Of a stretch of 64,000 nt of DNA, positions 1-64,000 are shown in pieces. A model generated the notes under the pieces. The model was not told the origin of the DNA. It saw only the letters and a list, made by a program, of their open reading frames with translations, and ran no database searches. Each line of letters opens with the position of its first letter. Position 1 is the first letter of the stretch. Both the position numbers and the translations under genes were made by a program. Source of the stretch: a virus. The DNA is taken from IMG/VR virus record IMGVR_UViG_3300017963_000231, positions 1-64,000 of that record; one strand, given 5' to 3'.

Positions 1-146
1 CGAGAAGTCTGGAGAAAGCCCTGGAAGTGTTCAAAAAGGATCAACAAGGGAGAAGTCTCTACAAGGTTGAGGTCAGTCAAGTGGAGCCTCTGAATGTGTG
101 TCCAGTCTGTGGCAACATGGTAGCAGATTACAATAAGGTAGAGTAG
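1..146 (+). CDS. Partial CDS, C-terminal end of an unknown zinc-ribbon protein
   Basis: The reading frame is open from the left edge to the TAG at 144-146; the start lies outside the window. The visible tail of 47 residues contains a CPVCGN knuckle near its end, half of a possible zinc ribbon. It stops one base before the ATG of the next gene, so the two are probably one operon. No function can be assigned. Confidence 0.6.
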   Translation, partial: RSLEKALEVFKKDQQGRSLYKVEVSQVEPLNVCPVCGNMVADYNKVE

Positions 147-147
147 G

Positions 148-426
148 ATGAGCGAAAATTTAAGTGCTATGCTGGAAGTAGCGGTCCCATTATGGGCCGT
201 GGAATTGAAAAACCAACCTTGGGATTATATCTTATCCCGAGCGCGTGAATGTTCTCAGGTAATTGCGGAAAAAGGGGATATCATCCTTTTCAAGTCAAAG
301 AAAAAAGGTGAATCGGCTGATGCTTTCAATCGATTGGCGGAAGGAGTAGCATGTTTATCTTTTATTCCTGGCGGTGTAACTGTTTTTGGCACGCACTATG
401 AAAATGAATATGGAGGGAAACCATGA
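148..426 (+). CDS. Hypothetical protein, 92 aa
   Basis: Starts at ATG 148 directly after the upstream TAG and overlaps the next gene at ATGA (423-426). No recognised domain. The middle is mixed-charge with a run of Lys (FKSKKKGE), and the C-terminus is Gly/Tyr rich. Position in a tight early-type operon supports a real gene. Confidence 0.7.
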   Translation: MSENLSAMLEVAVPLWAVELKNQPWDYILSRARECSQVIAEKGDIILFKSKKKGESADAFNRLAEGVACLSFIPGGVTVFGTHYENEYGGKP

Positions 427-938
427 GCGGAAAACGGGCAAAGGAAAATCGGAAACAAGGACTTGATCGGAGATCCCAAGTAAAACAACGGTTGATCGAG
501 AAGTTTAACAGGCAACAACTCCGGGCTATCAAAGAGGCTGAAAAGTGGGAAAAAGGGGAGGAGTTCGATCCCAATATTGTGATTCGAGGACTCTCAGAGG
601 CAGAGCAACTTACCATGAAAGGTCACGCAACTCCTTCAGAGATGATATTCAAGAGGCTCATTGCCAAGAGATGCGTGAGGATCGTTCAAGATGAGGAGGA
701 AGGTAAGATTCGATTGGTCCCCACCGTTTTGGGGTTGATCGTAGCTGACATCCTCCACAAGCGGTTGACAGTTATCCCCCGAAAGAAGATCAAAGTTACT
801 ACTCGGGATGATGGCGGGGCGGTTGTTTCAGGTCTCAAGAGAGGAAAGCTCTACCTTCCTGATGGAGTTGAGGCGGGGAGAGTTGATTGCTCGAAAGAAA
901 ATCAAGGCAATAAACCAAAGGAAAACCGGGATGAATAA
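423..938 (+). CDS. Hypothetical basic protein, 171 aa
   Basis: ATG 423 overlaps the upstream stop. The first 40 residues are strongly basic (GKRAKENRKQGLDRRSQVKQR), which could bind nucleic acid, and the rest is mixed charge. No recognised family. It overlaps the following gene by 8 bp. Confidence 0.7.
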   Translation: MSGKRAKENRKQGLDRRSQVKQRLIEKFNRQQLRAIKEAEKWEKGEEFDPNIVIRGLSEAEQLTMKGHATPSEMIFKRLIAKRCVRIVQDEEEGKIRLVPTVLGLIVADILHKRLTVIPRKKIKVTTRDDGGAVVSGLKRGKLYLPDGVEAGRVDCSKENQGNKPKENRDE

Positions 939-1134
939 AGATCGAATGGATGAAATCGAGAAGGAAGCTCTAAAGATGGTGAGAGATCCTGATTCGGAAT
1001 GGGCCGGATGGGATAAAGTTACTCCCCAAGATGCCCTGGATCTAATCTCGACGATCCGAAAGTTGAAAGGGGACGTGTCTTACTTCAAGAGGTGCTATGC
1101 CCATTCAGTAGAGGTCCGAAGGGAATTACGATGA
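931..1134 (+). CDS. Hypothetical protein, 67 aa
   Basis: The frame is open further upstream, but ATG 931 overlaps the previous stop in the way usual for this genome, so I choose it. The protein is acidic then basic and probably helical (MDEIEKEALKMV). It overlaps the next gene by ATGA. No known domain. Confidence 0.65.
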   Translation: MNKDRMDEIEKEALKMVRDPDSEWAGWDKVTPQDALDLISTIRKLKGDVSYFKRCYAHSVEVRRELR

Positions 1135-1349
1135 AAGAGCCAACCTATAATGAAAAAGAACGGTATCTCAATATCCGAAAAGGGAGCAAAACCGGGGTAC
1201 GGGAGCCTTCTCGGGATGACCTGAAATTTTGTGAGTATATCTATGCCAATTTTAAGGAGTGGGTAGATTCTAAAGAGGTCAGATATGAGATATATCGTGA
1301 TACCGTACCTTTTGGCGGGTTCATCATGTCTGAAGAGAAGTTTACATGA
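1131..1349 (+). CDS. Hypothetical protein, 72 aa
   Basis: ATG 1131 forms an ATGA overlap with the upstream stop. Rich in aromatic and charged residues (CEYIYANFKEWV). No family recognised. Its TGA (1347-1349) overlaps ATG 1346 of the next, frame-disturbed gene. Confidence 0.65.
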   Translation: MKEPTYNEKERYLNIRKGSKTGVREPSRDDLKFCEYIYANFKEWVDSKEVRYEIYRDTVPFGGFIMSEEKFT

Positions 1350-1467
1350 ACTGCTCATATTCCCGTGTAGTGGTTGTGGGGAAACCATTTGCCAGGAGTG
1401 TTTCAACCCCATCGACTATGATGCTATGGATATTTGCGATGACTGCTATGCGATTTATACGGAGTAA
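1346..1467 (+). CDS. Small zinc-ribbon protein, frame disturbed near the start
   Basis: Residues read in frame 1 end with CSGCGETICQECF and CDDCY, a four-cysteine pair typical of a zinc ribbon. The natural start by the overlap rule is ATG 1346 (ATGA with the upstream TGA), but that frame (MNCSYSR...) differs from the cysteine frame by one base around the CCC at 1365-1368. The only in-frame ATG is 1285, deep inside the upstream gene. Either translation starts at 1285 or one base was lost in the C run. Confidence 0.45.
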
Positions 1468-1518
1468 CCCATTATAAAATATAGTAAATAAAAAATTCAT
1501 TTTCCCTTCACTTTTTTC

Positions 1519-1547
1519 TTGACAAACGATTTTATAGGTGCTATACT
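1519..1547 (+). promoter_or_regulatory. Sigma-70 promoter, conserved class A copy 1
   Basis: TTGACA at 1519-1524, 17-bp spacer, TATACT at 1542-1547. The spacer contains TTTTATAGGTG, shared with copies at 4196, 6127, 34035 and 35630. It follows a T-rich stretch and precedes a leader containing GCAAGGCAAACGTTAAG. Confidence 0.9.
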
Positions 1548-1608
1548 AGTTTTCAAGATGGGAAAACAAAGCAAGGCAAACGTTAAGAAAAGTGAGGAGG
1601 GAAAACCA

Positions 1609-1944
1609 ATGACGAGCATAGAAAGAGCGGAAAACTGGAGGGATCAGGTGGAAATGGAACTCATAGAAACCGAAAGCCTTTTGAACATGATGCTCCATTC
1701 CAGTGAATCAACCCAAGCGGATGTGGAAAAGATGCAGGATCAGGTGGAGCGGCTTAAGCATGAGCATACTCTGGCGGACGGGGAAGTCAAGATATCCCGT
1801 CTCGAAGAGGGATTCAGGAACCTGAGCCGCAAGGAACTGACCATGCTGGCGAATCGGGAGTGGACTGACTGGAAGGTCAAGGAAGCCGCCTTACGGGTCA
1901 AGGATTGGAAGGATGAGCGCCGGTGTGAAAGGAAGGTATCGTGA
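1609..1944 (+). CDS. Hypothetical coiled-coil protein, 111 aa
   Basis: I choose ATG 1609, 7 bases after GAGGAGGG, rather than the longer frame that would translate the promoter. The sequence is almost wholly helical and charged, with heptad-like spacing (VEMELIETESLLNMM). First gene after promoter copy 1. No known domain. Confidence 0.75.
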   Translation: MTSIERAENWRDQVEMELIETESLLNMMLHSSESTQADVEKMQDQVERLKHEHTLADGEVKISRLEEGFRNLSRKELTMLANREWTDWKVKEAALRVKDWKDERRCERKVS

Positions 1945-2090
1945 TGAAAACCATAAAATGCCGGAATCCGGAGTGTACTTTTAACCTGATTATCGATGAC
2001 CGTCAAGGCGTGATCCGGTGCCCCAAGTGCAAAACCCAACATGACCTTTCCACCGTGAACGTTGGAAGTCAAAAAACAAAAGTGAGGTAA
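1944..2090 (+). CDS. Small zinc-ribbon protein, 48 aa
   Basis: ATG 1944 overlaps the upstream TGA. The pattern is C-x4-C (CRNPEC), a 14-residue beta-like stretch, then CPKC, a classic two-knuckle zinc ribbon. The protein resembles the small Com-like/zinc-ribbon proteins of phages but is too short to name. Confidence 0.65.
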   Translation: MKTIKCRNPECTFNLIIDDRQGVIRCPKCKTQHDLSTVNVGSQKTKVR

Positions 2091-2096
2091 GATACC

Positions 2097-2570
2097 ATGA
2101 TGGAATGGCATATCCCCTCAATAGAGGAACTGAGAGACGTTTACGGAGTGGAAGTGGATTTTATCCCGGAGAGTAATGTTGCTATCGTGGTGGCGAACAA
2201 GGAAACAAAGAAAGTAGAGTTCTTGGAAATCGATTACTCGAAGATCGGCCTATCGAGCATTCAGCCTCAAGGATTCCATTTCCAGGATGATCTAAGTAAA
2301 ATGGAATCCTTTTTCGGGCCGTCAGGATGCCCCACAAGTGATGATATTGCGTGGGTCAGAGGTTTCAAGTTCAAGCACGATTCTTACCCCGATGAAATCA
2401 AAGTAAAAGTTGCCGGTATTCTGGCCGTGTTGGTCAAGGATTCCGCTGATGCTTTCAGGATTGCCGAGGCTTTTGCAAGGTATGCACGAATTAAGGGAAA
2501 CTCGGCGGATACTTACGCGGCAATGGCCTTTTATTTCCAGGCTCGGAATTTGATTGCGAAGGGGGATTAA
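2097..2570 (+). CDS. Hypothetical protein, 157 aa
   Basis: ATG 2097 (or 2100) lies 10 bases after GTGAGG. Acidic protein with a helical C-terminal half (DAFRIAEAFARYARIKG). No recognised domain. Sits between the zinc ribbon and a small basic protein in the same transcription unit. Confidence 0.7.
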   Translation: MMEWHIPSIEELRDVYGVEVDFIPESNVAIVVANKETKKVEFLEIDYSKIGLSSIQPQGFHFQDDLSKMESFFGPSGCPTSDDIAWVRGFKFKHDSYPDEIKVKVAGILAVLVKDSADAFRIAEAFARYARIKGNSADTYAAMAFYFQARNLIAKGD

Positions 2571-2571
2571 A

Positions 2572-2862
2572 TTGAGTGAGAATGCAAAAGAAAACCTTGA
2601 GTTATCTCTGAAAGTTAACTTTCTGGAAGAGCTATTCGGGGACAAAGCCAAGACTACTGAGCATGATATGATGAGGGCTCGCAAGTTGCTCCAAAAGCAT
2701 CCCGTTCATTCAACCCGAGTTAAGAAAGTTGCTTTGATGGCTTCCCGGATAACACATCCAGATAAAGCCTTCCGCCGGGCAAAAGCCTTTGAATTCATGG
2801 GATTACCGGAAGGGAAGAAAATCATGGTTGAAAAATGCTGGGAGCTATTGGGGAATTTATGA
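2572..2862 (+). CDS. Hypothetical protein, 96 aa, TTG start
   Basis: The start is TTG 2572, set by AGGGGG at 2560-2565; an upstream in-frame TTG at 2554 lacks a ribosome site. The protein is Lys/Glu rich and helical (RMARKLLQKHP-like composition). It overlaps the transglycosylase start by 4 bp. No known family. Confidence 0.65.
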   Translation: MSENAKENLELSLKVNFLEELFGDKAKTTEHDMMRARKLLQKHPVHSTRVKKVALMASRITHPDKAFRRAKAFEFMGLPEGKKIMVEKCWELLGNL

Positions 2863-3653
2863 TGAGAAAGGGACAGAGGAATTTTTTTGTATTTTTAGTC
2901 ATGTGTTTGGGCCTTCTCCTTACGGGGGATAGCCCTTCTCATGCGGAGCGCCAGTGTGAGCCGCTGATTGTGGAGAAGAAGGTGGTGGAGGAAGTGCTAG
3001 TATGCCCGGTGTGCTCCCTTCCAAAACCCTGCTTTTGGGCCAACGTAGCTCCTTCTGAGGCCGTGAAACTAGTAGAGGGGGCCATTACCTATCTTGATAC
3101 CGAGAAGAGGTATTTCAGGGGGAGGAAGCAAGCTCCAATCCTGAGTAAAAAAACCCGGAGGTACTATGCTTCTCGGATTGTGATGGAGTGCTACCGTCGG
3201 CAGATTGATCCTATTCGATTCACGGCTTTGATCTGGATCGAATCAGGGTTTAACCATAAGGCTCGATCTCATGCCGGGGCTAGAGGATTATGTCAAATCA
3301 TGCCTTTTTGGGTAGGGTATGGCGGTGAGCATCTTGATTTGGCTCGAATAGAGCATCCAGATTCCTGGCAAGTGGAGGATCTTTACGATCCGGATACCAA
3401 CATTTACCTTGGGGTTGAGATACTCCATTATTATCTGAAACAACGGAAAGGGAATTTCCGGAGGGCTATGGCTTCTTATAACGGGAGTTTGGGTTGGTCT
3501 TGGTATCCGAATATGGTTGATCGGGTGTATCGTGATCTCCTGAAGCAAGGATTCATCCCCGGTGATTACGATGAATTTACCCTGGAATTGGGGTACGATA
3601 CTGATTATTCAATATGGAGTAGGTTTAGCCCTTACGCTATTCCCGGCCCATAA
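2859..3653 (+). CDS. Exported lytic transglycosylase (SLT domain), 264 aa
   Basis: Cleaves peptidoglycan glycan strands. Residues 1-29 form a Sec signal peptide: basic start, hydrophobic core FFVFLVMCLGLLLTG, likely cut after SHA. The SLT fold is visible at about residues 120-215, with the catalytic glutamate in ALIWIESGFNHKARS followed by GARGLCQIMP and a later NGS. ATG 2859/2862 follows TTGGGGA. Because it carries a signal peptide it would reach the periplasm without a holin. It stands next to an exported nuclease and far from the tail genes, so it may serve lysis rather than entry. Family assignment is firm; role is inference. Confidence 0.85.
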   Translation: MMRKGQRNFFVFLVMCLGLLLTGDSPSHAERQCEPLIVEKKVVEEVLVCPVCSLPKPCFWANVAPSEAVKLVEGAITYLDTEKRYFRGRKQAPILSKKTRRYYASRIVMECYRRQIDPIRFTALIWIESGFNHKARSHAGARGLCQIMPFWVGYGGEHLDLARIEHPDSWQVEDLYDPDTNIYLGVEILHYYLKQRKGNFRRAMASYNGSLGWSWYPNMVDRVYRDLLKQGFIPGDYDEFTLELGYDTDYSIWSRFSPYAIPGP

Positions 3654-3663
3654 GGAGGAGAAA

Positions 3664-4113
3664 ATGAAGGATTTTGCGATTAGGGTTTTAGTAGGGACGG
3701 TGCTTTTCATTGTGGTAGGGGGGATATTTACATTTTTACTCATCCCTCTCTTTATTCACATTCCTAATGCTGAGGCTTCAAGCCGAAATCGGGATTACCC
3801 CGACCGGGAGTATGATGCCACCATTACCCGGTGGATCGATGGGGATTCAGCTATTGTAGATATCAAAGTGGGGCTTGGGATATGGCTTCACGATCAACAT
3901 TTAAGGCTGAATCGAGTTGATACGCCGGAACGGGGGGAAGAGGACTATCAGGAGGCCACTAAGGTATCCATGAGGGTTTGCAGTCCCGGAAGAGCGTACC
4001 CAATCCAGGTGCTCGGGAAAGACAAGTACGGAAGGTGGGTTGTGGAAATGACCTGTGTAGGGGTAAACCTGAATGATTCTCTCATTCAACGGGGATGGGA
4101 GTATGAGAAGTAG
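3664..4113 (+). CDS. Membrane-anchored or secreted SNase-like nuclease, 149 aa
   Basis: Start ATG 3664 follows AAGGAGG at 3652-3658. Residues 5-30 are a hydrophobic segment (VLVGTVLFIVVGGIFTFLLI) that is either a signal peptide or an anchor. The remainder matches the staphylococcal nuclease fold: DGDSAIVDI, RLNRVDTPE and GKDKYGRWV, with the Arg and Asp/Glu positions expected for Ca-dependent phosphodiester cleavage. Directly after the exported transglycosylase and before a strong terminator, so the two end one operon. It may degrade host or competing DNA outside the cytoplasm, which is inference. Confidence 0.8.
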   Translation: MKDFAIRVLVGTVLFIVVGGIFTFLLIPLFIHIPNAEASSRNRDYPDREYDATITRWIDGDSAIVDIKVGLGIWLHDQHLRLNRVDTPERGEEDYQEATKVSMRVCSPGRAYPIQVLGKDKYGRWVVEMTCVGVNLNDSLIQRGWEYEK

Positions 4114-4153
4114 TAAACCCTGCATTCTTCGATGCCTATTAGTGTAGGGTTGA

Positions 4154-4183
4154 TTTAGGGAGCATCGGGCTCCCTAAATTTTT
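4154..4183 (+). terminator. Rho-independent terminator
   Basis: Perfect 10-bp stem TTTAGGGAGC (4154-4163) with GCTCCCTAAA (4169-4178), loop ATCGG, followed by five T. Ends the transglycosylase/nuclease operon just before promoter copy 2. Confidence 0.9.
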
Positions 4184-4195
4184 CTCATTTTTTTC

Positions 4196-4224
4196 TTGAC
4201 AAACGATTTTATAGGTGCTATACT
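4196..4224 (+). promoter_or_regulatory. Sigma-70 promoter, conserved class A copy 2
   Basis: TTGACA 4196-4201, 17-bp spacer identical to copy 1, TATACT 4219-4224. The leader repeats CAAGGCAAGCGTTAAG before an AAGGAGGG site. Confidence 0.9.
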
Positions 4225-4285
4225 AGTTTTCAAGATGGGAAATGGAAACAAGGCAAGCGTTAAGAAAGACAAGGAGGGAAACAAA

Positions 4286-4501
4286 ATGGAATTCATGATC
4301 ACCGCCAAGATAGTTCACGAAACCCCGAAAGCGGTCCTCGCGGTAACCAACGTGGAAGCCAAGAACGACGGGACTTTTGAGTGTCTGGAAAACAAGGTTT
4401 GGCTCCCGAAAAGCCAGATCAAGTTGGAGCCCGGCTGGGAGAAAGGCAAGAAAACCATAATTGAACTTCCTGAGTGGCTGATAAACGCCAAGGGGCTCTA
4501 A
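4286..4501 (+). CDS. Hypothetical protein, 71 aa
   Basis: ATG 4286 follows AAGGAGGG at 4271-4278. Predicted beta-rich (ITAKIVHETPKAVLAVTNVE), possibly a small OB- or SH3-like fold, and ends in LPEWLINAKGL. First gene after promoter copy 2. Function unknown. Confidence 0.75.
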   Translation: MEFMITAKIVHETPKAVLAVTNVEAKNDGTFECLENKVWLPKSQIKLEPGWEKGKKTIIELPEWLINAKGL

Positions 4502-4513
4502 GGAGGGATGACC

Positions 4514-5008
4514 ATGGAATTCAACGAAATCATGTTTAAGCTCCAAACTCTGGATGAATCTATCGATGAACTGGATGGGGACATTCAGCATGCCATCGAT
4601 TTTGAGGATGGATCACATCTCCCTATGATCGAGATGATGAACGCCATGCTCAAGCAGAAAGCGGAACTTGTGGAGGCTCTGAAGGGCATGGATGAGAAGC
4701 CTTCTCAGGCCGTTCAGGAGTGGACTGAGGCGAAGATAGTGAAACTCTTGGATACCATGCCCAAGAATCAGCTTCACCGGCCCTTAAAACGCCTTTGGGA
4801 TCGTCAGACGGCGGATGAGCAAGATTGCTGGGGAGCCCATCATCAAAACGGTATCGGTTTCAACAAGCATGATGCAAAATTCGCCGGGGCCATGGTTACG
4901 TGGTGGGGGCATAAGGGCTTTTTCTCCCCGAAACAAGAGAAGGCCATTCGGACCATGCTCAAGAAGTACCGTCGCCAGTTAACGGAAATCGCGAATGAGG
5001 GGGTGTGA
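4514..5008 (+). CDS. Hypothetical protein, 164 aa
   Basis: ATG 4514 is 7 bases after AAGGAGGG; ATG 4508 is too close. N-terminal half is acidic and helical; the C-terminal half has Trp/His-rich segments (CWGAHHQNGIGFNKHDAKF) and ends helical and basic. No family recognised. It overlaps the next start by ATGA. Confidence 0.7.
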   Translation: MEFNEIMFKLQTLDESIDELDGDIQHAIDFEDGSHLPMIEMMNAMLKQKAELVEALKGMDEKPSQAVQEWTEAKIVKLLDTMPKNQLHRPLKRLWDRQTADEQDCWGAHHQNGIGFNKHDAKFAGAMVTWWGHKGFFSPKQEKAIRTMLKKYRRQLTEIANEGV

Positions 5009-5238
5009 TGAGTAAACTCCTCAAAGCCGCGAAGAGTGACCCTAAGATGATTGTGTTCATAGTAAATAAGGGGGGAAAGTTTACTTACATGATCAAGGTG
5101 GGGAATGCGATTACTCTTTGCAAAGGATCCTCCGGGTATGCTCGAAGGACGGATGCGGTAAAGGAAGCCAAAAGAATAATCAACAAATTCCGGAATATGC
5201 AAGATGATGATATTGCGATTCTGGAGATGGAGGAGTGA
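5008..5238 (+). CDS. Hypothetical basic protein, 76 aa
   Basis: ATG 5008 overlaps the upstream TGA; a GTG at 5005 is possible. Lys-rich with a short beta stretch (MIVFIVNKGGKFTYMIKVG). No domain recognised. Confidence 0.65.
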   Translation: MSKLLKAAKSDPKMIVFIVNKGGKFTYMIKVGNAITLCKGSSGYARRTDAVKEAKRIINKFRNMQDDDIAILEMEE

Positions 5239-5239
5239 G

Positions 5240-5434
5240 ATGCCGAAATATTTAGTGATGGATGGTGTAACGGGAAAGACTGCCCTTCGCGTAAGTGGTA
5301 TCGATAAGATAGCAATCGTGGAATCTGAAACGCCGACTAAGGCTTTGGAGATTCTGGAAAAGGGGCCAGAAGCCCTAACCAAAGTCCTGATGGATGAGGA
5401 TTCAATGCTGATCAGGGTCGATACCCCGGAGTGA
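5240..5434 (+). CDS. Hypothetical protein, 64 aa
   Basis: ATG 5240 lies after GGAGGAG at 5229-5235, overlapping the upstream stop region. Acidic; no domain recognised. A 36-nt mini-ORF (5439-5474) with its own ATG lies between this gene and the HD hydrolase and overlaps the latter's start. Confidence 0.65.
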   Translation: MPKYLVMDGVTGKTALRVSGIDKIAIVESETPTKALEILEKGPEALTKVLMDEDSMLIRVDTPE

Positions 5435-5470
5435 AAAAATGAAATCTGATGATAATAATGAGGAGGTAAC

Positions 5471-5965
5471 ATGAATTTTGTGTTAAAAGCGGTTGAAATA
5501 GCTCATGAGGTTTACGATGAATCGACCTTGATTCATGCTCATCGAGTAGCCCTCCCGTTTTGGCAGTGGGGACAGGTCAGGAATCTTCAGAGCGGGTCCG
5601 TTCCAGGAAAGATTTTGCAGATTATACCGTCATTGGTTTACACTACGGTAGCAATCCTGCATGACGTGATCGAGGATGATCCTGACTGGACTCCCTCTCG
5701 TTTGGAGAAGGTGGGATTCGATGATACCGTGATCGATGCGGTAGTTCTCCTGACTCGGGCTAAGGGAGAGGAGTATGAATCTTACATCGGAGGGGTATTG
5801 ACAAATGATATCGCTCGAACGGTTAAGCTGGCGGATATCAATGACAATCTTTGGGGTAGATTAGAAGCCCCGAAACCCTCCCTTAAAAAACGCTATCTGA
5901 AAGCGGAGAAGGTACTGATCTATGGGAAAACCATTTCACGGAACTCGGAAAGTAAAGAAAACTAA
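5471..5965 (+). CDS. SpoT/Mesh1-like HD phosphohydrolase, 164 aa
   Basis: Likely hydrolyses (p)ppGpp or a related nucleotide. The HD-domain signature is complete: H24 in IHAHRV, H64-D65 in AILHDVIEDD, and D122 in VKLADINDN, with the small all-helical size of stand-alone alarmone hydrolases. There is no synthetase or TGS/ACT domain. Start ATG 5471 follows GAGGAGG. The gene belongs to a run of small host-takeover-type genes. MazG-unrelated HD nucleotidases are the main alternative; the substrate is inference. Confidence 0.75.
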   Translation: MNFVLKAVEIAHEVYDESTLIHAHRVALPFWQWGQVRNLQSGSVPGKILQIIPSLVYTTVAILHDVIEDDPDWTPSRLEKVGFDDTVIDAVVLLTRAKGEEYESYIGGVLTNDIARTVKLADINDNLWGRLEAPKPSLKKRYLKAEKVLIYGKTISRNSESKEN

Positions 5966-6095
5966 GAGGATATGCCTCTCTTGTGAGCGTTCTTTCATGT
6001 CTACTGGAATAGGTAACCGGGTATGTCGCAAGTGCAAGGAGCGGAGTGAGTACAACACGGGCTATGAAGATGTTAGTTATCATCGAACCCGTTGA
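5922..6095 (+). CDS. Small zinc-finger protein, 57 aa
   Basis: ATG 5922 lies inside the end of the HD hydrolase gene in another frame. The pattern ICLSCERSF then VCRKCKE gives two CxxC knuckles, flanked by a basic N-terminus (RKVKKTKR). Compact nucleic-acid-binding type. No ribosome site stands out, so translation may be coupled to the upstream gene. Confidence 0.6.
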   Translation: MGKPFHGTRKVKKTKRICLSCERSFMSTGIGNRVCRKCKERSEYNTGYEDVSYHRTR

Positions 6096-6126
6096 TAAAT
6101 AAAAGGAAAGATTTTTCATTTTTTTC

Positions 6127-6155
6127 TTGACAAACGTTTTTATAGGTGTTATACT
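6127..6155 (+). promoter_or_regulatory. Sigma-70 promoter, conserved class A copy 3
   Basis: TTGACA 6127-6132, 17-bp spacer with TTTTTATAGGTG, TATACT 6150-6155, preceded by the same T-rich run as copies 2 and 4. Confidence 0.9.
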
Positions 6156-6201
6156 AGTTTTTAAGATGGAGCAAGGCAAAAACAAAATGGAGGGAAACAA
6201 A

Positions 6202-6462
6202 ATGAAAAACGCATTTACCAAATGGTTCGAGACTTTCTTAGAGGAAAAGAATCTCCCCCTCGCGTCCTGGGAGATTGAGGATGAATCGGGGATGGTTCAC
6301 TTCATCGACTCGGAAGTGGTGATCGAGGCCATCAAGGCGGCTCCGGCTTCCGAGCAAGCTCAGATCAAAGACGTGATCGTGAAAATCGATTTCGCCAATG
6401 GTGACGTAAACCACTTTTTCGGCCACCTTGCCAAAGGACTCGTGGCCAACTTCGGAGGGTAA
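6202..6462 (+). CDS. Hypothetical acidic protein, 86 aa
   Basis: ATG 6202 follows GGAGGG at 6189-6194. Acidic, helical at both ends (KNAFTKWFETFLEEKN). First gene after promoter copy 3. No recognised family. Confidence 0.75.
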   Translation: MKNAFTKWFETFLEEKNLPLASWEIEDESGMVHFIDSEVVIEAIKAAPASEQAQIKDVIVKIDFANGDVNHFFGHLAKGLVANFGG

Positions 6463-6466
6463 GGCA

Positions 6467-6718
6467 ATGCAGGATGTGAAAATCAGCGGGTGTGTAGGGG
6501 ACTTTGTGGCTAGTAATGATCCGGGTACGGTCGGAAAGACCGATGAACACATACTGGCCGAGTTCCTGGAGACTGCGGATATCCCGACCATGAGGAAGGA
6601 TATTTCCAAGGTAGAGAATCTTCTCTGGCTTTCGCGAAACATCAAGATCAGAAACAAAGTCCCGTCCCATGTGATGGTGGCCTTGGTTCATTGCCTTCGG
6701 GCTTCCAGGGGGGAGTAA
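6467..6718 (+). CDS. Hypothetical protein, 83 aa
   Basis: ATG 6467, four bases after the upstream stop, with GGAGGG inside the preceding gene's end. Mostly helical; no motif recognised. Confidence 0.7.
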   Translation: MQDVKISGCVGDFVASNDPGTVGKTDEHILAEFLETADIPTMRKDISKVENLLWLSRNIKIRNKVPSHVMVALVHCLRASRGE

Positions 6719-6722
6719 TATA

Positions 6723-6842
6723 TTGACGGAAACAATGGATGGCGTGGTAGCTCAGGCTCGGGCGGAAATCGAATCTTACATGAGTAAAATTTCTTTCTCG
6801 GGATCTACGGAAATTCCGGTATTACCTGGAGGAGACGAATGA
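6723..6842 (+). CDS. Small hypothetical protein, 39 aa, TTG start
   Basis: TTG 6723 lies 7 bases after AGGGGGGAG (6707-6715); ATG 6735 is the in-frame alternative. Its TGA overlaps the next gene's ATG. Short, with a Ser-rich middle and ending PGGDE. Supported mainly by spacing and ribosome site. Confidence 0.5.
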   Translation: MTETMDGVVAQARAEIESYMSKISFSGSTEIPVLPGGDE

Positions 6843-7240
6843 TTATGACCAAACCAAAATCCGAAATAAGCATCCCCAAAATCTTAGAGGAAGTTGGGGT
6901 CAAAATTAGGAGAGAGAAGAACGCTCGGCAGGGTGAGAGGTTTTGTATGCTCGGGTTGAATTTCATGAAATATGCCGAATCACATACCTTTCCTCATGCT
7001 CCGGTAGAAGTACATAGAATGGTCGTGTTTTCTATGTTGGCAAGTACCGTTACGCAAAAAGGCAATGTTCTCTATGCCAATATTCCAAAGGAGGTTCTTG
7101 ATGCGATTGACGCGGAAATTGAGGCTGAAGGTGTGGATGAGAAACCAAAAGGATCGTCTGATTGTAAGTATTGTGACTCCCCAACTTGCGGCCTTGCGGG
7201 TTCCTGCGGGGGAGATAAACCGACTGATGAGGAGGAGTAA
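6839..7240 (+). CDS. Hypothetical protein with Cys-rich tail, 133 aa
   Basis: ATG 6839 follows TGGAGGAG. The first 100 residues are helical; the tail has CKYCDSPTCGLAGSC, four cysteines in 15 residues that may bind zinc, then ends acidic. No known family. Confidence 0.7.
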   Translation: MIMTKPKSEISIPKILEEVGVKIRREKNARQGERFCMLGLNFMKYAESHTFPHAPVEVHRMVVFSMLASTVTQKGNVLYANIPKEVLDAIDAEIEAEGVDEKPKGSSDCKYCDSPTCGLAGSCGGDKPTDEEE

Positions 7241-7245
7241 GTAAA

Positions 7246-7461
7246 ATGTGGGAAAAGGGCGATGTGGCGGCGCACAAGGGATTCCAGGGTACAATTCTCA
7301 AGCTACTCGATAGGAAGGCCGGAAAAGGGGTAAAGGGCAATCCTGAGTTCTTTGTGTGGGATTGCGTGGTGATCGAACGGGGAGAGATAGGAGACTTTGA
7401 AGGACTGGCTACCGTCTCGGAAAAGCTCCTCAAACCCGTTCCGGCATGGCTGAAAAGCTAA
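7246..7461 (+). CDS. Hypothetical protein, 71 aa
   Basis: ATG 7246, five bases after the previous stop. Basic, with a beta-strand pattern and conserved-looking glycines (GDVAAHKGFQGTILKLL). No domain recognised. Confidence 0.7.
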   Translation: MWEKGDVAAHKGFQGTILKLLDRKAGKGVKGNPEFFVWDCVVIERGEIGDFEGLATVSEKLLKPVPAWLKS

Positions 7462-7481
7462 GAAAAAAGGGAGGAAAGAAA

Positions 7482-7901
7482 ATGCCTAAGATGGACGTAG
7501 TTTGCGAGTTTGCCCTTGGCCAAAGGGTATGGGTGATGAGCCCGCAAAGTGTCAAAAAAACCGAGACTAAGAAGTGCGGATTTTGCGGAGGATCAGGCAA
7601 GATCCAAGGGAAAGACAAGCGGAAAATGCTCTGCCCGGAATGCCGTGGATCAGGTAAAATATCCAATCATTCCTACCATCACAAGCCCGTCAGTGGAACC
7701 ATAGAAGTTATCCAGGTAACCAAGACGTGTTCCATGGATGGGGATGAAGTAATGAAAGCGGAAATCAGCTACCGGATAAGCAATCCCAAAGTGTTTGGGT
7801 GTACTGGGTATCGGAGAAGCGGCCCTCCCTTTTTCAGCGAATCCCGAGTGTTCGCAACCAAGAAGGAATGCCAGGAGCAAATCGATCACGGGTTGGCATG
7901 A
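7482..7901 (+). CDS. DnaJ-type zinc-finger-like protein, 139 aa
   Basis: ATG 7482 follows GGGAGG at 7469-7474. Two CxxCxGxG knuckles (CGFCGGSG at about 33-40 and CPECRGSG at about 51-58) match one zinc unit of the DnaJ cysteine-rich domain. There is no J domain. The C-terminal half is beta-like. It may bind a protein partner or nucleic acid; function unknown. Confidence 0.7.
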   Translation: MPKMDVVCEFALGQRVWVMSPQSVKKTETKKCGFCGGSGKIQGKDKRKMLCPECRGSGKISNHSYHHKPVSGTIEVIQVTKTCSMDGDEVMKAEISYRISNPKVFGCTGYRRSGPPFFSESRVFATKKECQEQIDHGLA

Positions 7902-8107
7902 GAATGAAATGGTCAGTGGATAAAAACGGCTATGCCGTCCTGGGTTTTGGAAAGCATGCAGGAAAGCCCCTTTGGGATGTTCCGACAAGTTACCTGACCT
8001 GGATGTGTAATCAGCATGCGGATGAGGGCGACTTTGATGAGAATCTCATCCTCGAAGTAGAAGAGGAATTAAAAGACCGGGGTGAGGATATACCTTGCGG
8101 GGGGTAG
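7898..8107 (+). CDS. Small protein with exonuclease-X C-terminal-like domain, 69 aa
   Basis: ATG 7898 overlaps the upstream stop; ATG 7904 is the alternative. The string FGKHAGKPLWDVPTSYLTWM matches the small 'FGKhkGkpl..vP..YL.W' domain found at the C-terminus of ExoX-type exonucleases and in DUF3820 proteins. Here it stands alone. Function unknown. Confidence 0.6.
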   Translation: MRMKWSVDKNGYAVLGFGKHAGKPLWDVPTSYLTWMCNQHADEGDFDENLILEVEEELKDRGEDIPCGG

Positions 8108-8108
8108 A

Positions 8109-8420
8109 ATGGAAATCTTGGATAAAGTAGGCCGTCCCATCAGGCCCGGTGATATCATCACCTTCGCCAGTCCCATCGGAAAGACATCTCATCTCCGAAT
8201 CGGAAAAGTTCGGAGGATCGAAAGGAGAGAGAGGCGGGGGTATCCTAATAGGGTTACTACTATCATAATCCGGTCAATTACGGATTGGTATCCTTACTCC
8301 CTGGAGTTAATGAGCAAGGATGCCCAACTTATCGATCCGAAGCGAATCATCGTTCTGGAGCCGTCTCAGGTCCGGCCAGAGTGGAAAAATCTCCTGGATA
8401 CCGTGGAGGTGTTACCATGA
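8109..8420 (+). CDS. Hypothetical protein, 103 aa
   Basis: ATG 8109 immediately follows the upstream stop. Basic and beta-rich (GDIITFASPIGKTSHLRIGK), with an RRIERRERR basic patch. No family recognised. Overlaps the next gene by ATGA. Confidence 0.7.
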   Translation: MEILDKVGRPIRPGDIITFASPIGKTSHLRIGKVRRIERRERRGYPNRVTTIIIRSITDWYPYSLELMSKDAQLIDPKRIIVLEPSQVRPEWKNLLDTVEVLP

Positions 8421-8761
8421 CACTCAAGGTTTTTCGGTATAAGGTAAAACGGTCTTCCATCTATGGAACATGGGAATACACGGTTACTGATATCAATCAG
8501 GATGAGCATTTCCTTGAAGAGTGGGGAGAGTATCTTGATGATCGATATGGATGGTCCGAATACTACCGTGGTTACATCATCGAAAGGGTATTTGACCCTA
8601 CGATTATTTTGAAAGTTCTTACCAAAGAGTGGGATAGAAAGACTTGTCAAATGAATAGGCTTTTTAGGGAGCGGGCAGATCTACACCGCGACATTAGGGA
8701 TATTAAAATCCCCTTGAATGAAGATGAAATCGAGTATCAGGAAGCAATGCTGGAGGGGTAA
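8417..8761 (+). CDS. Hypothetical protein, 114 aa
   Basis: ATG 8417 (ATGA overlap). Trp/Tyr-rich N-terminal half and charged helical C-terminus. No recognised domain. Confidence 0.7.
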   Translation: MTLKVFRYKVKRSSIYGTWEYTVTDINQDEHFLEEWGEYLDDRYGWSEYYRGYIIERVFDPTIILKVLTKEWDRKTCQMNRLFRERADLHRDIRDIKIPLNEDEIEYQEAMLEG

Positions 8762-8763
8762 AT

Positions 8764-8994
8764 ATGAGCGTCAAATGCTTTGAACCTTGCTACTATATGC
8801 GACCGGGAAGGCGGTGCCCTGCGATGTGTGATCAAAGCTCACATTTTAAGCCTATGGATTCGGAGCCTGATCCTGGATATTGTTGGAAACCTAGAATCCC
8901 AGTCAAGCGCGATGGGAATGATCCGTGGTGTGAGCAAGTTGCTACTCCCGTTGATCGATGTTCGGAATGTAAATGGTGGTATCAAAGTGATTAA
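8764..8994 (+). CDS. Cys-rich protein, 76 aa
   Basis: ATG 8764 follows TGGAGG. Eight cysteines spread over the protein, including CSECKWW at the C-terminus, suggest one or two metal sites. No family recognised. Overlaps the next gene. Confidence 0.65.
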   Translation: MSVKCFEPCYYMRPGRRCPAMCDQSSHFKPMDSEPDPGYCWKPRIPVKRDGNDPWCEQVATPVDRCSECKWWYQSD

Positions 8995-9304
8995 TCCAAC
9001 CGATAACGATGAGGGAAGGCTAGTCAAATATACTACCGGCGGGGACGGTAGACTGGAATTGTCTTCTGAGTACGGCAGGATCTATTCCTTCTCTGATAAG
9101 TACGTTTTTGTCCAGTTTGAGGATGGCCGTGGCGGGTATCAGATGACTCCACAAGCGTGTAGTAAGGAAAATCTGGAATGGTGCGACAATTATTTCCAGC
9201 TTTCCCCGGCCCGATTGGCCGAAATAGCAAAACGAGACTTGGCAAGTTCCGCACACCGTGCGGTGACTAACGCTCAGTGTTCCGTAAGTATCAAAAACAG
9301 GTGA
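8987..9304 (+). CDS. Hypothetical protein, 105 aa, GTG start
   Basis: GTG 8987 overlaps the upstream TAA. The frame is open further left, but that part is the shadow of the Cys-rich gene. Contains beta-strand-rich SFSDKYVFVQFEDGRGGYQ, typical of a small barrel. Last protein gene before the tRNA locus. Confidence 0.6.
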   Translation: MINPTDNDEGRLVKYTTGGDGRLELSSEYGRIYSFSDKYVFVQFEDGRGGYQMTPQACSKENLEWCDNYFQLSPARLAEIAKRDLASSAHRAVTNAQCSVSIKNR

Positions 9305-9316
9305 GAAAAATGTTAT

Positions 9317-9368
9317 CGGGGACTGGCGTATCTTAGGATGGGGAGTTCGATTCTCCCCGCCCCGACCA
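9317..9368 (+). pseudogene. Truncated tRNA-like relic
   Basis: The 3' half is a good tRNA T-arm (GGGAG, loop TTCGATT, CTCCC), then CGCCCCG, A and CCA. The only matching 5' acceptor piece is CGGGG at 9317-9321, pairing with CCCCG. Only 52 nt lie between them, about 22 short of a tRNA, and no anticodon arm can be formed. Reads as an internally deleted tRNA three bases upstream of an intact one; a processing or decoy role cannot be excluded. Confidence 0.5.
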
Positions 9369-9371
9369 TGT

Positions 9372-9445
9372 GGGCTGGTAGTGTAGCGGGAACACAGATG
9401 ACTTTGACTCATCAGTTGGAGGTTCAACTCCTTCCCGGTCCACCA
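9372..9445 (+). tRNA. tRNA-Gln (anticodon TTG)
   Basis: Full cloverleaf: acceptor GGGCTGG with CCGGTCC (two G-U pairs), D-stem GTGT/ACAC, anticodon stem GATGA/TCATC with loop CTTTGAC giving anticodon TTG, T-arm GGAGG/CCTTC with TTCAACT, discriminator A and an encoded CCA. 74 nt. Decodes CAA, probably to match phage codon use. Confidence 0.92.
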
Positions 9446-9460
9446 TTTTAAGGGGGAACG

Positions 9461-9685
9461 ATGAAGATTAAAAATGTCGAACTATGGGCTCGAATAGAGG
9501 CAAATCGGAAAGGGGTATGGGAAATTCGAGATATTGCATCTTCTCGTAAAGAACTAGAAGAACGCCTCAATTTTGTTGGAGAATTTTTTGATGTAAGAGC
9601 AAAAATTATTAAAGTAGTAGTTTCTCCGAAAATCGGCAAGAGTGGAAGGCCCGTGGTGGTAGTTTCGAGGGAACTGAAAGATTAA
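9461..9685 (+). CDS. Hypothetical protein, 74 aa
   Basis: ATG 9461 follows AGGGGG. Beta-helix-beta composition with a hydrophobic strand AKIIKVVVSP. No family recognised. Lies between the tRNA and the intein-bearing methyltransferase. Confidence 0.7.
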   Translation: MKIKNVELWARIEANRKGVWEIRDIASSRKELEERLNFVGEFFDVRAKIIKVVVSPKIGKSGRPVVVVSRELKD

Positions 9686-9701
9686 AAGCGGAGATAATAA
9701 G

Positions 9702-11897
9702 ATGACTTGGATGCTTAAACAAGGAGATGCCTTGAATGTTTTAAGGGAAATGGGTGATAACTTTACTCATTCTATCGTATGTGATCCACCTTACGGATTG
9801 AAATTCATGGGGAAAAAGTGGGATGCCGGACTACCGGACCCGGAGATATGGAAAGAGTGTCTTCGGGTACTCAAGCCCGGTGGATTCATGTTCGCTTTCT
9901 CCGGAACCCGGACCTATCACCGATTAGCGGTGGCCGTAGAGGATGCAGGATTCATCATCCATCCCATGTTCGGATGGATCTATGGGTGCCTTAGTGAGGA
10001 TACTGAAATACTTACGAAAAATGGGTGGAAACACTACCATAAATCCATTGAAGATGAGGATGTATTATGTTATACTCCAGGTAAGCAAAGTTTTCACTTT
10101 GAAAAACCTACTAGGAGTTTTTGCTATGAGAACGAACATCCCGCTTATCGAATTGAATCAGATTTTACAAGTCAACTCGTGTCCCGAAACCACCGTTGTC
10201 TTGTTGAACGAGATGGAAGAGAGGTATTCATCCGAGCCGAAGCATTGGAATCAGAAGAGACTGTACCCTTTTTGGAAAGTTTGTCCGATTTGCCAGAATC
10301 CCTTTTCAGTGAAGAATGTGAAGGAGTTTCACGGAAAAAAGACGTGTTCTCGAAAATGTGGAAACAAAATGATAGGGATAAAAAAGAAGGGGAAAACCAT
10401 AAATCCGGAACAATGTCCCGGAAAGATTCAAATAACATGTCCGGTTTGCGGGAAAAAAGTATGGAAAAACCGAGCGTGGATCAAACGAGTAAAAATCCCG
10501 ACATGCTCCAAAAAATGCAATGGCCAACTTCGATCCAAAGAATTAGTGAAGCATTCACACAAGGGAAGGAAAAACTGGCCAGAATCCGCCAAAAAATCCT
10601 TTTCCAAGAAAATGTCAGGCCCGAACAACCCAGCATGGAAAGGAGGGGTTACCAGAAGACGATCAAGGGGAAATTATGGTTCCGTTATTTATGTGAGATG
10701 CCCTGCCGAATTTTTAACTATGGCGAGGAAAGACGGTTATGTTATGCAACACCGATTAGTGATGGCGCAATATTTGAAACGCCCCCTGAAAAAAACGGAA
10801 GTAGTGCATCACAAAGATCACAATCCTCGCAACAATTCTTTGGAAAATCTGATGCTTTTTCCAAACAACCAAGAACACAAGTTGTACGAAGCACGAGAGC
10901 AAAAGTAACTAAAGTTGAATACAAAGGGAAAGTATGGTGTGTGCAAGTTTCGTCAGGGGCTTTTGTTGCCCGGCGTAAGGGTAAAATATTCATCACTGGA
11001 AATTCCGGGTTCCCAAAAGGGGCTGATCTAAGCAAGGCGATTGATAAAAAGCTCGGGGTAACTCGCAAGATAGTTGGAGTAGGGAAAGGGAGGACAGGCG
11101 ATGCCGCCCAACCCCACGGTGGCAGTCTCCATAGTGATGATAACTATCAGTGGCCCGGTGAGTTTAACGTCACTATGTCCGGCTCGGAAGAGGGGCAGAA
11201 ATGGGAAGGATGGAAGTATGGACTGCAAGCCCTCAAACCCGCCCTGGAGCCCATCCTACTCGCTCAGAAACCTTTTGAGGGGAAACCCGTTGATTCGATC
11301 CGTAAGCATGAGGTGGGAGCATTCAATATTGATGCTTGCCGTATCGCCCATAATGAAGAGTGTCGGGAAATGAAAGATCAACCTAATTACGGAAAGTTTT
11401 ACGGTCAAGGTGGAAGGCATGGGGCTACTCTTGAATTGAAACCTGAAGGACGCTACCCGGCTAACCTACTCTTGGATGGAGAACATCTAGGAGATGAATC
11501 GAGGTTCTTTCCAGTGATCGAGGTATGTCCTTTCATGTATCAAGCGAAAGCCTCCAAGCGGGAGCGGAATGAGGGATTGGATCACTTGGAGTCAAAATTC
11601 TCAGCTACGATGGGGGATGGGATAGGACAACGGGAACACAATCCGGAGGAAAAAAGTGCTTACGTCAAGAACATTCATCCCACCGTCAAGCCCGTTGAAC
11701 TGATGAGATGGTTGATCAAGCTCGTAACACGAGATGGACAACTCGTGCTTGACCCGTTCGCCGGATCAGGGACTACCGGCATAGCTTGTATCCAAGAAGG
11801 CAGGGACTTCATAGGTATCGAACTGGACCTGGAATACTGGAAAATTGCGACTGAGCGTTTGGATTATTGGGAGAAGAAACATGGTACAACAAAGTAA
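9702..11897 (+). CDS. DNA N4/N6 methyltransferase precursor containing an intein, 731 aa
   Basis: Methylates an adenine N6 or cytosine N4 in DNA using SAM. Extein motif IV DPPYGLKF is at residues 28-35 and the SAM motif LDPFAGSGTTGIA near the C-terminus, the order of beta-class enzymes. The IYG/SGFPKG motif typical of phage methyltransferases is split by a 339-residue intein between G95 and S435. After splicing the enzyme is about 392 residues, a usual length. No partner restriction gene is visible, so the role is probably protection from host restriction. Start ATG 9702. Confidence 0.88.
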   Translation: MTWMLKQGDALNVLREMGDNFTHSIVCDPPYGLKFMGKKWDAGLPDPEIWKECLRVLKPGGFMFAFSGTRTYHRLAVAVEDAGFIIHPMFGWIYGCLSEDTEILTKNGWKHYHKSIEDEDVLCYTPGKQSFHFEKPTRSFCYENEHPAYRIESDFTSQLVSRNHRCLVERDGREVFIRAEALESEETVPFLESLSDLPESLFSEECEGVSRKKDVFSKMWKQNDRDKKEGENHKSGTMSRKDSNNMSGLREKSMEKPSVDQTSKNPDMLQKMQWPTSIQRISEAFTQGKEKLARIRQKILFQENVRPEQPSMERRGYQKTIKGKLWFRYLCEMPCRIFNYGEERRLCYATPISDGAIFETPPEKNGSSASQRSQSSQQFFGKSDAFSKQPRTQVVRSTRAKVTKVEYKGKVWCVQVSSGAFVARRKGKIFITGNSGFPKGADLSKAIDKKLGVTRKIVGVGKGRTGDAAQPHGGSLHSDDNYQWPGEFNVTMSGSEEGQKWEGWKYGLQALKPALEPILLAQKPFEGKPVDSIRKHEVGAFNIDACRIAHNEECREMKDQPNYGKFYGQGGRHGATLELKPEGRYPANLLLDGEHLGDESRFFPVIEVCPFMYQAKASKRERNEGLDHLESKFSATMGDGIGQREHNPEEKSAYVKNIHPTVKPVELMRWLIKLVTRDGQLVLDPFAGSGTTGIACIQEGRDFIGIELDLEYWKIATERLDYWEKKHGTTK
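9987..11003 (+). other. Intein inside the methyltransferase, 339 aa
   Basis: Block A begins with nucleophile Cys96 in CLSEDTEILTKNGWK. Block B is LVSRNHRCLVERDG followed by VFIRAEAL. Block F is VEYKGKVWCVQVSSGAFVARR and block G is KIFITGN followed by Ser435 as the +1 residue. The penultimate residue is Gly instead of the usual His, so splicing may be slow or assisted. In the main frame the middle (about 10230-10900) looks like no known domain: it is the second-frame reading of the nested HNH gene. Confidence 0.88.
10126..10908 (+). CDS. HNH homing endonuclease nested out of frame in the intein, 260 aa
   Basis: A separate gene in the +1 frame relative to the methyltransferase. ATG 10126 lies 8 bases after AGGAG (10113-10117). 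Two treble-clef-like zinc motifs come first (CPICQNPF...CSRKCG and CPVCGKKV...CSKKCN), then an NUMOD-like NNPAWKGG, then the HNH core: QHRLVMAQYL, VVHHKDHNPRNNSLENL. This matches the phage/intron HNH_3 type that cuts DNA to spread its host element. The longer frame from 9943 has no ribosome site. It presumably mobilises the intein. Confidence 0.85.
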   Translation: MRTNIPLIELNQILQVNSCPETTVVLLNEMEERYSSEPKHWNQKRLYPFWKVCPICQNPFSVKNVKEFHGKKTCSRKCGNKMIGIKKKGKTINPEQCPGKIQITCPVCGKKVWKNRAWIKRVKIPTCSKKCNGQLRSKELVKHSHKGRKNWPESAKKSFSKKMSGPNNPAWKGGVTRRRSRGNYGSVIYVRCPAEFLTMARKDGYVMQHRLVMAQYLKRPLKKTEVVHHKDHNPRNNSLENLMLFPNNQEHKLYEAREQK

Positions 11898-12108
11898 TGT
11901 GGTAAAAGAAAAGTTTCGGGAACATCGATGGGCAAGATATGAGCATAGATTTCAAGCTCTTGCGGAATCAGCTTTGGATTTAATCAAGAAGAAAGCCCGG
12001 AGAGAATCAGAAATAAATGATCTTATTCAGGCTCTTCAAAACTTCAAAGATGGGAAAAAAGCCGCATATTATGCGGAAGATTTCCCGAAAGGGGATGAAA
12101 ATGACTGA
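11881..12108 (+). CDS. Hypothetical helical protein, 75 aa
   Basis: ATG 11881 overlaps the end of the methyltransferase. Highly charged and helical. Its C-terminal codons (GKKAAYYAEDFPK) also encode copy 1 of the 35-bp palindrome at 12052-12086. No family recognised. Confidence 0.65.
   Translation: MVQQSNVVKEKFREHRWARYEHRFQALAESALDLIKKKARRESEINDLIQALQNFKDGKKAAYYAEDFPKGDEND
12052..12086 (+). repeat. 35-bp palindromic element, copy 1 (within a gene)
   Basis: Outer arms GGGAAA and TTTCCC, inner arms CCGCAT and ATGCGG, exactly 35 bp, matching copies at 20312, 32687 and 47188. Ends 5 bases before AGGGG, the ribosome site of the gene starting at 12101. Confidence 0.8.
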
Positions 12109-12550
12109 GCGTAAATTTGAAATGACGGATGAAAAAAGAATGGAGATCATCAAGACGTTCCTGGAAAACCGGTGTTTCCCGATCATGTACCAGAAAGGTA
12201 AATCTAGCGGAGGATCGTCCAATGACCCCAATCAAGGTTTTGACGCGGCGGCTATGCCGGAAGTGTGGATCGACCGATACCATGTATGGTGGATATATGC
12301 CGTCAAGCAAATCTGGCGGATCAAAGGATGGATTGTAAAGCGTACCATGGCCGAATCCCTTGCGGAGATGTGCGCGGATGTGGTCAATTATACCCTGATC
12401 CTCGTTTCTATGCTGGTACAAGATGGGTTGATCGATCTGGATGAGAAACCATTCTTGGAAAAGGAGATGTTGACCTGCACCGACTGTAACTCCCGGCTTG
12501 TGATGAATGAGGGAAGTTTGATTTGCGAAGAGTGCAAGAAGGAGCACTAA
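12101..12550 (+). CDS. Hypothetical protein with C-terminal zinc ribbon, 149 aa
   Basis: ATG 12101 follows AAAGGGGATGAAA. The N-terminal 105 residues are helical with Trp/Asp-rich HVWWIYAVKQIW and ESLAEMCADVVNYTLI, a pattern faintly like MazG-type or Nmad1-like helical proteins, too weak to call. The tail CTDCNSRL...CEECKKEH is a clear CxxC/CxxC ribbon. The gene directly follows palindrome copy 1. Confidence 0.65.
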   Translation: MTERKFEMTDEKRMEIIKTFLENRCFPIMYQKGKSSGGSSNDPNQGFDAAAMPEVWIDRYHVWWIYAVKQIWRIKGWIVKRTMAESLAEMCADVVNYTLILVSMLVQDGLIDLDEKPFLEKEMLTCTDCNSRLVMNEGSLICEECKKEH

Positions 12551-12551
12551 G

Positions 12552-12965
12552 ATGCAAAGGAGTACGGCTCAAAAAAGAGTTAAGGAATGGGATCTGAAAA
12601 TTAACGATCAACAATATCGGCTCGATCAACTTCAACGTCAAGTGTGGGATCTCAAGAAGAGCTTGGCGGTGAGTAAGGCTAAACGGGATGAGGTTCTCCT
12701 CGATTACTTGATGGAGGCAGAGACAACGAGTGAATTTGCGATAGGCAAGTGGCATAAATCGTCTGAAATACCGCCCCCTAAAGACGGAAGGCATATACTC
12801 GGATGTTTTACGGGAGATATCTATCAAGTCAGATGGGTTGAAGCAATAGGCTACGGTCAGGATGGGTATTGGGAACAAGCATGGATAGATAACTCCGGCG
12901 GAACTTACCTTGATCCGGAGTATTGGGTAGAAATTTTCCCTCCTGAAGGAGAAAAAAATGAGTGA
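12552..12965 (+). CDS. Coiled coil plus DUF551-like domain, 137 aa
   Basis: ATG 12552 follows an AAGGAG inside the previous gene's end. Residues 1-50 form a coiled coil. From about residue 65 the pattern WHKSSEIPPPKDGRHIL, a Trp-containing middle and EYWVEIFPP matches the small DUF551 domain common in phages, of unknown role. Confidence 0.7.
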   Translation: MQRSTAQKRVKEWDLKINDQQYRLDQLQRQVWDLKKSLAVSKAKRDEVLLDYLMEAETTSEFAIGKWHKSSEIPPPKDGRHILGCFTGDIYQVRWVEAIGYGQDGYWEQAWIDNSGGTYLDPEYWVEIFPPEGEKNE

Positions 12966-13473
12966 GCACGATAAAGAACGTATAACTCGGGAAGAGGCTG
13001 AAAAACTTTTGAATGATGTGCTGAAAGCCCTATCAGGGGAGCGGGATTTTGATTCCATAGATATGGCCAGCGTCAAACTTCAAAAGTTCAAGGATAAATG
13101 GTTTAGTGGCTTTACCTATTCTCCTCGAAGTTGGGTACTCTGCCGATTTGTTCCGCCGAAAGATGAGCCTATTTTCCTCGTTTATAGAGGTTATAAATCG
13201 GCTGGAAATCATGAGTTTCATGTCAATGAAAGCACTTGTCCGGTGAATATTTGCCGTGGGGCAGAGACTCTCATAGTTGGGGATGATAAAGATCCTCATG
13301 GTGTGATGGAATATATTTGCGAGATGGATGCCCCTGATATTCAGGGGAAAACCGGATTTGAGATAAATGAAATCGAGGAGAAAGCCATGAAGGAACTATT
13401 CAAAATGGCTATCCCTGAGGATGCCAAGGAAACGGAATTTCTACGGATATTAGCAGGAGAAAACAATGAGTGA
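12958..13473 (+). CDS. Hypothetical protein, 171 aa
   Basis: ATG 12958 overlaps the previous stop after GAAGGAG. Helical N-terminus (REEAEKLLNDVLKAL), central beta region with SWVLCRFVPP, acidic end. No family recognised. Confidence 0.7.
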   Translation: MSEHDKERITREEAEKLLNDVLKALSGERDFDSIDMASVKLQKFKDKWFSGFTYSPRSWVLCRFVPPKDEPIFLVYRGYKSAGNHEFHVNESTCPVNICRGAETLIVGDDKDPHGVMEYICEMDAPDIQGKTGFEINEIEEKAMKELFKMAIPEDAKETEFLRILAGENNE

Positions 13474-13900
13474 CCTGAAAATAGTAGAATGGTTGGAAGA
13501 TTCTGATGAAATTGATGAGTTCCCTATTTCCGTCGGATGGATGGGGGGATGGGTCGGGACCAGACCTGATCCGGAGGATGAATCGGAGTTTCCTAGATCG
13601 TTATTTGATGGATCTCATCGCTGGAAGGATTATCTCGAATACCTGGAGACGATAAATCCTAAAGATGATCTTTATATAGAACCTAAATATCCTTTGGTCG
13701 ATTACATTGAGGTCATTCGGAAGGAAGTTCTCAAGCATAAGCTGAGATGGACTGGCGCTGAGCATCAAGCAATCGGAATTCCCAAGTTCTCTGATGGGAC
13801 GGTAGGGGTATTCTCCTACCGTGCTTGGGGGGATTTGATGGCCGCGATTTGGTCTGAGGAAGAGGATAAAGACTACTCGTACATGGATTTCTATTGTTGA
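13466..13900 (+). CDS. Hypothetical acidic protein, 144 aa
   Basis: ATG 13466 overlaps the previous stop after AGGAG. Trp/Gly-rich GWMGGWVGTRP near residue 25, a GVFSYRAWGDLMAAIW segment and an acidic tail. The second of these resembles small phage proteins of unknown role. Last gene of this operon. Confidence 0.7.
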   Translation: MSDLKIVEWLEDSDEIDEFPISVGWMGGWVGTRPDPEDESEFPRSLFDGSHRWKDYLEYLETINPKDDLYIEPKYPLVDYIEVIRKEVLKHKLRWTGAEHQAIGIPKFSDGTVGVFSYRAWGDLMAAIWSEEEDKDYSYMDFYC

Positions 13901-13967
13901 GCGGGAAATTAATTAAAGTACAGTTACTTGTAATTGCTTGGCTTTCAATATTTTAGTACGGTATAGC

Positions 13968-13996
13968 TTGACACACTACGATTATTAAGGTAGAGT
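13968..13996 (+). promoter_or_regulatory. Weak promoter-like site
   Basis: TTGACA at 13968-13973, then 17 bp and TAGAGT, a poor -10. Lies in the 347-bp gap after 13900. The better-defined promoters elsewhere in the window all have a good -10, so I rate this low. Confidence 0.3.
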
Positions 13997-14028
13997 AAAA
14001 ATATGGGGTTTAGGAAAAAATCTTCAAA

Positions 14029-14160
14029 ATGCTATTGCCAACACCTGAAAAGTGTGTTACCTTTAAGATCAAATATGTCCACGGATCCAATTTACTCCGT
14101 TATGGAGTTCCCTGGACCCCATACCCGTGGACAATACCAATTAGGCCCTCATTCCGGTGA
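14029..14160 (+). CDS. Possible small protein, 43 aa
   Basis: ATG 14029 opens a frame ending in the terminator stem. Composition (GVPWTPYPWTIPIRP) is proline/aromatic rich but looks protein-like. No clear ribosome site. The competing frame from 14002 reads as noise. Weakly supported. Confidence 0.3.
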   Translation: MLLPTPEKCVTFKIKYVHGSNLLRYGVPWTPYPWTIPIRPSFR

Positions 14161-14170
14161 GGGTCTTTTT
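14144..14170 (+). terminator. Rho-independent terminator
   Basis: Stem GGCCCTCA (14144-14151) with TGAGGGTC (14158-14165), one G-U pair, loop TTCCGG, then five T. Closes the operon ending at 13900 and isolates the replication module. Confidence 0.8.
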
Positions 14171-14187
14171 GCGTTTTCCTTCCTGAA

Positions 14188-14229
14188 GGGGAGGCCCCTT
14201 TTAACTTGGCGGTGGGGAGGGGCCTCCCC
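14188..14229 (+). promoter_or_regulatory. Perfect 11-bp inverted repeat upstream of the 14248 gene
   Basis: GGGGAGGCCCC (14188-14198) and GGGGCCTCCCC (14219-14229) with a 20-nt loop. No T-run follows, so it is not a simple terminator. It ends 18 bases before ATG 14248 and could act as an RNA stem or DNA operator for the gene(s) downstream. Confidence 0.6.
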
Positions 14230-14247
14230 GATGATTATGGTCTAACC

Positions 14248-14550
14248 ATGGGAAAAGTAATTCCTTTTCAGAATACCGTTTGTGTGGAGTTATTCCGCAC
14301 GTATGTTGCTTGCCCTCAATGTAAATCACGAGCTAGGCTTACCATAACATTTAATCATCAATGTTATGACTATGATATCGAGTGCTTGCATGAACCCCGT
14401 TTACATGCTGATGGGGACATGGGTAGGGATTGGGTTGACCCGGAAGGTCTTTTTCATAATCAACTCGGATGGTTTATCGAGAAATGTAGAGAGAAAAACG
14501 TGGTTTTTGAGAGTAGCGGATACAAAAAATTTCCCTTAAAAGTAATGTAA
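14248..14550 (+). CDS. Hypothetical zinc-binding protein, 100 aa
   Basis: ATG 14248 chosen; GTG 14206 lies within the hairpin. CPQCKSRARLTITF and later Cys/His (CLHEPRLH) could form a zinc site. Ends with basic GYKKFPLKVM. Precedes the replication initiator. Confidence 0.6.
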   Translation: MGKVIPFQNTVCVELFRTYVACPQCKSRARLTITFNHQCYDYDIECLHEPRLHADGDMGRDWVDPEGLFHNQLGWFIEKCREKNVVFESSGYKKFPLKVM

Positions 14551-14571
14551 ACCCTAGATTGGAGGTCGAAA

Positions 14572-15510
14572 ATGCCTGAATACGTACCATTTTATACTGA
14601 TTTACCCGATGAGCTATCCGTTTTGGATGGAATTGTATTCGGGTTTTTCGTGAATGCTTCTCGGCAAACGGGGTATGCGTTTATGTCAGTCGAATCCCTA
14701 GCCAAGAAGTTGAAAAAATCAACAAGGACTATCGAGAACTCTATCCGGAATCTGAAGAAAGCCGGATTGATTTTTCGTCAGCGGAGATCGAAAGGGAAAG
14801 TTGCTCATACTTACGTCAATGCCGAACGGTATAAAGTGTCCTCAACCCACCATAAACCCCCTCCTCAAGACCCGCAATATATTGCGGATCAAGAATCCCT
14901 AGACCTGCAAAAAACTGCGGGTCAAAAGGCTTTAGATCCGCAAAAAACTTCAGGTCATTTAAAAGAAAAGAAAGAAGTTAAAAGAGAAGAAGAAATAATA
15001 ATAGATATCCCAACCGGTATAGAAAGCCAGGAGGATCAAGAAATGGGATGGAAAGAGGATGTAGCAAAGGCTGAGGCAATTGCCAAGGAGAAAAACAAAA
15101 CGGCCAGAGAACGGAAGATGGCCAAACAACCATTCCAAGGTTCCATCGGAAAAGACTTCGATGAGCCTACCTATCCGGAGATAAGGGAGCACTACCGCTC
15201 GGAGTATCAGCGATTGCTTGGAATGCCAGTAGGGATTTCGGCCAGTGAGGCCAGTAGATTGAAAATGGCCGTAAACGAGTACGGAGGAACAATTACAAAG
15301 AACATAATTACATATTTTTTTGCTAATGTGGATAAACTCGTGGAAGATTTAGGGATAAACAATATTCATGCTGGGATATTTTACGGTATGTATGCTCGGA
15401 TGTTGAAGTGGAAAATGGATAGGGATAATTGGGATGAGAAAGCTGATAGGGAGTGGGAAGAAGCTAAGAAAAACAAGAAACCTGGACTTACTTGGGAGGG
15501 ATTGTTATGA
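14572..15510 (+). CDS. Winged-helix replication initiator-like protein, 312 aa
   Basis: Probably binds the origin and recruits the helicase loader, the role of lambda O and phage replisome organisers. Residues 1-100 form a winged helix of the phage RepA/replisome-organiser kind: FMSVESLAKKLKKSTRTIENSIRNLKKAGLI then a basic wing RQRRSKGK. Residues 100-132 are three 11-residue repeats encoded by iterons. A low-complexity charged linker follows, then a helical C-terminal domain with many Trp. Start ATG 14572 follows TTGGAGG. Directly upstream of a DnaC-like loader and DnaB-like helicase. Confidence 0.75.
   Translation: MPEYVPFYTDLPDELSVLDGIVFGFFVNASRQTGYAFMSVESLAKKLKKSTRTIENSIRNLKKAGLIFRQRRSKGKVAHTYVNAERYKVSSTHHKPPPQDPQYIADQESLDLQKTAGQKALDPQKTSGHLKEKKEVKREEEIIIDIPTGIESQEDQEMGWKEDVAKAEAIAKEKNKTARERKMAKQPFQGSIGKDFDEPTYPEIREHYRSEYQRLLGMPVGISASEASRLKMAVNEYGGTITKNIITYFFANVDKLVEDLGINNIHAGIFYGMYARMLKWKMDRDNWDEKADREWEEAKKNKKPGLTWEGLL
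14869..14956 (+). repeat. Three 22-bp iterons, 33-bp period, with A-rich tract: candidate origin
   Basis: Units at 14869-14890, 14902-14923 and 14935-14956, starting exactly every 33 bp. Each reads GA(C/T)C(C/T)GCAA, a 4-6 bp A/T core, then (C/T)TGCGG(A/G)TC or a close variant, so each is an imperfect palindrome. A purine/AT-rich strand (14957-15008) follows. Layout mirrors lambda ori inside gene O. Confidence 0.75.
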
Positions 15511-15842
15511 CTCAGGAATTGTTGATCGGGGGAATCACTGCTTACGCTTGGATTGGGGGGGTGCTATTCGGATTTGTAGCACGAGAGATAATGGGGGATC
15601 CTAGTAAACCTGAGATACCGATTTTAGCGTGGATTGTTTTGGCGATGTCTACGGTAATCTGGCCTTTGGAAGTGCTGATTGTAGCGATTGTCACGTATCT
15701 CGGGGAGCGAAAGATGGTGAGTGCATCCAGGGATGCGGCGAAGGAAGCCGTAAAGGATTCGGGTTTGACTGAGGAGCAAGCTGAGGCCCTACTCAGGGGA
15801 ATGGAAAAGGGCTTTCACGAGGGGAGCCGGGGGTTGCATTGA
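15507..15842 (+). CDS. Two-helix membrane protein, 111 aa
   Basis: ATG 15507 lies after GGGAGG. Two hydrophobic segments: about residues 6-27 (LIGGITAYAWIGGVLFGFVA) and 41-66 (ILAWIVLAMSTVIWPLEVLI), then a soluble helical tail with EEQAEALLRGMEKG. Sits between initiator and helicase loader. It could anchor the replisome to the membrane; this is a guess. Confidence 0.7.
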   Translation: MTQELLIGGITAYAWIGGVLFGFVAREIMGDPSKPEIPILAWIVLAMSTVIWPLEVLIVAIVTYLGERKMVSASRDAAKEAVKDSGLTEEQAEALLRGMEKGFHEGSRGLH

Positions 15843-16426
15843 TGGATCCGTCTGAGGCGAAGCTGATGGACTCAGGGGCTCCCAAATGGGTGTTCCGCAT
15901 ATTCCGGTCAAAGACGTTTTTGAGTTCCCATTCCGAGGAAGTCAAGCACAACCTTAAGACTTACCTTGATAACCTTGATACGATGCGACGTGATGGAATT
16001 GGGTTGGCCTTCATGGGGAAACCCGGAACCGGCAAGACGGGGTTGATGGGATGGGTGTTTTCTCGGGTGATCGATCAGTGCGGGGCTGGAGAGTGGATGT
16101 CACAGGTCAGGCTTTTGGATCTTGTGAAATGGCGGGAAAATTACGATGAGGATACCACTTGGCGCGAACGGTTGATTGAGGTTCCAGTGCTGGCGTTGGA
16201 TCGGATTACTCCTCCGACGGATAAGACTCAGGTGCTTTGGGAGTTATTGGATGACCGGGCGGCAGAGAAGAACATCACATTTTTGACCTTCCAGGATAGT
16301 GTGAATTTGAAGAAGATAGAGGAATCATACCTGGAGTTGGTCAAGAGTTTGGCGTATCCCATTATGTTAAATGGAAAAAGTTTGCGTGTAGCTCGGGCGG
16401 ATAAGATAGCGGAGATGTTTGAGTAG
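15842..16426 (+). CDS. DnaC-like helicase loader ATPase, 194 aa
   Basis: AAA+ ATPase that loads the replicative helicase. Walker A GKPGTGKTG at residues 59-67, Walker B-like VPVLALDRI near 120, and a sensor region FLTFQD. No N-terminal extra domain, short like phage loaders. ATG 15842 overlaps the upstream TGA. Its position before a DnaB-like helicase supports the call. Confidence 0.8.
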   Translation: MDPSEAKLMDSGAPKWVFRIFRSKTFLSSHSEEVKHNLKTYLDNLDTMRRDGIGLAFMGKPGTGKTGLMGWVFSRVIDQCGAGEWMSQVRLLDLVKWRENYDEDTTWRERLIEVPVLALDRITPPTDKTQVLWELLDDRAAEKNITFLTFQDSVNLKKIEESYLELVKSLAYPIMLNGKSLRVARADKIAEMFE

Positions 16427-16435
16427 GGGGATTGA

Positions 16436-17749
16436 ATGGGGATTGAAAATTCATTGATTCAGGCGATAGCTAAGGAAGGGACTCTCGGGACGGCTGAGGA
16501 GAAAATCTCAACGGATATGTTCCATTCGGAGAGGGAGAAAGAGGTTTACGAGCAAGTATTGATTCATCATCGGGATTTTGGAAAGGTTCCTGATTTGGAG
16601 ACCTTAAAGCTCAAGTGGGGATTTGAGCCGGATCCGGCAACTCCCTTAGAGCCGGTGGAATTTTGGATCAAAGAACTCTATAACCGGGAACGGTATAACA
16701 AGATTGCGAGTGCTCAGGTTGATATTGTGGAAGCGTTGAGAAAGCGGAATCCAGCTAAAGCGGCTGAGTTGATGCAGGAGACGGTGGATATTGTCTCGAA
16801 GATAGGTCCGGAAATAGGGTCTGTCACCTGGAGAGAGGCGTACAATGCCGATGCGGTGAAGGAGAGGGTTGAGCAGTACGATAGGGTGAAGTCCGTTGTT
16901 GGGATCGATGGGATTCCTTCCCCATGGCCGACGTTGGACGGGGCTACGTTCGGATGGCATGAGAAGGATTTCGTGCTTGTGGTGGCGAGATCCGGTGTTG
17001 GAAAGACATGGGCGATTTTACACATGGCCAAGGCGGCTTGGGAAGCCAAGAAAAAGGTGTTATTTGTGACGTTCGAGATGGCAGAGAACACGATTGGCCG
17101 GAGGCTTGATTCTCTTGTGGCGAAGGTTCCATATCATCAGTTGAGGGCGGGTGAGCTTGGGGTATTCGTAGAGGCCATGTATAAGAAAAAGTTGGAGGAG
17201 GCCCCAAAGGAAGGATTTACGATTCTCTCAGGTGGCTGGGCGGCTACTCCGGCCCAATTGGAGATCGTGATAAAGAAGTTGAATCCTGATATTGTATTCA
17301 TTGACGGGCTTTATTTGATGCAGGACGGGCTTAAAACTCGGGAGCCGTGGCAGAGGGTTCAAAATGTGGCTGATCAGATAAAGCAAATGGCGATGAGAGT
17401 TGATATTCCGGTGGTGGGGACAGTCCAGTTTAACCGTAATGTGAATATCAAGAAGTTGAAAGCCGGTCTGGAGAGTGTAGGAGGGGCTGATAGGTTGGTC
17501 CAGAATGCTGATATAGTGGTAGGACTTTTCCGGAATGATAAATTAGTAGCGGAAAAAGAACTGGTATTGAGACTCCTAAAAGTTCGAGAGGATGAGATGG
17601 TGTCGGTTCTTTTGAATTGGGATTTCGATAAGTGCGATTTCTCGGAGAAGGGTCGATATGAGGATCCAACTAAGTCTACAAAGGCGAAGCACGATCCAAC
17701 TAAGGCTAAGAAAGCAGGAATCGTAGATGAACCTGAGCCGGATTATTAA
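16436..17749 (+). CDS. DnaB-like replicative helicase, 437 aa
   Basis: Hexameric 5'-3' helicase of the replication fork. N-terminal helical domain (about 1-110, EREKEVYEQVLIHHRDFGKVP), then the RecA-type core: Walker A ARSGVGKTWA at about 184-193, LFVTFEMAENTIGRR (H1a region), Walker B DIVFIDGLYLM near 280, and PVVGTVQFNRN. About the usual DnaB length. C-terminus is basic/acidic and probably disordered. A sigma-70 promoter starts right after it. Confidence 0.88.
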   Translation: MGIENSLIQAIAKEGTLGTAEEKISTDMFHSEREKEVYEQVLIHHRDFGKVPDLETLKLKWGFEPDPATPLEPVEFWIKELYNRERYNKIASAQVDIVEALRKRNPAKAAELMQETVDIVSKIGPEIGSVTWREAYNADAVKERVEQYDRVKSVVGIDGIPSPWPTLDGATFGWHEKDFVLVVARSGVGKTWAILHMAKAAWEAKKKVLFVTFEMAENTIGRRLDSLVAKVPYHQLRAGELGVFVEAMYKKKLEEAPKEGFTILSGGWAATPAQLEIVIKKLNPDIVFIDGLYLMQDGLKTREPWQRVQNVADQIKQMAMRVDIPVVGTVQFNRNVNIKKLKAGLESVGGADRLVQNADIVVGLFRNDKLVAEKELVLRLLKVREDEMVSVLLNWDFDKCDFSEKGRYEDPTKSTKAKHDPTKAKKAGIVDEPEPDY

Positions 17750-17764
17750 TTTTTGCTTAAAAAC

Positions 17765-17793
17765 TTGACAAAACGTTTTATAAAGGGCATAAT
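17765..17793 (+). promoter_or_regulatory. Sigma-70 promoter with overlapping operator
   Basis: TTGACA 17765-17770, 17-bp spacer, CATAAT 17788-17793. AAAACGTTTT palindrome at 17770-17779. A perfect 7-bp inverted repeat GCATAAT-AAC-ATTATGC (17787-17803) covers both the -10 box and the start codon at 17800. Confidence 0.8.
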
Positions 17794-17799
17794 AACATT

Positions 17800-18516
17800 A
17801 TGCGATATGAAACCGAGTTCATAAAAAAGATGGATCGAGTAGCTTCCGGTTACGGGAGGCATGAGGTATTTTCTGATTGGCTCGTGTTGGCCGGGAGTTC
17901 GCTTTATAACTCGATTCACAAGGATTCTGAGGTTGAGAAGTCATACCTTGATATTTTCAAACGGTATGATAAACCGAGTATGGGTCGAATGGTTGAGCTT
18001 TTAAGCCTTACCGTTGAGGCCCTGGAGCATGAGCCTACGGATTTTCTCGGGAGTGTCTTTCAAGAATCAGAGGTAAGCAGTAAATGGGGAGGGCAGTTTT
18101 TTACTCCATCGTCATTAAGTCAGATAATATCTGCTTTGACTCTTTTGGATGTGGATCGTAAGCCTGGAAGGGTGCTGAGGATCAGTGAACCGGCTTGCGG
18201 GTCCGGGGGGATGGTTATCGCGGCATTCAATCAACTTGAGGATGAAGATAAAGAGTGGGTTCATTTTGTCCTTCAGGATGTCGATGTCAGATGTTTTTAC
18301 ATGGCTTATATTCAGCTTTTCCTTTTGGGGATCAGTGCGGAAGTAGTTTTAGGGAATACTTTGACCATGGAGTGCCGCAGGAATTGGAAAACTTTTGGTT
18401 ACTATGCTTTGGGTATGGAGATGAAACTCAGGATGGATGAGTTAATAGAGGCTCTTTCCAAAAGTGGATCCGGGAGTAAAGAGGATGCAAGCGGAGAAAA
18501 TCGAGAAGATTCTTGA
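17800..18516 (+). CDS. Type I HsdM-like N6-adenine methyltransferase fold, 238 aa
   Basis: Has GGQFFTPSSLSQIISAL and SAM motif I ISEPACGSGGM (129-139) as in HsdM. The catalytic NPPF/Y motif is not visible: the corresponding region reads VLGNTLTMECRRNW. Such short, motif-IV-poor forms occur in phages and plasmids. ATG 17800 lies about 7 bases after the -10 box, so the transcript may be leaderless; ATG 17830 is the alternative. Overlaps the primase start. Confidence 0.75.
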   Translation: MRYETEFIKKMDRVASGYGRHEVFSDWLVLAGSSLYNSIHKDSEVEKSYLDIFKRYDKPSMGRMVELLSLTVEALEHEPTDFLGSVFQESEVSSKWGGQFFTPSSLSQIISALTLLDVDRKPGRVLRISEPACGSGGMVIAAFNQLEDEDKEWVHFVLQDVDVRCFYMAYIQLFLLGISAEVVLGNTLTMECRRNWKTFGYYALGMEMKLRMDELIEALSKSGSGSKEDASGENREDS

Positions 18517-19534
18517 GTTCATTGGGTGTGATAAGATTCGATCCGATGAGAATAATGTGCATGCTTCTTGTCCAATGAGGCATTGGCGGCATGATGGGGG
18601 AACTGACCGGAGCCCTTCATTCGGAGTGAAGATCAATCCTTCTGGACCTTCGAGCTATAACTGCTATTCATGCAAAACTAAGGGGACGGATCTGAAGATT
18701 TTGGTTTGGGAGTGGATGGAAATGACAGGTAAATCCCTTCCGGCTGAGATGCAGGAGTGGTTGCATGAGGATTATTTAGACGTAATAGCTAAGGTGAATA
18801 ATATTTATGATTATGAGCCTGACCGGAGACGGGAGGATGTTTTGCCGGAGGAGTGGTGGTCTCCCTATGCTGGAAGTGTTCCGCGTTACTTGTTGGATCG
18901 AGGGATCACTTTGGATACGGCTCGGGCTTGGGGTCTTGGGCATGACAAACGTAATAGGCGACTCATGTTTTCAATAAGGACGGCTCAAGGGGAGTTGGCC
19001 GGTTTTATTGGACGCAAGATTCGGGAGCGTGATCCAGGCCCTAAATATTGGACGGTAAGTGGAATTAAGAAGGGGAGGTACTTGTACGGGGAGAATATGC
19101 ATGTTTCGGGTAAAGTGGTTGTGGCGGTAGAAGGGACGATGGATGCGTTGCATGTTTGGCAATCAGGTATTCGGGATGTAGTGGCCATTCTTGGGAGTGC
19201 ATTGACTAAAGATCAGGCTCGAACGTTGGTCCAGTGGGATTTGCCGGTGTATTGGTTCTTGGATAACGATAATGCCGGAAAGCGGGGTATGATCGAAGCC
19301 TATCTCAAACTCAAGGATAGAGTTCCTATGTACGCCGTTAAATATTTTGAGGGTTATAAAGAGCCTACTGATTTTACGGGTGTCGATTTAGAGGAGGCTT
19401 TATCAACGGCTGAAATTATGGATGTGTGGGTTGCTCGTACCAAGCGGGAGATGGATCAGGCTCGGAAAGAGCGTAAAGCGAAAGCTAAAGAATCTTCCGA
19501 TCATTTTATGGCTGATAAGATGGTTGACAAATAG
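18485..19534 (+). CDS. DnaG-like DNA primase, 349 aa
   Basis: Makes RNA primers for replication. N-terminal CHC2-type zinc site: C29, H33, C60, C63 (CPMRH...CYSC). TOPRIM core: VVVAVEGTMDALH with Glu216, then VYWFLDNDNAGKRG with Asp260/Asp262. There is no helicase domain, consistent with the separate DnaB gene. ATG 18485 follows GGGAG. The SSB promoter lies in its last codons. Confidence 0.87.
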   Translation: MQAEKIEKILEFIGCDKIRSDENNVHASCPMRHWRHDGGTDRSPSFGVKINPSGPSSYNCYSCKTKGTDLKILVWEWMEMTGKSLPAEMQEWLHEDYLDVIAKVNNIYDYEPDRRREDVLPEEWWSPYAGSVPRYLLDRGITLDTARAWGLGHDKRNRRLMFSIRTAQGELAGFIGRKIRERDPGPKYWTVSGIKKGRYLYGENMHVSGKVVVAVEGTMDALHVWQSGIRDVVAILGSALTKDQARTLVQWDLPVYWFLDNDNAGKRGMIEAYLKLKDRVPMYAVKYFEGYKEPTDFTGVDLEEALSTAEIMDVWVARTKREMDQARKERKAKAKESSDHFMADKMVDK

Positions 19535-19552
19535 GTTTATATGCTCTATAAT
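19524..19552 (+). promoter_or_regulatory. Consensus sigma-70 promoter with palindromic operator
   Basis: TTGACA 19524-19529, 17-bp spacer, TATAAT 19547-19552. The 15-bp palindrome GCTCTAT-A-ATAGAGC (19543-19557) is centred on the -10 box. Leader contains two small hairpins, then GAGGAGG. Confidence 0.88.
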
Positions 19553-19628
19553 AGAGCACTACATAAAGGGACTCAGTGCCCTAAATTAACGGGCTAAATA
19601 GCCTAGAAAAACCGAGGAGGTATGTATC

Positions 19629-20267
19629 ATGAGTGATGGAAGTTGGGCTGATGACGGATTTGAGGGTCTGCCGGAGGCCGAAAAAGAGTACGAAAAGCGG
19701 ATGTCGAATGATATCCAAAGATTCTGGCTTAAGCCGGGAACAACCAAGGAGATTGTTTTCGAGACGGATCAGCCAATTTGCTTTTGGGAGCATCAACTGA
19801 ATCTCAATGGAAGTTGGTTGAATTGGTTCACATGCCGATCCAAGCTGGAAGGTGGATGCCCGATCTGCGAGAGTGGGGATAATGCTTCTTATGTGGGGAT
19901 TTTCCTTGCTCGGGACATGACCGGGTACACAAGCAAGAAATCCGGAAAGCAAGTAGGGATTGGCCGTCGGATTTTTTTCGTGGCAAAGAAGAAAACTCTG
20001 ACTCAGATCAAGACTCTGAAGGAGCGTCGGGAAGGTGGCCTTGTCGGGCTTCGCTTTGCGGTAACTCGTTCGGATGAGAATTCGGCCAGTTGCGGGGATC
20101 TTTTCGATTCCGTTGGCAAGGAAGATTTGGCCGGTTTGCCCGATGTTGGGGAGAAGCCCGATTTGATGGAAGTGTTCAAGCCTCTTTCCAGGGAAGAGAT
20201 CATCAAGAGGATTGGCGGTGGGCCGATGGCTTTTGCTCCCCCGGAGGAAGATGACGTGCCGTTTTAA
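19629..20267 (+). CDS. Single-stranded DNA-binding protein-like, 212 aa
   Basis: ATG 19629 follows GAGGAGGT. The C-terminus ends EEDDVPF, the acidic tip of SSB proteins used to recruit partners. The core has a zinc-ribbon-like CRSKLEGGCPICESG, as in T4 gp32-type proteins, in a beta-rich context. Driven by its own strong promoter just after the primase. The family is inferred from tip, zinc site and context. Confidence 0.7.
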   Translation: MSDGSWADDGFEGLPEAEKEYEKRMSNDIQRFWLKPGTTKEIVFETDQPICFWEHQLNLNGSWLNWFTCRSKLEGGCPICESGDNASYVGIFLARDMTGYTSKKSGKQVGIGRRIFFVAKKKTLTQIKTLKERREGGLVGLRFAVTRSDENSASCGDLFDSVGKEDLAGLPDVGEKPDLMEVFKPLSREEIIKRIGGGPMAFAPPEEDDVPF

Positions 20268-20311
20268 GTATAATTAATTTTATACTTTCTATCATGTGTC
20301 ACGTGGAACAT

Positions 20312-20346
20312 GGGAAAGATACCGCATTATGTGCGGATATTTTCCC
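20312..20346 (+). repeat. 35-bp palindromic element, copy 2
   Basis: GGGAAA, 4 bp, CCGCAT, TAT, GTGCGG, 4 bp, TTTCCC pattern over 35 bp. Intergenic, nine bases before AAAGGAG and 22 bases before ATG 20369. Confidence 0.85.
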
Positions 20347-20368
20347 GCAAAAATAAAGGAGAGAGAAA

Positions 20369-20668
20369 ATGGGCGTGAAGGATACAAGGGAAGTGAGGGA
20401 AACCAAGATGCCTTTGGTCGTGGTTCCGGTAAGGCGGGGAAAGGGAAATCTTTCGGTACGCTATCCGGACCTGGAGAAGGCCGTGAAGCTGGCTCGGGAT
20501 GGTGGGGGAAAGATCGTTTTTGATTTCCCTGATAATGATCCTCCGGTGGATATCGGCTTGATGGTTCGGGCTGATTCCGTGGAAGTGGGGTCGGAGCCAG
20601 AGATACGGAAAGTTCCGGCAGGTAATTTCGGGATGGAGGCGGTCGGTAGTGGCGGGGCTACTAAATAA
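20369..20668 (+). CDS. Hypothetical protein, 99 aa
   Basis: ATG 20369 follows AAAGGAGAG. Basic N-terminus, a central beta/alpha pattern (DLEKAVKLARDGGGKIVFDF), Gly-rich end. Sits between palindrome copy 2 and the DNA polymerase, whose start it overlaps. No family recognised. Confidence 0.7.
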   Translation: MGVKDTREVRETKMPLVVVPVRRGKGNLSVRYPDLEKAVKLARDGGGKIVFDFPDNDPPVDIGLMVRADSVEVGSEPEIRKVPAGNFGMEAVGSGGATK

Positions 20669-22517
20669 GGAGGATATAACCATTGTCCTCACGAATGAGG
20701 ACTTGGATTCAATGATCAAAGAGCTTCTTGAAAGCCCGGTCATTGCTTTTGATTTGGAGAATAAAGTTCCTCCGGGGAAAAAATCCAAGGCGGCAAAGCG
20801 TATTGCGCTTGATCCTTTTCGAGCTACCCTGGAGAGTTTCCAGTTCAAGACGGAAAATCACGTCTACTATGTTCCATTCGTTTATAAGGGAGATGGGGGG
20901 TCTACCTTGGGATGGGATCTAGAGTATGTGTGTCGAAGATTGTTTTTCGTGTGGAATAATCCGAAGAAAATCATTTTAGGCCACAATATCAAATTCGATC
21001 TCAAACATCTGCTAGTTAACTTGGGAAAAGCCGGGTATAAAGATTCAGTGTTCAAGTGTCAGTTGATTGATACCATGGTGGCTGATTGGATTCTTGATGA
21101 GAATGATCGTCGCCATGGACTGGAGCATGTAGTGCAAAAGCATCTTGGGATCGAGATGCTCAAATTTGATGATGCTGTAAACGATGAGCATTTAGGTGAT
21201 ATCAAGGTTCGATATGCTTGCGATGATGTGGAGGCCCCTTGGCGATTGTGGTTTGGAAAGTTCGATTCTCAGATTAAAGAAGAGGGGTTGAATAAGGTTT
21301 TCCATGAGCTTGAAATGCCGTTTTTGAAGGTGCTTGTGGAAATGGAATTGCAGGGGATGACGATTGATACGGATATCCTGCAAACAATGGAGGCGGCTCT
21401 TGAGGCCGATCTTGAGGGGCTTGTCAGTCAGATACACCATGAGGCCGGTCAGAAGTTTTTGATATCCTCTCCGGCGCAATTAAGCCGGATTCTTTTTGAG
21501 GTTATGGGATTTAAGCCTAAGCCGGAGATGGAGCGGAATAAGACGGGGAATTGGCCTACTGGCGCGGAAGTTCTTAAATCCTATAAAGGTGAGCATCCTA
21601 TTTTTGATGCAATTGCTGATTGGCGAGAGAGGAGTAAGGTAAAAACGGGATTCACGACTCCCCTTCAAGAATGGGCAAAAGAAGTTGATGGTAGAGTGCG
21701 GTCTACGTTTAATGGGGTTGGAACGGTGACGGGTAGGTTATCCTCAAAGGAGCCAAATCTGCAAAATATCCCTAGAAACTACGGGGTTGCGAAGGGAATT
21801 CGAGATGCTTTTATTGCGGCGGAAGGTAATGTAATTATTTGTGTTGACTACTCTCAACTTGAGCTTCGATTGATGGCCCATTTCTCAAAAGATCCAACCT
21901 TGTTGGAAGCCTACAATACCAAGGGGGCTGATGTTCATCAGATTACCGCCGATGAATGTGGTTGTACTCGCCAACACGCAAAAATTATCAACTTTGGTTT
22001 AATTTACGGGATGTCCCCTTGGCTCCTGGCCCGGACTCTGGATATCAGTGTAGAGGAGGCAGAAGAGTATTCGGAACGGTACTTTGGTAAGTATGTTGGG
22101 GTTAAAAAGTTCCATTCTCAGATATGGAATACTCTTGATTACCAAGGCTATGTTCAAACTCTTACCAAACGCCGGAGGCGGTTCCCTGAGTGGTCAAGTC
22201 TTTCCATGTCCAATTGGGATGAGAAAAAGAAAAAGATGGCCTTTCATCGTCAAGCAGTGAATGTGGTTATTCAGGGGTCTGGAGCGGATTTGGTTAAGAT
22301 ATCTGCTCGTAATATTCAGCGTAAGGTTATGGATCACGGGTATTCTTTCCGTCAGTGTTCTCAGGTGCATGATGAAATTATTGGAGAGTGCCCTGAGGAT
22401 TGGGCGGAAGAGGGATTGGCGCTCGTGATTGAGGAGATGGAAAAGGCAGTCAAGTTATGTGTTCCTTTGATTGCTGAGGGTTCGTATTCTCATTGTTGGG
22501 GCCAAGCAAAGGTGTAA
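20649..22517 (+). CDS. Family A DNA polymerase with 3'-5' exonuclease, 622 aa
   Basis: Replicative polymerase, Pol I/T7 type. Exonuclease motifs: AFDLEN (D, E), GHNIKFDLKHLL and YACDDVEAPW. Polymerase motif A is VDYSQLELRLMAH, motif B RQHAKIINFGLIYG, motif C QVHDEIIGE. No 5'-nuclease domain, as usual in phages. Start is uncertain: GTG 20649 has GGAGG 9 bases upstream, but the stronger AAGGAGG at 20667-20673 points to ATT at 20682, 8 bases away, which would begin just before the exonuclease domain. Confidence 0.92.
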   Translation: MAGLLNKEDITIVLTNEDLDSMIKELLESPVIAFDLENKVPPGKKSKAAKRIALDPFRATLESFQFKTENHVYYVPFVYKGDGGSTLGWDLEYVCRRLFFVWNNPKKIILGHNIKFDLKHLLVNLGKAGYKDSVFKCQLIDTMVADWILDENDRRHGLEHVVQKHLGIEMLKFDDAVNDEHLGDIKVRYACDDVEAPWRLWFGKFDSQIKEEGLNKVFHELEMPFLKVLVEMELQGMTIDTDILQTMEAALEADLEGLVSQIHHEAGQKFLISSPAQLSRILFEVMGFKPKPEMERNKTGNWPTGAEVLKSYKGEHPIFDAIADWRERSKVKTGFTTPLQEWAKEVDGRVRSTFNGVGTVTGRLSSKEPNLQNIPRNYGVAKGIRDAFIAAEGNVIICVDYSQLELRLMAHFSKDPTLLEAYNTKGADVHQITADECGCTRQHAKIINFGLIYGMSPWLLARTLDISVEEAEEYSERYFGKYVGVKKFHSQIWNTLDYQGYVQTLTKRRRRFPEWSSLSMSNWDEKKKKMAFHRQAVNVVIQGSGADLVKISARNIQRKVMDHGYSFRQCSQVHDEIIGECPEDWAEEGLALVIEEMEKAVKLCVPLIAEGSYSHCWGQAKV

Positions 22518-22519
22518 AA

Positions 22520-23293
22520 ATGCTTGAATTACATTGCGGAGATTGTGTGAAGGTAGTATCACAGTTGAGGGAAAATGTGGATTTGGTTATTGCGGATCCT
22601 CCTTTCAATCTTGGCAAGGTGTATGAGGAGAAGATGGATCGGGGGGAGTATTTAGAGTGGTGTAAAATGTGGATATCTGCTTGTGCAAATGCCCTATCTG
22701 ATAGTGGATCGATATTTTTAATGACGTACCAAGCGATGGTAGGGGAGATGATGCATCTTTTGGAGATGGAGGGACTACATTTCAAGAATATGATTGTGTG
22801 GTTCAATTCCTCTATGCCGGTAAAGAATCGGTTTTGCATTGGATATCAACCCATTCTTTGGTATGTAAAGAATACTCGGGAGTACACATTTAATTATGGT
22901 GCTCAGCAACGGGTATCTACGGCGGCGCTACCATGGGGCCGTCAAAATAACTCTCATTCTATAAAGGACATTTGGGATGATATTCCATTTATATCAGGAG
23001 GGTGCATGGCTTCAAAAGAGGCTATCCTAGAGCCTGGAACGAAGAGAAAAGCCCATCCTGCTCAAATGCCGCTGGCGTTGGCAGAGCGGATGCTTCTTTA
23101 TGCATCGAATGAAGGGGATGTGATACTGGACCCGTTCATGGGGAGTGGGACGGTTCCTTTTGCTTGTAAGGTTTTAAGGAGAAGGTGTATTGGGGTTGAG
23201 AAATATCGTTCTTATTATGATTTGATTCTAAGCCGTCTTGATGCCCTGGAGAATGAGATTAAGCGGTCTCCTGAAGAAGAGGTAGGGGAATGA
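22520..23293 (+). CDS. DNA N4/N6 methyltransferase, 257 aa
   Basis: Motif IV ADPPFNLGKVY at residues 25-35 and the SAM-binding LDPFMGSGTVPFA near 215, i.e. beta-class order. The text around NSSMPVKNRFCIGYQPILWYVKN matches target-recognition regions of such enzymes. ATG 22520 follows AAAGGTG. No restriction partner is seen, so protection or DNA marking is likely. Confidence 0.87.
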   Translation: MLELHCGDCVKVVSQLRENVDLVIADPPFNLGKVYEEKMDRGEYLEWCKMWISACANALSDSGSIFLMTYQAMVGEMMHLLEMEGLHFKNMIVWFNSSMPVKNRFCIGYQPILWYVKNTREYTFNYGAQQRVSTAALPWGRQNNSHSIKDIWDDIPFISGGCMASKEAILEPGTKRKAHPAQMPLALAERMLLYASNEGDVILDPFMGSGTVPFACKVLRRRCIGVEKYRSYYDLILSRLDALENEIKRSPEEEVGE

Positions 23294-24735
23294 AGCTAGG
23301 GTCATGGCTTGGGTTGAAGGTGGGGACGGAGATTTCGGAAGATCAGGCCCGAGAAATCCGAGATAGCTTGACGTTCAAAATCTTTCAGTACATGGCTAAG
23401 GATGGTGATGATCCGGAAATTGTAGTGGGGTTCAAGGAAGATGAGGATATGCTTTGGATTCCACGGATGGCGATGTGGGATAAGAAGTTGAGGGGTATTC
23501 TTAAGGATCTTCCTATGGCGATGCCTGATTCATCCACGGTGTTCACCTATCCCAAAATCCCGCCAGAACGGCTCCAGATTAATTCTGAGGCCCTGGAAGG
23601 CTTTCGGACAAGGGGTGAGCAAGTCAGGCTCATAGAGGGGTTTCTGAAAAGCCCGTGTATCACGCAAAGCATGGGAGGGATACTGCAATCGCCGCCGGGA
23701 TCGGGTAAGACGGTTATGGGTTCGGAGATCATAGCAAGACTCGGGATGCGGACGGTTATTCTTGTTCACAAGGAGTTCCTTTTTAGGCAGTGGATTCAGG
23801 CTCTTGCGTTGGTATGCCCGGACGTGACTGTATCAGTAGTGCGGGGGGTGAAAAAGGTAAAAAAAGCCGATATCACAATTGCCATGATTCAGACGCTCAT
23901 TTCCGAGAAGTTCCAACAACGGGCTCCGGATTGGTTTTGGAGGCATTATGGCGTGGTTGCTTGCGATGAAATCCATCGATACGGTGCGAGACGTTGGAGT
24001 GAGTGCCTTACCATGTTCGATGCTCCTCTGCGGATAGGGTTTACGGCTACTCCAAGGAGGAAGGACGGGACTACGAGAATTTTCAAGTGTCATATCGGCC
24101 CGGTGGTGGTTGAGGGTAAGAATTTGCTCTTGACTCCAAAGATCAAGAGGGTGCTTTATAACGGCTCATATCAGGTGCAACCTTGGATGAGAGAGAAAGG
24201 CCGGGATGGGAAATTGGGGAGGATCAAGAGGCCGTTTTTGGAGAAGCTGATTGTGGCTAAGAAAGATCGAGATGCCTTAATTGCTCGTCAGGTGGTATCG
24301 GCTTGGAAGGCTGGGCGTAAAGTGATGGTGATGACATCGAGGCGGGAGCATGCTGAAACGCTTAAGAAGATTACGGAGACGCTGGCCAAGGCTGAGGGGT
24401 GCGGGTCTCCCAAGGCGTATTTATATTATGGGCAGATGAAGAAAAAGGAGTATGAGGAAGCCGAGGATCACGCGGATATTATTTTCGGGACGTACCAGAT
24501 GGCACAGGAGGGGCTCGATGTTCCGAGAATGGATGTTATGGTCTTGGCGATGCCGAGGTCTGATGTGGAACAAACGATTGGCAGAGTATTACGGGACCAT
24601 CCGCATAAGCCAACTCCGGTGGTAGTGGATGTGATCGATAGGAATATCTCTGATTGCATAGAGTTATTTAATGGTCCCCGGCGAGGAACGTACATTAAGT
24701 ATAAAGCCAGTGTGGAGAGAGTAGAGAAAACTTGA
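23290..24735 (+). CDS. SF2 DNA helicase, UvsW/RecG-like, 481 aa
   Basis: Motif I SPPGSGKTVMG (about 135), Ia VILVHKEFL, II ACDEIHRYGA, III GFTATPRRKDG, V FGTYQMAQEGLDVP, VI QTIGRVLRDH. DEAD/H-type core with about 110 extra N-terminal residues. In phages this class remodels forks and recombination intermediates. ATGA overlap with the upstream methyltransferase; a promoter overlaps its stop codon. Confidence 0.87.
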   Translation: MKLGSWLGLKVGTEISEDQAREIRDSLTFKIFQYMAKDGDDPEIVVGFKEDEDMLWIPRMAMWDKKLRGILKDLPMAMPDSSTVFTYPKIPPERLQINSEALEGFRTRGEQVRLIEGFLKSPCITQSMGGILQSPPGSGKTVMGSEIIARLGMRTVILVHKEFLFRQWIQALALVCPDVTVSVVRGVKKVKKADITIAMIQTLISEKFQQRAPDWFWRHYGVVACDEIHRYGARRWSECLTMFDAPLRIGFTATPRRKDGTTRIFKCHIGPVVVEGKNLLLTPKIKRVLYNGSYQVQPWMREKGRDGKLGRIKRPFLEKLIVAKKDRDALIARQVVSAWKAGRKVMVMTSRREHAETLKKITETLAKAEGCGSPKAYLYYGQMKKKEYEEAEDHADIIFGTYQMAQEGLDVPRMDVMVLAMPRSDVEQTIGRVLRDHPHKPTPVVVDVIDRNISDCIELFNGPRRGTYIKYKASVERVEKT

Positions 24736-24760
24736 CAAAGTTTTTTATATGTGTTATCTT
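24732..24760 (+). promoter_or_regulatory. Sigma-70 promoter
   Basis: TTGACA 24732-24737 overlapping the helicase TGA, 17-bp spacer, TATCTT 24755-24760. Leader of about 17 nt holds AAGGGGG for the next gene. Confidence 0.75.
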
Positions 24761-24783
24761 TAATTGTCAAGGGGGTGATTGAT

Positions 24784-25254
24784 TTGAATAGTGAACGGAA
24801 GTATCAAAGAGACTATTACGAGAAAAACAAAGAGGAAATTCTGCGGAAGCGGAGGGAAAAGTACCAAGGTGATGCGGAATATCGAGCGAAAGTAATGGAG
24901 CGGGCTAGGAAATATCGAAAAAAGCAATGTCCTTTGACTGAGATTCGAGGTAGAAAAAAGGGTCCGCTTCCTCCGGTTCGAGTTAATGCTAAGTCGGGAA
25001 AGCTGGTACAAGCCTACTCTACTGGCTATGTGGCCGATAAGTTGGGAATTACTATGCAGACTCTCCGGAAGTGGGTTCGGAAAGGGAAGATACCTGAAAC
25101 TCCTTATTGGATTTCTACTGGACGGGTCTGGACTCAGCGAATGGTTAATGCAATGATAAAGGCTAAGGGTGCTTGCCGGAGTACGGGAGGCACGAGATCC
25201 AAGAACTACTTTTCTCAGGTAAGAGAATCGTGGCCTTGGGATGAAATGAAATAA
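24784..25254 (+). CDS. HTH DNA-binding protein, 156 aa, TTG start
   Basis: TTG 24784 is about 9 bases after AAGGGGG; GTG 24775 is possible. N-terminus is a basic helix (YQRDYYEKNKEEILRKRREK) of the kind seen in phage HNH-associated proteins. The middle YVADKLGITMQTLRKWVRKG is a MerR-like helix-turn-helix. Has its own promoter, so it may regulate recombination genes downstream or itself. No effector domain is visible. Confidence 0.7.
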   Translation: MNSERKYQRDYYEKNKEEILRKRREKYQGDAEYRAKVMERARKYRKKQCPLTEIRGRKKGPLPPVRVNAKSGKLVQAYSTGYVADKLGITMQTLRKWVRKGKIPETPYWISTGRVWTQRMVNAMIKAKGACRSTGGTRSKNYFSQVRESWPWDEMK

Positions 25255-25265
25255 GGAGGTCTAAG

Positions 25266-25595
25266 ATGGCTGAAACAAAGAAAAAGATCAAGGAGATGGG
25301 GAAAGTAACCGTTACTCGAACCATGCTTAAGGCGGGAGTAGAAGAGAAAACGCATGATAAGGAAGAGGAGATCGAAATCACGCCTTTTGTGACTGAGCCC
25401 GCGAAAATTGCCGTATCCAAGGGGTTGACCTTGAATCTCGGGAATTACCGTTCGGCTCGTATCGATGTATCAGTGGCTATCCCTTGCTATGTGGAAGAGG
25501 TAGGGGAAGTTATTGAGCAAGTCAATAACCTAGTTGAGGCTCGGGTGATCATGGAAAGGGATTCGGTTCTGAAGGCTGGAAAGAAAGATGCCTGA
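25266..25595 (+). CDS. Hypothetical protein, 109 aa
   Basis: ATG 25266 follows AAGGAGG. Basic N-terminus, beta-rich middle (NLGNYRSARIDVSVAIPCYV). It resembles the small partner proteins sometimes found before phage RecA genes, but I cannot name it. Overlaps recA by 8 bp. Confidence 0.65.
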   Translation: MAETKKKIKEMGKVTVTRTMLKAGVEEKTHDKEEEIEITPFVTEPAKIAVSKGLTLNLGNYRSARIDVSVAIPCYVEEVGEVIEQVNNLVEARVIMERDSVLKAGKKDA

Positions 25596-26745
25596 TGATC
25601 CCAAGCCAAAGACACTTTCGGAGGTTCTGACGGGTCTTAAGAAGCGGCATGGCGACGGGATTGTTTGTACTCCTTCAGAATCGAGAATATCTTCGCTCGT
25701 TCCCCGGTTGTCTACTGGCGTTTTCATGCTGGATTGGGCTACCGGGGGCGGGTTCCCTATTGGCCGGTTTGTTATGATCAAAGGCGATGAGGGGGCGGGG
25801 AAATCGACTATCGCCCTTCGGGTCATAACGGCGGCTCAACAAACTTGCCGGTATTGTTACGCCACTTTTGATCCGGAAGCAAAAAGTTTTCCTCATGCAT
25901 CAGATTGTGAGTGGGAGAAGCATGATGATGAGAGTACCACTATGCGAGTGGTCTATGTGGATATTGAGGGGACATTTCTGAATTCTTGGGCTCAAACGGT
26001 GGGGGTCGATCTTGGAGACATGCATTTGAGCCAGCCTGAGATGGCAGAGCAAGCGATTGACATCATTCAGGAGCTTTTGGTTGAGGGTGTTGTTGATCTT
26101 GTGGTGCTGGATTCAGTGGCCAGTATGAGCAATCAAGCGGAACTTTCCAAGTCAGTTGAGGATACCATTGTCGGGAAGGGCGCGATGTTGATGAATCGAG
26201 CTTTCCGGGAGTGGGGAGCGGCAATGAATCGTTCGGCGCTCGTTACCGGTCGAAAGCCCATGTTCATTTTCATTAATCAGGTTCGAGAGAAGCCGGGAGT
26301 TCTTTGGGGGTCTCCTGAAACAGTGCCCGGTGGGAAGCATCAACTTTTTGCGCCTTCTTTGATTGTCAGGATTCGCTCGAAAACGCCGGACATGAGTAAA
26401 GGGACTATACCAAGGCCCTTGCGGTGGAATAATGCTTTTACGGTCGAGAAGAGTAAGGTGGGTCCGCCTAAATTGAAGGGAGAATATCAGACTGCGGCAG
26501 TGAGTTTTGATGGATTTATTCAGGGCGATGTTCTGGATTTTGATACCGTTTTGAAATTTGCTAAGGAAACGGAAGTTTTGGTCCAGGATAAGAAAAAGTG
26601 GGTCTATACTCCATCAGGTCTTGTTGGCCTTAAAAAGGAGTATAGGGTTCAAGGTGATGCCGTAGAAGATTGGATTAAAGATAAAGCTCTTTATGACAAG
26701 GTGAAGCGGATTGTATTGAGGAGGGCATTGCTTGCCTTATCGTGA
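25588..26745 (+). CDS. RecA/UvsX-like recombinase with a Cys/His insertion, 385 aa
   Basis: Strand-exchange ATPase. Walker A GDEGAGKST at 66-74; Walker B region VVDLVVLDSVASM near 170; FIFINQVREKPG (Walker-B-adjacent L2 region) near 230. Between Walker A and the next strand there is a 30-residue insert with C87, C90, C107 and nearby His103/His112, a probable zinc site absent from bacterial RecA. It acts with the helicase, nucleases and resolvase around it. Confidence 0.87.
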   Translation: MPDDPKPKTLSEVLTGLKKRHGDGIVCTPSESRISSLVPRLSTGVFMLDWATGGGFPIGRFVMIKGDEGAGKSTIALRVITAAQQTCRYCYATFDPEAKSFPHASDCEWEKHDDESTTMRVVYVDIEGTFLNSWAQTVGVDLGDMHLSQPEMAEQAIDIIQELLVEGVVDLVVLDSVASMSNQAELSKSVEDTIVGKGAMLMNRAFREWGAAMNRSALVTGRKPMFIFINQVREKPGVLWGSPETVPGGKHQLFAPSLIVRIRSKTPDMSKGTIPRPLRWNNAFTVEKSKVGPPKLKGEYQTAAVSFDGFIQGDVLDFDTVLKFAKETEVLVQDKKKWVYTPSGLVGLKKEYRVQGDAVEDWIKDKALYDKVKRIVLRRALLALS

Positions 26746-27211
26746 CACATGGGGTCGTTCGAGACGGGCTTATGATCATCTCGGGATCGTGGTTGAATCC
26801 GAAGCTGAGTTGATAAAATTGCTTCTCACGTATGAGGGCGAGGTTAATAGACGGTTCTCCGGCATTTATTCATCGGTTTTGAGTGAGTGCCCAAATGATG
26901 GGGAGTTTAAGTCTGATCTTTCTCATCGAGTAAGAAGCATGTGGGAGGCTAATTTTGCCCGTTGGATGCGGTTTCATCAGATACCTTATGACTATGAGTG
27001 TTTTCGATTCCGGCTCAATAATGGGATGAATTATGTTCCAGATTTTCGGGCATGTCCGTCTGGAATATGGATTGAGGTTAAGGGTATTTGGATGCAGGGG
27101 GCCAAAGAGAAGGTGCATCAGTTCATGGATGAGTATCCTAATCATCGGATCATCGTATTGGATGAGGAGTATTACCGGATGCTGACTCCGGTTCCAGGAT
27201 GGGGAAAATGA
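26732..27211 (+). CDS. PD-(D/E)XK endonuclease, 159 aa, TTG start
   Basis: TTG 26732 sits 7 bases after GAGGAGG. The motif NYVPDFRACPSGIWIEVKG gives the D...ExK catalytic triad, as in phage T7-endonuclease-I-like or DUF1064/VRR-type nucleases. Upstream RSMWEANFARWMRF matches the usual N-terminal helix. Likely a recombination or Holliday-junction nuclease given its neighbours. Confidence 0.75.
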   Translation: MPYRDTWGRSRRAYDHLGIVVESEAELIKLLLTYEGEVNRRFSGIYSSVLSECPNDGEFKSDLSHRVRSMWEANFARWMRFHQIPYDYECFRFRLNNGMNYVPDFRACPSGIWIEVKGIWMQGAKEKVHQFMDEYPNHRIIVLDEEYYRMLTPVPGWGK

Positions 27212-27417
27212 AAAAAGAGTTGATTCAGGAGTTCATAGGTGGTAATATAGGCATGTGCAAATATTTGCGGCCTAGTTTTGAATGTGCTAATGATTGCGAT
27301 GATGATTGTGATAGTTTGGGTATTTGCAGGGGGTTTGATGGGGTAGTGGTGTACCGTTGCGAGTATTACGGTTATACCATGATGTGTAGGTTTAATAGTT
27401 GTCCGTGTTTGAAGTGA
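27208..27417 (+). CDS. Cys-rich small protein, 69 aa
   Basis: ATG 27208 overlaps the upstream TGA (27199 is an alternative). Eight or nine cysteines, with Asp-rich CANDCDDDCDSLGIC and a CPCLK end. Could hold metal; no family recognised. Confidence 0.65.
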   Translation: MKKELIQEFIGGNIGMCKYLRPSFECANDCDDDCDSLGICRGFDGVVVYRCEYYGYTMMCRFNSCPCLK

Positions 27418-27430
27418 GGAGGGCTGAGTA

Positions 27431-28342
27431 ATGGCATTAGGCGATTTGGTAGCAGGGATGGATGTTGAGGAGGAAGAGGCTCCTCGTGATGTTGGTTCAA
27501 TTTTTCTTTCCGATCTCACTAATTCAATTCAAGTAGCTCAACCGTTGGGTCGGTTGGTCAATTACCATGTAACTGAGATTCGTGATATGTGCCCACGCCG
27601 GGCGGCTTGGGTCCGTTGGTTTTCGTCTCAAGGGGCGGCATGGAAGCGGCAGACTCCGGCGGCTTTGCGGGTGACTTTTGATATTGGTCATTTTGCCCAT
27701 GATTGGGTGACAAGTAAGTATCTTCGGAATATGAATTCTGAGCGGTTTTATTTTGATATTGATAATACGGAGGTTCCCGTTACGCTTGACGTGGAAGGGG
27801 TCACTTTGGCCGGAAGCATGGATGCGTTGATCCGAGATGTGAGAGAGGAAGAGACGATTGGGTTAGAATTGAAAACAATCAGTGTAGATCAATTTAATAA
27901 AATGAGGGTTGCCAAAATCGATCACCGGTTTCAGGTTTATCTTTACATGCTCATGACTGGCATTAGGAAGTTCTTAATACTTTATATCGCGAAGCAATAT
28001 CCCAAGGAATCATCTCCATTTAAGGTGTTTACAATTGATTTGGAGGATCCAAAAATTCTGAAAGAGTACGAGCAAGCTAAAAGGGAGATGGAAACCAAGT
28101 TGTTTTCTATTGGCGAGTGGCTTTTGAGTTCGGTTACATTTCCTGATAAGAAGAAGCAATGCAAGGATGAGTTTTGCCATGAGGCCATAAATTGTTTTTT
28201 TCAGGACGTGTGTTACCGAAAGAAAAATTTGGTTGGTTTGTGTGTGGAATCTAAGGCGGCTACTATGGAACTTAAGGCGAAAGATATTGATCTTAGCCAA
28301 TATGTGGAGGGGGGAGGATGGCCTTTCTTGGATTGGATTTAA
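27431..28342 (+). CDS. Cas4/RecB-like PD-(D/E)XK nuclease, 303 aa
   Basis: Pattern of Cas4-type exonucleases: a cysteine before the fold (DMCPRRAAW, C54), GHFAHDWV, LAGSMDALI (Asp), IGLELKTI (E-x-K), QVYLYML, and three later cysteines in QCKDEFCHEAINCFFQDVC that with C54 could hold an Fe-S cluster. No CRISPR genes nearby; in phages such nucleases serve recombination or genome processing. ATG 27431 follows GGAGGG. Confidence 0.8.
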   Translation: MALGDLVAGMDVEEEEAPRDVGSIFLSDLTNSIQVAQPLGRLVNYHVTEIRDMCPRRAAWVRWFSSQGAAWKRQTPAALRVTFDIGHFAHDWVTSKYLRNMNSERFYFDIDNTEVPVTLDVEGVTLAGSMDALIRDVREEETIGLELKTISVDQFNKMRVAKIDHRFQVYLYMLMTGIRKFLILYIAKQYPKESSPFKVFTIDLEDPKILKEYEQAKREMETKLFSIGEWLLSSVTFPDKKKQCKDEFCHEAINCFFQDVCYRKKNLVGLCVESKAATMELKAKDIDLSQYVEGGGWPFLDWI

Positions 28343-28923
28343 GTCTCACGAGCACGGGAATTGTGATTCTCTCGAAGTCAGGGGCTCTTTTGCATAGTAG
28401 TGCTTATGGGTACGGGCTTAAGAAGGCCGGGACTGACGATGAGATTAAGCGACTCTTGGATATAACTAATCGAATTGAATCCGTTGTTTCTGAGTTTCCC
28501 ATTGAGTGTGTAGGGATCGAGGATTATGCGTACCGGAGGGCGGGCAGTGGTTCTCAGATTACCCGTCAGGCTGAATTGACAGGCGTTGTCAAGACTACTC
28601 TTTATCAATACCGGCTCAAGATTTTCGTGGTCGGTATATCGCAAGGGAGGAAGATTACGTTTGAGTGCCCGGTTGGCGTGTCTAATGCCGAACGTAAAGA
28701 GGGCATGGACATAAAGACAAAAGTGATGGAGTTGGTTAAAACTAAATATGGGTTGGATTTTGAGACTACTGATGAAGCTGATGCTTTTGTTCTTGCGGAG
28801 GCAGTACGGAAGCTGATTGTTCCTGGAAACCCGTCTCCAGAGGCATTGAAAGAGCTTCAGAAACTAGAGAGGCGGCAGAAGGGGGCTCCCATTATCAAGA
28901 AAGGAGGTAAGCGTGGCAAATAG
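28318..28923 (+). CDS. RuvC-like Holliday-junction resolvase, 201 aa
   Basis: RNase H-fold signature: FLGLDLSLTSTG (Asp7), VGIEDYAYRR (Glu), and DEADAFVLAEAV near 155. Longer than bacterial RuvC, with a basic C-terminal tail (GGKRGK). ATG 28318 follows GGGGGAGG and overlaps the nuclease gene. Confidence 0.83.
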   Translation: MAFLGLDLSLTSTGIVILSKSGALLHSSAYGYGLKKAGTDDEIKRLLDITNRIESVVSEFPIECVGIEDYAYRRAGSGSQITRQAELTGVVKTTLYQYRLKIFVVGISQGRKITFECPVGVSNAERKEGMDIKTKVMELVKTKYGLDFETTDEADAFVLAEAVRKLIVPGNPSPEALKELQKLERRQKGAPIIKKGGKRGK

Positions 28924-29212
28924 CGTTACGGTATCGGGGATGGTAGTAACTCCCGTTCATGAATTGAAAACTCTTTTTGATCATGACTATTTGAATTTCC
29001 GTGTAAAAGCGGATGCGGGAAAGGGGTCGGATATTTTTGTGACGGTCAATGTTTATAGTTATACGCAAATTAAGCTGGCTAAGGATCGAGGACTTAAAAA
29101 AGGAGATAGGGTGTGGGTTCAAGGTGAACTCATGGCACGCATGACAAATGATTCCGGGCATGACGTAATTGAGGTCCGGGCATTGCAGTTGGATCCAGTT
29201 AAGGAGGTTTGA
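28913..29212 (+). CDS. OB-fold single-stranded DNA-binding protein, 99 aa, GTG start
   Basis: GTG 28913 follows AAAGGAGG. Compact SSB/PriB-like beta barrel: VTVSGMVVTPVHELKT, IFVTVNVYSYTQIKLAKD, GDRVWVQGELMAR, VIEVRALQL. It lacks an acidic tip. Second SSB-type protein of the window; probably a recombination or repair partner. Confidence 0.75.
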   Translation: MANSVTVSGMVVTPVHELKTLFDHDYLNFRVKADAGKGSDIFVTVNVYSYTQIKLAKDRGLKKGDRVWVQGELMARMTNDSGHDVIEVRALQLDPVKEV

Positions 29213-29213
29213 G

Positions 29214-30290
29214 ATGGTTGAAGGTCTTGAAGATTTTGAGGTAATGGAAAGCGATATTGATGATGCAATTATTGCTGAGGGGGCTGATGCTCTTGATTTT
29301 AAGACGGCAGTGATGGAGCTTACGGCTGAGGAAAAGGACGCTCTTCGGCAGGAAATCAAGGATATTGTGGAGGGAATTGATACCAATATCCTGAAGCTGG
29401 GGGGATGTCTCTATAAGGTTCTTGGGTCCAAATCTTTCCTGGATTGGGGGTTCGAGACTTTTGATGAGTACGCGGAATATGAGGTAAAGCGTAAACGGCG
29501 GTGGTGTGAATATATCATGGGGGTCTGGTATGCCATCACATTTAAGATTCAGAGCGATGAAATCAGGGATCGACTGATAGCGATGGGGACTTCCAAGGCT
29601 GGGAGACTCGCGCCTCATATTACCGAGGAGAATGCTCAAGAGCTTTTGGATGAGGTTGAGACTCTAACCGTGGCCGAAACGGAAGGCCATCTCAGGAAAC
29701 GCCGCCGGAAAGAAAAGGGGCTACCGGAGGAGAAAGAAGAGCTTCGGAAGGTGCAACTAGAGTTAACTGTATCACAACGGGACGTGATGAAGTCCGCGTT
29801 GGAGGTGGCTCGGGCCGTGGCGGGGGTCAATGGGACCGGGGAGCAACTTTCGCTGATTTGTACTGAGTTCCTTTCTTCGCATTCGGCTCCTGGGTTGGCT
29901 AAAGAGGAGTTGATTGCGGCTCATGTAGACGGACTCAAGACGCTTACGGGGTGTAATTACGAGCCTTCAGTTGGCGGGGATATCCTGGCGGTTCTCATGC
30001 AAGAGGGGATGAGTAATCCTGAAGGTATTAGGTCGAAGATTAAATCGACCGTGAAAGGTCCGCTTACATTGAAAGAGTTTGTGATATTCATGGAAAGTGG
30101 AGAGTTTCCGTCCACCGTGGCGACAATGACTCCACCGATACCGGCTCCGGATCCGGAGGCATGGGGCGATGAAGAAAGTGATTCGGCAAGTGAGGAGAGC
30201 CCGAACGAGGAGATTTCGGGCGATGGTGGTGAGGTCCAGGATGAGGAGATGGATGAAGAGGGAACTGATGGAGAACTAGAAGATGAGTAG
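29214..30290 (+). CDS. Hypothetical protein with acidic tail, 358 aa
   Basis: ATG 29214 follows AAGGAGG. Residues 50-130 are helical, LYKVLGSKSFLDWGFETFDEYAEYEVKRK-like, recalling DUF3102/ParB-neighbour proteins that start with a 'length-of-cell wall' type helical domain. The last 50 residues are almost all Glu/Asp/Ser, a DNA-mimic-like tail. No function named. Last gene before the structured RNA. Confidence 0.65.
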   Translation: MVEGLEDFEVMESDIDDAIIAEGADALDFKTAVMELTAEEKDALRQEIKDIVEGIDTNILKLGGCLYKVLGSKSFLDWGFETFDEYAEYEVKRKRRWCEYIMGVWYAITFKIQSDEIRDRLIAMGTSKAGRLAPHITEENAQELLDEVETLTVAETEGHLRKRRRKEKGLPEEKEELRKVQLELTVSQRDVMKSALEVARAVAGVNGTGEQLSLICTEFLSSHSAPGLAKEELIAAHVDGLKTLTGCNYEPSVGGDILAVLMQEGMSNPEGIRSKIKSTVKGPLTLKEFVIFMESGEFPSTVATMTPPIPAPDPEAWGDEESDSASEESPNEEISGDGGEVQDEEMDEEGTDGELEDE

Positions 30291-30479
30291 ATGGAAAGCC
30301 GGGTTTTACCAGTGGCTATCTTTTAGGTTGCCTCCTACTCTCGTGTATTTTACTGCGATTAGGCTAATGGCTCACGTAACTACGCATTAATACTCAACAT
30401 ATAATGTGAGTGATGCGCGTGCTTTGGATGTTATACAATCTTGGGAGGATTTTTTTCAGATTTATGGTGAAAAAAGTTC

Positions 30480-30508
30480 TTGACAAACGGGAATAGACCG
30501 GTTATAAT
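30480..30508 (+). promoter_or_regulatory. Perfect-consensus sigma-70 promoter driving the structured RNA
   Basis: TTGACA 30480-30485, 17-bp spacer, TATAAT 30503-30508. Both boxes are consensus. No coding start follows for about 500 bp. Confidence 0.92.
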
Positions 30509-30514
30509 GCGTTT

Positions 30515-30986
30515 AGTTCATTGAGGACAAGGTTCATTGATAATTAGGTAGGCTTTCAATCGAGGGCGGTCATAAAAATGACCCGTGATGGAAACACAAG
30601 GCTAAGGCAGGTCCGACAAACCTTTGATCCATCGAGATGAGAGACGGCCATCTCTCGTAGGGACCGTTGGAGAGGGATACTCCAAGGCCGCTTTCGATTG
30701 AAGGTCTACCTATAAGGTATTCAGATAGATGGTCTAAGAAGGCCCTTATCCGGTTTCCCGATAACAAGGGTAGAAATTTATTCCGGATTTGTAGGAGGAT
30801 TCAAGTTCCTTCAGTCTATTTGAATTAACCATGATGACTTGGCTTTCCTGGCTCGGGAAAGTGGTAAGGGCCATTCGATCAGACCTTAAATTTCACGGAG
30901 CACTAAGTCATTCGCATGGACGGGTGATTTAGGTGGATAACTAGGTTTGTGGTTGATAGTGAGGACCGGGAGTGGGAATCCCCGGC
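30515..30986 (+). ncRNA. Large structured non-coding RNA, about 470 nt
   Basis: No ORF of note. A contiguous 25-bp helix joins 30545-30569 to 30688-30712 (four G-U pairs). Inside are hairpins 30570-73/78-81, 30609-12/620-23, 30634-39/649-54 and 30667-72/680-85. Further helices: 30799-804/820-25; 30829-33 + 834-40 with 905-911 + 915-19 (12 pairs, one bulge) enclosing 30843-48/856-61 and 30865-69/884-88; and 30966-70/981-85. Starts about 7 nt after a consensus -10 box. Size, phage setting and density of structure recall GOLLD and ROOL RNAs, but I see no diagnostic match. The 3' end is a guess. Confidence 0.8.
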
Positions 30987-31016
30987 AAGTCAAGTGGTGA
31001 ATGGAGGGAATTTTTT

Positions 31017-31205
31017 ATGGAATTCAATAAGCACAACAATGACTTAGTACGTAGGTTAAAGGTTCGCAAGGAGGAGTTCGAGGAGGAGAAGGAGATGCTC
31101 CTGAATCATCCTGGCGTTACTGAGGAAGGGCTAAAAATCACTTTGGCTTGGTTGGATCCTATGCTTGAGGATCTGGAGAATAAAATCAGGGGGTTAGAGG
31201 GATGA
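31017..31205 (+). CDS. Small coiled-coil protein, 62 aa
   Basis: ATG 31017 follows GGAGGG at 31003-31008. Entirely charged and helical (RRLKVRKEEFEEEKEML). Probably cotranscribed with, or processed from, the RNA upstream. Overlaps the next gene by ATGA. Bases 30291-30479 before the promoter hold no gene I can support. Confidence 0.65.
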   Translation: MEFNKHNNDLVRRLKVRKEEFEEEKEMLLNHPGVTEEGLKITLAWLDPMLEDLENKIRGLEG

Positions 31206-31726
31206 CGGGTGGCGGTGTAGTCAAGGAAAAGGTTTTCATTGAAAAGGTTTTCATTGTTCACATGATTGGAAATCCTACTGATTTTCATGGGAATAAGACT
31301 AATTTTCTCAATCTTGTGGAACGGGTTAAGAAGATTGATGAGGTTAGAGGGTCTAGTTTTGCAGATATCGTGGAGCATTGCATCAAAGTGAAGCAAAGTC
31401 TTATCGAATCACGGCATGGAGTGCCCATTAATGGAGTTACGGTGGTAATGGCTCCAGGAATGGAGCATTTTGCCATTTCGATTTGTAGTGGGATGGATCA
31501 GTTTAGCAGGAAAGTAGGCCGTCTCTTGGCTTTGAATCGGTTGGCGAATAAATTTGGAGTTCTGACCATGCGACCTAAGAAACGGGTGTATTATGAAGGA
31601 TATCTGATCCTGATGCCTCCGAATAACTTCTTGGCCGATGAGGCTACCAAAAGAATCAAAATTCCCGATATTCGGGAGGAGTTGGCGTGGCTGGGGGTGT
31701 GGGATGGAGAAGAATCAGGCCGTTGA
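31202..31726 (+). CDS. Hypothetical protein, 174 aa
   Basis: ATG 31202 (ATGA overlap). The start region has a perfect 15-bp tandem duplication (AAAAGGTTTTCATTG, 31228-31257) giving EKVFIEKVFI. Helical middle, basic C-terminal third. No family recognised. Confidence 0.65.
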   Translation: MTGGGVVKEKVFIEKVFIVHMIGNPTDFHGNKTNFLNLVERVKKIDEVRGSSFADIVEHCIKVKQSLIESRHGVPINGVTVVMAPGMEHFAISICSGMDQFSRKVGRLLALNRLANKFGVLTMRPKKRVYYEGYLILMPPNNFLADEATKRIKIPDIREELAWLGVWDGEESGR

Positions 31727-31910
31727 GAAGCAGTGTTGTTTTATTTGTGAGAAACCGTCGAATTGTCATTGGAAATGCGATTGGTTTGACGGTTATTTTG
31801 ATTGCAGTGGTAAGGTTCCTTGTGGGTCGTGTCGAAAGTTTAAGCGGTGTGAACCTTTAATTAAGGTTTGTGTTGTAAGTGACGATAATAAGTCAGTTTT
31901 ACCAATTTGA
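31704..31910 (+). CDS. Cys-rich zinc-binding protein, 68 aa
   Basis: ATG 31704 after GGGGGTG. Ten cysteines in clusters (CCFICEKPSNCHWKC, CGSCRKFKRC) suggest two zinc sites. No family recognised. Confidence 0.65.
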   Translation: MEKNQAVEKQCCFICEKPSNCHWKCDWFDGYFDCSGKVPCGSCRKFKRCEPLIKVCVVSDDNKSVLPI

Positions 31911-31927
31911 AAAAGGAGGTCTAAGGA

Positions 31928-32704
31928 ATGAAAGAGGCTAAGGTAGGAATGATCGATCTCGGAAATACCGGGATGGATGTAGGGTCTGAGCTTTATGATA
32001 TTTGGCGGGTGAAGATCAAACTTCGGAATGTGGTTTACGGCGGGGTGCCCAAGGATCCGAAAATAATTCAGAAGTGGATTGATGAGAAGATCAAGAAGGC
32101 CATTAAGGCCGGGCATGACATCACGCCGGAAATCGCGGAGGAAGAGCGGAAAAGGATCATGGAGACTCTGAATCTGGATGAGGACTCTAAGTGGTGCGGG
32201 TTCAAGGATATCTATCAGGGCGAAGAGGTTGGGCCGTATCTGGACGGCTACAATTTCAAGGCGATGATCCGAGAAGGGGCTACTCAAACCGGAGCCATGC
32301 TCCTTCGGTTCTCAAATAACCGGGGACTTCGCCAGCATTATCAGCATGGGATGCATGTCAAGGCAGGGGACGGCAAAAGCGATATTATCAGGTTGGGTAA
32401 GGTGGATGGTCAAGAAGAGTTTGTGGGCCATGTCAAGACTCCTCAAGGCGAAAAATCCATCCTTTCTCGGCATGATTATGTGGGATCGAGGGAACTTGAA
32501 TTCCAGGTTTGGAGCCTCGCGGTAGGTATCCTGGATGATGAATTGTTGGCCACCATCTTGAAGGCTACTCAGGAGATTGGACTTGGGGCTTGCCGGTCCA
32601 GGGAGTTGAGCAAGTTCGATCTTGTGGAGATGGAGCGGATTCAGGTAGGGAAGATCGACCATTTTCTCAAGATGAAGGCCAAGAAAGGGAAAAAAGACGC
32701 ATAA
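31928..32704 (+). CDS. Hypothetical protein, 258 aa
   Basis: ATG 31928 follows AAAGGAGGTC. Alpha/beta with a long charged helix (DPKIIQKWIDEKIKKAIKAG). Near the C-terminus ATQEIGLGACRSRELSKFDL loosely echoes the Gly-rich loop of RAMP-type RNA-binding proteins; I would not call it. Last codons contain the left half of palindrome copy 3. Confidence 0.65.
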   Translation: MKEAKVGMIDLGNTGMDVGSELYDIWRVKIKLRNVVYGGVPKDPKIIQKWIDEKIKKAIKAGHDITPEIAEEERKRIMETLNLDEDSKWCGFKDIYQGEEVGPYLDGYNFKAMIREGATQTGAMLLRFSNNRGLRQHYQHGMHVKAGDGKSDIIRLGKVDGQEEFVGHVKTPQGEKSILSRHDYVGSRELEFQVWSLAVGILDDELLATILKATQEIGLGACRSRELSKFDLVEMERIQVGKIDHFLKMKAKKGKKDA

Positions 32705-32721
32705 TGTGCGGAGATTTTCCC
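32687..32721 (+). repeat. 35-bp palindromic element, copy 3
   Basis: GGGAAA outer arm, CGCAT inner arm, AAT, GTGCGG, then TTTTCCC, 35 bp. Straddles the stop codon of the preceding gene (32702-32704) and is followed by ACAAGGAG and an ATG with only a short frame. Confidence 0.85.
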
Positions 32722-33405
32722 ACAAGGAGTATGGTTTTTTCAGGCGGATGATTTTAACGCTTTCGGGATCATTTTAGCGTGAGGGGATTCATTTCCGATT
32801 TTTGTGGATGATTGGGCTTCTTGTGGGAAGTGGAGGGTCAACTTAGAGTTGACGGGAGTTATCGGCCCCTCCCGGCTGAGAATGACTTTGAAACGGCGGG
32901 GTTTCAGGGTAATTTGATCTTTGACAATTCAGTGGGACAAGTCAGGCTAGATCAGTACAAATCATGGGGACTTATCTACTCTGTGCAATACTACTCAGTT
33001 CAAATCGAGAGGACTTTTCCTTGCGCTACCTATCGGAACGGCAAGACTGATCCAGTCATCTCAACTTATATCAAATCGGAGCGACTTTGCGTTACCAGTC
33101 CACTCAGGTCGTTATGACTCATCGGATCATCTCAACTCGTGTCTAGAGGACCAATCAGCTAGAGGCAAATCGGAACGTATCCATGGGACTAATCTAATCA
33201 AATCTGTTCTGAGAGACTACACTATACAACGCACTACGAAACGGTATGACCACTCATGACGGAGCAAGGCGAAGCTATGCCCAGGGACTTATCTAATCAA
33301 ATCTGTTCTGAGAGACTAGGCACTTCATTACCTATCATTGTGACATATCAATTCGATTCCAGGGGACATATCAAACCGCTACTGATCGATACGGAGGGAC
33401 AAAAT
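32722..33405 (+). other. Gene-free region of about 680 bp with repeats and hairpins
   Basis: No coding frame is convincing. A 35-bp repeat (GGGACTNATCTAATC..., ending GAGAGACTA) occurs at 33185-33219 and 33284-33318 with one mismatch, 99 bp apart; GGGACTTATCTA recurs at 32968. CAAATC-type words recur throughout. Two adjacent hairpins: 32837-32843/32847-32853 (7 bp) and 32853-32858/32869-32874 (6 bp). A weak TTGACA occurs near 32922 with no -10. Could be an RNA, an origin or a recombination site. Confidence 0.6.
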
Positions 33406-33993
33406 ATGAAATTAATGGTTTGCAATAAATGCGGAGATGTGATTTTTCCTCGCGGGGAAGCGGGGATATGGAAGTGGTGTATTTGCGGAAACATTGGAGG
33501 CATGTACGAGGACGGGTTGAAGTTTCTTGTGGCGATTGACGATCCGGATTATGCTCGGGTTGTGGGGATCGATAACAATGTTCTCGTAGGGAACTGTGAC
33601 TTAGGGGAGATATGGAAGCAAAAGCCGGGTGATCCAGCTTCCGGACGTAACCTGAAGGAGATATCCATTACCGAGGCCAGACGGGTTTACGGGTACTCTG
33701 GAGAGGCTTCGGATACTCTTGTGATCGACTTGGCTAAGGTGGTAGGGGTAGTTCCATCTGATTCGAGCCCGTGCTTTTCGGAAATGGTGTTCCATCTTGT
33801 CATGAAGGCTGATCGTATTAATAGGGAGAGGCTCAGAGCTATCTTCCCTATTTATGTTCAAATGGTGGATAGATTCCAGCTTAAAGACGGGGTTATCGCT
33901 CATCCTCAGCATCCGGAGATGGGGTTTTATGAGCCTTGCGGGGATAAGGGCTATCAGTGGCGATATCCTTTAGATACGGAGATAAGCAAGTAA
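33406..33993 (+). CDS. Hypothetical protein with N-terminal zinc ribbon, 195 aa
   Basis: ATG 33406 follows GGAGGG at 33393-33398. CNKCGDVIFP...WCICGN at the start forms a zinc ribbon. Then an alpha/beta region of unknown fold. The frame extends upstream to 33256 but that part lies in repeat DNA. A terminator follows at once. Confidence 0.7.
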   Translation: MKLMVCNKCGDVIFPRGEAGIWKWCICGNIGGMYEDGLKFLVAIDDPDYARVVGIDNNVLVGNCDLGEIWKQKPGDPASGRNLKEISITEARRVYGYSGEASDTLVIDLAKVVGVVPSDSSPCFSEMVFHLVMKADRINRERLRAIFPIYVQMVDRFQLKDGVIAHPQHPEMGFYEPCGDKGYQWRYPLDTEISK

Positions 33994-33997
33994 AAAC

Positions 33998-34024
33998 GGG
34001 GGCTTCGGCCCCCTAAATTTTTTT
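33998..34024 (+). terminator. Rho-independent terminator
   Basis: GGGGGC-TTCG-GCCCCC (33998-34013), a UUCG tetraloop hairpin, then TAAATTTTTTT. Ends the unit before promoter copy 4. Confidence 0.9.
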
Positions 34025-34034
34025 CATTTTTTTC

Positions 34035-34063
34035 TTGACAAACGGTTTTATAGGTGTTATACT
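34035..34063 (+). promoter_or_regulatory. Sigma-70 promoter, conserved class A copy 4
   Basis: TTGACA 34035-34040, spacer with GGTTTTATAGGTG, TATACT 34058-34063. Leader repeats AAGCAAGGCAAGACGTTAAG before AAGGAGGGG. Confidence 0.9.
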
Positions 34064-34130
34064 AGATTTTACAATCGAATAACGGGAAACAAGCAAGGCA
34101 AGACGTTAAGGAAATAAGGAGGGGAGCAAA

Positions 34131-34301
34131 ATGAAAAGCATCAAGGAATTAGAGATAGACATCATCGAGGCGGAAGAGGCCATCGAGATGGAAAATAACC
34201 CTGAAATGATCCAGTTTTGGGAAGAGGAAATCAAAGACACAAAGGCGTTGATCGATGAGATCCAGTGGGCTCTTCACATGGTTCCGGCGGTCACAAAGTA
34301 A
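34131..34301 (+). CDS. Small acidic helical protein, 56 aa
   Basis: ATG 34131 follows AAGGAGGGGAGC. Nearly all helix, Glu/Ile rich. First gene of the AAA/VWA operon. Function unknown. Confidence 0.7.
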   Translation: MKSIKELEIDIIEAEEAIEMENNPEMIQFWEEEIKDTKALIDEIQWALHMVPAVTK

Positions 34302-34315
34302 GGAGGGAAAGTAGG

Positions 34316-35158
34316 ATGGCTGAAGCTAAGGCAAGTGAGAAAAGGTTGGTTCCGGCCCTAATCGATGGGTATGTGGACTTTCCTTGGATGAAAATCCTGG
34401 ATGATGGTATCGAGCATAATGATCGAGTTTTGCTCGTTGGCCATTGCGGGGTTGGAAAGACCAGTTCCGTTGAGCAATTGGCGGCTCGCGGGAATTATGA
34501 GTGCCGTCGGGTCAATCTGAATGGGCAAACTACCATTTCTGATATGGTGGGCCAGTGGATTGCCAAGGACGGTGAGACGGTGTGGGTTGATGGGATCGTT
34601 CCTCAAGCGATGAAGAACGGCCAGTGGCTCATTCTGGATGAGATCGATTTCGCGATGCCGGAGATTCTGGCAGTGCTCCATTCCGTGCTGGAAGATGATG
34701 GATTCCTTGTTCTGGCGGAAAAAGATGCTGAGGTTGTACGGGCTCATAAGGATTTCAGGGTAATTGCTACTGCCAATAGCATTGGGGCCGATGCCGTGGA
34801 TCGGGGCCTTTATCAGGGAACTCAGGTGATGAATGAGGCGTTTCTTGATCGATGGTCTTGTGTACTCAAGATTGGATGGCCCCCGCAAGAGATTGAGGCT
34901 TCCATCCTGGAAAAGCGGGTCAAGGGGCTCCCTACTTCCGTGGCGGTCCTGATTGTCCGGATTGCTACGGACCTTCGAGGGGCTTTGGAGAAAAATGAGA
35001 TCATGACCACGTTTTCTCCTCGAAAGTGCCTCCAGTTGGCGGAAAAGGCCGTGAGGTATGGGGAGGTCATGCGGGCGGCTCAGGTAACAATTTTCAATAA
35101 GCAACCCGATGAGGAACGCAAGGTTTTTGAGGCAGTGTTTCAGCGGTGGTTGGGATAA
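34316..35158 (+). CDS. MoxR/CobS-type AAA ATPase, 280 aa
   Basis: Walker A GHCGVGKTS at 42-50, Walker B LILDEIDFAMPE, a sensor ATANS, and a CobS-like NEAFLDRW arginine-finger region. This is the MoxR/CobS branch of AAA+ remodelling ATPases, which works with a VWA partner; that partner is encoded at 35692. ATG 34316 follows GGAGGG. Similar pairs are known in some phages with no settled function. Confidence 0.8.
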   Translation: MAEAKASEKRLVPALIDGYVDFPWMKILDDGIEHNDRVLLVGHCGVGKTSSVEQLAARGNYECRRVNLNGQTTISDMVGQWIAKDGETVWVDGIVPQAMKNGQWLILDEIDFAMPEILAVLHSVLEDDGFLVLAEKDAEVVRAHKDFRVIATANSIGADAVDRGLYQGTQVMNEAFLDRWSCVLKIGWPPQEIEASILEKRVKGLPTSVAVLIVRIATDLRGALEKNEIMTTFSPRKCLQLAEKAVRYGEVMRAAQVTIFNKQPDEERKVFEAVFQRWLG

Positions 35159-35170
35159 GGAGGGGTGATC

Positions 35171-35620
35171 ATGACTACCAAGGTAATAGAGGATAAAGGT
35201 GTGGCCGTTTTGAGGCAAGGTAAAGAGACTTACAAGGTTCTGATCGATCCAAATAACAATGAGGTCAAAGCGGTCCACATTTCCGGTCCCGGCATGGAAA
35301 AGACCTTCAGTAAAGGTACTCGGAGTGATCTTTATTCGGCTATCAAACTGGCGAAAGACGTGGTGGCTGAGAAGGTTAAGGACGGATGGGTAAGTAAGGA
35401 AACCAATTTTGGTTCCCTTGTGGAAGATGTCTACAATATGGGCCTTGATAACGTATCAAAAGCCTCTAAAAAGAAAGGTAAAAAAGGGAAATACGTTATC
35501 GAGGAAGTGAAAGACAATGTTCCTCCTCCCCCTCCCTCGATCAAGGATCTTTTCAAGATGACTCCAGTGGATATCAGTAAGCTGGCGAAAAGTGAGCTTG
35601 AAAAAGTGGCTCGGAAGTAA
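35171..35620 (+). CDS. Hypothetical protein in the AAA/VWA operon, 149 aa
   Basis: ATG 35171 follows AAGGAGG; GTG 35165 is too close. Beta-rich N-terminal half, a lysine-rich linker (KASKKKGKKGK), a PPPPP segment and a helical end. May be the third component or substrate of the AAA/VWA pair. No family recognised. Confidence 0.65.
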   Translation: MTTKVIEDKGVAVLRQGKETYKVLIDPNNNEVKAVHISGPGMEKTFSKGTRSDLYSAIKLAKDVVAEKVKDGWVSKETNFGSLVEDVYNMGLDNVSKASKKKGKKGKYVIEEVKDNVPPPPPSIKDLFKMTPVDISKLAKSELEKVARK

Positions 35621-35629
35621 GAAAAATTC

Positions 35630-35658
35630 TTGACAAACTATTTTATAGGTGCTATACT
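35630..35658 (+). promoter_or_regulatory. Sigma-70 promoter, conserved class A copy 5
   Basis: TTGACA 35630-35635, spacer with TATTTTATAGGTG, TATACT 35653-35658, then a short leader with TCGTTAAG and AAGGAGGG. Confidence 0.9.
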
Positions 35659-35691
35659 AGGTTTTATCGTTAAGTCAAGGAGGGAAACAAA

Positions 35692-37614
35692 ATGGAATCG
35701 GCCTTAGCAAAAGTAGCGAAAATCATGGCAAGGGAATACGGGTTGAATGTCCGGTTCACCGGGTCCGGGGCTTGCGTTAACCTTAAAACCAAGGAGATGC
35801 AACTTCCGGCCCTGGATGATCCGGTCATTTTTGAGACCATTTCCGGGTATTTGGACCATGAGGTTGCTCATGTAAGGTTTACGGATATCGTTCCGTCAAT
35901 TAAGGATTCTCTGACCATGGATCTTTTCCGGGTGTTGGAGGATGTGAGGGTTGATCGGGATATGGGCAATCTTTACACCGGCTCCCATAAGAATATCGGG
36001 CGGACTCGGAAGGCCGTGTATGAGGCTCTTTTCACGGAAGCCAATGACCTAAATGAGATGTTCTGGATGGATATTCTGGAAATGACTTCGGGCCGGATGG
36101 AGTTCGATGAAATGGGTCCGATGGCTCAGGAAGCCGTTCTCAAAGCCCTTGATCTTTTCATGGGTCTGGATGAGATAAAGACCACGGCTGATTGTGTAAG
36201 CCTTTGCGAGAAGATTGCCAAGCGGTGGAGGGATACCGATGCCAATCCTACTCCTCAGCCGTCTCCTGGAGGCTCTGAGGAGGAGCAAGAGGGGGATAGT
36301 GATGGTTCCTCTGATTCTGGCGGTCAGGGGGATTCTGAGGGCGACTCAAAGGAAGGATCTAAGGGGGGATCAAAGAAAAAAGGCAAGAAGGGCTCGAAAA
36401 AAGAGGGAGAGGAAGATAAGGACGGTGAGGGCAAGAAAAAAGGCAAGGGAAAAAAGAAGGGCGAGGGCAAGAAAAAAGATAAGAAGGGCGATAAAACGGG
36501 AGATGTAGACTCTCCTGATGCGAATAGCAACAAGCATGCTCCGAAGGATGGAGGAACGGAAGCGGCGGGTATCCGGCGGGAGGATGTGGATATCGCCATT
36601 ATTCGGGATTACGATAAACTGGATTTGATCGATCCTGAAAAAGCGTTGGATCACGGGATCAATAAGATCATAAACGCTCAGGTCAAGAAGTGTGCGAATG
36701 ATGTTCATATCCCTTTTACCACGGAATATGATGTGGTTAAAGACGATTCAAAATCCCGGAACACGATAAAAGAGAAAGCCATAAGGGAGGAAGTTAAAAG
36801 TACCGTTGGAGTGTTGATCAGGCGGCTTCAGATGGTTCTTTTGGCTCGGGATCGGGCAAGGGATCGGTTTGAGCTTGATCGGGGTAGGATCGATTCGAGG
36901 AGGCTTCATCAGCTTATCCATAAAACGTCTAATCGAGTGTTTAAGACTCGGGTAGAGGCCGAAACCGAGAGTACCGCCGTTTATCTCTTAGTTGATTGCT
37001 CGGGTTCGATGGGAGGAAAGAAAATTATAGCGGCTCAGAAGGCGGCTTGCGCGTTTTCAGCTTGTCTCGATCAGCTTGGGATTGTGCATGAAGTAGGTAG
37101 TTTTCAGTGTGTCAAGTCTGAGGAGATAAGAAATGCGTTCGAACAATACATTGAGGCTAACGGCATGGATTGTTATGATTCTCCGTTTAATAGGTATTAT
37201 GAAATCCTTTCTCATAGCATTGTAAAGCGATTTGATCAGCCTTTTGCGCAAGGGGCTTTCGCGAATTTAATGGCGGGGTGTAACAATTGTGACGGTGAAT
37301 CCGTGAGGGTAGCGGCTCGTCTTTTGGCTCAGAGGCCGGAAAAACGTAAGATTCTTATGGTGTTTTCGGACGGGATGCCTAGTTGTTATTCGGACCATGA
37401 TTTGCTCCATAAGGATCTTAAAAAGGCCGTGAAGGAAATCATGGATGCCGGGATTGAGACTATTGGGGTCGGGATCAGGACCAGTGCTCCAAAGATGTTT
37501 TATCCTGATTGGATTCTGATCGATGATATAACGACTCTTCCTACGGAAGTGATCAGTCAGCTTGAGAAGTTACTCTTTAATGGGATGATCGGGAAAAAGC
37601 GGAGGGTAGCGTGA
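35692..37614 (+). CDS. CobT-like zincin-VWA protein, 640 aa
   Basis: N-terminal metalloprotease-like motif LDHEVAHVRFTD (HEVAH 56-60) with FRVLEDVRVDRD downstream, where Glu/Asp would complete the zinc site, as in CobT/YehL-type proteins. A highly charged Gly/Lys/Asp/Glu linker spans about 180-290. The C-terminal VWA domain has the MIDAS motif LVDCSGSMGG near 434 and later MVFSDGMPS. Expected partner of the MoxR ATPase at 34316. Catalysis by the HEVAH site is not proven. Confidence 0.8.
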   Translation: MESALAKVAKIMAREYGLNVRFTGSGACVNLKTKEMQLPALDDPVIFETISGYLDHEVAHVRFTDIVPSIKDSLTMDLFRVLEDVRVDRDMGNLYTGSHKNIGRTRKAVYEALFTEANDLNEMFWMDILEMTSGRMEFDEMGPMAQEAVLKALDLFMGLDEIKTTADCVSLCEKIAKRWRDTDANPTPQPSPGGSEEEQEGDSDGSSDSGGQGDSEGDSKEGSKGGSKKKGKKGSKKEGEEDKDGEGKKKGKGKKKGEGKKKDKKGDKTGDVDSPDANSNKHAPKDGGTEAAGIRREDVDIAIIRDYDKLDLIDPEKALDHGINKIINAQVKKCANDVHIPFTTEYDVVKDDSKSRNTIKEKAIREEVKSTVGVLIRRLQMVLLARDRARDRFELDRGRIDSRRLHQLIHKTSNRVFKTRVEAETESTAVYLLVDCSGSMGGKKIIAAQKAACAFSACLDQLGIVHEVGSFQCVKSEEIRNAFEQYIEANGMDCYDSPFNRYYEILSHSIVKRFDQPFAQGAFANLMAGCNNCDGESVRVAARLLAQRPEKRKILMVFSDGMPSCYSDHDLLHKDLKKAVKEIMDAGIETIGVGIRTSAPKMFYPDWILIDDITTLPTEVISQLEKLLFNGMIGKKRRVA

Positions 37615-38162
37615 AAGGAATTGAAGGACATCCTTGGAAGAGGTCTGCTCCTTCAAAGCCTAAAGATGTTGATGACAAAATTGATTTCGGGGCGATGAAG
37701 GGGCGAAGGGTGAGTGATCTTACGGGTAGGGAAGCATGGTATGCTCGGAATGTGATCCTATCTAATCCGGAGCTTGAGCCTGAATGGGGAGATGCCGTCC
37801 GTAGCCACATGGAAGTTATCGGGGTAGATCTTAGATGGCGTGAGGATACTCCCGTTGATGTACCGTTTGAGATTATTGATAAGTATTCTCTTAATTTTCT
37901 CGGGAGGTTCATCCAATATTATCGAAAGACGATTGATAATGGGGATCCTCAAGGATTTGTAACTTTTATTGGGCTGGAGATTTGGCGGGCTTTTGAAAAT
38001 TATCAGTCTTTAAAAAATCCGTTATTTAGTACGTTTAGGGCTAGATGTGAAGGGTTGATTTGGACTCTTCGATATACCGGGGCTATCATTGTACCTTATG
38101 ATGTGGAGGATGGGTTTGCGTTGGGTCCGAATATTGAGGATGAAGAAGCAATTCTATTTTAG
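37611..38162 (+). CDS. Hypothetical protein, 183 aa, GTG start
   Basis: GTG 37611 overlaps the upstream TGA, 4 bases after GGAGGG. Mixed alpha/beta with aromatic-rich middle (FLGRFIQYYRKTI). Probably the last member of the AAA/VWA operon. No family recognised. Confidence 0.65.
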   Translation: MKGIEGHPWKRSAPSKPKDVDDKIDFGAMKGRRVSDLTGREAWYARNVILSNPELEPEWGDAVRSHMEVIGVDLRWREDTPVDVPFEIIDKYSLNFLGRFIQYYRKTIDNGDPQGFVTFIGLEIWRAFENYQSLKNPLFSTFRARCEGLIWTLRYTGAIIVPYDVEDGFALGPNIEDEEAILF

Positions 38163-38408
38163 ATGAAAGGGAAAAAATATAAGGGTTTAACTGAGAAGCA
38201 ATGGCGGACTCTTTTGCATCCAGGGATGCGAACGGGTAAGTTCCATCCTCAAGATTATAAGGAGAAAGCGACGTGCGGGCAATTGACCAAAAAGGGGTTG
38301 ATTGAGTTTCGGGAGTGGAGGGATGGAAATAATTACAAGAGGGATGGATATGCTTTGACGGTGGCCGGGTTAAATATGGTACTGGCTGAACTTATCCCAG
38401 GAAAGTAG
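38163..38408 (+). CDS. Hypothetical basic winged-helix-like protein, 81 aa
   Basis: ATG 38163 abuts the upstream stop. Basic, with LTKKGLIEFREWRDGNNYKRDGYALTVAGL, which looks like the wing of a small winged helix. May bind DNA. A promoter lies just after it. Confidence 0.6.
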   Translation: MKGKKYKGLTEKQWRTLLHPGMRTGKFHPQDYKEKATCGQLTKKGLIEFREWRDGNNYKRDGYALTVAGLNMVLAELIPGK

Positions 38409-38411
38409 AGG

Positions 38412-38441
38412 TTGACAAGCGGTATAAAGGTGTGTCATAAT
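38412..38441 (+). promoter_or_regulatory. Sigma-70 promoter
   Basis: TTGACA 38412-38417, 18-bp spacer, CATAAT 38436-38441. Twenty bases before ATG 38461. Confidence 0.75.
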
Positions 38442-38460
38442 CTTACTGTGAGGATACGCC

Positions 38461-39525
38461 ATGGCGTTTGAGGTCGCGAGGATCAAAGAGAAGGAACGCT
38501 TGAGAATGACCGTCAAGGATCTTGAAGATTCGGTACGGTGTCAGGGGTGCAAGATTTATCCAATTTGCGGGGGTTGGGGAGAGTTCGATGATTCGCGGTG
38601 GTGTACTCAAGAATGTGAGTGGTGCCGGGCTATATGTTGTCGATCTCCCAAGGCAAAAGAATCTATAAAGCAATTAAATGGACTCGGGATTCAAAATGTG
38701 AAGTGGGTTCCATTTGAGGTTGATCTTCCTCCTATTATTCCGCAACTTAATGCCCATTCTTTCGGGGTTTACCATCCAGCTTATGGGATATCAGCTAAAA
38801 AATTGTTCTATCCAACGACCGGGGGTTGGTCTAAGGAGAAGAATCTAAGGAAGCGATTTGGTATTCCTTCAGAGAGTAAGATTGTACTCTCGTTTTCCGT
38901 TAAAGATGTGATTTTAGATACTTGGGCTCATTTTCTTGATGAAGCGTGTGAACGTTTAGCTGAGTATGACATTGATTATGTAACGGCAATGAATTTTTCG
39001 ATATATCGTAATTATCCTCCTCTTGATCGGCTTGTGAGTTTGAGAAGGAGGTTTTATACGATGGAACGTTTGCAGAATCATGGGATTAAGGTGATTCCAA
39101 GTATTGGTTGGGTTAGGGAAATTGATCTGAAGCGACAGGCTAGGTGGTGCCGTGAGAATAAGCCTTCGATGGTTTCTTATAACATGACCATGATTCGAGC
39201 CAGACCGGGAAATTCTGATTGGGAACCGGAGATGGATCAACTTCGCAAATTTCGCGAGTGGTGTGGGTATCCCGTCAAGTTTTTAATGACCGGAGCAAGC
39301 GGACCATCCAGAATTAAGGGACTTGTGACTGATTTGGATGGAGTTATATTTTATGATACCAAGACATATCGATTTGCGGAGTTCCATCGTAAGGTATGGG
39401 ACCTGGATTGGGATAAATCAGTCTCGGTAAAAGATATGTTTTCTCAGAACTTAGAGTATTCTAGTTGGGTTTATGATTTGACTTTGGAGGATAAAGAAGA
39501 TCAACGGAGGGAAGCAAATGGGTGA
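38461..39525 (+). CDS. DUF4417-like protein with Cys-rich N-terminus, 354 aa
   Basis: Residues 27-60 carry eight cysteines (CQGCKIYPIC, CTQECEWCRAICC), able to hold a metal or Fe-S cluster. The C-terminal half has the features of DUF4417 in mobile elements: YVTAMNFSIYRNYPPLDRL, then HGIKVIPSIGWVREIDL and a later SYNMTMIRARP. Biochemical role unknown. ATG 38461 has no clear ribosome site and its promoter is 20 bp away, so initiation may be near-leaderless. Confidence 0.65.
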   Translation: MAFEVARIKEKERLRMTVKDLEDSVRCQGCKIYPICGGWGEFDDSRWCTQECEWCRAICCRSPKAKESIKQLNGLGIQNVKWVPFEVDLPPIIPQLNAHSFGVYHPAYGISAKKLFYPTTGGWSKEKNLRKRFGIPSESKIVLSFSVKDVILDTWAHFLDEACERLAEYDIDYVTAMNFSIYRNYPPLDRLVSLRRRFYTMERLQNHGIKVIPSIGWVREIDLKRQARWCRENKPSMVSYNMTMIRARPGNSDWEPEMDQLRKFREWCGYPVKFLMTGASGPSRIKGLVTDLDGVIFYDTKTYRFAEFHRKVWDLDWDKSVSVKDMFSQNLEYSSWVYDLTLEDKEDQRREANG

Positions 39526-40051
39526 TGCAAGGGCCGGTGGGGGAGGTGGCGGGGCCGGAGTGACTTCCGGACTCGTTATCACAAGTGGGGTTGTGGATGC
39601 CAGCATTCGAGACGTGAACAATCGATTTGGGTTCGAGCAACCGCGAGGAACGCGAGAATCAGATGAAGGTGTTTTAAGTCATGTTGGAGCGACTCAAGGA
39701 GCCTCTACTCAGTTCCAGAGGGTAAATCAGCCTAATGCTAGGGTAACAACTCGTTCGGAGCGAATAACGGCGGCTCAGGCCGAATCCGGGCAATCTTCAA
39801 CTCGATTGACAACTAGGATCACGGGAACACGGGGGGATTCGGAAGTCACTATCAGGTCAGAGGGTCCACGGGCAGGGCAAGCGAACGGGCCTCGGGTTGA
39901 TAGCGTGCGTGTTACAGCTCGGGCTCGTGGCCGAAACATGGATCCAATTACTCGAAGGCCCAATGAATCAGCCAATTCTTTTCGGGGGCGGGTGCGGAAT
40001 GGCGTGAGCACTTTCTTTGATCGAACGGCGCTCAAAACCGTGGAGGATTAA
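39518..40051 (+). CDS. MGD/glycine-run family protein 1, 177 aa
   Basis: ATG 39518 follows GGAGGGAAG. Starts MGDARAGGGGGGAG, shared in kind with genes at 40842, 41198, 46078 and 47237. The rest is Thr/Arg/Ser/Gly rich with repeated VTTR and ITxxR words and a basic end. No known domain; I suspect a virion-associated or assembly role because all copies lie just before the terminase. Confidence 0.65.
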   Translation: MGDARAGGGGGGAGVTSGLVITSGVVDASIRDVNNRFGFEQPRGTRESDEGVLSHVGATQGASTQFQRVNQPNARVTTRSERITAAQAESGQSSTRLTTRITGTRGDSEVTIRSEGPRAGQANGPRVDSVRVTARARGRNMDPITRRPNESANSFRGRVRNGVSTFFDRTALKTVED

Positions 40052-40054
40052 ATA

Positions 40055-40567
40055 ATGGGTATGGTCAGGGATAGTTTCAATAATTGGCTCCGGAAAACGA
40101 AAGTGATGACTAAAAACCTTTCTAGAGGAATGGGTTTGGCTTGGCCTTACTATGATCCGGGTGAGATAAAATTTATGCGGGGGATCAGAAAGGTGGAAGA
40201 GGAAAAACGAGATGGTCTCTACGGGAGTTCGGTTCTCAGGTCCAAGGTTATAGCCTTAAATCCCAAGGTTCTCAGGAGAGATGGGCTTATGTGGGCAACG
40301 TCGGCTCTGCATGAGGCGGAACACGGGATCAATGGGACTGATGAAGGCCCGGCTACTACCAGAGAGTTCAACTTTCTTGGAAAGGTCTATAAGGATTGTA
40401 TGCGAAGGCGTGATAGGTCAGGGGCAACCAAGGCGATGAAGGCCGCGATAATTGCCATGCGGCAACGGAAACGTATGTGCGAGCCTAAAGTGAAGAAGGA
40501 TGACCACAATCTTTTGACGCGGTATGGGTTCTCGGATAAGGCCGCTTCGACCATAATGGAGGCGTAA
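40055..40567 (+). CDS. Small HEXXH zincin-like protein, 170 aa
   Basis: ATG 40055 (GGAGG overlap at the end of the previous gene). ALHEAEHGINGTD contains HEAEH, a zinc-protease motif, with Asp/Glu downstream. Basic N- and C-terminal thirds. Could be an M78/anti-restriction or structural protease; catalytic status unproven. Confidence 0.6.
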   Translation: MGMVRDSFNNWLRKTKVMTKNLSRGMGLAWPYYDPGEIKFMRGIRKVEEEKRDGLYGSSVLRSKVIALNPKVLRRDGLMWATSALHEAEHGINGTDEGPATTREFNFLGKVYKDCMRRRDRSGATKAMKAAIIAMRQRKRMCEPKVKKDDHNLLTRYGFSDKAASTIMEA

Positions 40568-40568
40568 A

Positions 40569-40745
40569 ATGAAAGAGCACACTAAAATTTCACCGGAATT
40601 GGAGAAGGAAATTGGGGATATTGTGGATGAGGACATCCAGAAGGTGATTGAGGAAGAGGGAACTATCGAAAAGGATGTATCTCTTTTTGGGCTCAAGATG
40701 AATAATATCTTGGGTCTTAAGTCGCGGAAAAGGAAACGGTTATGA
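40569..40745 (+). CDS. Hypothetical protein, 58 aa
   Basis: ATG 40569 just after the upstream TAA. Acidic helical start, then LFGLKMNNILGLKSRKRKRL with a strongly basic tail. ATGA overlap with the next gene. Unknown. Confidence 0.6.
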   Translation: MKEHTKISPELEKEIGDIVDEDIQKVIEEEGTIEKDVSLFGLKMNNILGLKSRKRKRL

Positions 40746-40840
40746 TCTTGAAACACTGTACCCGTTGCGGGTACGATACTTGGCATTCATTGGAAGGTGA
40801 ATGTCAGATGTGCGAAAAACGGAAAAAAAGGAGGAAATAA
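40742..40840 (+). CDS. Tiny zinc-ribbon protein, 32 aa
   Basis: ATG 40742 overlaps TGA. HCTRCGYDTWHSLEGECQMC gives two CxxC knuckles 13 residues apart, followed by a basic tail. Its end carries the GGAGG of the next gene. Confidence 0.55.
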   Translation: MILKHCTRCGYDTWHSLEGECQMCEKRKKRRK

Positions 40841-40841
40841 A

Positions 40842-41195
40842 ATGGGTGATGCAAGAGGAGGAGGCGGTGGAGGAGGCGGCGGTGCCGCTCGTGGCGCTAC
40901 TTTTGGGGGTTCCGCGCAACTTGGAGCCGTGGCGGCAGGGCTTAATAGTGAAGTTCGACCGATGACCACTGCGCGAGTAACGAGGGATAATAATGTTCGG
41001 GTTGGTAACGGGGAACGGAGTATTCAGCTTTCCAGGGCCAATGAGGATGAGATGATTCGACGGGTTGGGGGGATGGGTCCGGGTGATACTCTTACCATTG
41101 CTAATCCTCAATCTCGGGTCTTTACGAGCATGAATGTTGGACAAGCTCAACGGGTACGCCGTTCAATTCTTGAGGCTCGGAGACGGCGAGGCTAA
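40842..41195 (+). CDS. MGD/glycine-run family protein 2, 117 aa
   Basis: ATG 40842 follows AGGAGG. Begins MGDARGGGGGGGGG. The body has two beta-rich segments (RDNNVRVGNGERSIQLSR and GDTLTIANPQSRVF) and ends RRRRG. Same family as 39518. Unknown function. Confidence 0.65.
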   Translation: MGDARGGGGGGGGGAARGATFGGSAQLGAVAAGLNSEVRPMTTARVTRDNNVRVGNGERSIQLSRANEDEMIRRVGGMGPGDTLTIANPQSRVFTSMNVGQAQRVRRSILEARRRRG

Positions 41196-41197
41196 TA

Positions 41198-41326
41198 ATG
41201 GGCGACGGTATTGGTGGTGGGGCCGGAGGAGGGGGTGCTCTTGTTGATCAAGGTACTCAAACCATTCCGATCTCGGAACTTTACGATGTGACTGAGAAGA
41301 TTACGCCGAAAGCTCGCAACTGGTAA
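41198..41326 (+). CDS. MGD/glycine-run family protein 3, possibly frameshifted, 42 aa
   Basis: ATG 41198 after the upstream stop. Begins MGDGIGGGAGGGG, then SELYDVTEKITPK and an early TAA at 41324. In the -1 frame the same stretch continues as ESSQLVNELLGRPSRKESR to TAA 41383, which forms TAATG with the next gene. That layout suggests one base was lost near 41296 or that the ribosome shifts. Confidence 0.55.
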   Translation: MGDGIGGGAGGGGALVDQGTQTIPISELYDVTEKITPKARNW

Positions 41327-41384
41327 ATGAACTCTTGGGTCGTCCTTCTCGCAAGGAATCAAGGGAAAAGAAAAGGAAAAAGTA

Positions 41385-41654
41385 ATGTTTGTCAATGATT
41401 TTGAATGCTCCAAGTGCGGGGTGATCTCCGAGATTATGACTAATTCTCGGGTAGATCAAGCGGAGTGTCCAGAGTGTGGCGGTGTAGCCTCTAAGATTTT
41501 TACCAAGGCCCCTGATTATCACATGAGTATCGATACATTCATGGAGCATCAGAGGGGGCATCTCGGGCCAAAGATTAAGAAGTCGATGGAAAAGGAAGCC
41601 AGACTCAAGCAGGAGGTAGAGAGGGCAAGAAGGACTGTAAGAGGAGGGCAATGA
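41385..41654 (+). CDS. FmdB-type zinc-ribbon protein, 89 aa
   Basis: ATG 41385. DFECSKCGVISEIMT...ECPECGGVASKIF is the FmdB/putative regulatory zinc-ribbon pattern (CxxC...CxxC with aromatic residues), then a helical basic tail. Such proteins are frequent and uncharacterised in phages. Confidence 0.75.
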   Translation: MFVNDFECSKCGVISEIMTNSRVDQAECPECGGVASKIFTKAPDYHMSIDTFMEHQRGHLGPKIKKSMEKEARLKQEVERARRTVRGGQ

Positions 41655-41655
41655 C

Positions 41656-42270
41656 ATGAGTGCATTGGTCGATAGTGTTTTGAGTTTTATCGATAGTGTG
41701 GCATTGCCAAATGAGGATTGGCGTATCGATGTTGAGCATGACAAGGCGGAAGGTTTCGTTGTACTCATGGCGGTAAGTGAGTTCGGGAAGGGGCAGTGCC
41801 TAACGTTTGCTTGCATGGAAGAGATAGTATATTCGTACCCCGGTAAGGAAGCGGATTTCTGGAGTTATGCTTTAGAGAAGCTATACGATAACATCAGGGA
41901 TGATAATTTGAATAGATTGCGGGAAAAGTACGATATTTTTATTGGACCGGAGATTGCTCGGGAGCTTCATGCTATGAGGAGTACGGCTCGGTATCAGGAA
42001 TTGTTAACTCCTCTTGATGGGGTTGAACCCATTTTGGCATTCGGGGATGGTGTTGGGGATCAGGAAATGATGGAGGCTTACAATTTTAATCTTGCTAATG
42101 GCGGTAGCCTTGCTGATTTTATTTGGATTGTAGATAAAGGTAAGCAATTGACAATTTCTTTGGTTTATAAGCCATTTGAGTTGATTGTTCTTCATCTGGA
42201 TGATGTGGTTGATAAGAGATCATGGGAGGTGCTTGAGCCTGAGTACACTTCCCTGAAAGTACACTATTAG
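41656..42270 (+). CDS. Hypothetical protein, 204 aa
   Basis: ATG 41656 follows GGAGGGCA. Acidic, mixed alpha/beta with Asp-rich loops. No family recognised. Confidence 0.65.
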   Translation: MSALVDSVLSFIDSVALPNEDWRIDVEHDKAEGFVVLMAVSEFGKGQCLTFACMEEIVYSYPGKEADFWSYALEKLYDNIRDDNLNRLREKYDIFIGPEIARELHAMRSTARYQELLTPLDGVEPILAFGDGVGDQEMMEAYNFNLANGGSLADFIWIVDKGKQLTISLVYKPFELIVLHLDDVVDKRSWEVLEPEYTSLKVHY

Positions 42271-42283
42271 CAAGAGGAAGTGG

Positions 42284-42433
42284 ATGAAATTAGATAAATC
42301 AGAGGCCAAGGTTGTAGCGGAACTTCTTGACGCATGCCGAGCCTCAGGGGCCTGTAACTCTTGCGTTAATCGCAAGGAATGCAACTCGATCAAAAAGAAG
42401 TTGATCGAGGGTGAGACTCAAACGGGGGAATGA
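42284..42433 (+). CDS. Small Cys-rich protein, 49 aa
   Basis: ATG 42284 follows AGAGGAAG. CRASGACNSCVNRKEC has four cysteines in 16 residues. Unknown. Confidence 0.6.
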   Translation: MKLDKSEAKVVAELLDACRASGACNSCVNRKECNSIKKKLIEGETQTGE

Positions 42434-42436
42434 GTT

Positions 42437-43153
42437 ATGGAGTATAAGAAATTTTTAATTCCGGTGAGCATAGAGGCCGATTTTTTGGATGAGGCGTGGT
42501 TTTTGGCTCTTCAATCCATGTTTATAGATGGTCGGGTGTATCAGATAGATCAAGGGTCATTTGAGGGCCATCGGCGGTTGGAACTTGATTTTGTGACGAT
42601 CAATATCAAGCATCCTGGGGAAGGCAATCTTATTCCGGTGATTCCGGAGGGCATGGCTAGGGTGACGGCTCCCGCTTCTCCGGAGCATGTCAATTCTTAC
42701 TATTCTTACCTAATGTCAGCCGATAAAGCTGAGTATGAGCAATATACTTACGGTGAGCGGATTGTAGGCGGGGTGAATCAGGTAGAAAAGATAATTGAGC
42801 GGTTCCGTAAGTACGGAGAGGGGACCAATCAGTGTTGCATGGCAGTAGCGAGGCCGGAAGATATTGAATTGACAGACCCGCCTTGCCTTCGGATGATCGA
42901 TTGCCGAATGATGTATGGCCAACTCCATTTCATCGTTTATTTCCGCTCTTGGGATTTATGGGGAGGTCTCCCGTCGAATTTGGCGGGTATCCAGACCCTC
43001 AAGGCCATTATGGCAGACTCAATTGGATGTGGGGACGGGGAGATCATCGCTTGCTCGAAAGGGCTCCATCTCTATGACATGGCTTGGGAGCAAGCCGCGA
43101 TTCGGACCTATAAGATCGAGCAATACAACCATTTGATGAAGTTTTTGGGGTAA
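42437..43153 (+). CDS. ThyA-family enzyme (thymidylate synthase or pyrimidine hydroxymethylase), 238 aa
   Basis: Would use dUMP or dCMP with methylene-tetrahydrofolate. The active-site region TDPPCLRMIDCRM places the nucleophile at C150, in the PPC motif of ThyA. RSWDLWGGLPSN (170-181) matches the nucleotide-binding RSxDxxxGxPxN, and GLHLYDMA the final YxH-type segment. Shorter than bacterial ThyA and closer to the archaeal form. The product could be dTMP or a modified nucleotide; residues alone do not decide. Confidence 0.82.
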   Translation: MEYKKFLIPVSIEADFLDEAWFLALQSMFIDGRVYQIDQGSFEGHRRLELDFVTINIKHPGEGNLIPVIPEGMARVTAPASPEHVNSYYSYLMSADKAEYEQYTYGERIVGGVNQVEKIIERFRKYGEGTNQCCMAVARPEDIELTDPPCLRMIDCRMMYGQLHFIVYFRSWDLWGGLPSNLAGIQTLKAIMADSIGCGDGEIIACSKGLHLYDMAWEQAAIRTYKIEQYNHLMKFLG

Positions 43154-43155
43154 TC

Positions 43156-43950
43156 ATGATTCATTTTGGTAGTTATAAGGACGTGATTTCGGAGTTAGAT
43201 GACTCCAGCGTGGATTTGATTCTTACTGATCCACCTTATGGGACTACTGATTTAAGTTTTGATGACGGGACAACGGAGGGATGGTTCCTTGATTGTGAAC
43301 GGGTGCTCAAAGATACTGGGTATCTAATCAGTTTCGGGCCGGAAGATCTTTTAATGGAGATCGGAATTCATTTTCAGAGCCGGTTCCGCGTATCTTGGGT
43401 GAAAAGCCTTCCTTTTATGCAACTGAAGGGGGCGAAAAAACCTAGTTCTCATCACGAATTGATAGGTGTTTTTTGTAAAAAAGAGGCAAAAGTAAAGGAT
43501 TTGCCGTGGAATGTAGTGAAACGTAAAGGTGATCCTTACCTAAAGAAGCAGAATAGCCGTAAGTCCAAAAGGGAGGGAAAGGATCAAATTGATCGGAGAG
43601 GGTTTAACACTGCTAATTTTATATCTGAAAACGCCGGGTATCGCCTTCAGACGGATGTAATTAAGGCTCCGAATAAGCCAACCATGAAGCATGTTGAGCG
43701 AACTCCCCATCCGACTCAGAAGCCCTTGACGCTACTGATACCATTGATTGCTTGGGTGACCAATCCGGGTGACGTGGTACTCGATCCATTTTGCGGATCG
43801 GGTGGAACGGGAATAGCATCGAAACTGTTATCTAGGGAGTTCATTGGAATTGAACTCGATCCATTTTATGTCGGGCTGGCCGAAGCTAGAATAAAAGACT
43901 ATGAAAGATTCAGTTACGCACTGGAGGATTACATATTAGATGAAAGCTAA
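43156..43950 (+). CDS. DNA N4/N6 methyltransferase, 264 aa
   Basis: TDPPYGTTDL at 24-33 is motif IV, and LDPFCGSGGTGIASKLL near 215 is the SAM site, so beta class. HPTQKPL before the SAM motif is typical. Fourth methyltransferase of the window and adjacent to ThyA. ATG 43156 two bases after the previous stop. Confidence 0.87.
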   Translation: MIHFGSYKDVISELDDSSVDLILTDPPYGTTDLSFDDGTTEGWFLDCERVLKDTGYLISFGPEDLLMEIGIHFQSRFRVSWVKSLPFMQLKGAKKPSSHHELIGVFCKKEAKVKDLPWNVVKRKGDPYLKKQNSRKSKREGKDQIDRRGFNTANFISENAGYRLQTDVIKAPNKPTMKHVERTPHPTQKPLTLLIPLIAWVTNPGDVVLDPFCGSGGTGIASKLLSREFIGIELDPFYVGLAEARIKDYERFSYALEDYILDES

Positions 43951-44236
43951 GAGAGTTACGCTGGATATTTGGATACCATTCATCCCAATTCCGGGGAGAT
44001 GGGATGATCGAATGGTGAACTATGTTTGTTACGGGTCGTTTGATGGGTTCCGACGGTGGTTTCCTACGGTGTTCCAGTATCTTTACATCAGGTCTAAGTG
44101 GTTTCGTGATCAGATAGCCAGGGGGATGGATACTCGGGCTTCTATCGCGGAAATCAGGGGGAATGAGAATAAGGCCATTCCGGCGTTGGATGAATTTTGG
44201 GGGAAGTCATGCGAAGAGGACTCAGATTTAAATTAA
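43940..44236 (+). CDS. Hypothetical protein, 98 aa
   Basis: ATG 43940 overlaps the methyltransferase stop. Trp/Phe-rich (WIPFIPIPGRWDDRM). Unknown; overlaps the SGNH gene. Confidence 0.65.
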   Translation: MKAKRVTLDIWIPFIPIPGRWDDRMVNYVCYGSFDGFRRWFPTVFQYLYIRSKWFRDQIARGMDTRASIAEIRGNENKAIPALDEFWGKSCEEDSDLN

Positions 44237-44817
44237 TGAGGGTAGCAGTTTTGGGGTATGCAGTATTGCAGGGGGCGTGTGCTCCATCGGAAAGTGCGAA
44301 TGATGAGTATATTCCCGGTATCTATCAAGTGTCTGTTCCTGGGGATGAGCCTGGAGTTCTTCTCATAGGGCAGTCCAATTGTGTTGGGTTTGATTTGGCA
44401 TGGGATGGGCCAGAGCGGTTTGATATTTTTGCATTGCCGGGGTCTAAGATCGAGAAATGGGATCCGCCGGATACGGCTTTGTTTCGGGAAGTCGATCATC
44501 TTCTTGCGGAGAGGCCCTACAAGGCCGTGATTTGGTTCCAGGGCGAGAGTGATGGGGTAGATATCCAATCGGCTCGGCTTTACCATGATCGGCTTGAGGA
44601 GCTACTCTCGCATATCTTGATCCATAGTCCGGTGATCCTCGTGACAACTCACGGGACACCATATTCGGATATGGTTAACGGGGCGAAGGGTGAACTTAGT
44701 AAGGAGTATGAAGGGGTTTACATGGTGGATTCATCGGATTTGCCTCGAAGGGATAGTATGCATCTGACGATTGATGGAAAACTTGAACTGGTAGATAGGT
44801 TTAGGTTATACTATTAA
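44209..44817 (+). CDS. SGNH/sialate-O-acetylesterase-like hydrolase, exported, 202 aa
   Basis: Serine esterase acting on acylated carbohydrate. Block I LLIGQSNCVG with catalytic Ser, VIWFQGESDG as in acetyl-xylan/sialate esterases, and DSMHLT with the catalytic His. Residues 1-25 look like an export signal ending GAC, near a lipobox but with Gln at -3. A phage enzyme of this kind could alter host surface sugars. ATG 44209 follows GGGGGAAG. Confidence 0.75.
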   Translation: MRRGLRFKLMRVAVLGYAVLQGACAPSESANDEYIPGIYQVSVPGDEPGVLLIGQSNCVGFDLAWDGPERFDIFALPGSKIEKWDPPDTALFREVDHLLAERPYKAVIWFQGESDGVDIQSARLYHDRLEELLSHILIHSPVILVTTHGTPYSDMVNGAKGELSKEYEGVYMVDSSDLPRRDSMHLTIDGKLELVDRFRLYY

Positions 44818-44913
44818 AGTAGGTCGTGAGGTTTAAGATGCATAATTATGCGTGTAGTTGTCGGATAATAGAATATTAGGGGGCGAATTTGTCTTACCTA
44901 GAGGGGGTAGGTT

Positions 44914-45777
44914 GTGAGTGGTCGGATACGATTAACGGAAGGTTTTCGGAGGTTGCGGCGGTCAAGGAGATTCCATGATATCCATGCTCTTATAGTGGCC
45001 GGGGTAGCATGTAATGAAATCGCGAGGAAGATTCAGATGGAGTGGCGGGAGATGAACACGGTATCCCAAGCAACGTTGGCAAAGCAACTGGAGAGGTATC
45101 GTAAGTCCCTGGAGGTAGGGGGGTTGGCTCCCCATGAGATTCCGGAAGAGGCCCGAAAGGCCAGGGGGGGTATCCTGGGTTCGGCGCTGGAAAAAGGGGG
45201 GTGGGCAGTATATGATGCGGAAACGTCCTCATCTAAGGTGGATGAAGATCCGTACAAAGGTCGGACTAAGGCAGAGATCGAGCAAGCATCTTCAGGTGAT
45301 TTGGCGAGGATGGTTGAAAAAGAGAAGGCAATCCCTACTGACGGGGCGGTAGATGTAAAGGAGGGGCTATCCAAGCTACTCGATATTCAGATGGCTCGAA
45401 TCGCGATGGAGGTAAAGAATGAAGAGAGTATAGGGAAGCTCATGCCGGGGACGGGGTTAGAAATCAACGTAGCCAAGGATATACTCAAGTCTCTCCATGT
45501 GGTGCAGGGGGATCTAGGGTTGACTCACAAGGAACCTGATCAGCTATCAGTAGGTATAGGGATCGGTCCTTCCAAGGATTTGACGGAAGCATTGTCTAAG
45601 TCTGGATTATTAAAGACTATTTCTGACAAAAACTCCCGAAAACGTATTTTAAAAGCGCTTCAGGGGGAGACCCCTCTAGGGGGGCAGACATTTTTGCCTG
45701 AAATGTCGGAAAATGCGGAAAATGAGGATGATGTGGTCCAAGTAGTTGAAAATAAAGGAGGAAATGGGGATGGATAA
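44914..45777 (+). CDS. Probable terminase small subunit, 287 aa, GTG start
   Basis: GTG 44914 follows GAGGGGG. N-terminal helix-turn-helix ALIVAGVACNEIARKIQMEW after a basic RRLRRSRR. Long helical middle and acidic tail. Small terminases recognise the packaging site, lie upstream of the large subunit and have this HTH/coiled-coil layout. Sequence alone is weak. The 96-bp gap before it holds an inverted repeat GCATAATTATGC. Confidence 0.55.
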   Translation: MSGRIRLTEGFRRLRRSRRFHDIHALIVAGVACNEIARKIQMEWREMNTVSQATLAKQLERYRKSLEVGGLAPHEIPEEARKARGGILGSALEKGGWAVYDAETSSSKVDEDPYKGRTKAEIEQASSGDLARMVEKEKAIPTDGAVDVKEGLSKLLDIQMARIAMEVKNEESIGKLMPGTGLEINVAKDILKSLHVVQGDLGLTHKEPDQLSVGIGIGPSKDLTEALSKSGLLKTISDKNSRKRILKALQGETPLGGQTFLPEMSENAENEDDVVQVVENKGGNGDG

Positions 45778-45997
45778 GAGTTGCATAAACTGCGATTTTA
45801 ATTATAGTTGTGATGCTAGGTTAAAAGGGAAGTTTGAGCCTTCCTTTTGCCAGGAGTTCTCTATCAATATCGATCAGGATGATGAAAAAGGGAATCGGGA
45901 GCGGGCAGAGCAATGCAAGTTCTTTGTCCCAAGGGGAGGGGACCGGAGTAAGGTGCCGGATCGGGAGCGGTGGTATGAGAAAGATAGTATCGCATAA
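45770..45997 (+). CDS. Small Cys-rich protein, 75 aa
   Basis: ATG 45770 lies 7 bases after AAAGGAGG. CINCDFNYSCDARL and CQEF, CKFF give five cysteines spaced for a metal site. Unknown. Confidence 0.6.
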   Translation: MDKSCINCDFNYSCDARLKGKFEPSFCQEFSINIDQDDEKGNRERAEQCKFFVPRGGDRSKVPDRERWYEKDSIA

Positions 45998-46076
45998 ATG
46001 TGCGAAGCTCTTGAGTAAGGATATGGAGCGGTGCATTGCTGAAAAGGTCGGGGATGAGAGTAAGGGAGAAAAGTAA
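45975..46076 (+). CDS. Tiny basic protein, 33 aa
   Basis: ATG 45975 in a frame overlapping the previous gene's end. Lys-rich with two cysteines. Its first codons contain TCGCATAAATGTGCGA, a degenerate relative of the inner arms of the 35-bp palindrome. Weak gene. Confidence 0.4.
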   Translation: MRKIVSHKCAKLLSKDMERCIAEKVGDESKGEK

Positions 46077-46077
46077 A

Positions 46078-46557
46078 ATGGGAGATGGGAAAGGCGCAGG
46101 TGGTGGTGGAGGTCAAATAATGAATGTTACCGGTAAATCCGGGGATGTTGTTAGAGAGGAGGTATCACAATTTATACGTCGCAATACCGAAATAGATAAT
46201 CCATACATGACAACGCAAGGACTTGGGACTGGCGTTAATTCTGGGTTGACGGCGGATTTTTTGCAAAGTCAACTTGATCCTGGGGCTAAGGTGACAGTCA
46301 CTACTCGCAGTGTGGATTCGGCTATCGGTAAGAATGGAAAGTTATCTGGTCCTGGAAAGTCTTTTGTGACTACTATCAGTGGGGGCGGGGTAGATGTCAG
46401 TGTGATAACATCTCAAGCCGGGCAAATTCGATCTAGTCGGATTAAACGAGTTCCTCGTTTGTATACAAGAGTCGAAGGAGGGGAGGGCGGAGGAAAATCT
46501 TTTCTCGGGTTCCCTGCCACGAGTATTTTTCAGACGGTTACTGGTAAACTCAACTAG
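46078..46557 (+). CDS. MGD/glycine-run family protein 4, 159 aa
   Basis: ATG 46078 follows AAGGGAG. Starts MGDGKGAGGGGG. Body has DPGAKVTVTTRS and many Thr/Ser, with a basic segment IKRVPRLYTRV and a Gly-rich tail. Same family as the other MGD proteins. Confidence 0.65.
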   Translation: MGDGKGAGGGGGQIMNVTGKSGDVVREEVSQFIRRNTEIDNPYMTTQGLGTGVNSGLTADFLQSQLDPGAKVTVTTRSVDSAIGKNGKLSGPGKSFVTTISGGGVDVSVITSQAGQIRSSRIKRVPRLYTRVEGGEGGGKSFLGFPATSIFQTVTGKLN

Positions 46558-46590
46558 AGGGAATAATGAACACCAAAAATAAAAAGGGGA

Positions 46591-46848
46591 ATGATGGTGA
46601 AACTTCAGAGTAAGGACAGGGAACGCCATGCCGAAACAATCATGACGGTAGAGAAAAGGGCGGTTGCTTGCTATGATTGTGTGAAACTCACTTTGCTGAA
46701 AGACCTATGCTCACCGGCGGGTAGTCTGGATTTGACCTGCCCGGATTGCACGAAAAAGCGAGAGGCCGGGAAGATTGTCCTTTTTCTTATTTCGATGCTT
46801 GGGATCATGAGAATTGTACGCAAGGATGGGCGGTGCAAGATGATATGA
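46591..46848 (+). CDS. Zinc-ribbon protein, zero-frame product, 85 aa
   Basis: ATG 46591 (or 46594) after AAGGGG. CYDCVKL and CPDCTKKRE form a ribbon. After AAAAAG at 46753-46758 the zero frame turns into a low-quality tail (KIVLFLISMLGIM) while the -1 frame becomes protein-like. See the next entry. A 15-residue mini-ORF at 46566 with AGAGGG precedes it. Confidence 0.55.
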   Translation: MMVKLQSKDRERHAETIMTVEKRAVACYDCVKLTLLKDLCSPAGSLDLTCPDCTKKREAGKIVLFLISMLGIMRIVRKDGRCKMI

Positions 46849-46937
46849 TGTGGTGTTATCCGGGTAGTTCGGCATGTCCACGGTTCGATGAGGGGGCTTT
46901 ATCTGGCGGGATTCGTGATCTTCTAGGTAGGGAGTAG
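46746..46937 (+). CDS. Likely C-terminal extension reached by -1 frameshift, 59-63 aa
   Basis: Frame -1 of the upstream ORF. TTG 46746 is the only start and has no ribosome site. The text REDCPFSYFDAWDHENCTQGW and WCYPGSSACPRFD is Cys-rich and well composed, fitting a continuation of CPDCTKK. A -1 shift on AAA AAG would fuse them into about 115 residues. An indel is the alternative. Confidence 0.5.
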   Translation: MHEKARGREDCPFSYFDAWDHENCTQGWAVQDDMMWCYPGSSACPRFDEGALSGGIRDLLGRE

Positions 46938-46941
46938 GGCG

Positions 46942-47136
46942 ATGATAGCTGATGTGATATGCGAGAATGATCTTTGTTTACATAACAATGGTCATGGTGG
47001 ATGCCGGGCATTGGGGATCAAGTTGGAAGTGAAAATGGTGGGGAAAAATAATTGTGTTTTGGCGTGTTCTAAGTACAAACTTGACCCACGGGATGAAGGT
47101 AAATTGAGTGATGGGAAAGATGATGAAAAACAATAA
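46942..47136 (+). CDS. Small Cys-rich protein, 64 aa
   Basis: ATG 46942 after GGGAGTAGGG. CENDLCLHNNGHGGC and CVLAC could bind metal. Acidic tail. Unknown. Confidence 0.6.
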   Translation: MIADVICENDLCLHNNGHGGCRALGIKLEVKMVGKNNCVLACSKYKLDPRDEGKLSDGKDDEKQ

Positions 47137-47187
47137 GTTATATACCGCATATATAGTGAAAATTAATGTGTAATGCATATCTATGCA

Positions 47188-47222
47188 GGGAAAATTACCG
47201 CATTGTGTGCGTAATTTTTCCC
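47188..47222 (+). repeat. 35-bp palindromic element, copy 4
   Basis: GGGAAA, ATTA, CCGCAT, TGT, GTGCGT, then AATTTTTCCC over 35 bp. Followed directly by GAGGAGGG and ATG 47237. Confidence 0.85.
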
Positions 47223-47236
47223 GAGGAGGGTTGAAA

Positions 47237-47785
47237 ATGGGTGACGGGAAGGGAGGCGGCGCTGGCGGTGGAGGTACTGCGGCGGCAGTTGGCGGGAAAG
47301 AGGGACTCCGGGAACTGGATCAGGTTCTTCGAGGGGCGGAATCTTATTCAGGGACGATCTTGGCCGAGCAGGAAAGTCAGTATTTAGGTGGTTTCGGTCC
47401 GGTCCGGCGGTCAGGTCCGGCTCCTTGGGATCGGTTTAATTTCAGGTCTCAACCGAACGGCAATTTGGGCGGGATCCGGAGAAATGACCGGATTGTGATC
47501 ACGGGCCAGGGTTTCGGCAGTAGGAGGGATCCGCCAAGTCGATGGGTAACCGGTCCGGCTCGTGTCACTTCGGTTCGAGGGCGTGGGGATGGTCGAACGG
47601 TGACGGTTTCACCTATCGGGAATTGGTCTCGCCATCGGTCGATTACCCTGAATACGGCTCCTGCCAGGGCTCCGGGGCAGAGATTTACCACTTCTCCCCA
47701 ATCGAGTGAGGTCAGGACTAGTCCAAATACTCCGGCTCGAAGGAGAGGGGTGACGGTGATGACGGTAACGGGGAGGGCTGAGTGA
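47237..47785 (+). CDS. MGD/glycine-run family protein 5, 182 aa
   Basis: ATG 47237 follows GAGGAGGG. Begins MGDGKGGGAGGGG. Middle is Arg/Gly rich with DRIVITGQGFGSRRDPP and GDGRTVTVSPIGNW, beta-like. Ends in a basic TARRRGVTVM-type tail. Overlaps the terminase start. Confidence 0.65.
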   Translation: MGDGKGGGAGGGGTAAAVGGKEGLRELDQVLRGAESYSGTILAEQESQYLGGFGPVRRSGPAPWDRFNFRSQPNGNLGGIRRNDRIVITGQGFGSRRDPPSRWVTGPARVTSVRGRGDGRTVTVSPIGNWSRHRSITLNTAPARAPGQRFTTSPQSSEVRTSPNTPARRRGVTVMTVTGRAE

Positions 47786-49572
47786 GTTTATCCAGTGAGG
47801 AGCAAGAACTTTTACGCCAGATTGTGGAGGAGTTCGACGATCACGGTGAGAGTTCTACGCTCGAACTCCTGCTTGGGATGGATTTTGATTACATCCTTCC
47901 CGATATGGAGACGTTCCTTCTTGACCCTTATTACATGGGACAGACCGGAAAATCCATATACCCAAAGCTCCTGGATGATTTAATTGAAATCTTTGAGGAC
48001 GGCCCATTCATTGAGATCCATCTGACTGGAGGCATTGGATGGGGAAAGAGCACGATTGCTGAATTTATCATGGCTCGGATGATTGCGGAGTGCTGGGTTT
48101 ATAAAGATCCGGCTACTGCATTCGGGCTCATGCCAGGGTCTACGATCTCATTTATGAATATTTCCGTGAGTGAGGGCCAAGCCCGGAGGGTCATTTTCAA
48201 GGGGTTATACCAAAAACTTACCAGATCTCCCTTTTTTCAGGAGTGTTGTCGTCCGGATCCGAAAGTTGTGACGGAACTTCGGTTCCCCAAGAATCTTTGG
48301 ATGGCTCCTTTGGCTTCGACGGATAATTCTGCTTTAGGACTCGATATTTGGGGCGGGATCATGGATGAGGCCAATTTTATGGCCGTGGTGGAGAAATCCA
48401 AAGCCGCCGGACGGGGGAATAAGCGGTTTGATCTTGCGGAGAACATCTATTATACCATCCAGCGACGGATGAAGTCTCGATTTATGGAGGCTGGCACTAT
48501 TCCAGGGAAGCTCGTGATTGTTTCATCCAAGAATTATCCCAATACTTTCATGGAAAGGCGGATGAAGGAGGTAAGGGATATGGAGGAACAGGGGGTTTTT
48601 ATACGTGATTATGCCACTTGGGAGCCCAAACCTTCGAGAATTTATTGTGGGGATACTTTCCCAGTGGAAGTTGGAGATGTGGCCAATGTTTCTCGTATTT
48701 TGACCCTGGAGCAAGCGGAAAAGGCCCATGGAAAGGTTATTGATGTACCAGTGGAGTTCCGGAAAGACTTCGAGAAGGATATCGATCAGGCTATTCGGGA
48801 TTTGGCTGGGGTTGCGACGGCTACAATTAACCCATATTTCAAGGATTTTCGGAAGATTACTACTGCGATTGACTCTCGGAGACATCCATTTACGGCTGAA
48901 AGCACTAATTTGCAGGATGGGGCGGGGTTTATTCAAGATTCGCTTGTGGAAATGGACCCAAGAACCAAGAAAACTATCCCTCGAATATCCCCGACTGAGC
49001 CCCGATGGGTGCATGTGGACCCGTCTTTGTCAGGGGATGCTACGGGAATTGCGATGGGGCATGTGGCCGGTCTTGTGGAGATCGAGAGGAAAGATGACGA
49101 TACGGAGCGGTGGACTATTGAAGAGGCTCCGTTGATTTGCATTGATTTTATGCTCCGGGTTGTCCCACCGGTTGGCGGTGAGATTCAGTTTCGGAATGTG
49201 AGGCAGTTGGTTTATTCTCTTACTGAGATGGGTTTTTTGATCAAGGGGGTATCGGCTGATAGTTATCAATCAGCGGAATCAATGCAACATTACCAGTATC
49301 GAGGATATCAGACGGCTCGATTTAGCGTAGAGCGTGAGGATGCCTATAAATTGCTCAAGGATGCGTTTTACGAAGGTCGGGTGAAGATGTATGAATATCC
49401 ACCGGTGATCGGTGAATTAAGGCAGTTGGAGTTTGATAAATCTTCGGGTAAAATTGATCACCCGGCTGGCGGGACAAAGGATGTTTCTGATGCCGTTTGC
49501 GGTGTGGTGGTGGGATTGATGAGGTATATGGTCGTGAAAAGTAAAACTAACTTTGGGGTACAGGTGTTTTGA
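47782..49572 (+). CDS. Terminase large subunit, 596 aa, GTG start
   Basis: ATP-driven DNA packaging motor and nuclease. Walker A GGIGWGKST near 85, Walker B GGIMDEANF near 197, and the RNase H-like nuclease Asp in VHVDPSLSGDATGIA near 414 with GVSADSYQSAE and a final GTKDVSDAV carrying further acidic ligands. GTG 47782 is set by GGGAGGG and overlaps the previous stop. Confidence 0.9.
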   Translation: MSLSSEEQELLRQIVEEFDDHGESSTLELLLGMDFDYILPDMETFLLDPYYMGQTGKSIYPKLLDDLIEIFEDGPFIEIHLTGGIGWGKSTIAEFIMARMIAECWVYKDPATAFGLMPGSTISFMNISVSEGQARRVIFKGLYQKLTRSPFFQECCRPDPKVVTELRFPKNLWMAPLASTDNSALGLDIWGGIMDEANFMAVVEKSKAAGRGNKRFDLAENIYYTIQRRMKSRFMEAGTIPGKLVIVSSKNYPNTFMERRMKEVRDMEEQGVFIRDYATWEPKPSRIYCGDTFPVEVGDVANVSRILTLEQAEKAHGKVIDVPVEFRKDFEKDIDQAIRDLAGVATATINPYFKDFRKITTAIDSRRHPFTAESTNLQDGAGFIQDSLVEMDPRTKKTIPRISPTEPRWVHVDPSLSGDATGIAMGHVAGLVEIERKDDDTERWTIEEAPLICIDFMLRVVPPVGGEIQFRNVRQLVYSLTEMGFLIKGVSADSYQSAESMQHYQYRGYQTARFSVEREDAYKLLKDAFYEGRVKMYEYPPVIGELRQLEFDKSSGKIDHPAGGTKDVSDAVCGVVVGLMRYMVVKSKTNFGVQVF

Positions 49573-49874
49573 TGCCTACTTGGGAAGATGAAATAAAGTC
49601 TAGAAATCTGGCCCGGAAACTTCGGGAGCAAGAGGAGGCTCGAAAAGAGGCTCTTGAGGAGACCCGGAAATGCGGCAATTGTGGGGCAGACGTTAAAATG
49701 GGGGATAATTTTTGCTGGAAATGTGGCAATTCCCTTGAAGGATCCTGGATTAAGGAATGTAAGGGTTGCCATCGGCTTTTCAAAACTATCCGGCCCAAGG
49801 ATCGGGAGTATTGTAATCGATGTGAAGGGGAAGCTCGGAAGAAGGCTAATTCAGGTGGGCTTATTCGGTATTAG
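49572..49874 (+). CDS. Double zinc-ribbon protein, 100 aa
   Basis: ATG 49572 overlaps TGA. A helical 30 residues precede CGNCGADVKMGDNFCWKCG, the zinc-ribbon_2 pattern, and then CKGC...CNRC. Between terminase and portal. Could assist assembly; unknown. Confidence 0.7.
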   Translation: MPTWEDEIKSRNLARKLREQEEARKEALEETRKCGNCGADVKMGDNFCWKCGNSLEGSWIKECKGCHRLFKTIRPKDREYCNRCEGEARKKANSGGLIRY

Positions 49875-49883
49875 GAGGCAATT

Positions 49884-51554
49884 ATGGCTGATAAAAAAAC
49901 AAGACGTGGTTCGAGGGGCGGAAAAAAGATCAAAGAGCAGCGGGTTGTGAATCAAGAAGAGGGCGTGGTGGTAAAAGTCCTTGAGTTCGGGGGTGATGAC
50001 GCTTTGCCGGATCGTGGGGAATCAAAGCAGTTAACTCCTGATGTGTTCGAGGTAGTCATAAAAGATGGTCAGGCTATTCGACCACTTTATGATCCCCTTC
50101 TTTGGGCGACGCTTCTGGAGCAGGATGTTCGCCTTTTCCGGTGCGTGACGGCCATGGCATTGAATACTGTGGGGTCCGGATGGGAGCTTTCGGCTCGATA
50201 TGATTCAAAGGAATTTGTGGAGGAGAACAAGGAAAACATCAAAAAAGAGCGGGCGGAAATCATGCCTTTGTTCAAGTATCCGAATTCAGAGTATTCCTTT
50301 GAGGAAATGATGCAGATGATCAAGACTGATGAGGAGGCCGAAGGTCAAGGTTACATGGAGGTGTCTCGGGACAATAAAGGTCAGATCGATGGTCTTTATC
50401 ATGCTCCCGGTCACACAATCAGGGTTTTGGCCGAGAAAAAGGGATTTTTGCAGATGAGGACCAATCTCGGGTCGGATTCCTATGTTTTTTCTCCGGGGAA
50501 AACGGCTGAGGATAGTATTCAAAAGGTGTATTTTAAGAATTTCGGGGATAAACGAGCGATTGATAATCGCACGGGGGGTGAAGCTAAGGGCGCTCTTGCT
50601 CCGGAATTTCGGGCAAATGAACTCATTCAGTTCAAAATTTATACTCCTCGGAGCTCATTTTATGGGATTCCGAGAGTAGTAGCGGCGGCTCCTGCCATAT
50701 CCGGTAATCGACTGGCTCAGTTGCGGAATGTTTCGTTCTTTGAGAATGATGCTACTCCCCGGTTGGCAGTTATTGTAGAAGGTGGAAATTTGGATACATC
50801 TTCCGTCAAGATGATAGAGAACTTTATTGAAGCTCGTGGGAAAGGCCCAATGAATTTTGGCAGAGTAATGGTCCTTCAACCGCAATCACAAGAGGCCGTT
50901 CCTGGGGCTGAGAGTAAGGCTAAAATCACACTGATGCCGCTAACTGTGGGTGTAACGGAGGATGCGAGTTTTACCCGATATCTAGTTTTGAATTCGGAGA
51001 TGGTTCGTGAGGCATTTGGGATTGGCAAGATTTTCTTGGGGACGGCTGATGATGTGAATCGAGCTACTGCTTTGACGATGAAGCAAGTGACCATGGAGCA
51101 AGTATTTGAGCCTGAAATCAAGAGGTACGAGCATAGATTGGATATTACCGTTATGCGTGATCTTGGAGCGAAGTACACGCAACTCAGATTTACCCGGCCC
51201 AAGATGACGGACCTTTCTTCGGATGCTCAGGCTTACGGGGTTCTTGCGGCGGCTGGGGGAATTACGCCTAATGACATCAAGGAACTTCTTGGCCAGGATC
51301 CATTTGCGGCAGAGTGGGGTAATACTCCAATTCCTCTTATTAAGATGGGTCTTTTGGAAGGCCGCGAAGTTCCGGCTGATTTCGCGGATGGTCCTGATAG
51401 TGGTGGGGAGGGTAATGCCTCAATCGAGCAAGAAATTGCACGAGCTACCAAGTTGTTTGGGGAAGCTACGGGGTTTTCCGGAACTTTGGATCTAATAGCT
51501 AATGGTGATCCTCAAGAAGTGGTGCATAAGTTACGGGCATTAGTGGAAAAGTAG
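49884..51554 (+). CDS. Portal protein, 556 aa
   Basis: Dodecameric head vertex through which DNA passes. YDPLLWATLLEQDVRLFRCV and AMALNTVGSGWEL match the N-terminal region of PBSX/HK97-type portals; YTPRSSFYGIPRV, then EAFGIGKIFLG and ATALTMKQVTMEQVFEPE follow the stem and crown helices of that family. Position after terminase is canonical. Confidence 0.85.
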   Translation: MADKKTRRGSRGGKKIKEQRVVNQEEGVVVKVLEFGGDDALPDRGESKQLTPDVFEVVIKDGQAIRPLYDPLLWATLLEQDVRLFRCVTAMALNTVGSGWELSARYDSKEFVEENKENIKKERAEIMPLFKYPNSEYSFEEMMQMIKTDEEAEGQGYMEVSRDNKGQIDGLYHAPGHTIRVLAEKKGFLQMRTNLGSDSYVFSPGKTAEDSIQKVYFKNFGDKRAIDNRTGGEAKGALAPEFRANELIQFKIYTPRSSFYGIPRVVAAAPAISGNRLAQLRNVSFFENDATPRLAVIVEGGNLDTSSVKMIENFIEARGKGPMNFGRVMVLQPQSQEAVPGAESKAKITLMPLTVGVTEDASFTRYLVLNSEMVREAFGIGKIFLGTADDVNRATALTMKQVTMEQVFEPEIKRYEHRLDITVMRDLGAKYTQLRFTRPKMTDLSSDAQAYGVLAAAGGITPNDIKELLGQDPFAAEWGNTPIPLIKMGLLEGREVPADFADGPDSGGEGNASIEQEIARATKLFGEATGFSGTLDLIANGDPQEVVHKLRALVEK

Positions 51555-51557
51555 CAC

Positions 51558-51586
51558 TTGACAAGTCGGTATATTTATGTTTTACT
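51558..51586 (+). promoter_or_regulatory. Sigma-70 promoter for the head genes
   Basis: TTGACA 51558-51563, 17-bp spacer, TTTACT 51581-51586. The leader can fold as GAAAGG/CCTTTC (51594-51613) or GGTTG/CAACC (51598-51618), mutually exclusive, before AAAGGAGG. Confidence 0.7.
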
Positions 51587-51634
51587 CAATAATGAAAGGT
51601 TGAAGGGCCTTTCCAACCAAAGGAGGATAAAGAC

Positions 51635-51808
51635 ATGGCAAAGAATCAAGCGGGATTGACTGGACCAATCGGTGGGACTGCCAAGCGGACTTCTGCGGTG
51701 ATCGACACTGGAAAGCAGAATAACGATCCGATGGCTTCTCCGGATTCCAAATCCAGCATGAAAACTCCCAATCTGACTGCTCGCAAGCAACGCCGGATGG
51801 CAGAGTAA
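51635..51808 (+). CDS. Small hypothetical protein, 57 aa
   Basis: ATG 51635 follows AAAGGAGG. Basic, Ser/Thr/Ala rich and probably disordered. First gene after the head promoter; could be a head accessory. Confidence 0.6.
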   Translation: MAKNQAGLTGPIGGTAKRTSAVIDTGKQNNDPMASPDSKSSMKTPNLTARKQRRMAE

Positions 51809-51821
51809 GGGGGGCGGGGCC

Positions 51822-52019
51822 ATGGCCCGTAGGAATGATAAGTTCCTGCGTCAAGCAACGGAAGCTATTGCTTCTAATGCCAAACCGGGTTTCCATGGCG
51901 AAGTCACCGTCCAGGTGAAAATTCAGAATGGGGTTATCCAGAGTGGTCATGTAGAGAAGTCTACTCGGGTGTCCCGGCAAGGGAACACTACGTTAGTAGA
52001 AAAGATCAAACTGGATTGA
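51822..52019 (+). CDS. Small hypothetical protein, 65 aa
   Basis: ATG 51822 after GGGGGCGGGG. Basic helix then GEVTVQVKIQNGVIQSGHVE, a beta pattern that resembles a small DUF2292-like fold. Terminator follows. Confidence 0.6.
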   Translation: MARRNDKFLRQATEAIASNAKPGFHGEVTVQVKIQNGVIQSGHVEKSTRVSRQGNTTLVEKIKLD

Positions 52020-52056
52020 GCTAGTCGGTATTAGCCGGGCCTCATGGTATCAGGCA

Positions 52057-52095
52057 AGCCGCTAAGGGGTTATTATGCCCTTTAGCGGCTTTTTT
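52057..52095 (+). terminator. Strong Rho-independent terminator
   Basis: A 13-bp stem (52057-52069 with 52078-52090, one G-U pair), 8-nt loop, then TTTTTT. Ends the two small head-accessory genes right before the protease gene. Confidence 0.9.
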
Positions 52096-52109
52096 ATTTG
52101 GGGGTCAAT

Positions 52110-55100
52110 ATGGAGCTTGATAAATCCTTTGAATTCGGGTTAACGGTTTGTAAGGCCCGGAGGGATGAAGAGGGCCGGATGATTGTTACGGGTTATGGTT
52201 CTGATACCATGACTGATGGGCATAAAGAGAAGTTTGATACTCACGCCATTAAGGGAATGCTGGATGCAGTTCGGAACGGCGTTCCTCTCATGACTTCACA
52301 CAAGGATTCGTTTGGGTTTGGAGAATCGTTCGATGGTCGGATTGTTCCCCTGGATAGCGGGGAGGTCGGGCTTGAGGTTGATTTTCTTTTGAAAGAGAAG
52401 TACCCGCAAGCGACGGATCTTTTTGAGGCTATTCAAAGCGGAAAGTGTGATCAGCAACTTTCCGTTGGCGGGAAATTGAATATGTCCAATCCTCGGGCCG
52501 CTTACCTTCTTAGGGACGGTACTAAGGTACTTCATGATTTTGATTTGGATCATTTTTGCACGACTCGGCCTAAAAAGGCGGCGAATCCTCGAACTCATTT
52601 TAAGGCCGCAATGTTTGAATCCCTGGAAAAGGATGGGATGACCGATGAGGTCTGGAAAACATTGGAGGTAGATGATTCTGAGGCTGAAAGGCTGGCTCAG
52701 GTGGGGGGAAGCATCGAGAAATTTCTGATGCTCAGTCCTTCCATGGATTCGCCTATGACGGGGAGTGTTAATCGGGAAGATGATCCGCTTGGCGGTAATG
52801 ACAGGTCTTTTGAGGATTTGCCGTCGTTTAAGCAAATGCGTGATGCTGGGTACAATGCTTACCACGTTCCGCTTTATTGGGAGGGTCATCCCGTTCAACT
52901 GGCGATGCGTGATGTTCGGATGGATCGGAAAAAGTGCTTGGAGAATGTCGGGCGGTATAAATTCGATGAGATTGAACCGATGGTACGAGCCAGTGGGGTA
53001 AAAAACCCGGTGGTAGATAGTAAAGGGATGATTTCTCTTTACGGCGATTATAGTAATGTCGGGAATATGGATGATCGACCGGTCGGTAAAGATCCTACGG
53101 GAAAACGGGCCGTTCGGTATTATCGAATGTTCCCGTCGGCAATAAACAATGACGGTGAACTGGAATATGATGATCTTGGGCGACTGAAAGGTGGCGGATT
53201 CTTGTTCATGAAGGATGGGCGAAAAGTCCCCGGTGAGGATGATTACTCCCCCTTCTGGAGAGTTCCTTCCATGACGGAAGCACAAGTCTTGATCCCGGAT
53301 GCCGTGGCCAAATTGGCGGAAACCACTGAAAAGTCTGATCTTGAGGATACGGTGGAGAAGAGCATTAATCTTACCCGAACTTTGCTTATGCCCTTGTCCC
53401 TGCGGAAAATCAAGCTCAGGACTAAACCCACGGATGACCATTCTCATGAGTTGAGGCTTTTCCTTGATTCCTCTGGCAAGGTAGTTGACGGATATACCTT
53501 TGACGGCGGATCATCCTTTGCTCATGGCCGGAGGGCTCAGGCTACTCAGGATATGAATGACCGTGAATCGTTCCGGCTTCGCCATGACCACGTTCATATC
53601 GTAGTGTTTACGGGAGGCAAGGCCGTTCTTGCCGAAGCCTTGGGGCATACTCATGAGTACGAGTTGCCTGAAATGGAAAAGGAGACAAGCGAAATGGAGT
53701 TTCACAAAGAGAAGGTACGGCATAGGACCGTGAATAGCGGCGGCTACTTTGCCGTGGGCGAGAAGGGCATTGGAGCGGAGGTCTATGAGGAAGCTCCTAA
53801 ATCCGCTGATCTTACTCAGACGGGTCAAAGTTCCTATGCACTTCTCTTGGAGAGTGAACACGGACAGCACATTCGCCAGCTTGGGAAGATTTCCAGGGCA
53901 GAGGCTCAGAAGATGGCTCTTGGGGCCGTCAAGCCTGAAGGTGGGAAAGTGGTAGTTGGTCGGTCGATTGGCCGTCTCAATAATCGCAATCTCTACCGGA
54001 TGCTTTCAGAGTTCTCTCCGGCGGACGGGAAAGAGGAGGCTGAAAAGGCGGTGCCTTTCCGGTCTTACCCACTTTCGGGTAACCGGCGGTGGTCTTTTAC
54101 GGCGAATGAAGGGAATGCGATTCTCAATCAGTTCGGCGGTGAGGATTCAGAAAGAGCGTGGAAGGCTTACGAGAATGCTCATGCGTGGTACAACTCGGAT
54201 GCTGGTAATGGTACTCCTCGAACTAAGGGAGCCTATGCTTTGCCTCATCACAAGCTGGAAGATGGTTCTATGCGAACCTTCCCCGGCGGTGTGATTGCGG
54301 CTATGGCGGCTTTGAATGGTGCGAGAGGCGGTGTTACTCGCATTCCGGCGAATGAGAGGCAAGGGGTTTATAACCATCTTTCTCAGCACTATCGTCAAAT
54401 GGATATGACTCCCCCGGATTTGCGGGGAGCCAAGGAAGGTTATAAGGAAGATATCGGGGTTGGCGAGACTGACTCTGAGTATCTGGATCAATTCATCAAT
54501 TTCCATAAGGAGCAAGGAGTAGATCTTGATTGGCTTCCTGCTTTTATGGATGAGTTTTCAAAAAGTGAAGAGGAGGTAGACAAGATGGGCGGTGAGGAAA
54601 AGAAAAAGGATGAGACCACTGCTCCTCCCGTAGAGGAGACTGCGGTGGACGAAACTACGGATGATAAGGAAACTGAGGCTCCGAAAGAGGAAGCCAAGCA
54701 AGAGGAAACCGTGGAAACCAAGACTGATACCGGACTTCTGGAGAAGTTTATGGTGGGTCTTGGGCTGAAAAAGGCTCCCAATCCGAAGGTTGAGCGCACA
54801 CTGACTCTGATGGAATCGGCTCAAGATGCTCTTGAGGGCGTGGAAATCGGGGAAGATGATGCCGCTCCCTTGATCGGACAAATGGCCAAGCTCGTTTCCA
54901 TGGTCAAGGCCGGGGTAGAGGCGGGAAAGATCGACCTGGATGATCTTCCTGCTCGCGATGCTCGGTTGCTCAAGGCGTTCCTGGATGGGAATCCGGTGGA
55001 GGCTCCGAAAGAGGCTCCGAAACCTACTCCCAAAGAAGAGGAGCCCGAAGAAACCGATGAGAAAGCGGAATCTGCGGAGATCGATTACGATAAATTGGCC

Positions 55101-55481
55101 GATAAATTGGCTGAGAAGTTCGATCTCAAGCCGAAAGAAGCGGGTGAGGATGCCGGTGATGCTCCCAAGGAAGAGGAAGCTCCCGAGGATTCTCAAGATG
55201 AGGATAAAGAGGAGGAGACGGATACCAAAGAGAAGTCCGCTCCGGAAGATACTGGAACAGTTGAGAAATCTGAGCAGGACGATGCTCTTGCCCAAATACT
55301 CAACGGTCTCAATGATCTTTCGAGCCGGATTGAGAAGGTTGAGAATGTCTCCGGTGTGAGCAAGTCTTTGGACGGCCAGGAAGGTGGCAAAAAGAAACCC
55401 GGTAAGGGTATCTTCTCAGGAGCCATCCCCCACGTTCACAAGGCTCGCCAGATTCAGGAAGCCAAAAAGCAGGGCAAGTAA
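52110..55481 (+). CDS. Prohead protease fused to scaffold, 1123 aa
   Basis: Residues 1-180 fit the herpes-type/HK97 prohead serine protease: MTSHKDSFGFGESFDGRI (His64) and QLSVGGKLN (Ser118). The middle includes His-rich HSHELRLF, RHDHVHIVV, GHTHEYELPE segments and then FPGGVIAAMAALNGARGG, a domain seen in phage protease/capsid precursors. From about 820 it is Glu/Lys/Asp/Pro-rich and helical, as scaffolds are, ending in a basic tail. ATG 52110 is preferred over TTG 52098. Unusually long; it should self-process. Confidence 0.8.
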   Translation: MELDKSFEFGLTVCKARRDEEGRMIVTGYGSDTMTDGHKEKFDTHAIKGMLDAVRNGVPLMTSHKDSFGFGESFDGRIVPLDSGEVGLEVDFLLKEKYPQATDLFEAIQSGKCDQQLSVGGKLNMSNPRAAYLLRDGTKVLHDFDLDHFCTTRPKKAANPRTHFKAAMFESLEKDGMTDEVWKTLEVDDSEAERLAQVGGSIEKFLMLSPSMDSPMTGSVNREDDPLGGNDRSFEDLPSFKQMRDAGYNAYHVPLYWEGHPVQLAMRDVRMDRKKCLENVGRYKFDEIEPMVRASGVKNPVVDSKGMISLYGDYSNVGNMDDRPVGKDPTGKRAVRYYRMFPSAINNDGELEYDDLGRLKGGGFLFMKDGRKVPGEDDYSPFWRVPSMTEAQVLIPDAVAKLAETTEKSDLEDTVEKSINLTRTLLMPLSLRKIKLRTKPTDDHSHELRLFLDSSGKVVDGYTFDGGSSFAHGRRAQATQDMNDRESFRLRHDHVHIVVFTGGKAVLAEALGHTHEYELPEMEKETSEMEFHKEKVRHRTVNSGGYFAVGEKGIGAEVYEEAPKSADLTQTGQSSYALLLESEHGQHIRQLGKISRAEAQKMALGAVKPEGGKVVVGRSIGRLNNRNLYRMLSEFSPADGKEEAEKAVPFRSYPLSGNRRWSFTANEGNAILNQFGGEDSERAWKAYENAHAWYNSDAGNGTPRTKGAYALPHHKLEDGSMRTFPGGVIAAMAALNGARGGVTRIPANERQGVYNHLSQHYRQMDMTPPDLRGAKEGYKEDIGVGETDSEYLDQFINFHKEQGVDLDWLPAFMDEFSKSEEEVDKMGGEEKKKDETTAPPVEETAVDETTDDKETEAPKEEAKQEETVETKTDTGLLEKFMVGLGLKKAPNPKVERTLTLMESAQDALEGVEIGEDDAAPLIGQMAKLVSMVKAGVEAGKIDLDDLPARDARLLKAFLDGNPVEAPKEAPKPTPKEEEPEETDEKAESAEIDYDKLADKLAEKFDLKPKEAGEDAGDAPKEEEAPEDSQDEDKEEETDTKEKSAPEDTGTVEKSEQDDALAQILNGLNDLSSRIEKVENVSGVSKSLDGQEGGKKKPGKGIFSGAIPHVHKARQIQEAKKQGK

Positions 55482-55512
55482 CCCTGGACAAATAAAGTAG
55501 GAGGAAAAAATC

Positions 55513-56814
55513 ATGTCGATTAACGAAGAACTCATTGAAAAAACTCTTGAAAGCGGCGATTTTTTTGCCGGTGGGGAGATTAACCCTACTCAGCAAGCGG
55601 AATTCGTTCGGCTGGTCAAGGATTTTTCGGTAATGTTGAGCATGGTCCGTTTTGTGGATATGCCGACTAAACGTTATCTCATTGACAAGATCCATCTTGG
55701 GGAGCCCATCACGCGGGGTATTGCGGAGAATACCAATGCGATGACCAACCTGATTTCCCCGAAGATGAATCAGATCGAGCTTACCACGAGCAAGATCAAG
55801 ACTGCTTATGCCATCACCACTGAGGCCCTTCAGGTTGCCCTTAATCAGGAGGATCTTGAGGATACTGTGCTGGAAATGGTGACTAAGCGGTATTCAACTG
55901 ACGTGGAGATTCTCGCCATTTCGGGCGATGACACCGTGACCGGTACTACTCCTTACGATGAACTGATCAAGGTTCTCGATGGATGGGACAAGATCACTGA
56001 TGACGCTCAGGTGGTGGATGCCGCTGGCGCAACCATTTCCAAGGCGGTGTTCACTGAGGCTCTGCGGACCATGCCTCAGCAATATCTCCAGGATCCTGAT
56101 CTTCGGTTCCTGATGTCCAGGATGACCAATATCGATTGGATGGATGAGATTGCGGATCGGGAAACGTCCTTGGGTGATGCGGCTTACCGGGGTGACGCGG
56201 CTGGTATGATGGGTGTTCCGGCTTCCATCGTTCCTCTGATCCCCTCGAACAAGCCCGTTGCCGTGGCGGCGGCTACTCCAGCTATCGTGGTCGGCGCTCA
56301 GTATGGTCCTTTTGAGATTGTCACTGGATCGAATGATCTGATCAACCTGGATATCGACAATGCCGGTGCCCACGAAGTTACCCTGACTCAAGGGGTGTGG
56401 GAGGCTATCCGGATTGCGGCCCAACTCAACGCGGATGCTACTTTTGCGGCTAATGGCCTTGTGGCTTCTGACAATGATGGGCGGCTTCAACTGGCCTCTT
56501 CGACTACGGGTGCGACTTCGGAGATTGATATCCAGGCGACTTCAACTCCGGGACAGTCGGCTTATGCCGCGCTCGGTTTGACCATTGCCGCTACTACGGG
56601 TGCCGCCGCTGGTTCGGGTTCTCTTAATGAGGGAACTCTCATTTGGCTGGCCAACCCGATGAACTTCATCTTCGGGATGCTGGATTCGACTCGCGTATTC
56701 TCCGAGTTCAACAAGGATTATGATCGTGTTGAGGTCGTGATGTATAACGAGGTTGCGGTACAAGTGGAAAATCTGGAATCCATCGTGAAGGTCACGAATA
56801 TCGCCCGCAAGTAA
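55513..56814 (+). CDS. Major capsid protein (HK97 fold), 433 aa
   Basis: ATG 55513 follows AGGAGG. N-terminal VRFVDMPTKRYLIDK, then spine-helix-like TEALQVALNQEDLEDTVLEM and P-domain-like segments. PMNFIFGMLDSTRVF near the end. An inserted beta-rich Ala/Thr region (about 255-375) looks like a surface decoration domain. Position after protease/scaffold is standard. Confidence 0.85.
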   Translation: MSINEELIEKTLESGDFFAGGEINPTQQAEFVRLVKDFSVMLSMVRFVDMPTKRYLIDKIHLGEPITRGIAENTNAMTNLISPKMNQIELTTSKIKTAYAITTEALQVALNQEDLEDTVLEMVTKRYSTDVEILAISGDDTVTGTTPYDELIKVLDGWDKITDDAQVVDAAGATISKAVFTEALRTMPQQYLQDPDLRFLMSRMTNIDWMDEIADRETSLGDAAYRGDAAGMMGVPASIVPLIPSNKPVAVAAATPAIVVGAQYGPFEIVTGSNDLINLDIDNAGAHEVTLTQGVWEAIRIAAQLNADATFAANGLVASDNDGRLQLASSTTGATSEIDIQATSTPGQSAYAALGLTIAATTGAAAGSGSLNEGTLIWLANPMNFIFGMLDSTRVFSEFNKDYDRVEVVMYNEVAVQVENLESIVKVTNIARK

Positions 56815-56838
56815 GCGGACGATGATTAGGGGGTAGTC

Positions 56839-57294
56839 ATGGCGAAATTTGATCTAGTGATGGATCAGAGCAAACGAGTGGCTTGCCCGTCCGGTCGAAA
56901 GTATTACTTTGTCGCCGGGTATCCGCTGGATATTCTGGACGATGGGGATAAGGAATTTTTGAGAGGCCAACCGGATTTTTTTCTGGAAGTGGCTGATCAA
57001 GGTAAAGTTCCGGCTACACCGGATAAGGAGGAGGGGTCTCCCCCGCAATCGGCCCCTCCTCCTGCCCCTAAAAAGGGGAAGGCGGCTAAACCCAAAAAGA
57101 AAAAGAGGACTTATGACCTGGATAAGCTGGATGCTGATCGGGTTATCGAAGATGAACTTCTAGCGAAGAATTCTGATGGTCCTTGGAATTGCCCGATCTG
57201 CGGACGCAAGAATATCAAGACTAAAAGTGGGTTGCGGGCTCATGTAGGGTCTACTAAATGTGTGGAAGCGGCGAGGGAAAAGCTAAGTGAGTAA
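56839..57294 (+). CDS. Hypothetical protein with C-terminal zinc finger, 151 aa
   Basis: ATG 56839 after AGGGGG. N-terminal beta segment, Pro/Lys-rich linker (APPPAPKKGKAAKPKKKKR), then CPICGRKNIKTKSGLRAH...C, a C2HC/C2H2-type finger. Head accessory by position. Confidence 0.65.
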   Translation: MAKFDLVMDQSKRVACPSGRKYYFVAGYPLDILDDGDKEFLRGQPDFFLEVADQGKVPATPDKEEGSPPQSAPPPAPKKGKAAKPKKKKRTYDLDKLDADRVIEDELLAKNSDGPWNCPICGRKNIKTKSGLRAHVGSTKCVEAAREKLSE

Positions 57295-58243
57295 GTACAT
57301 GACATTGGCGAGACTCCGGGGGTTGGGTATTACGGTTGCCCAACTCTCGGATGCTCTTGCTTTAGAGCTTATCAAGAATGTGTCGGATTCTCTTGATGCG
57401 CTTACTCAGCAAGTTTTCTCTCCTCAGCTTGAGATTCATCGGACAGATGGGAATAAAAGCCGGTTGACCCATCATCGTAGCTTGCTTCCGATATTGAAGG
57501 TGTTTTCGCTCAATGTGGATGTGGATAAGAATCGATCTAACTATTGGGATGAACATAGGTACATTTTCGGAAGGAATCTGCAAAACGGTAGTTATGACTT
57601 GACGCGGTATGAAATATCTTCGGATACCAAGTATCGGCTTCTTTCACTTTTGGCGGGAGAGTTTCCGCTTGGGGTTGAGAATGTTCTTATTAATGGGGTA
57701 TTCGGGTTTCTCGAAAATCGGAAGGCATTTCAGACCGAATTAAGTGCGGAATTGGCGATGGGGGATACGGTAGTGTCAGTGGCGGAAACGTCTAATAGCA
57801 CTGGACGTATCGAGGTTGGCGATTTTGTATTGGTTGAGATTGAGGCGGCTACGGGTGAGGCTCCGGCTCTTACCTATGTCGATATTGTTCAATCTATATC
57901 TGCAACTAACCTGACCGTTGATGCCGTGCAAGATCAGGCCGGTCTCCCCGTAGCCGTGGGAGTAAAAGTCTACTCATTCGGGGCTTTTCCAGGTCCGTTG
58001 GTAGAGGTAATGGATGCTTTACTACTTCGGGCTTGGGATGATTCACCTTGGAATCCAAATGGTTCGGGAAGTACAGATAAACGATTGCTGAGTGAAAAAG
58101 TCGATAATTATAGCTATCAACTGGAATCGGAATCAGTAGCGGCAAGTCGGGCCGGGGGTTACGGTCTAATAACTGGTAGTGTGAGGTTGGATAAAGTGCT
58201 CCAACAATATTGCCGTCCTGGGGGGTTTGTGGGGTATGTCTAG
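57287..58243 (+). CDS. Probable head-tail connector, 318 aa
   Basis: GTG 57287 overlaps the previous stop after GAGGG. Helical N-terminus (LARLRGLGITVAQLSDALALELIKNVSDSLD) of the gp6/connector kind, then a beta-rich insert (residues 150-240) absent from small connectors. Placed directly after the capsid gene. Fold is inference. Confidence 0.6.
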   Translation: MSKYMTLARLRGLGITVAQLSDALALELIKNVSDSLDALTQQVFSPQLEIHRTDGNKSRLTHHRSLLPILKVFSLNVDVDKNRSNYWDEHRYIFGRNLQNGSYDLTRYEISSDTKYRLLSLLAGEFPLGVENVLINGVFGFLENRKAFQTELSAELAMGDTVVSVAETSNSTGRIEVGDFVLVEIEAATGEAPALTYVDIVQSISATNLTVDAVQDQAGLPVAVGVKVYSFGAFPGPLVEVMDALLLRAWDDSPWNPNGSGSTDKRLLSEKVDNYSYQLESESVAASRAGGYGLITGSVRLDKVLQQYCRPGGFVGYV

Positions 58244-58697
58244 ACGGCCTCTTAGATGGAACCCAATGCCCGTTCGGATCAAGGTACTTTCGGACGGATC
58301 TGCCGGGGGTGCCGCCGGAGATAAGATTATCGATGAGGTATTTGGAGAGGTTTTAGGAGGGGCCAGAACACCATTCGATTCAACTTTGGATCTTCAGGCT
58401 CAAGTGGTTTACAAGGCTCATGATAAGCGTGATCCAGTTATTGCCGGGGATCAGGATGTTGGAGACGGTCATCTTTGCTTTATTTTGGAGTACCTGGAAA
58501 GTGTAGGTCTTGATCCGCTTGGGAGTGGAGACAAGATTAAAAAAGGGGATCGAATCATTGAAATCGCTGGGGAAACGACGGATTACCGTATTATTGAGAT
58601 GCGACCGGCTGGGCATATAAAAACGGCTGATATCAAGCCGATGCTTTGGCTGGCGTATTTTGAGTTTCCAGCGGATGTTCATTCAAGGGTGGTTTAA
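58236..58697 (+). CDS. Probable head-tail joining protein, 153 aa
   Basis: ATG 58236 overlaps the connector. Beta-rich with GDKIKKGDRIIEIAGETTDYRIIEM, the pattern of head-tail stoppers. Position agrees. Not matched to a family. Confidence 0.55.
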   Translation: MSRRPLRWNPMPVRIKVLSDGSAGGAAGDKIIDEVFGEVLGGARTPFDSTLDLQAQVVYKAHDKRDPVIAGDQDVGDGHLCFILEYLESVGLDPLGSGDKIKKGDRIIEIAGETTDYRIIEMRPAGHIKTADIKPMLWLAYFEFPADVHSRVV

Positions 58698-58698
58698 G

Positions 58699-58998
58699 AT
58701 GGCGATACAAAGAAAGCATGTGGCGGCTGGAAGCCAATTTAACGATGTGTTTGATTTTCAGTCCGGGTCTGATGTGGAGGTCAAGAGGGTATCTCTTCAA
58801 ATGGGGAGTGAATCCAAGAATGTGACCGTGACTATCGTGGATAAGTACGGAGCACAATTCGCGAAACTCTACGAGAAGTTGGCCATGACGAATTTAACTG
58901 TGGATCTGATAGGGAGCATTCCTTTGGGTCCGGATGAGAAGATAAAGGTGGTGACAACTGGAGCCACGTCGGAAATGTTCGCTACCGTGATTTTTTAA
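58699..58998 (+). CDS. Small structural protein, 99 aa
   Basis: ATG 58699 abuts the upstream stop. All-beta composition (NVTVTIVDKYGAQFAKLYEKL, KIKVVTTGATSEMFATVIF), typical of minor virion proteins. Unknown. Confidence 0.6.
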   Translation: MAIQRKHVAAGSQFNDVFDFQSGSDVEVKRVSLQMGSESKNVTVTIVDKYGAQFAKLYEKLAMTNLTVDLIGSIPLGPDEKIKVVTTGATSEMFATVIF

Positions 58999-59007
58999 GG
59001 TGACGCT

Positions 59008-60711
59008 ATGGAAGGCTTTTTCAATTACATAGTGATCGAGGACGGGGTTCCAGTAGCCATTGGTTCCGGTGGTGGGTCTGGCGGAATTGAGTTCCGCGAT
59101 GAAGGTATCAGCCAAGGCTCGGCGGCGATTATGAATGTTGTGGGTGCCGGAGCCGGGGTTAGTATTTCAGGTGGTGTTGCTACTCTTAATGTGGGTGGTG
59201 CCTCTGGAACTATTGAAGTGCAGAATGATGGGGTTAAAGACGGCGATGCCTCCATTCTTGACTTTATTGGAAATGGTGTCAAAACGGCGTTTGCCGCTGG
59301 GAAATCTTCATTGGAGTTTCCGGAAATCCCGTTGGATGTTTTGATGGTTCATCCTAGTTTTACGGATGATAATGATTTGCAACAATATTCGACCGTGGAG
59401 GCGGCGATAACCCGAGCTAAGGCTATTAGGAATCCAGGATCGAGAGAGGTTTTGATTTGGGTTCGAACGGCTATTTATCAGCCTACTGCAAGATGGGATT
59501 TACATGATGGCTATGGGATGGTGTTCGATCCTATGGTGTCTTTTGATTTTTCGTCCTGGGCCGGGGGCACTACTTTTATCCAGTTTGCGGGGAACACGAC
59601 TCTTAAGGGAGTGGATTTAACTTACGGAGCGATTGGTTCTCATCCATTTACTGGAGGAAATCATGTTGAGTGCCTAAGGGCTGATCCCGTAACGGGAAGC
59701 CCTACAATTGGATGGCTGGAAAATACTTGGATATGGGATACTCAGGGAGGAGCTACTTATGGAATTCGGCTTACTTCCGGGGGCGGTTCATTGCCCTTTA
59801 CTCCCGTATTAGTGGCGCGGAATAACTTAGTAAGCGTGATTACTTCGGTTGGCGGATTAGTTCAAGAAGGTGATTGGGAGGTGAGGGTTGAAGGAGGAGC
59901 CTCAATATTCACTACGGTAGGGGCTTCTGCCATCAAGCAAGTTGATGTGGGTTCTGATTATCCTGATACTTCCATTAGTATTATGCGGATTCAGGCTTTA
60001 GGTGGTGCGGGTGTTTATGATTTTGAGAAAAGTACCAATGGAACTATCGAGATGAATGGTTCCATTTTAAGGCTTGCGAATACAAATATAAATTGGTTGA
60101 CTGATATCGCCGGTACTGCTGATGGACCAATCAACTCAGAGCAAATTCTTCAGTTCGAGTATCCGGATCCTTCTCTTTCCGTTTCTGAGAGGTATTCTCT
60201 TAAGTCGGCATTGAATCTGATCGATCAGGATATTCATGATACTACTCAGGGCCATGATCATGATGGAGTGGGGAGCAAGAGAGTTGATTATGACGATCTA
60301 GTAAATCAACCTGAATTCGGAACGGAGTATGATAGTGCTGAGGATGATACCGAATCCAATACAACTTCAACTACATTCCAGCAAAAGCTCATTTTGACTA
60401 CGGGTTCATTGCCCGTAGGAACGTATAGGATTGGCTATTATTGTGAATTTAAGTCTGACGATGGGGATAATGATGGTGCTGAGGCTCAAGTTGATTTGGA
60501 TGCAGGGACAATTATAGCGCAAGCGGATGTTCAAAATGCACGTCCTTCTTTTTTGGGTACTGCTCAAGGTATGTGGACCGTTTTAGGGGGTGTAAAGGAA
60601 GTGACCTTCGGGTCTGCAACTACGCATACTATTGAAATAGATTATCGTCAGACGAATTCTAACACTGCAAGGATAAGGCGCGCAAGGATAGAGATCTGGA
60701 GGATCAGCTAA
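59008..60711 (+). CDS. Virion surface or fibre-like protein, 567 aa
   Basis: ATG 59008 after AGGTGACG. Two copies of a phage Gly-rich motif near the start (GSAAIMNVVGAGAGVSIS and GDASILDFIGNGVKTAF). The centre is right-handed beta-helix-like. A GHDHDGVGSKRVDYDDL segment, typical of tail-fibre hinges, precedes a C-terminal jelly-roll-like domain. Likely receptor-binding or decoration. Confidence 0.65.
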   Translation: MEGFFNYIVIEDGVPVAIGSGGGSGGIEFRDEGISQGSAAIMNVVGAGAGVSISGGVATLNVGGASGTIEVQNDGVKDGDASILDFIGNGVKTAFAAGKSSLEFPEIPLDVLMVHPSFTDDNDLQQYSTVEAAITRAKAIRNPGSREVLIWVRTAIYQPTARWDLHDGYGMVFDPMVSFDFSSWAGGTTFIQFAGNTTLKGVDLTYGAIGSHPFTGGNHVECLRADPVTGSPTIGWLENTWIWDTQGGATYGIRLTSGGGSLPFTPVLVARNNLVSVITSVGGLVQEGDWEVRVEGGASIFTTVGASAIKQVDVGSDYPDTSISIMRIQALGGAGVYDFEKSTNGTIEMNGSILRLANTNINWLTDIAGTADGPINSEQILQFEYPDPSLSVSERYSLKSALNLIDQDIHDTTQGHDHDGVGSKRVDYDDLVNQPEFGTEYDSAEDDTESNTTSTTFQQKLILTTGSLPVGTYRIGYYCEFKSDDGDNDGAEAQVDLDAGTIIAQADVQNARPSFLGTAQGMWTVLGGVKEVTFGSATTHTIEIDYRQTNSNTARIRRARIEIWRIS

Positions 60712-61379
60712 TGGCTCAGTATGATTACTCTAAAGCGACTGTGAATGTAACTGCTCTGGAGTGGGAAATTCAGAATGATGAGGCTATTTCTAAGGCTCTG
60801 GAGAAAGTAAATTGGACGGCTCCTGATTCTTTGAGCGTGTTTTTTGAAGAAGCCCTTTCCGGTGGAGAAGAAACTGCTCTTGATGCTTTAGTGGCGGCTC
60901 ATACTGGCGAAGCCCTGAATGTCTACGATTGTTGGGATGTAGATAATCAGCGATTCATTGTTGTTAAGGCTAAAACAAAGCCTACTGAATCTCCTGAAGG
61001 AGGACCTATTCTGGTAAAGCAGGTGATTCCTACTATCGATAGAATATCGGTATTGACCATGCCGGCTAATACTGATGAATCCTCTCCCGTTGTTAAATCA
61101 AGGGTTGTCATGGATTCAGGGAATTTTAGGGATGATTCTTGGCTGAAAGTTCTGATGGTAGGCCGTAAGGCCGGTGGGGGATCAGGATATATCAGATTCT
61201 ATAACTACTCGAAAGCGGTAGAGTTGGCCGTTGTTGAATTTGATTCGGGCAGTCCAGAAATCAAGGAAGTTATTTTGACCGGATGCCCTGGAACTGATAA
61301 ATGCATCCTTGAATGTCAGATTTATACCGATGGAACGGGGACAATGCATGCGTACTCTCTTAGTTTGGAGGCGTTCTAA
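60711..61379 (+). CDS. Structural protein, 222 aa
   Basis: ATG 60711 one base overlap. Beta-rich throughout, without signal or membrane segments. Located in the fibre cluster. Unknown. Confidence 0.6.
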   Translation: MAQYDYSKATVNVTALEWEIQNDEAISKALEKVNWTAPDSLSVFFEEALSGGEETALDALVAAHTGEALNVYDCWDVDNQRFIVVKAKTKPTESPEGGPILVKQVIPTIDRISVLTMPANTDESSPVVKSRVVMDSGNFRDDSWLKVLMVGRKAGGGSGYIRFYNYSKAVELAVVEFDSGSPEIKEVILTGCPGTDKCILECQIYTDGTGTMHAYSLSLEAF

Positions 61380-61537
61380 TGGCGAAAAATTATAGGGTCA
61401 GGGTTTATTGTGAGACGGAAGAGGAATGGAAGTTTGATGATCAGACTGATTTGACACTTGATCCTGATTTTGTTCCGTCTGGATGCGAAGGCCATACGTT
61501 GAGAGACTTCACAATTGATGATGAGGAGGAAGTTTAA
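61379..61537 (+). CDS. Small acidic protein, 52 aa
   Basis: TAATG overlap at both ends (ATG 61379, TAA shared with ATG 61537). Acidic with one RVRVYCETEEEWKF beta segment. Unknown accessory. Confidence 0.6.
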   Translation: MAKNYRVRVYCETEEEWKFDDQTDLTLDPDFVPSGCEGHTLRDFTIDDEEEV

Positions 61538-61971
61538 TGGCCGTTGAGCAAATAGTAAAAGAGCGGGAATTGATCGATAATAAATGGGTCGTTTCAGAGC
61601 GTAAGCTAAATGAGGAATCTGATGCTCCATTGGTTTTTAAGACCATTGTATTGGAATCAGGTGGTGGAGAGTTGCAAGCAGTTTTGAAACTGGATGATGA
61701 CGGGGTTCTCAAACTGGAGCAAGGTGCTAACACTTATAGGATTTTGGTAACTGGAATTAATTCTCAAAGCGGAGAAGTGGTGTTTGATAATTCGCGGTCG
61801 GTTAGGGTCGATTTTCCAAGGAGGTTTAAGCATTGGCCCGCGATTACATTGACTTTAGCAGATGTGAATAACGCTCCTCCTTATAGGCTTTGGCCAGGGA
61901 AAACCGGGTTTACGGTCAGGTTTAAGCAGAGGTTCACTGGAGTTGTGTGCTGGGTTGCTACGGAGGCATAA
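61537..61971 (+). CDS. H-type-lectin-like structural protein, 144 aa
   Basis: ATG 61537. C-terminal pattern VDFPRRFKHWPAITLTL, GKTGFTVRFK, VVCWVATEA matches the H-type lectin fold used by fibre tips (F..F..P.v; tGF.v; w.A). Sugar binding is inference. Confidence 0.6.
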   Translation: MAVEQIVKERELIDNKWVVSERKLNEESDAPLVFKTIVLESGGGELQAVLKLDDDGVLKLEQGANTYRILVTGINSQSGEVVFDNSRSVRVDFPRRFKHWPAITLTLADVNNAPPYRLWPGKTGFTVRFKQRFTGVVCWVATEA

Positions 61972-61972
61972 G

Positions 61973-62173
61973 ATGTCTTTAGAAATAGTTATAGAAGTCT
62001 TGGATGATGAGGATTATGACGGCAATAGCATTCAGATTAAGAGGGTGATAGTTAATTTGGATGGTGTAAGGGTTCCCATATATTATTCTTTTGAGGTGGA
62101 TAAATCCGATGCGGAGATAGAAGCGGAGGTCGAATCAGACCTGAGTGCAAGAGGTTACTCTTGGGGAGAGTAA
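61973..62173 (+). CDS. Small acidic protein, 66 aa
   Basis: ATG 61973 after CGGAGG. Acidic beta/alpha, no family recognised. Confidence 0.6.
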   Translation: MSLEIVIEVLDDEDYDGNSIQIKRVIVNLDGVRVPIYYSFEVDKSDAEIEAEVESDLSARGYSWGE

Positions 62174-62175
62174 AA

Positions 62176-62562
62176 GTGGAACGACGTATTTTTATTGTTG
62201 TTGGGGCCGTTTGTACCACTACGTTGATGTTAACTTGTTCGGGCGGTGGGGGTGTTCCGACTCCGGATAGTATTATTTCAGAGAATCTTGAGATAATCCT
62301 TAATTACGGCGGTATCCCGGCAGTAATTCTTCTTTTTGGCTATCTTTATCTTAGGAGCCTCATGAAAGAGTACGGGAGGCAACTCCGGCAAATGCAGGAG
62401 CAATTGAATAATCAACAGGTGGCAATGAATGTCTTGATTCAAAACAACACGAAAGCACTGACAAGGTTGGGAACGGCTATGATGATGGGTTGCCCTTTCA
62501 TTAAAAGCCAGATTGATCCCAATGCTATCGATTGTGGGGATGGTGATGGGGGAGAAGGGTAA
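62176..62562 (+). CDS. Membrane protein, possibly holin or spanin-like, 128 aa, GTG start
   Basis: GTG 62176 is 7 bases after GGGGAG. Residues 4-22 hydrophobic (IFIVVGAVCTTTLMLTC), then a second segment IPAVILLFGYLYLRSL near 55, then a coiled coil (LRQMQEQLNNQQ). Two-helix plus coiled coil would suit a lysis or entry membrane protein. No direct match. Confidence 0.55.
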   Translation: MERRIFIVVGAVCTTTLMLTCSGGGGVPTPDSIISENLEIILNYGGIPAVILLFGYLYLRSLMKEYGRQLRQMQEQLNNQQVAMNVLIQNNTKALTRLGTAMMMGCPFIKSQIDPNAIDCGDGDGGEG

Positions 62563-62809
62563 AAAGAGTGGTATCCATCAGGAGACACATGAATTAGTGA
62601 CGCAAAATTGTGATGCGATGGATATTTTTGATAGTTTACCGATGGCGAAAGATGCTCCTGATTTAGAGGAGATGATTTGTGGAGAAGAGGCCCCGTTTCC
62701 GTCATCAATCACGGAAATTGACGATACTGATGAGGTCATGCGTTCTGAAAACGGGAGCCGATTTATAAAGGCGCTTAAATGGTGGAGAAGGGATGGGAGT
62801 AACGATTAA
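62546..62809 (+). CDS. Hypothetical protein, 87 aa
   Basis: ATG 62546 overlaps the previous gene after GGGGATGG. Acidic, ends ALKWWRRDG. Unknown. Confidence 0.55.
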   Translation: MGEKGKKSGIHQETHELVTQNCDAMDIFDSLPMAKDAPDLEEMICGEEAPFPSSITEIDDTDEVMRSENGSRFIKALKWWRRDGSND

Positions 62810-63263
62810 AAAGTTCGGGCCGTGGGCTCGATTCACTAATTTCCCTTTGAGGTTGGCGAGGGAGCTTCCGAAGATTGCCGAAATCGGTATTAATCGGGAG
62901 GCTCAAGGATTGGCTGATGCCCTTAAAGCTACCGTTGAAGGGGGTAAGGCCGGTGGTCCTCGTTTGAGTGCCGAGACGGTGGCTCGTAAAGGATCATCCG
63001 TCAAACTCGTAGATTCGCATGCTCTGGCTAATTCATTTACGGTGGAGGGAGTGAAGGCCGGGGGAACGGGTTTTGTGGGGATTAAGGAGGGTACAGGCCA
63101 TCCGTCGGGGATATCGATGACTGCTTTGGCGATGATTCATGAATTCGGAACTGCCACAATTCCAGCCAGACCATTTTTGGAGCCCACTTTGAGGAGTGCT
63201 GGGCCGAAAATGCTTAACGGCGTAGTGAAATATTGGCAGAAAGAAGCAAAGAGGGTGTGGTAA
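62793..63263 (+). CDS. Tail-completion/HK97 gp10-like protein, 156 aa
   Basis: ATG 62793 overlaps the previous stop. HALANSFTVEGV..GFVGI and ALAMIHEFGTATIPARPFLEPTL is the signature of phage virion morphogenesis/gp10-like tail proteins. High-confidence family, assembling the head-tail interface. Confidence 0.82.
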   Translation: MGVTIKKFGPWARFTNFPLRLARELPKIAEIGINREAQGLADALKATVEGGKAGGPRLSAETVARKGSSVKLVDSHALANSFTVEGVKAGGTGFVGIKEGTGHPSGISMTALAMIHEFGTATIPARPFLEPTLRSAGPKMLNGVVKYWQKEAKRVW

Positions 63264-64000
63264 TGCCTACTTTCACTTGGAGCCCTGATGATCCTGGCGT
63301 GGTCCTGGAAAATATGGCCGTGGTGAATGGGAAGGCTCGCCTTCTGGCTCAAACGCCGGATGGAGAATATGATTTTCCTGAGCTTAATCCAGACGCTAGT
63401 TATCTTCCGATTGGGACCATTGAAATGCGGAATTTAACTTGGGGTAATATCCAAGATTTCCCTTGGGGCTCGGAGATGGAGTATTCTCAGCCTAATGGAT
63501 CGACCATTAGGGTGTATTTCTCGATTGATGGAGGAGCCACTTATCCTGGGTCTACCACAAGTATCGATACTCTTTATCAATTTTTCTTGGGGTCATTCGA
63601 GATGTCGAATCAGTTGAGGTTGAAAGTAGAGATTACGCCTTCGACTGATGGGAAGGAGACTCCGGAAATCGGACGTATTTTTATGTACGGGGATGCGGAG
63701 TACGATGTAGTAGAGGATGCGGTACGGACGTTGAGTAAAGTTATCAAAGAAAACGCCAATCCTTATATTCAGTGGTATTTTGCACATACTGGAGGAAGTT
63801 CGTTTACGCTTTTGTCTCGATTTGATCCGACGAATTTGGGCGTTTTTGATGCGAATCGAATGGGAGCGACTCAGAATCTAGTTTCGAGTTATGATCCGGG
63901 GACGGGTCTTGTTACGCTTACAACTTCGGTCCCGGCTGGAACGGAGCTTTTGGTAAGAGGAAGGTTGGCATGGGCCTCAGATATCCAAGAAGAGGGGAAA
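63263..64000 (+). CDS. Partial structural protein running off the right edge, at least 246 aa
   Basis: ATG 63263 (TAATG with the previous stop); frame open to 64000. Beta-rich: TIRVYFSIDGGATYPG, LRLKVEITPSTDGKETPEIG, then GLVTLTTSVPAGTELLVRG. Likely a tail or baseplate protein; the missing C-terminus prevents a firm call. Confidence 0.6.
   Translation, partial: MPTFTWSPDDPGVVLENMAVVNGKARLLAQTPDGEYDFPELNPDASYLPIGTIEMRNLTWGNIQDFPWGSEMEYSQPNGSTIRVYFSIDGGATYPGSTTSIDTLYQFFLGSFEMSNQLRLKVEITPSTDGKETPEIGRIFMYGDAEYDVVEDAVRTLSKVIKENANPYIQWYFAHTGGSSFTLLSRFDPTNLGVFDANRMGATQNLVSSYDPGTGLVTLTTSVPAGTELLVRGRLAWASDIQEEGK

Follow-up and report, generated by a model that had tools for sequence, protein, structure and literature searches.

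The recurrence of a 35-bp imperfect palindrome along a viral genome raises the question of what recognizes this element, and whether it does so as DNA or as RNA. We addressed it in the 86,828-bp IMG/VR record IMGVR_UViG_3300017963_000231, positions 1-64000 of which constitute the window, that is, the whole stretch of DNA analyzed here. Genes of this virus run almost all in one direction and encode replication and recombination proteins (DnaB, primase, DNA polymerase I, an SF2 helicase, and a UvsX/RecA-like protein), RuvC-like and Cas4-like nucleases, several DNA methyltransferases, and a tail sheath and tail tube. The latter two, along with the other gene content, make it probably a myovirus. 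Neither an integrase nor ParB was seen in this virus, and an Rfam search returned tRNA only.

Five palindromes at gene junctions

An earlier note on this DNA had described four copies of the palindrome, and its description was partly confirmed. Each copy is indeed exactly 35 bp long at the following positions, and the outer arms GGGAAA/TTTCCC are identical in all four.

12052-12086, + strand: 35-bp site 1, in the 3' end of ORF 11881-12108, 14 nt from ATG 12101
20312-20346, + strand: 35-bp site 2, 44 nt past the stop of the 19629-20267 gene, 22 nt from ATG 20369
32687-32721, + strand: 35-bp site 3, overlapping the stop codon of 31928-32704, with no gene directly downstream
47188-47222, + strand: 35-bp site 4, 14 nt from ATG 47237

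The inner arms, given as CCGCA/TGCGG, are found in copies 1 and 2 and also in a fifth copy, GGGAAAGGTGCCGCATACTATGCGGCCTTTTTCTC, which lies outside the window at record positions 67252-67286 and carries one mismatch; copy 3 has ACGCA and copy 4 TGCGT instead. The 4+4 bp between outer and inner arms are for the most part mispaired, and no compensatory change was found in them across the copies. A position-weight scan of the whole record scored the five sites at 45-49 bits, with the next best at 12.8, while the maximum in shuffles was about 6 bits. The 35-bp element is thus real and well delimited, and it is operator-like.

The gene ahead of copy 2 seems SSB-like from our reading of its C-terminus, and ATG 20369 opens the gene in front of DNA polymerase I, whereas the gene starting at ATG 47237 lies directly upstream of that for the terminase large subunit. 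Copy 3 stands at the end of an operon, where an AAGGAG past the element leads only to a 6-codon ORF, and the first base of copy 5 directly follows the tail-tube stop, the next start being 69 nt away. The claim that the element always precedes a ribosome site therefore holds for copies 1, 2, and 4 but fails for copies 3 and 5; the constant feature of the five is a gene junction.

A broader search with the core [CT]GCA[CT]-N3/4-[AG]TGC[AG] yielded nine matches in the record, against a mean of 1.4 and a largest value of 5 in shuffles. These are the five 35-mers and four smaller sites:

47174-47187, + strand: minimal N4-type site TGCATATCTATGCA, abutting site 4
45991-46004, + strand: minimal N4-type site CGCATAAATGTGCG, overlapping the stop codon of 45770-45997
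44839-44852, + strand: minimal N4-type site TGCATAATTATGCG, 21 nt past the stop of the 44209-44817 gene
9250-9262, + strand: candidate minimal N3-type site CGCACACCGTGCG, in the gap before tRNA-Gln

Of the nine, eight fall at or within gene junctions, even though intergenic DNA makes up only 6% of the record, and the same core with spacings N2 and N5-N8 gave three matches, all within genes. The candidate at 9250 is devoid of outer arms and is the weakest member of the set.

Strong sigma-70-like promoters (TTGACA-17-TATAAT type) were found within the initial 38.5 kb and at the record's right end, with one more candidate, read by eye, near 51559. Among the promoters found there was no convincing case of overlap with a 35-mer. 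As separate observations, a promoter cassette of ~100 bp recurs in the window (1508-1604, 4185-4281, 6112-6207, 33998-34136, and 35627-35696) and near the right end (record 85719-85834 and 86321-86424), several of its copies with promoters of the TTGACA-17-TGTATACT type. An A/T-rich palindrome, AAGTATAATTAATTTTATACTT, occupies window positions 20265-20288, just upstream of site 2, and the stretch past site 3 (32722-34130) contains few genes and repeats such as GGGACTTATCTAATCAAATCTGTTCTGAGAGACTA.

Related palindromes in other phages

An exact scan of IMG/VR for the 35-mer matched only near-identical contigs of the same metagenome; the two sister contigs share 99.9% of their DNA with this virus, that is, they are the same virus, and hence contribute no independent conservation. 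A scan of GTDB genomes gave one match inside an ABC transporter gene and a second, a perfect hairpin, in a contig of a bacterial MAG; we took both as chance. Relatives were found by terminase alignment, using as query:

47782-49572, + strand: terminase large subunit

Alignment of the DNA polymerase gave only about 30% identity among the matches listed. The 35-mer itself is in none of the close relatives recovered with the terminase (63-73% identity), which carry shorter palindromes of the same core (TGCACTTGAGTGCA, TGCACACGTGTGCA, and CGCATTCAAGTGCG) in the same places, namely before the terminase, after the capsid, and after the tail tube. The search of the rest of the genome and of relatives that the earlier note had proposed thus did yield further copies, a fifth in the record and related palindromes in relatives.

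Three copies of ATGCACTTGAGTGCAT occur in genome G005 (63% terminase identity): before terL, inside the gene following the capsid gene, and directly past the tail-tube stop. Locus L113 carries TGCACACGTGTGCA after the capsid and again immediately behind the tail tube; in G006 (73%), from the same metagenome and likely the same virus, four palindromes spaced ~26 bp apart precede the terminase, and G003 (72%) has CACCGCATTCAAGTGCGGTG ahead of the Gly-rich gene upstream of the terminase. Together, these positions indicate that place is largely kept, and that the sequence hardly varies within one phage yet changes from one phage to another. Only this virus has the N3 spacing and the GGGAAA/TTTCCC arms, so membership of the 35-mer in the family rests on its core, its place, and the neighboring N4 sites.

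Two further features of the terminase region were recorded. Small proteins that start with MGD(G/A) followed by a long glycine run (MGDGKGGGAGGGG-like) are encoded at window positions 39518, 40842, ~41198, ~46078, and 47237, and form a paralogue family near the terminase that is also present in G003. In G006 (L105, flipped ~1895-3025), ~1.1 kb interrupts the terminase large subunit gene at a point matching window 48369/48371, possibly as an intron or homing element.

Counting of repeated palindromes in other terminase loci revealed the same frame, TGCA-N6-TGCA. Stenotrophomonas phage DLP5, Vibrio phage V-YDF132, and Rhizobium phage RHph_TM16 harbor 16-37 copies, with one inner sequence per phage, and complete or long records of the wider clade contain 9-37 copies versus 0-3 of the reversed control. 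An unbiased count of palindromic 14-mers per genome, done on complete or long relatives, identified as the dominant word TGCAATTAATTGCA in V-YDF132 (25 copies), G015 (26), G017 (25), and G018 (22), TGCAATCAATTGCA in DLP5 (26), TGCAAACGTTTGCA in G013 (17), TGCAACATATTGCA in RHph_TM16 (9), and TGCAATTAAGTGCA in SIO-2 (5); in the seven genomes with nine or more copies the next unrelated palindrome had at most three. Seven genomes have more sites at stop codons than expected (25 versus 4.0 in G018), many of the relatives' sites lie inside genes, and an exact TTGACA is located within 3-20 nt of 12 of the 32 sites in V-YDF132. A literature search with three of the clade's 14-mers found no paper containing them, and the clade-wide site system is apparently undescribed. 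On the side, a recurrent variant with one half-site altered, TGAAATTAATTGCA, occurs 17 and 14 times in G015 and G017 (L231-L240) and perhaps represents a weaker class of sites, and the UvsX-like gene of SIO-2 (L216-L220, 48426-49504) consists of two adjacent ORFs.

Candidate binding proteins

A ParB_N protein is encoded in seven of the nine complete or near-complete genomes examined, and a ParB-family gene is present in all seven genomes with at least 16 sites, two places upstream of terL except in G018, where it lies elsewhere. Across 58 terminase loci, at least two sites were found in 12 of 22 with ParB versus 2 of 36 without it (P=4e-5, uncorrected for shared ancestry). As the presence of ParB tracks site number, this protein is the best candidate binder in the relatives. 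No ParB domain was found in this virus, in SIO-2, or in the fragments of close relatives, and both this virus and SIO-2 have few sites; ParB was accordingly dropped as the binder in this virus, where this role may instead fall to one of two other proteins:

24784-25254, + strand: HTH protein (MerR-like, phrog_19880), candidate binder, in the gene order of DLP5 gp59
44914-45777, + strand: second candidate binder, homologue of DLP5 gp113

The first, which the earlier note had named as a possible regulator, is a plausible choice in that its gene place is conserved, between the SF2 helicase and the UvsX-like gene both here and in DLP5. However, this type of HTH protein was not found in G015, G017, or G018, all of them with many sites, whereas the ParB-like gene is present in such phages. 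The second is probably the small terminase; its DLP5 counterpart, gp113, corresponds to the gene between ParB and TerL in relatives.

In the literature searched we found no description of the target DNA of terminase-adjacent ParB-like proteins. The palindromes supply a testable site set for them, also in the cultured phages DLP5, DLP3, V-YDF132, and RHph_TM16. Should ParB bind these sites, this would show genome-wide coordination of transcription, plasmid-like maintenance, or packaging, as well as a joint change of site and protein between relatives.

Probable dispersed operators and competing readings

These observations lead us to regard the five 35-bp elements as probable dispersed operators, recognized as double-stranded DNA by a dimeric sequence-specific protein and representing this virus's version of a YGCA-N5/6-TGCR family. 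Palindromes of this family are scattered along the genomes of a large clade, made up of both uncultivated and cultured phages, with a strong excess at gene junctions, where a bound dimer would act as a roadblock or local repressor separating transcription units, and would thus restrain transcription into the next gene or operon. In relatives with a site just upstream of a −35 box, the promoter may be blocked, as by KorB at O_B. In many relatives, the binder would probably be the ParB-family protein whose gene lies second upstream of that for the large terminase; in this virus, it may be the HTH protein at 24784 or the protein at 44914. The shared operator proposed earlier is hence supported in part: a stoperator-like operator is the best-supported reading, and DNA is favored over RNA rather than proven as the recognized form. 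Against it speak the mixed orientation of the sites in DLP5, the location of many of the relatives' sites within genes, and the fact that this virus and SIO-2 have sites yet no ParB. A more specific scenario, which we put forward only tentatively, is that the wider clade, whose phages share one terminase type, loads a phage ParB clamp throughout the genome at dozens of near-identical palindromes, silencing or insulating genes or segregating a plasmid prophage, and that the clade of this virus, having lost ParB, turned the sites over to another regulator, with an altered spacer and outer arms added.

The kind of element is ordinary in that dispersed phage operators are already known, and the conserved inverted repeats of phiC31 are one possible comparison. 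The closest parallel to the relatives' system may be drawn with KorB of plasmid RK2, a ParB-family CTP clamp that also silences genes and whose operator O_B is separated from the promoters downstream by 4-10 bp or more (PMC11790492). Both systems combine short palindromic operators dispersed over one replicon, some of them a few bp upstream of promoters, and in relatives of this virus a ParB-family gene tracks the sites. As with ParB-type sites, dispersed palindromes of 14-16 bp were found, up to 37 TGCA-N6-TGCA in relatives, next to three N4-type and five longer sites in this virus, which is, however, a phage rather than a plasmid, is without detectable ParB, and has 35-mers with extra outer arms. 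In cluster A mycobacteriophages, stoperators are 13-bp sites that lack symmetry, mostly share one orientation, and are recognized by a repressor acting as a monomer (PMC6550527, PMC9283540). They share with the present elements the presence of many dispersed sites mostly off promoters (none of the five overlaps the strong sigma-70-like promoters found) and a consensus similar within a phage but diverged between relatives; here, by contrast, the sites are palindromes and there are only candidates for the binder. As to orientation, a slight asymmetry of the sites in this virus has the same direction in every informative copy, and DLP5 has both orientations.

In cluster K mycobacteriophages, the SAS contains the Shine-Dalgarno sequence and the ESAS, an imperfect inverted repeat, has a consensus that varies among subclusters (PMC3203893). 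Although these are also repeated elements just upstream of start codons, the 35-mer lies upstream of the Shine-Dalgarno sequence or has no following gene, copies 3 and 5 being without a gene start within 60 nt. Finally, SPBRE of the temperate Bacillus phage SPbeta is a 15-bp promoter motif bound by MrpR, a repressor with a recombinase fold (PMC10516654). Its dispersed intergenic repeats were likewise found in silico, years ahead of the phage repressor, but they are only 15 bp long, are located at promoters of a temperate phage, and have a recombinase-fold binder.

Partition or genome organization, with the palindromes as centromeres in the manner of parS, Noc sites, or the dispersed centromeres of N15, is an unlikely primary role. 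It would account for the fairly regular spacing of dozens of 14-bp palindromes, many of them in genes, in phages with ParB, and DLP5 is a plasmid prophage; in the relevant passages of the DLP5 and DLP3 papers, partition is predicted from ParB domains and no site is named. However, the DLP5 annotation showed no ParA, sites are few in this virus, which also lacks ParB and any sign of lysogeny, and the strong junction and promoter-proximal placement suggests transcription over partition, even if both roles can coexist, as in KorB.

We consider comparably doubtful an RNA-level element, i.e., a sense-strand hairpin, bound by a protein or otherwise steering translation, processing, or termination at the adjacent gene. 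The + strand of all five copies folds better than shuffles (z −2.0 to −4.2), the asymmetric pairs in the 35-mers read on the sense strand as seven G-U and no A-C, the pattern expected of an RNA hairpin, three copies lie 14-22 nt ahead of a start codon, and copy 5 resembles an intrinsic terminator in sequence. Nevertheless, the minus strand also folds well, compensatory changes are absent, and two of the five copies lack a nearby start. By sequence, copy 5 alone has a long T-run immediately behind the stem, so the U-run of a terminator is missing from most copies; copies 2 and 4 passed the rule of a terminator scan, which in these regions passes sites at a chance-level rate.

The palindromes of relatives offer only short stems of 5-7 bp, some with self-complementary centers, and dozens of them are inside genes in either orientation. 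Moreover, each of the seven distinct N4 sequences has complementary bases at the two outer spacer positions, which fits a DNA dimer and would be useless in an RNA tetraloop. Symmetric centers, copies in genes, both orientations, and the lack of compensatory change all argue for DNA, which we deem much the more probable recognized form.

Sites of a host-encoded regulator exploited by the phage are very unlikely. TGCAC-N4-GTGCA resembles what we take to be the LexA box of Fibrobacter, and phage-encoded binders in this virus are only candidates; alphaproteobacterial phages do use CtrA (PMC9437464), which sets a precedent. Against this reading, the ParB gene tracks the sites, and one inner sequence per phage within a TGCA frame shared across phages of Vibrio, Rhizobium, and Stenotrophomonas points to a phage-carried protein. 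Chance or functionless leftover repeats are the least credible explanation, since, despite only five full copies and sister contigs that are the same virus, the information content is far above that of shuffles, the places match in relatives, and the palindromes recur across the clade.
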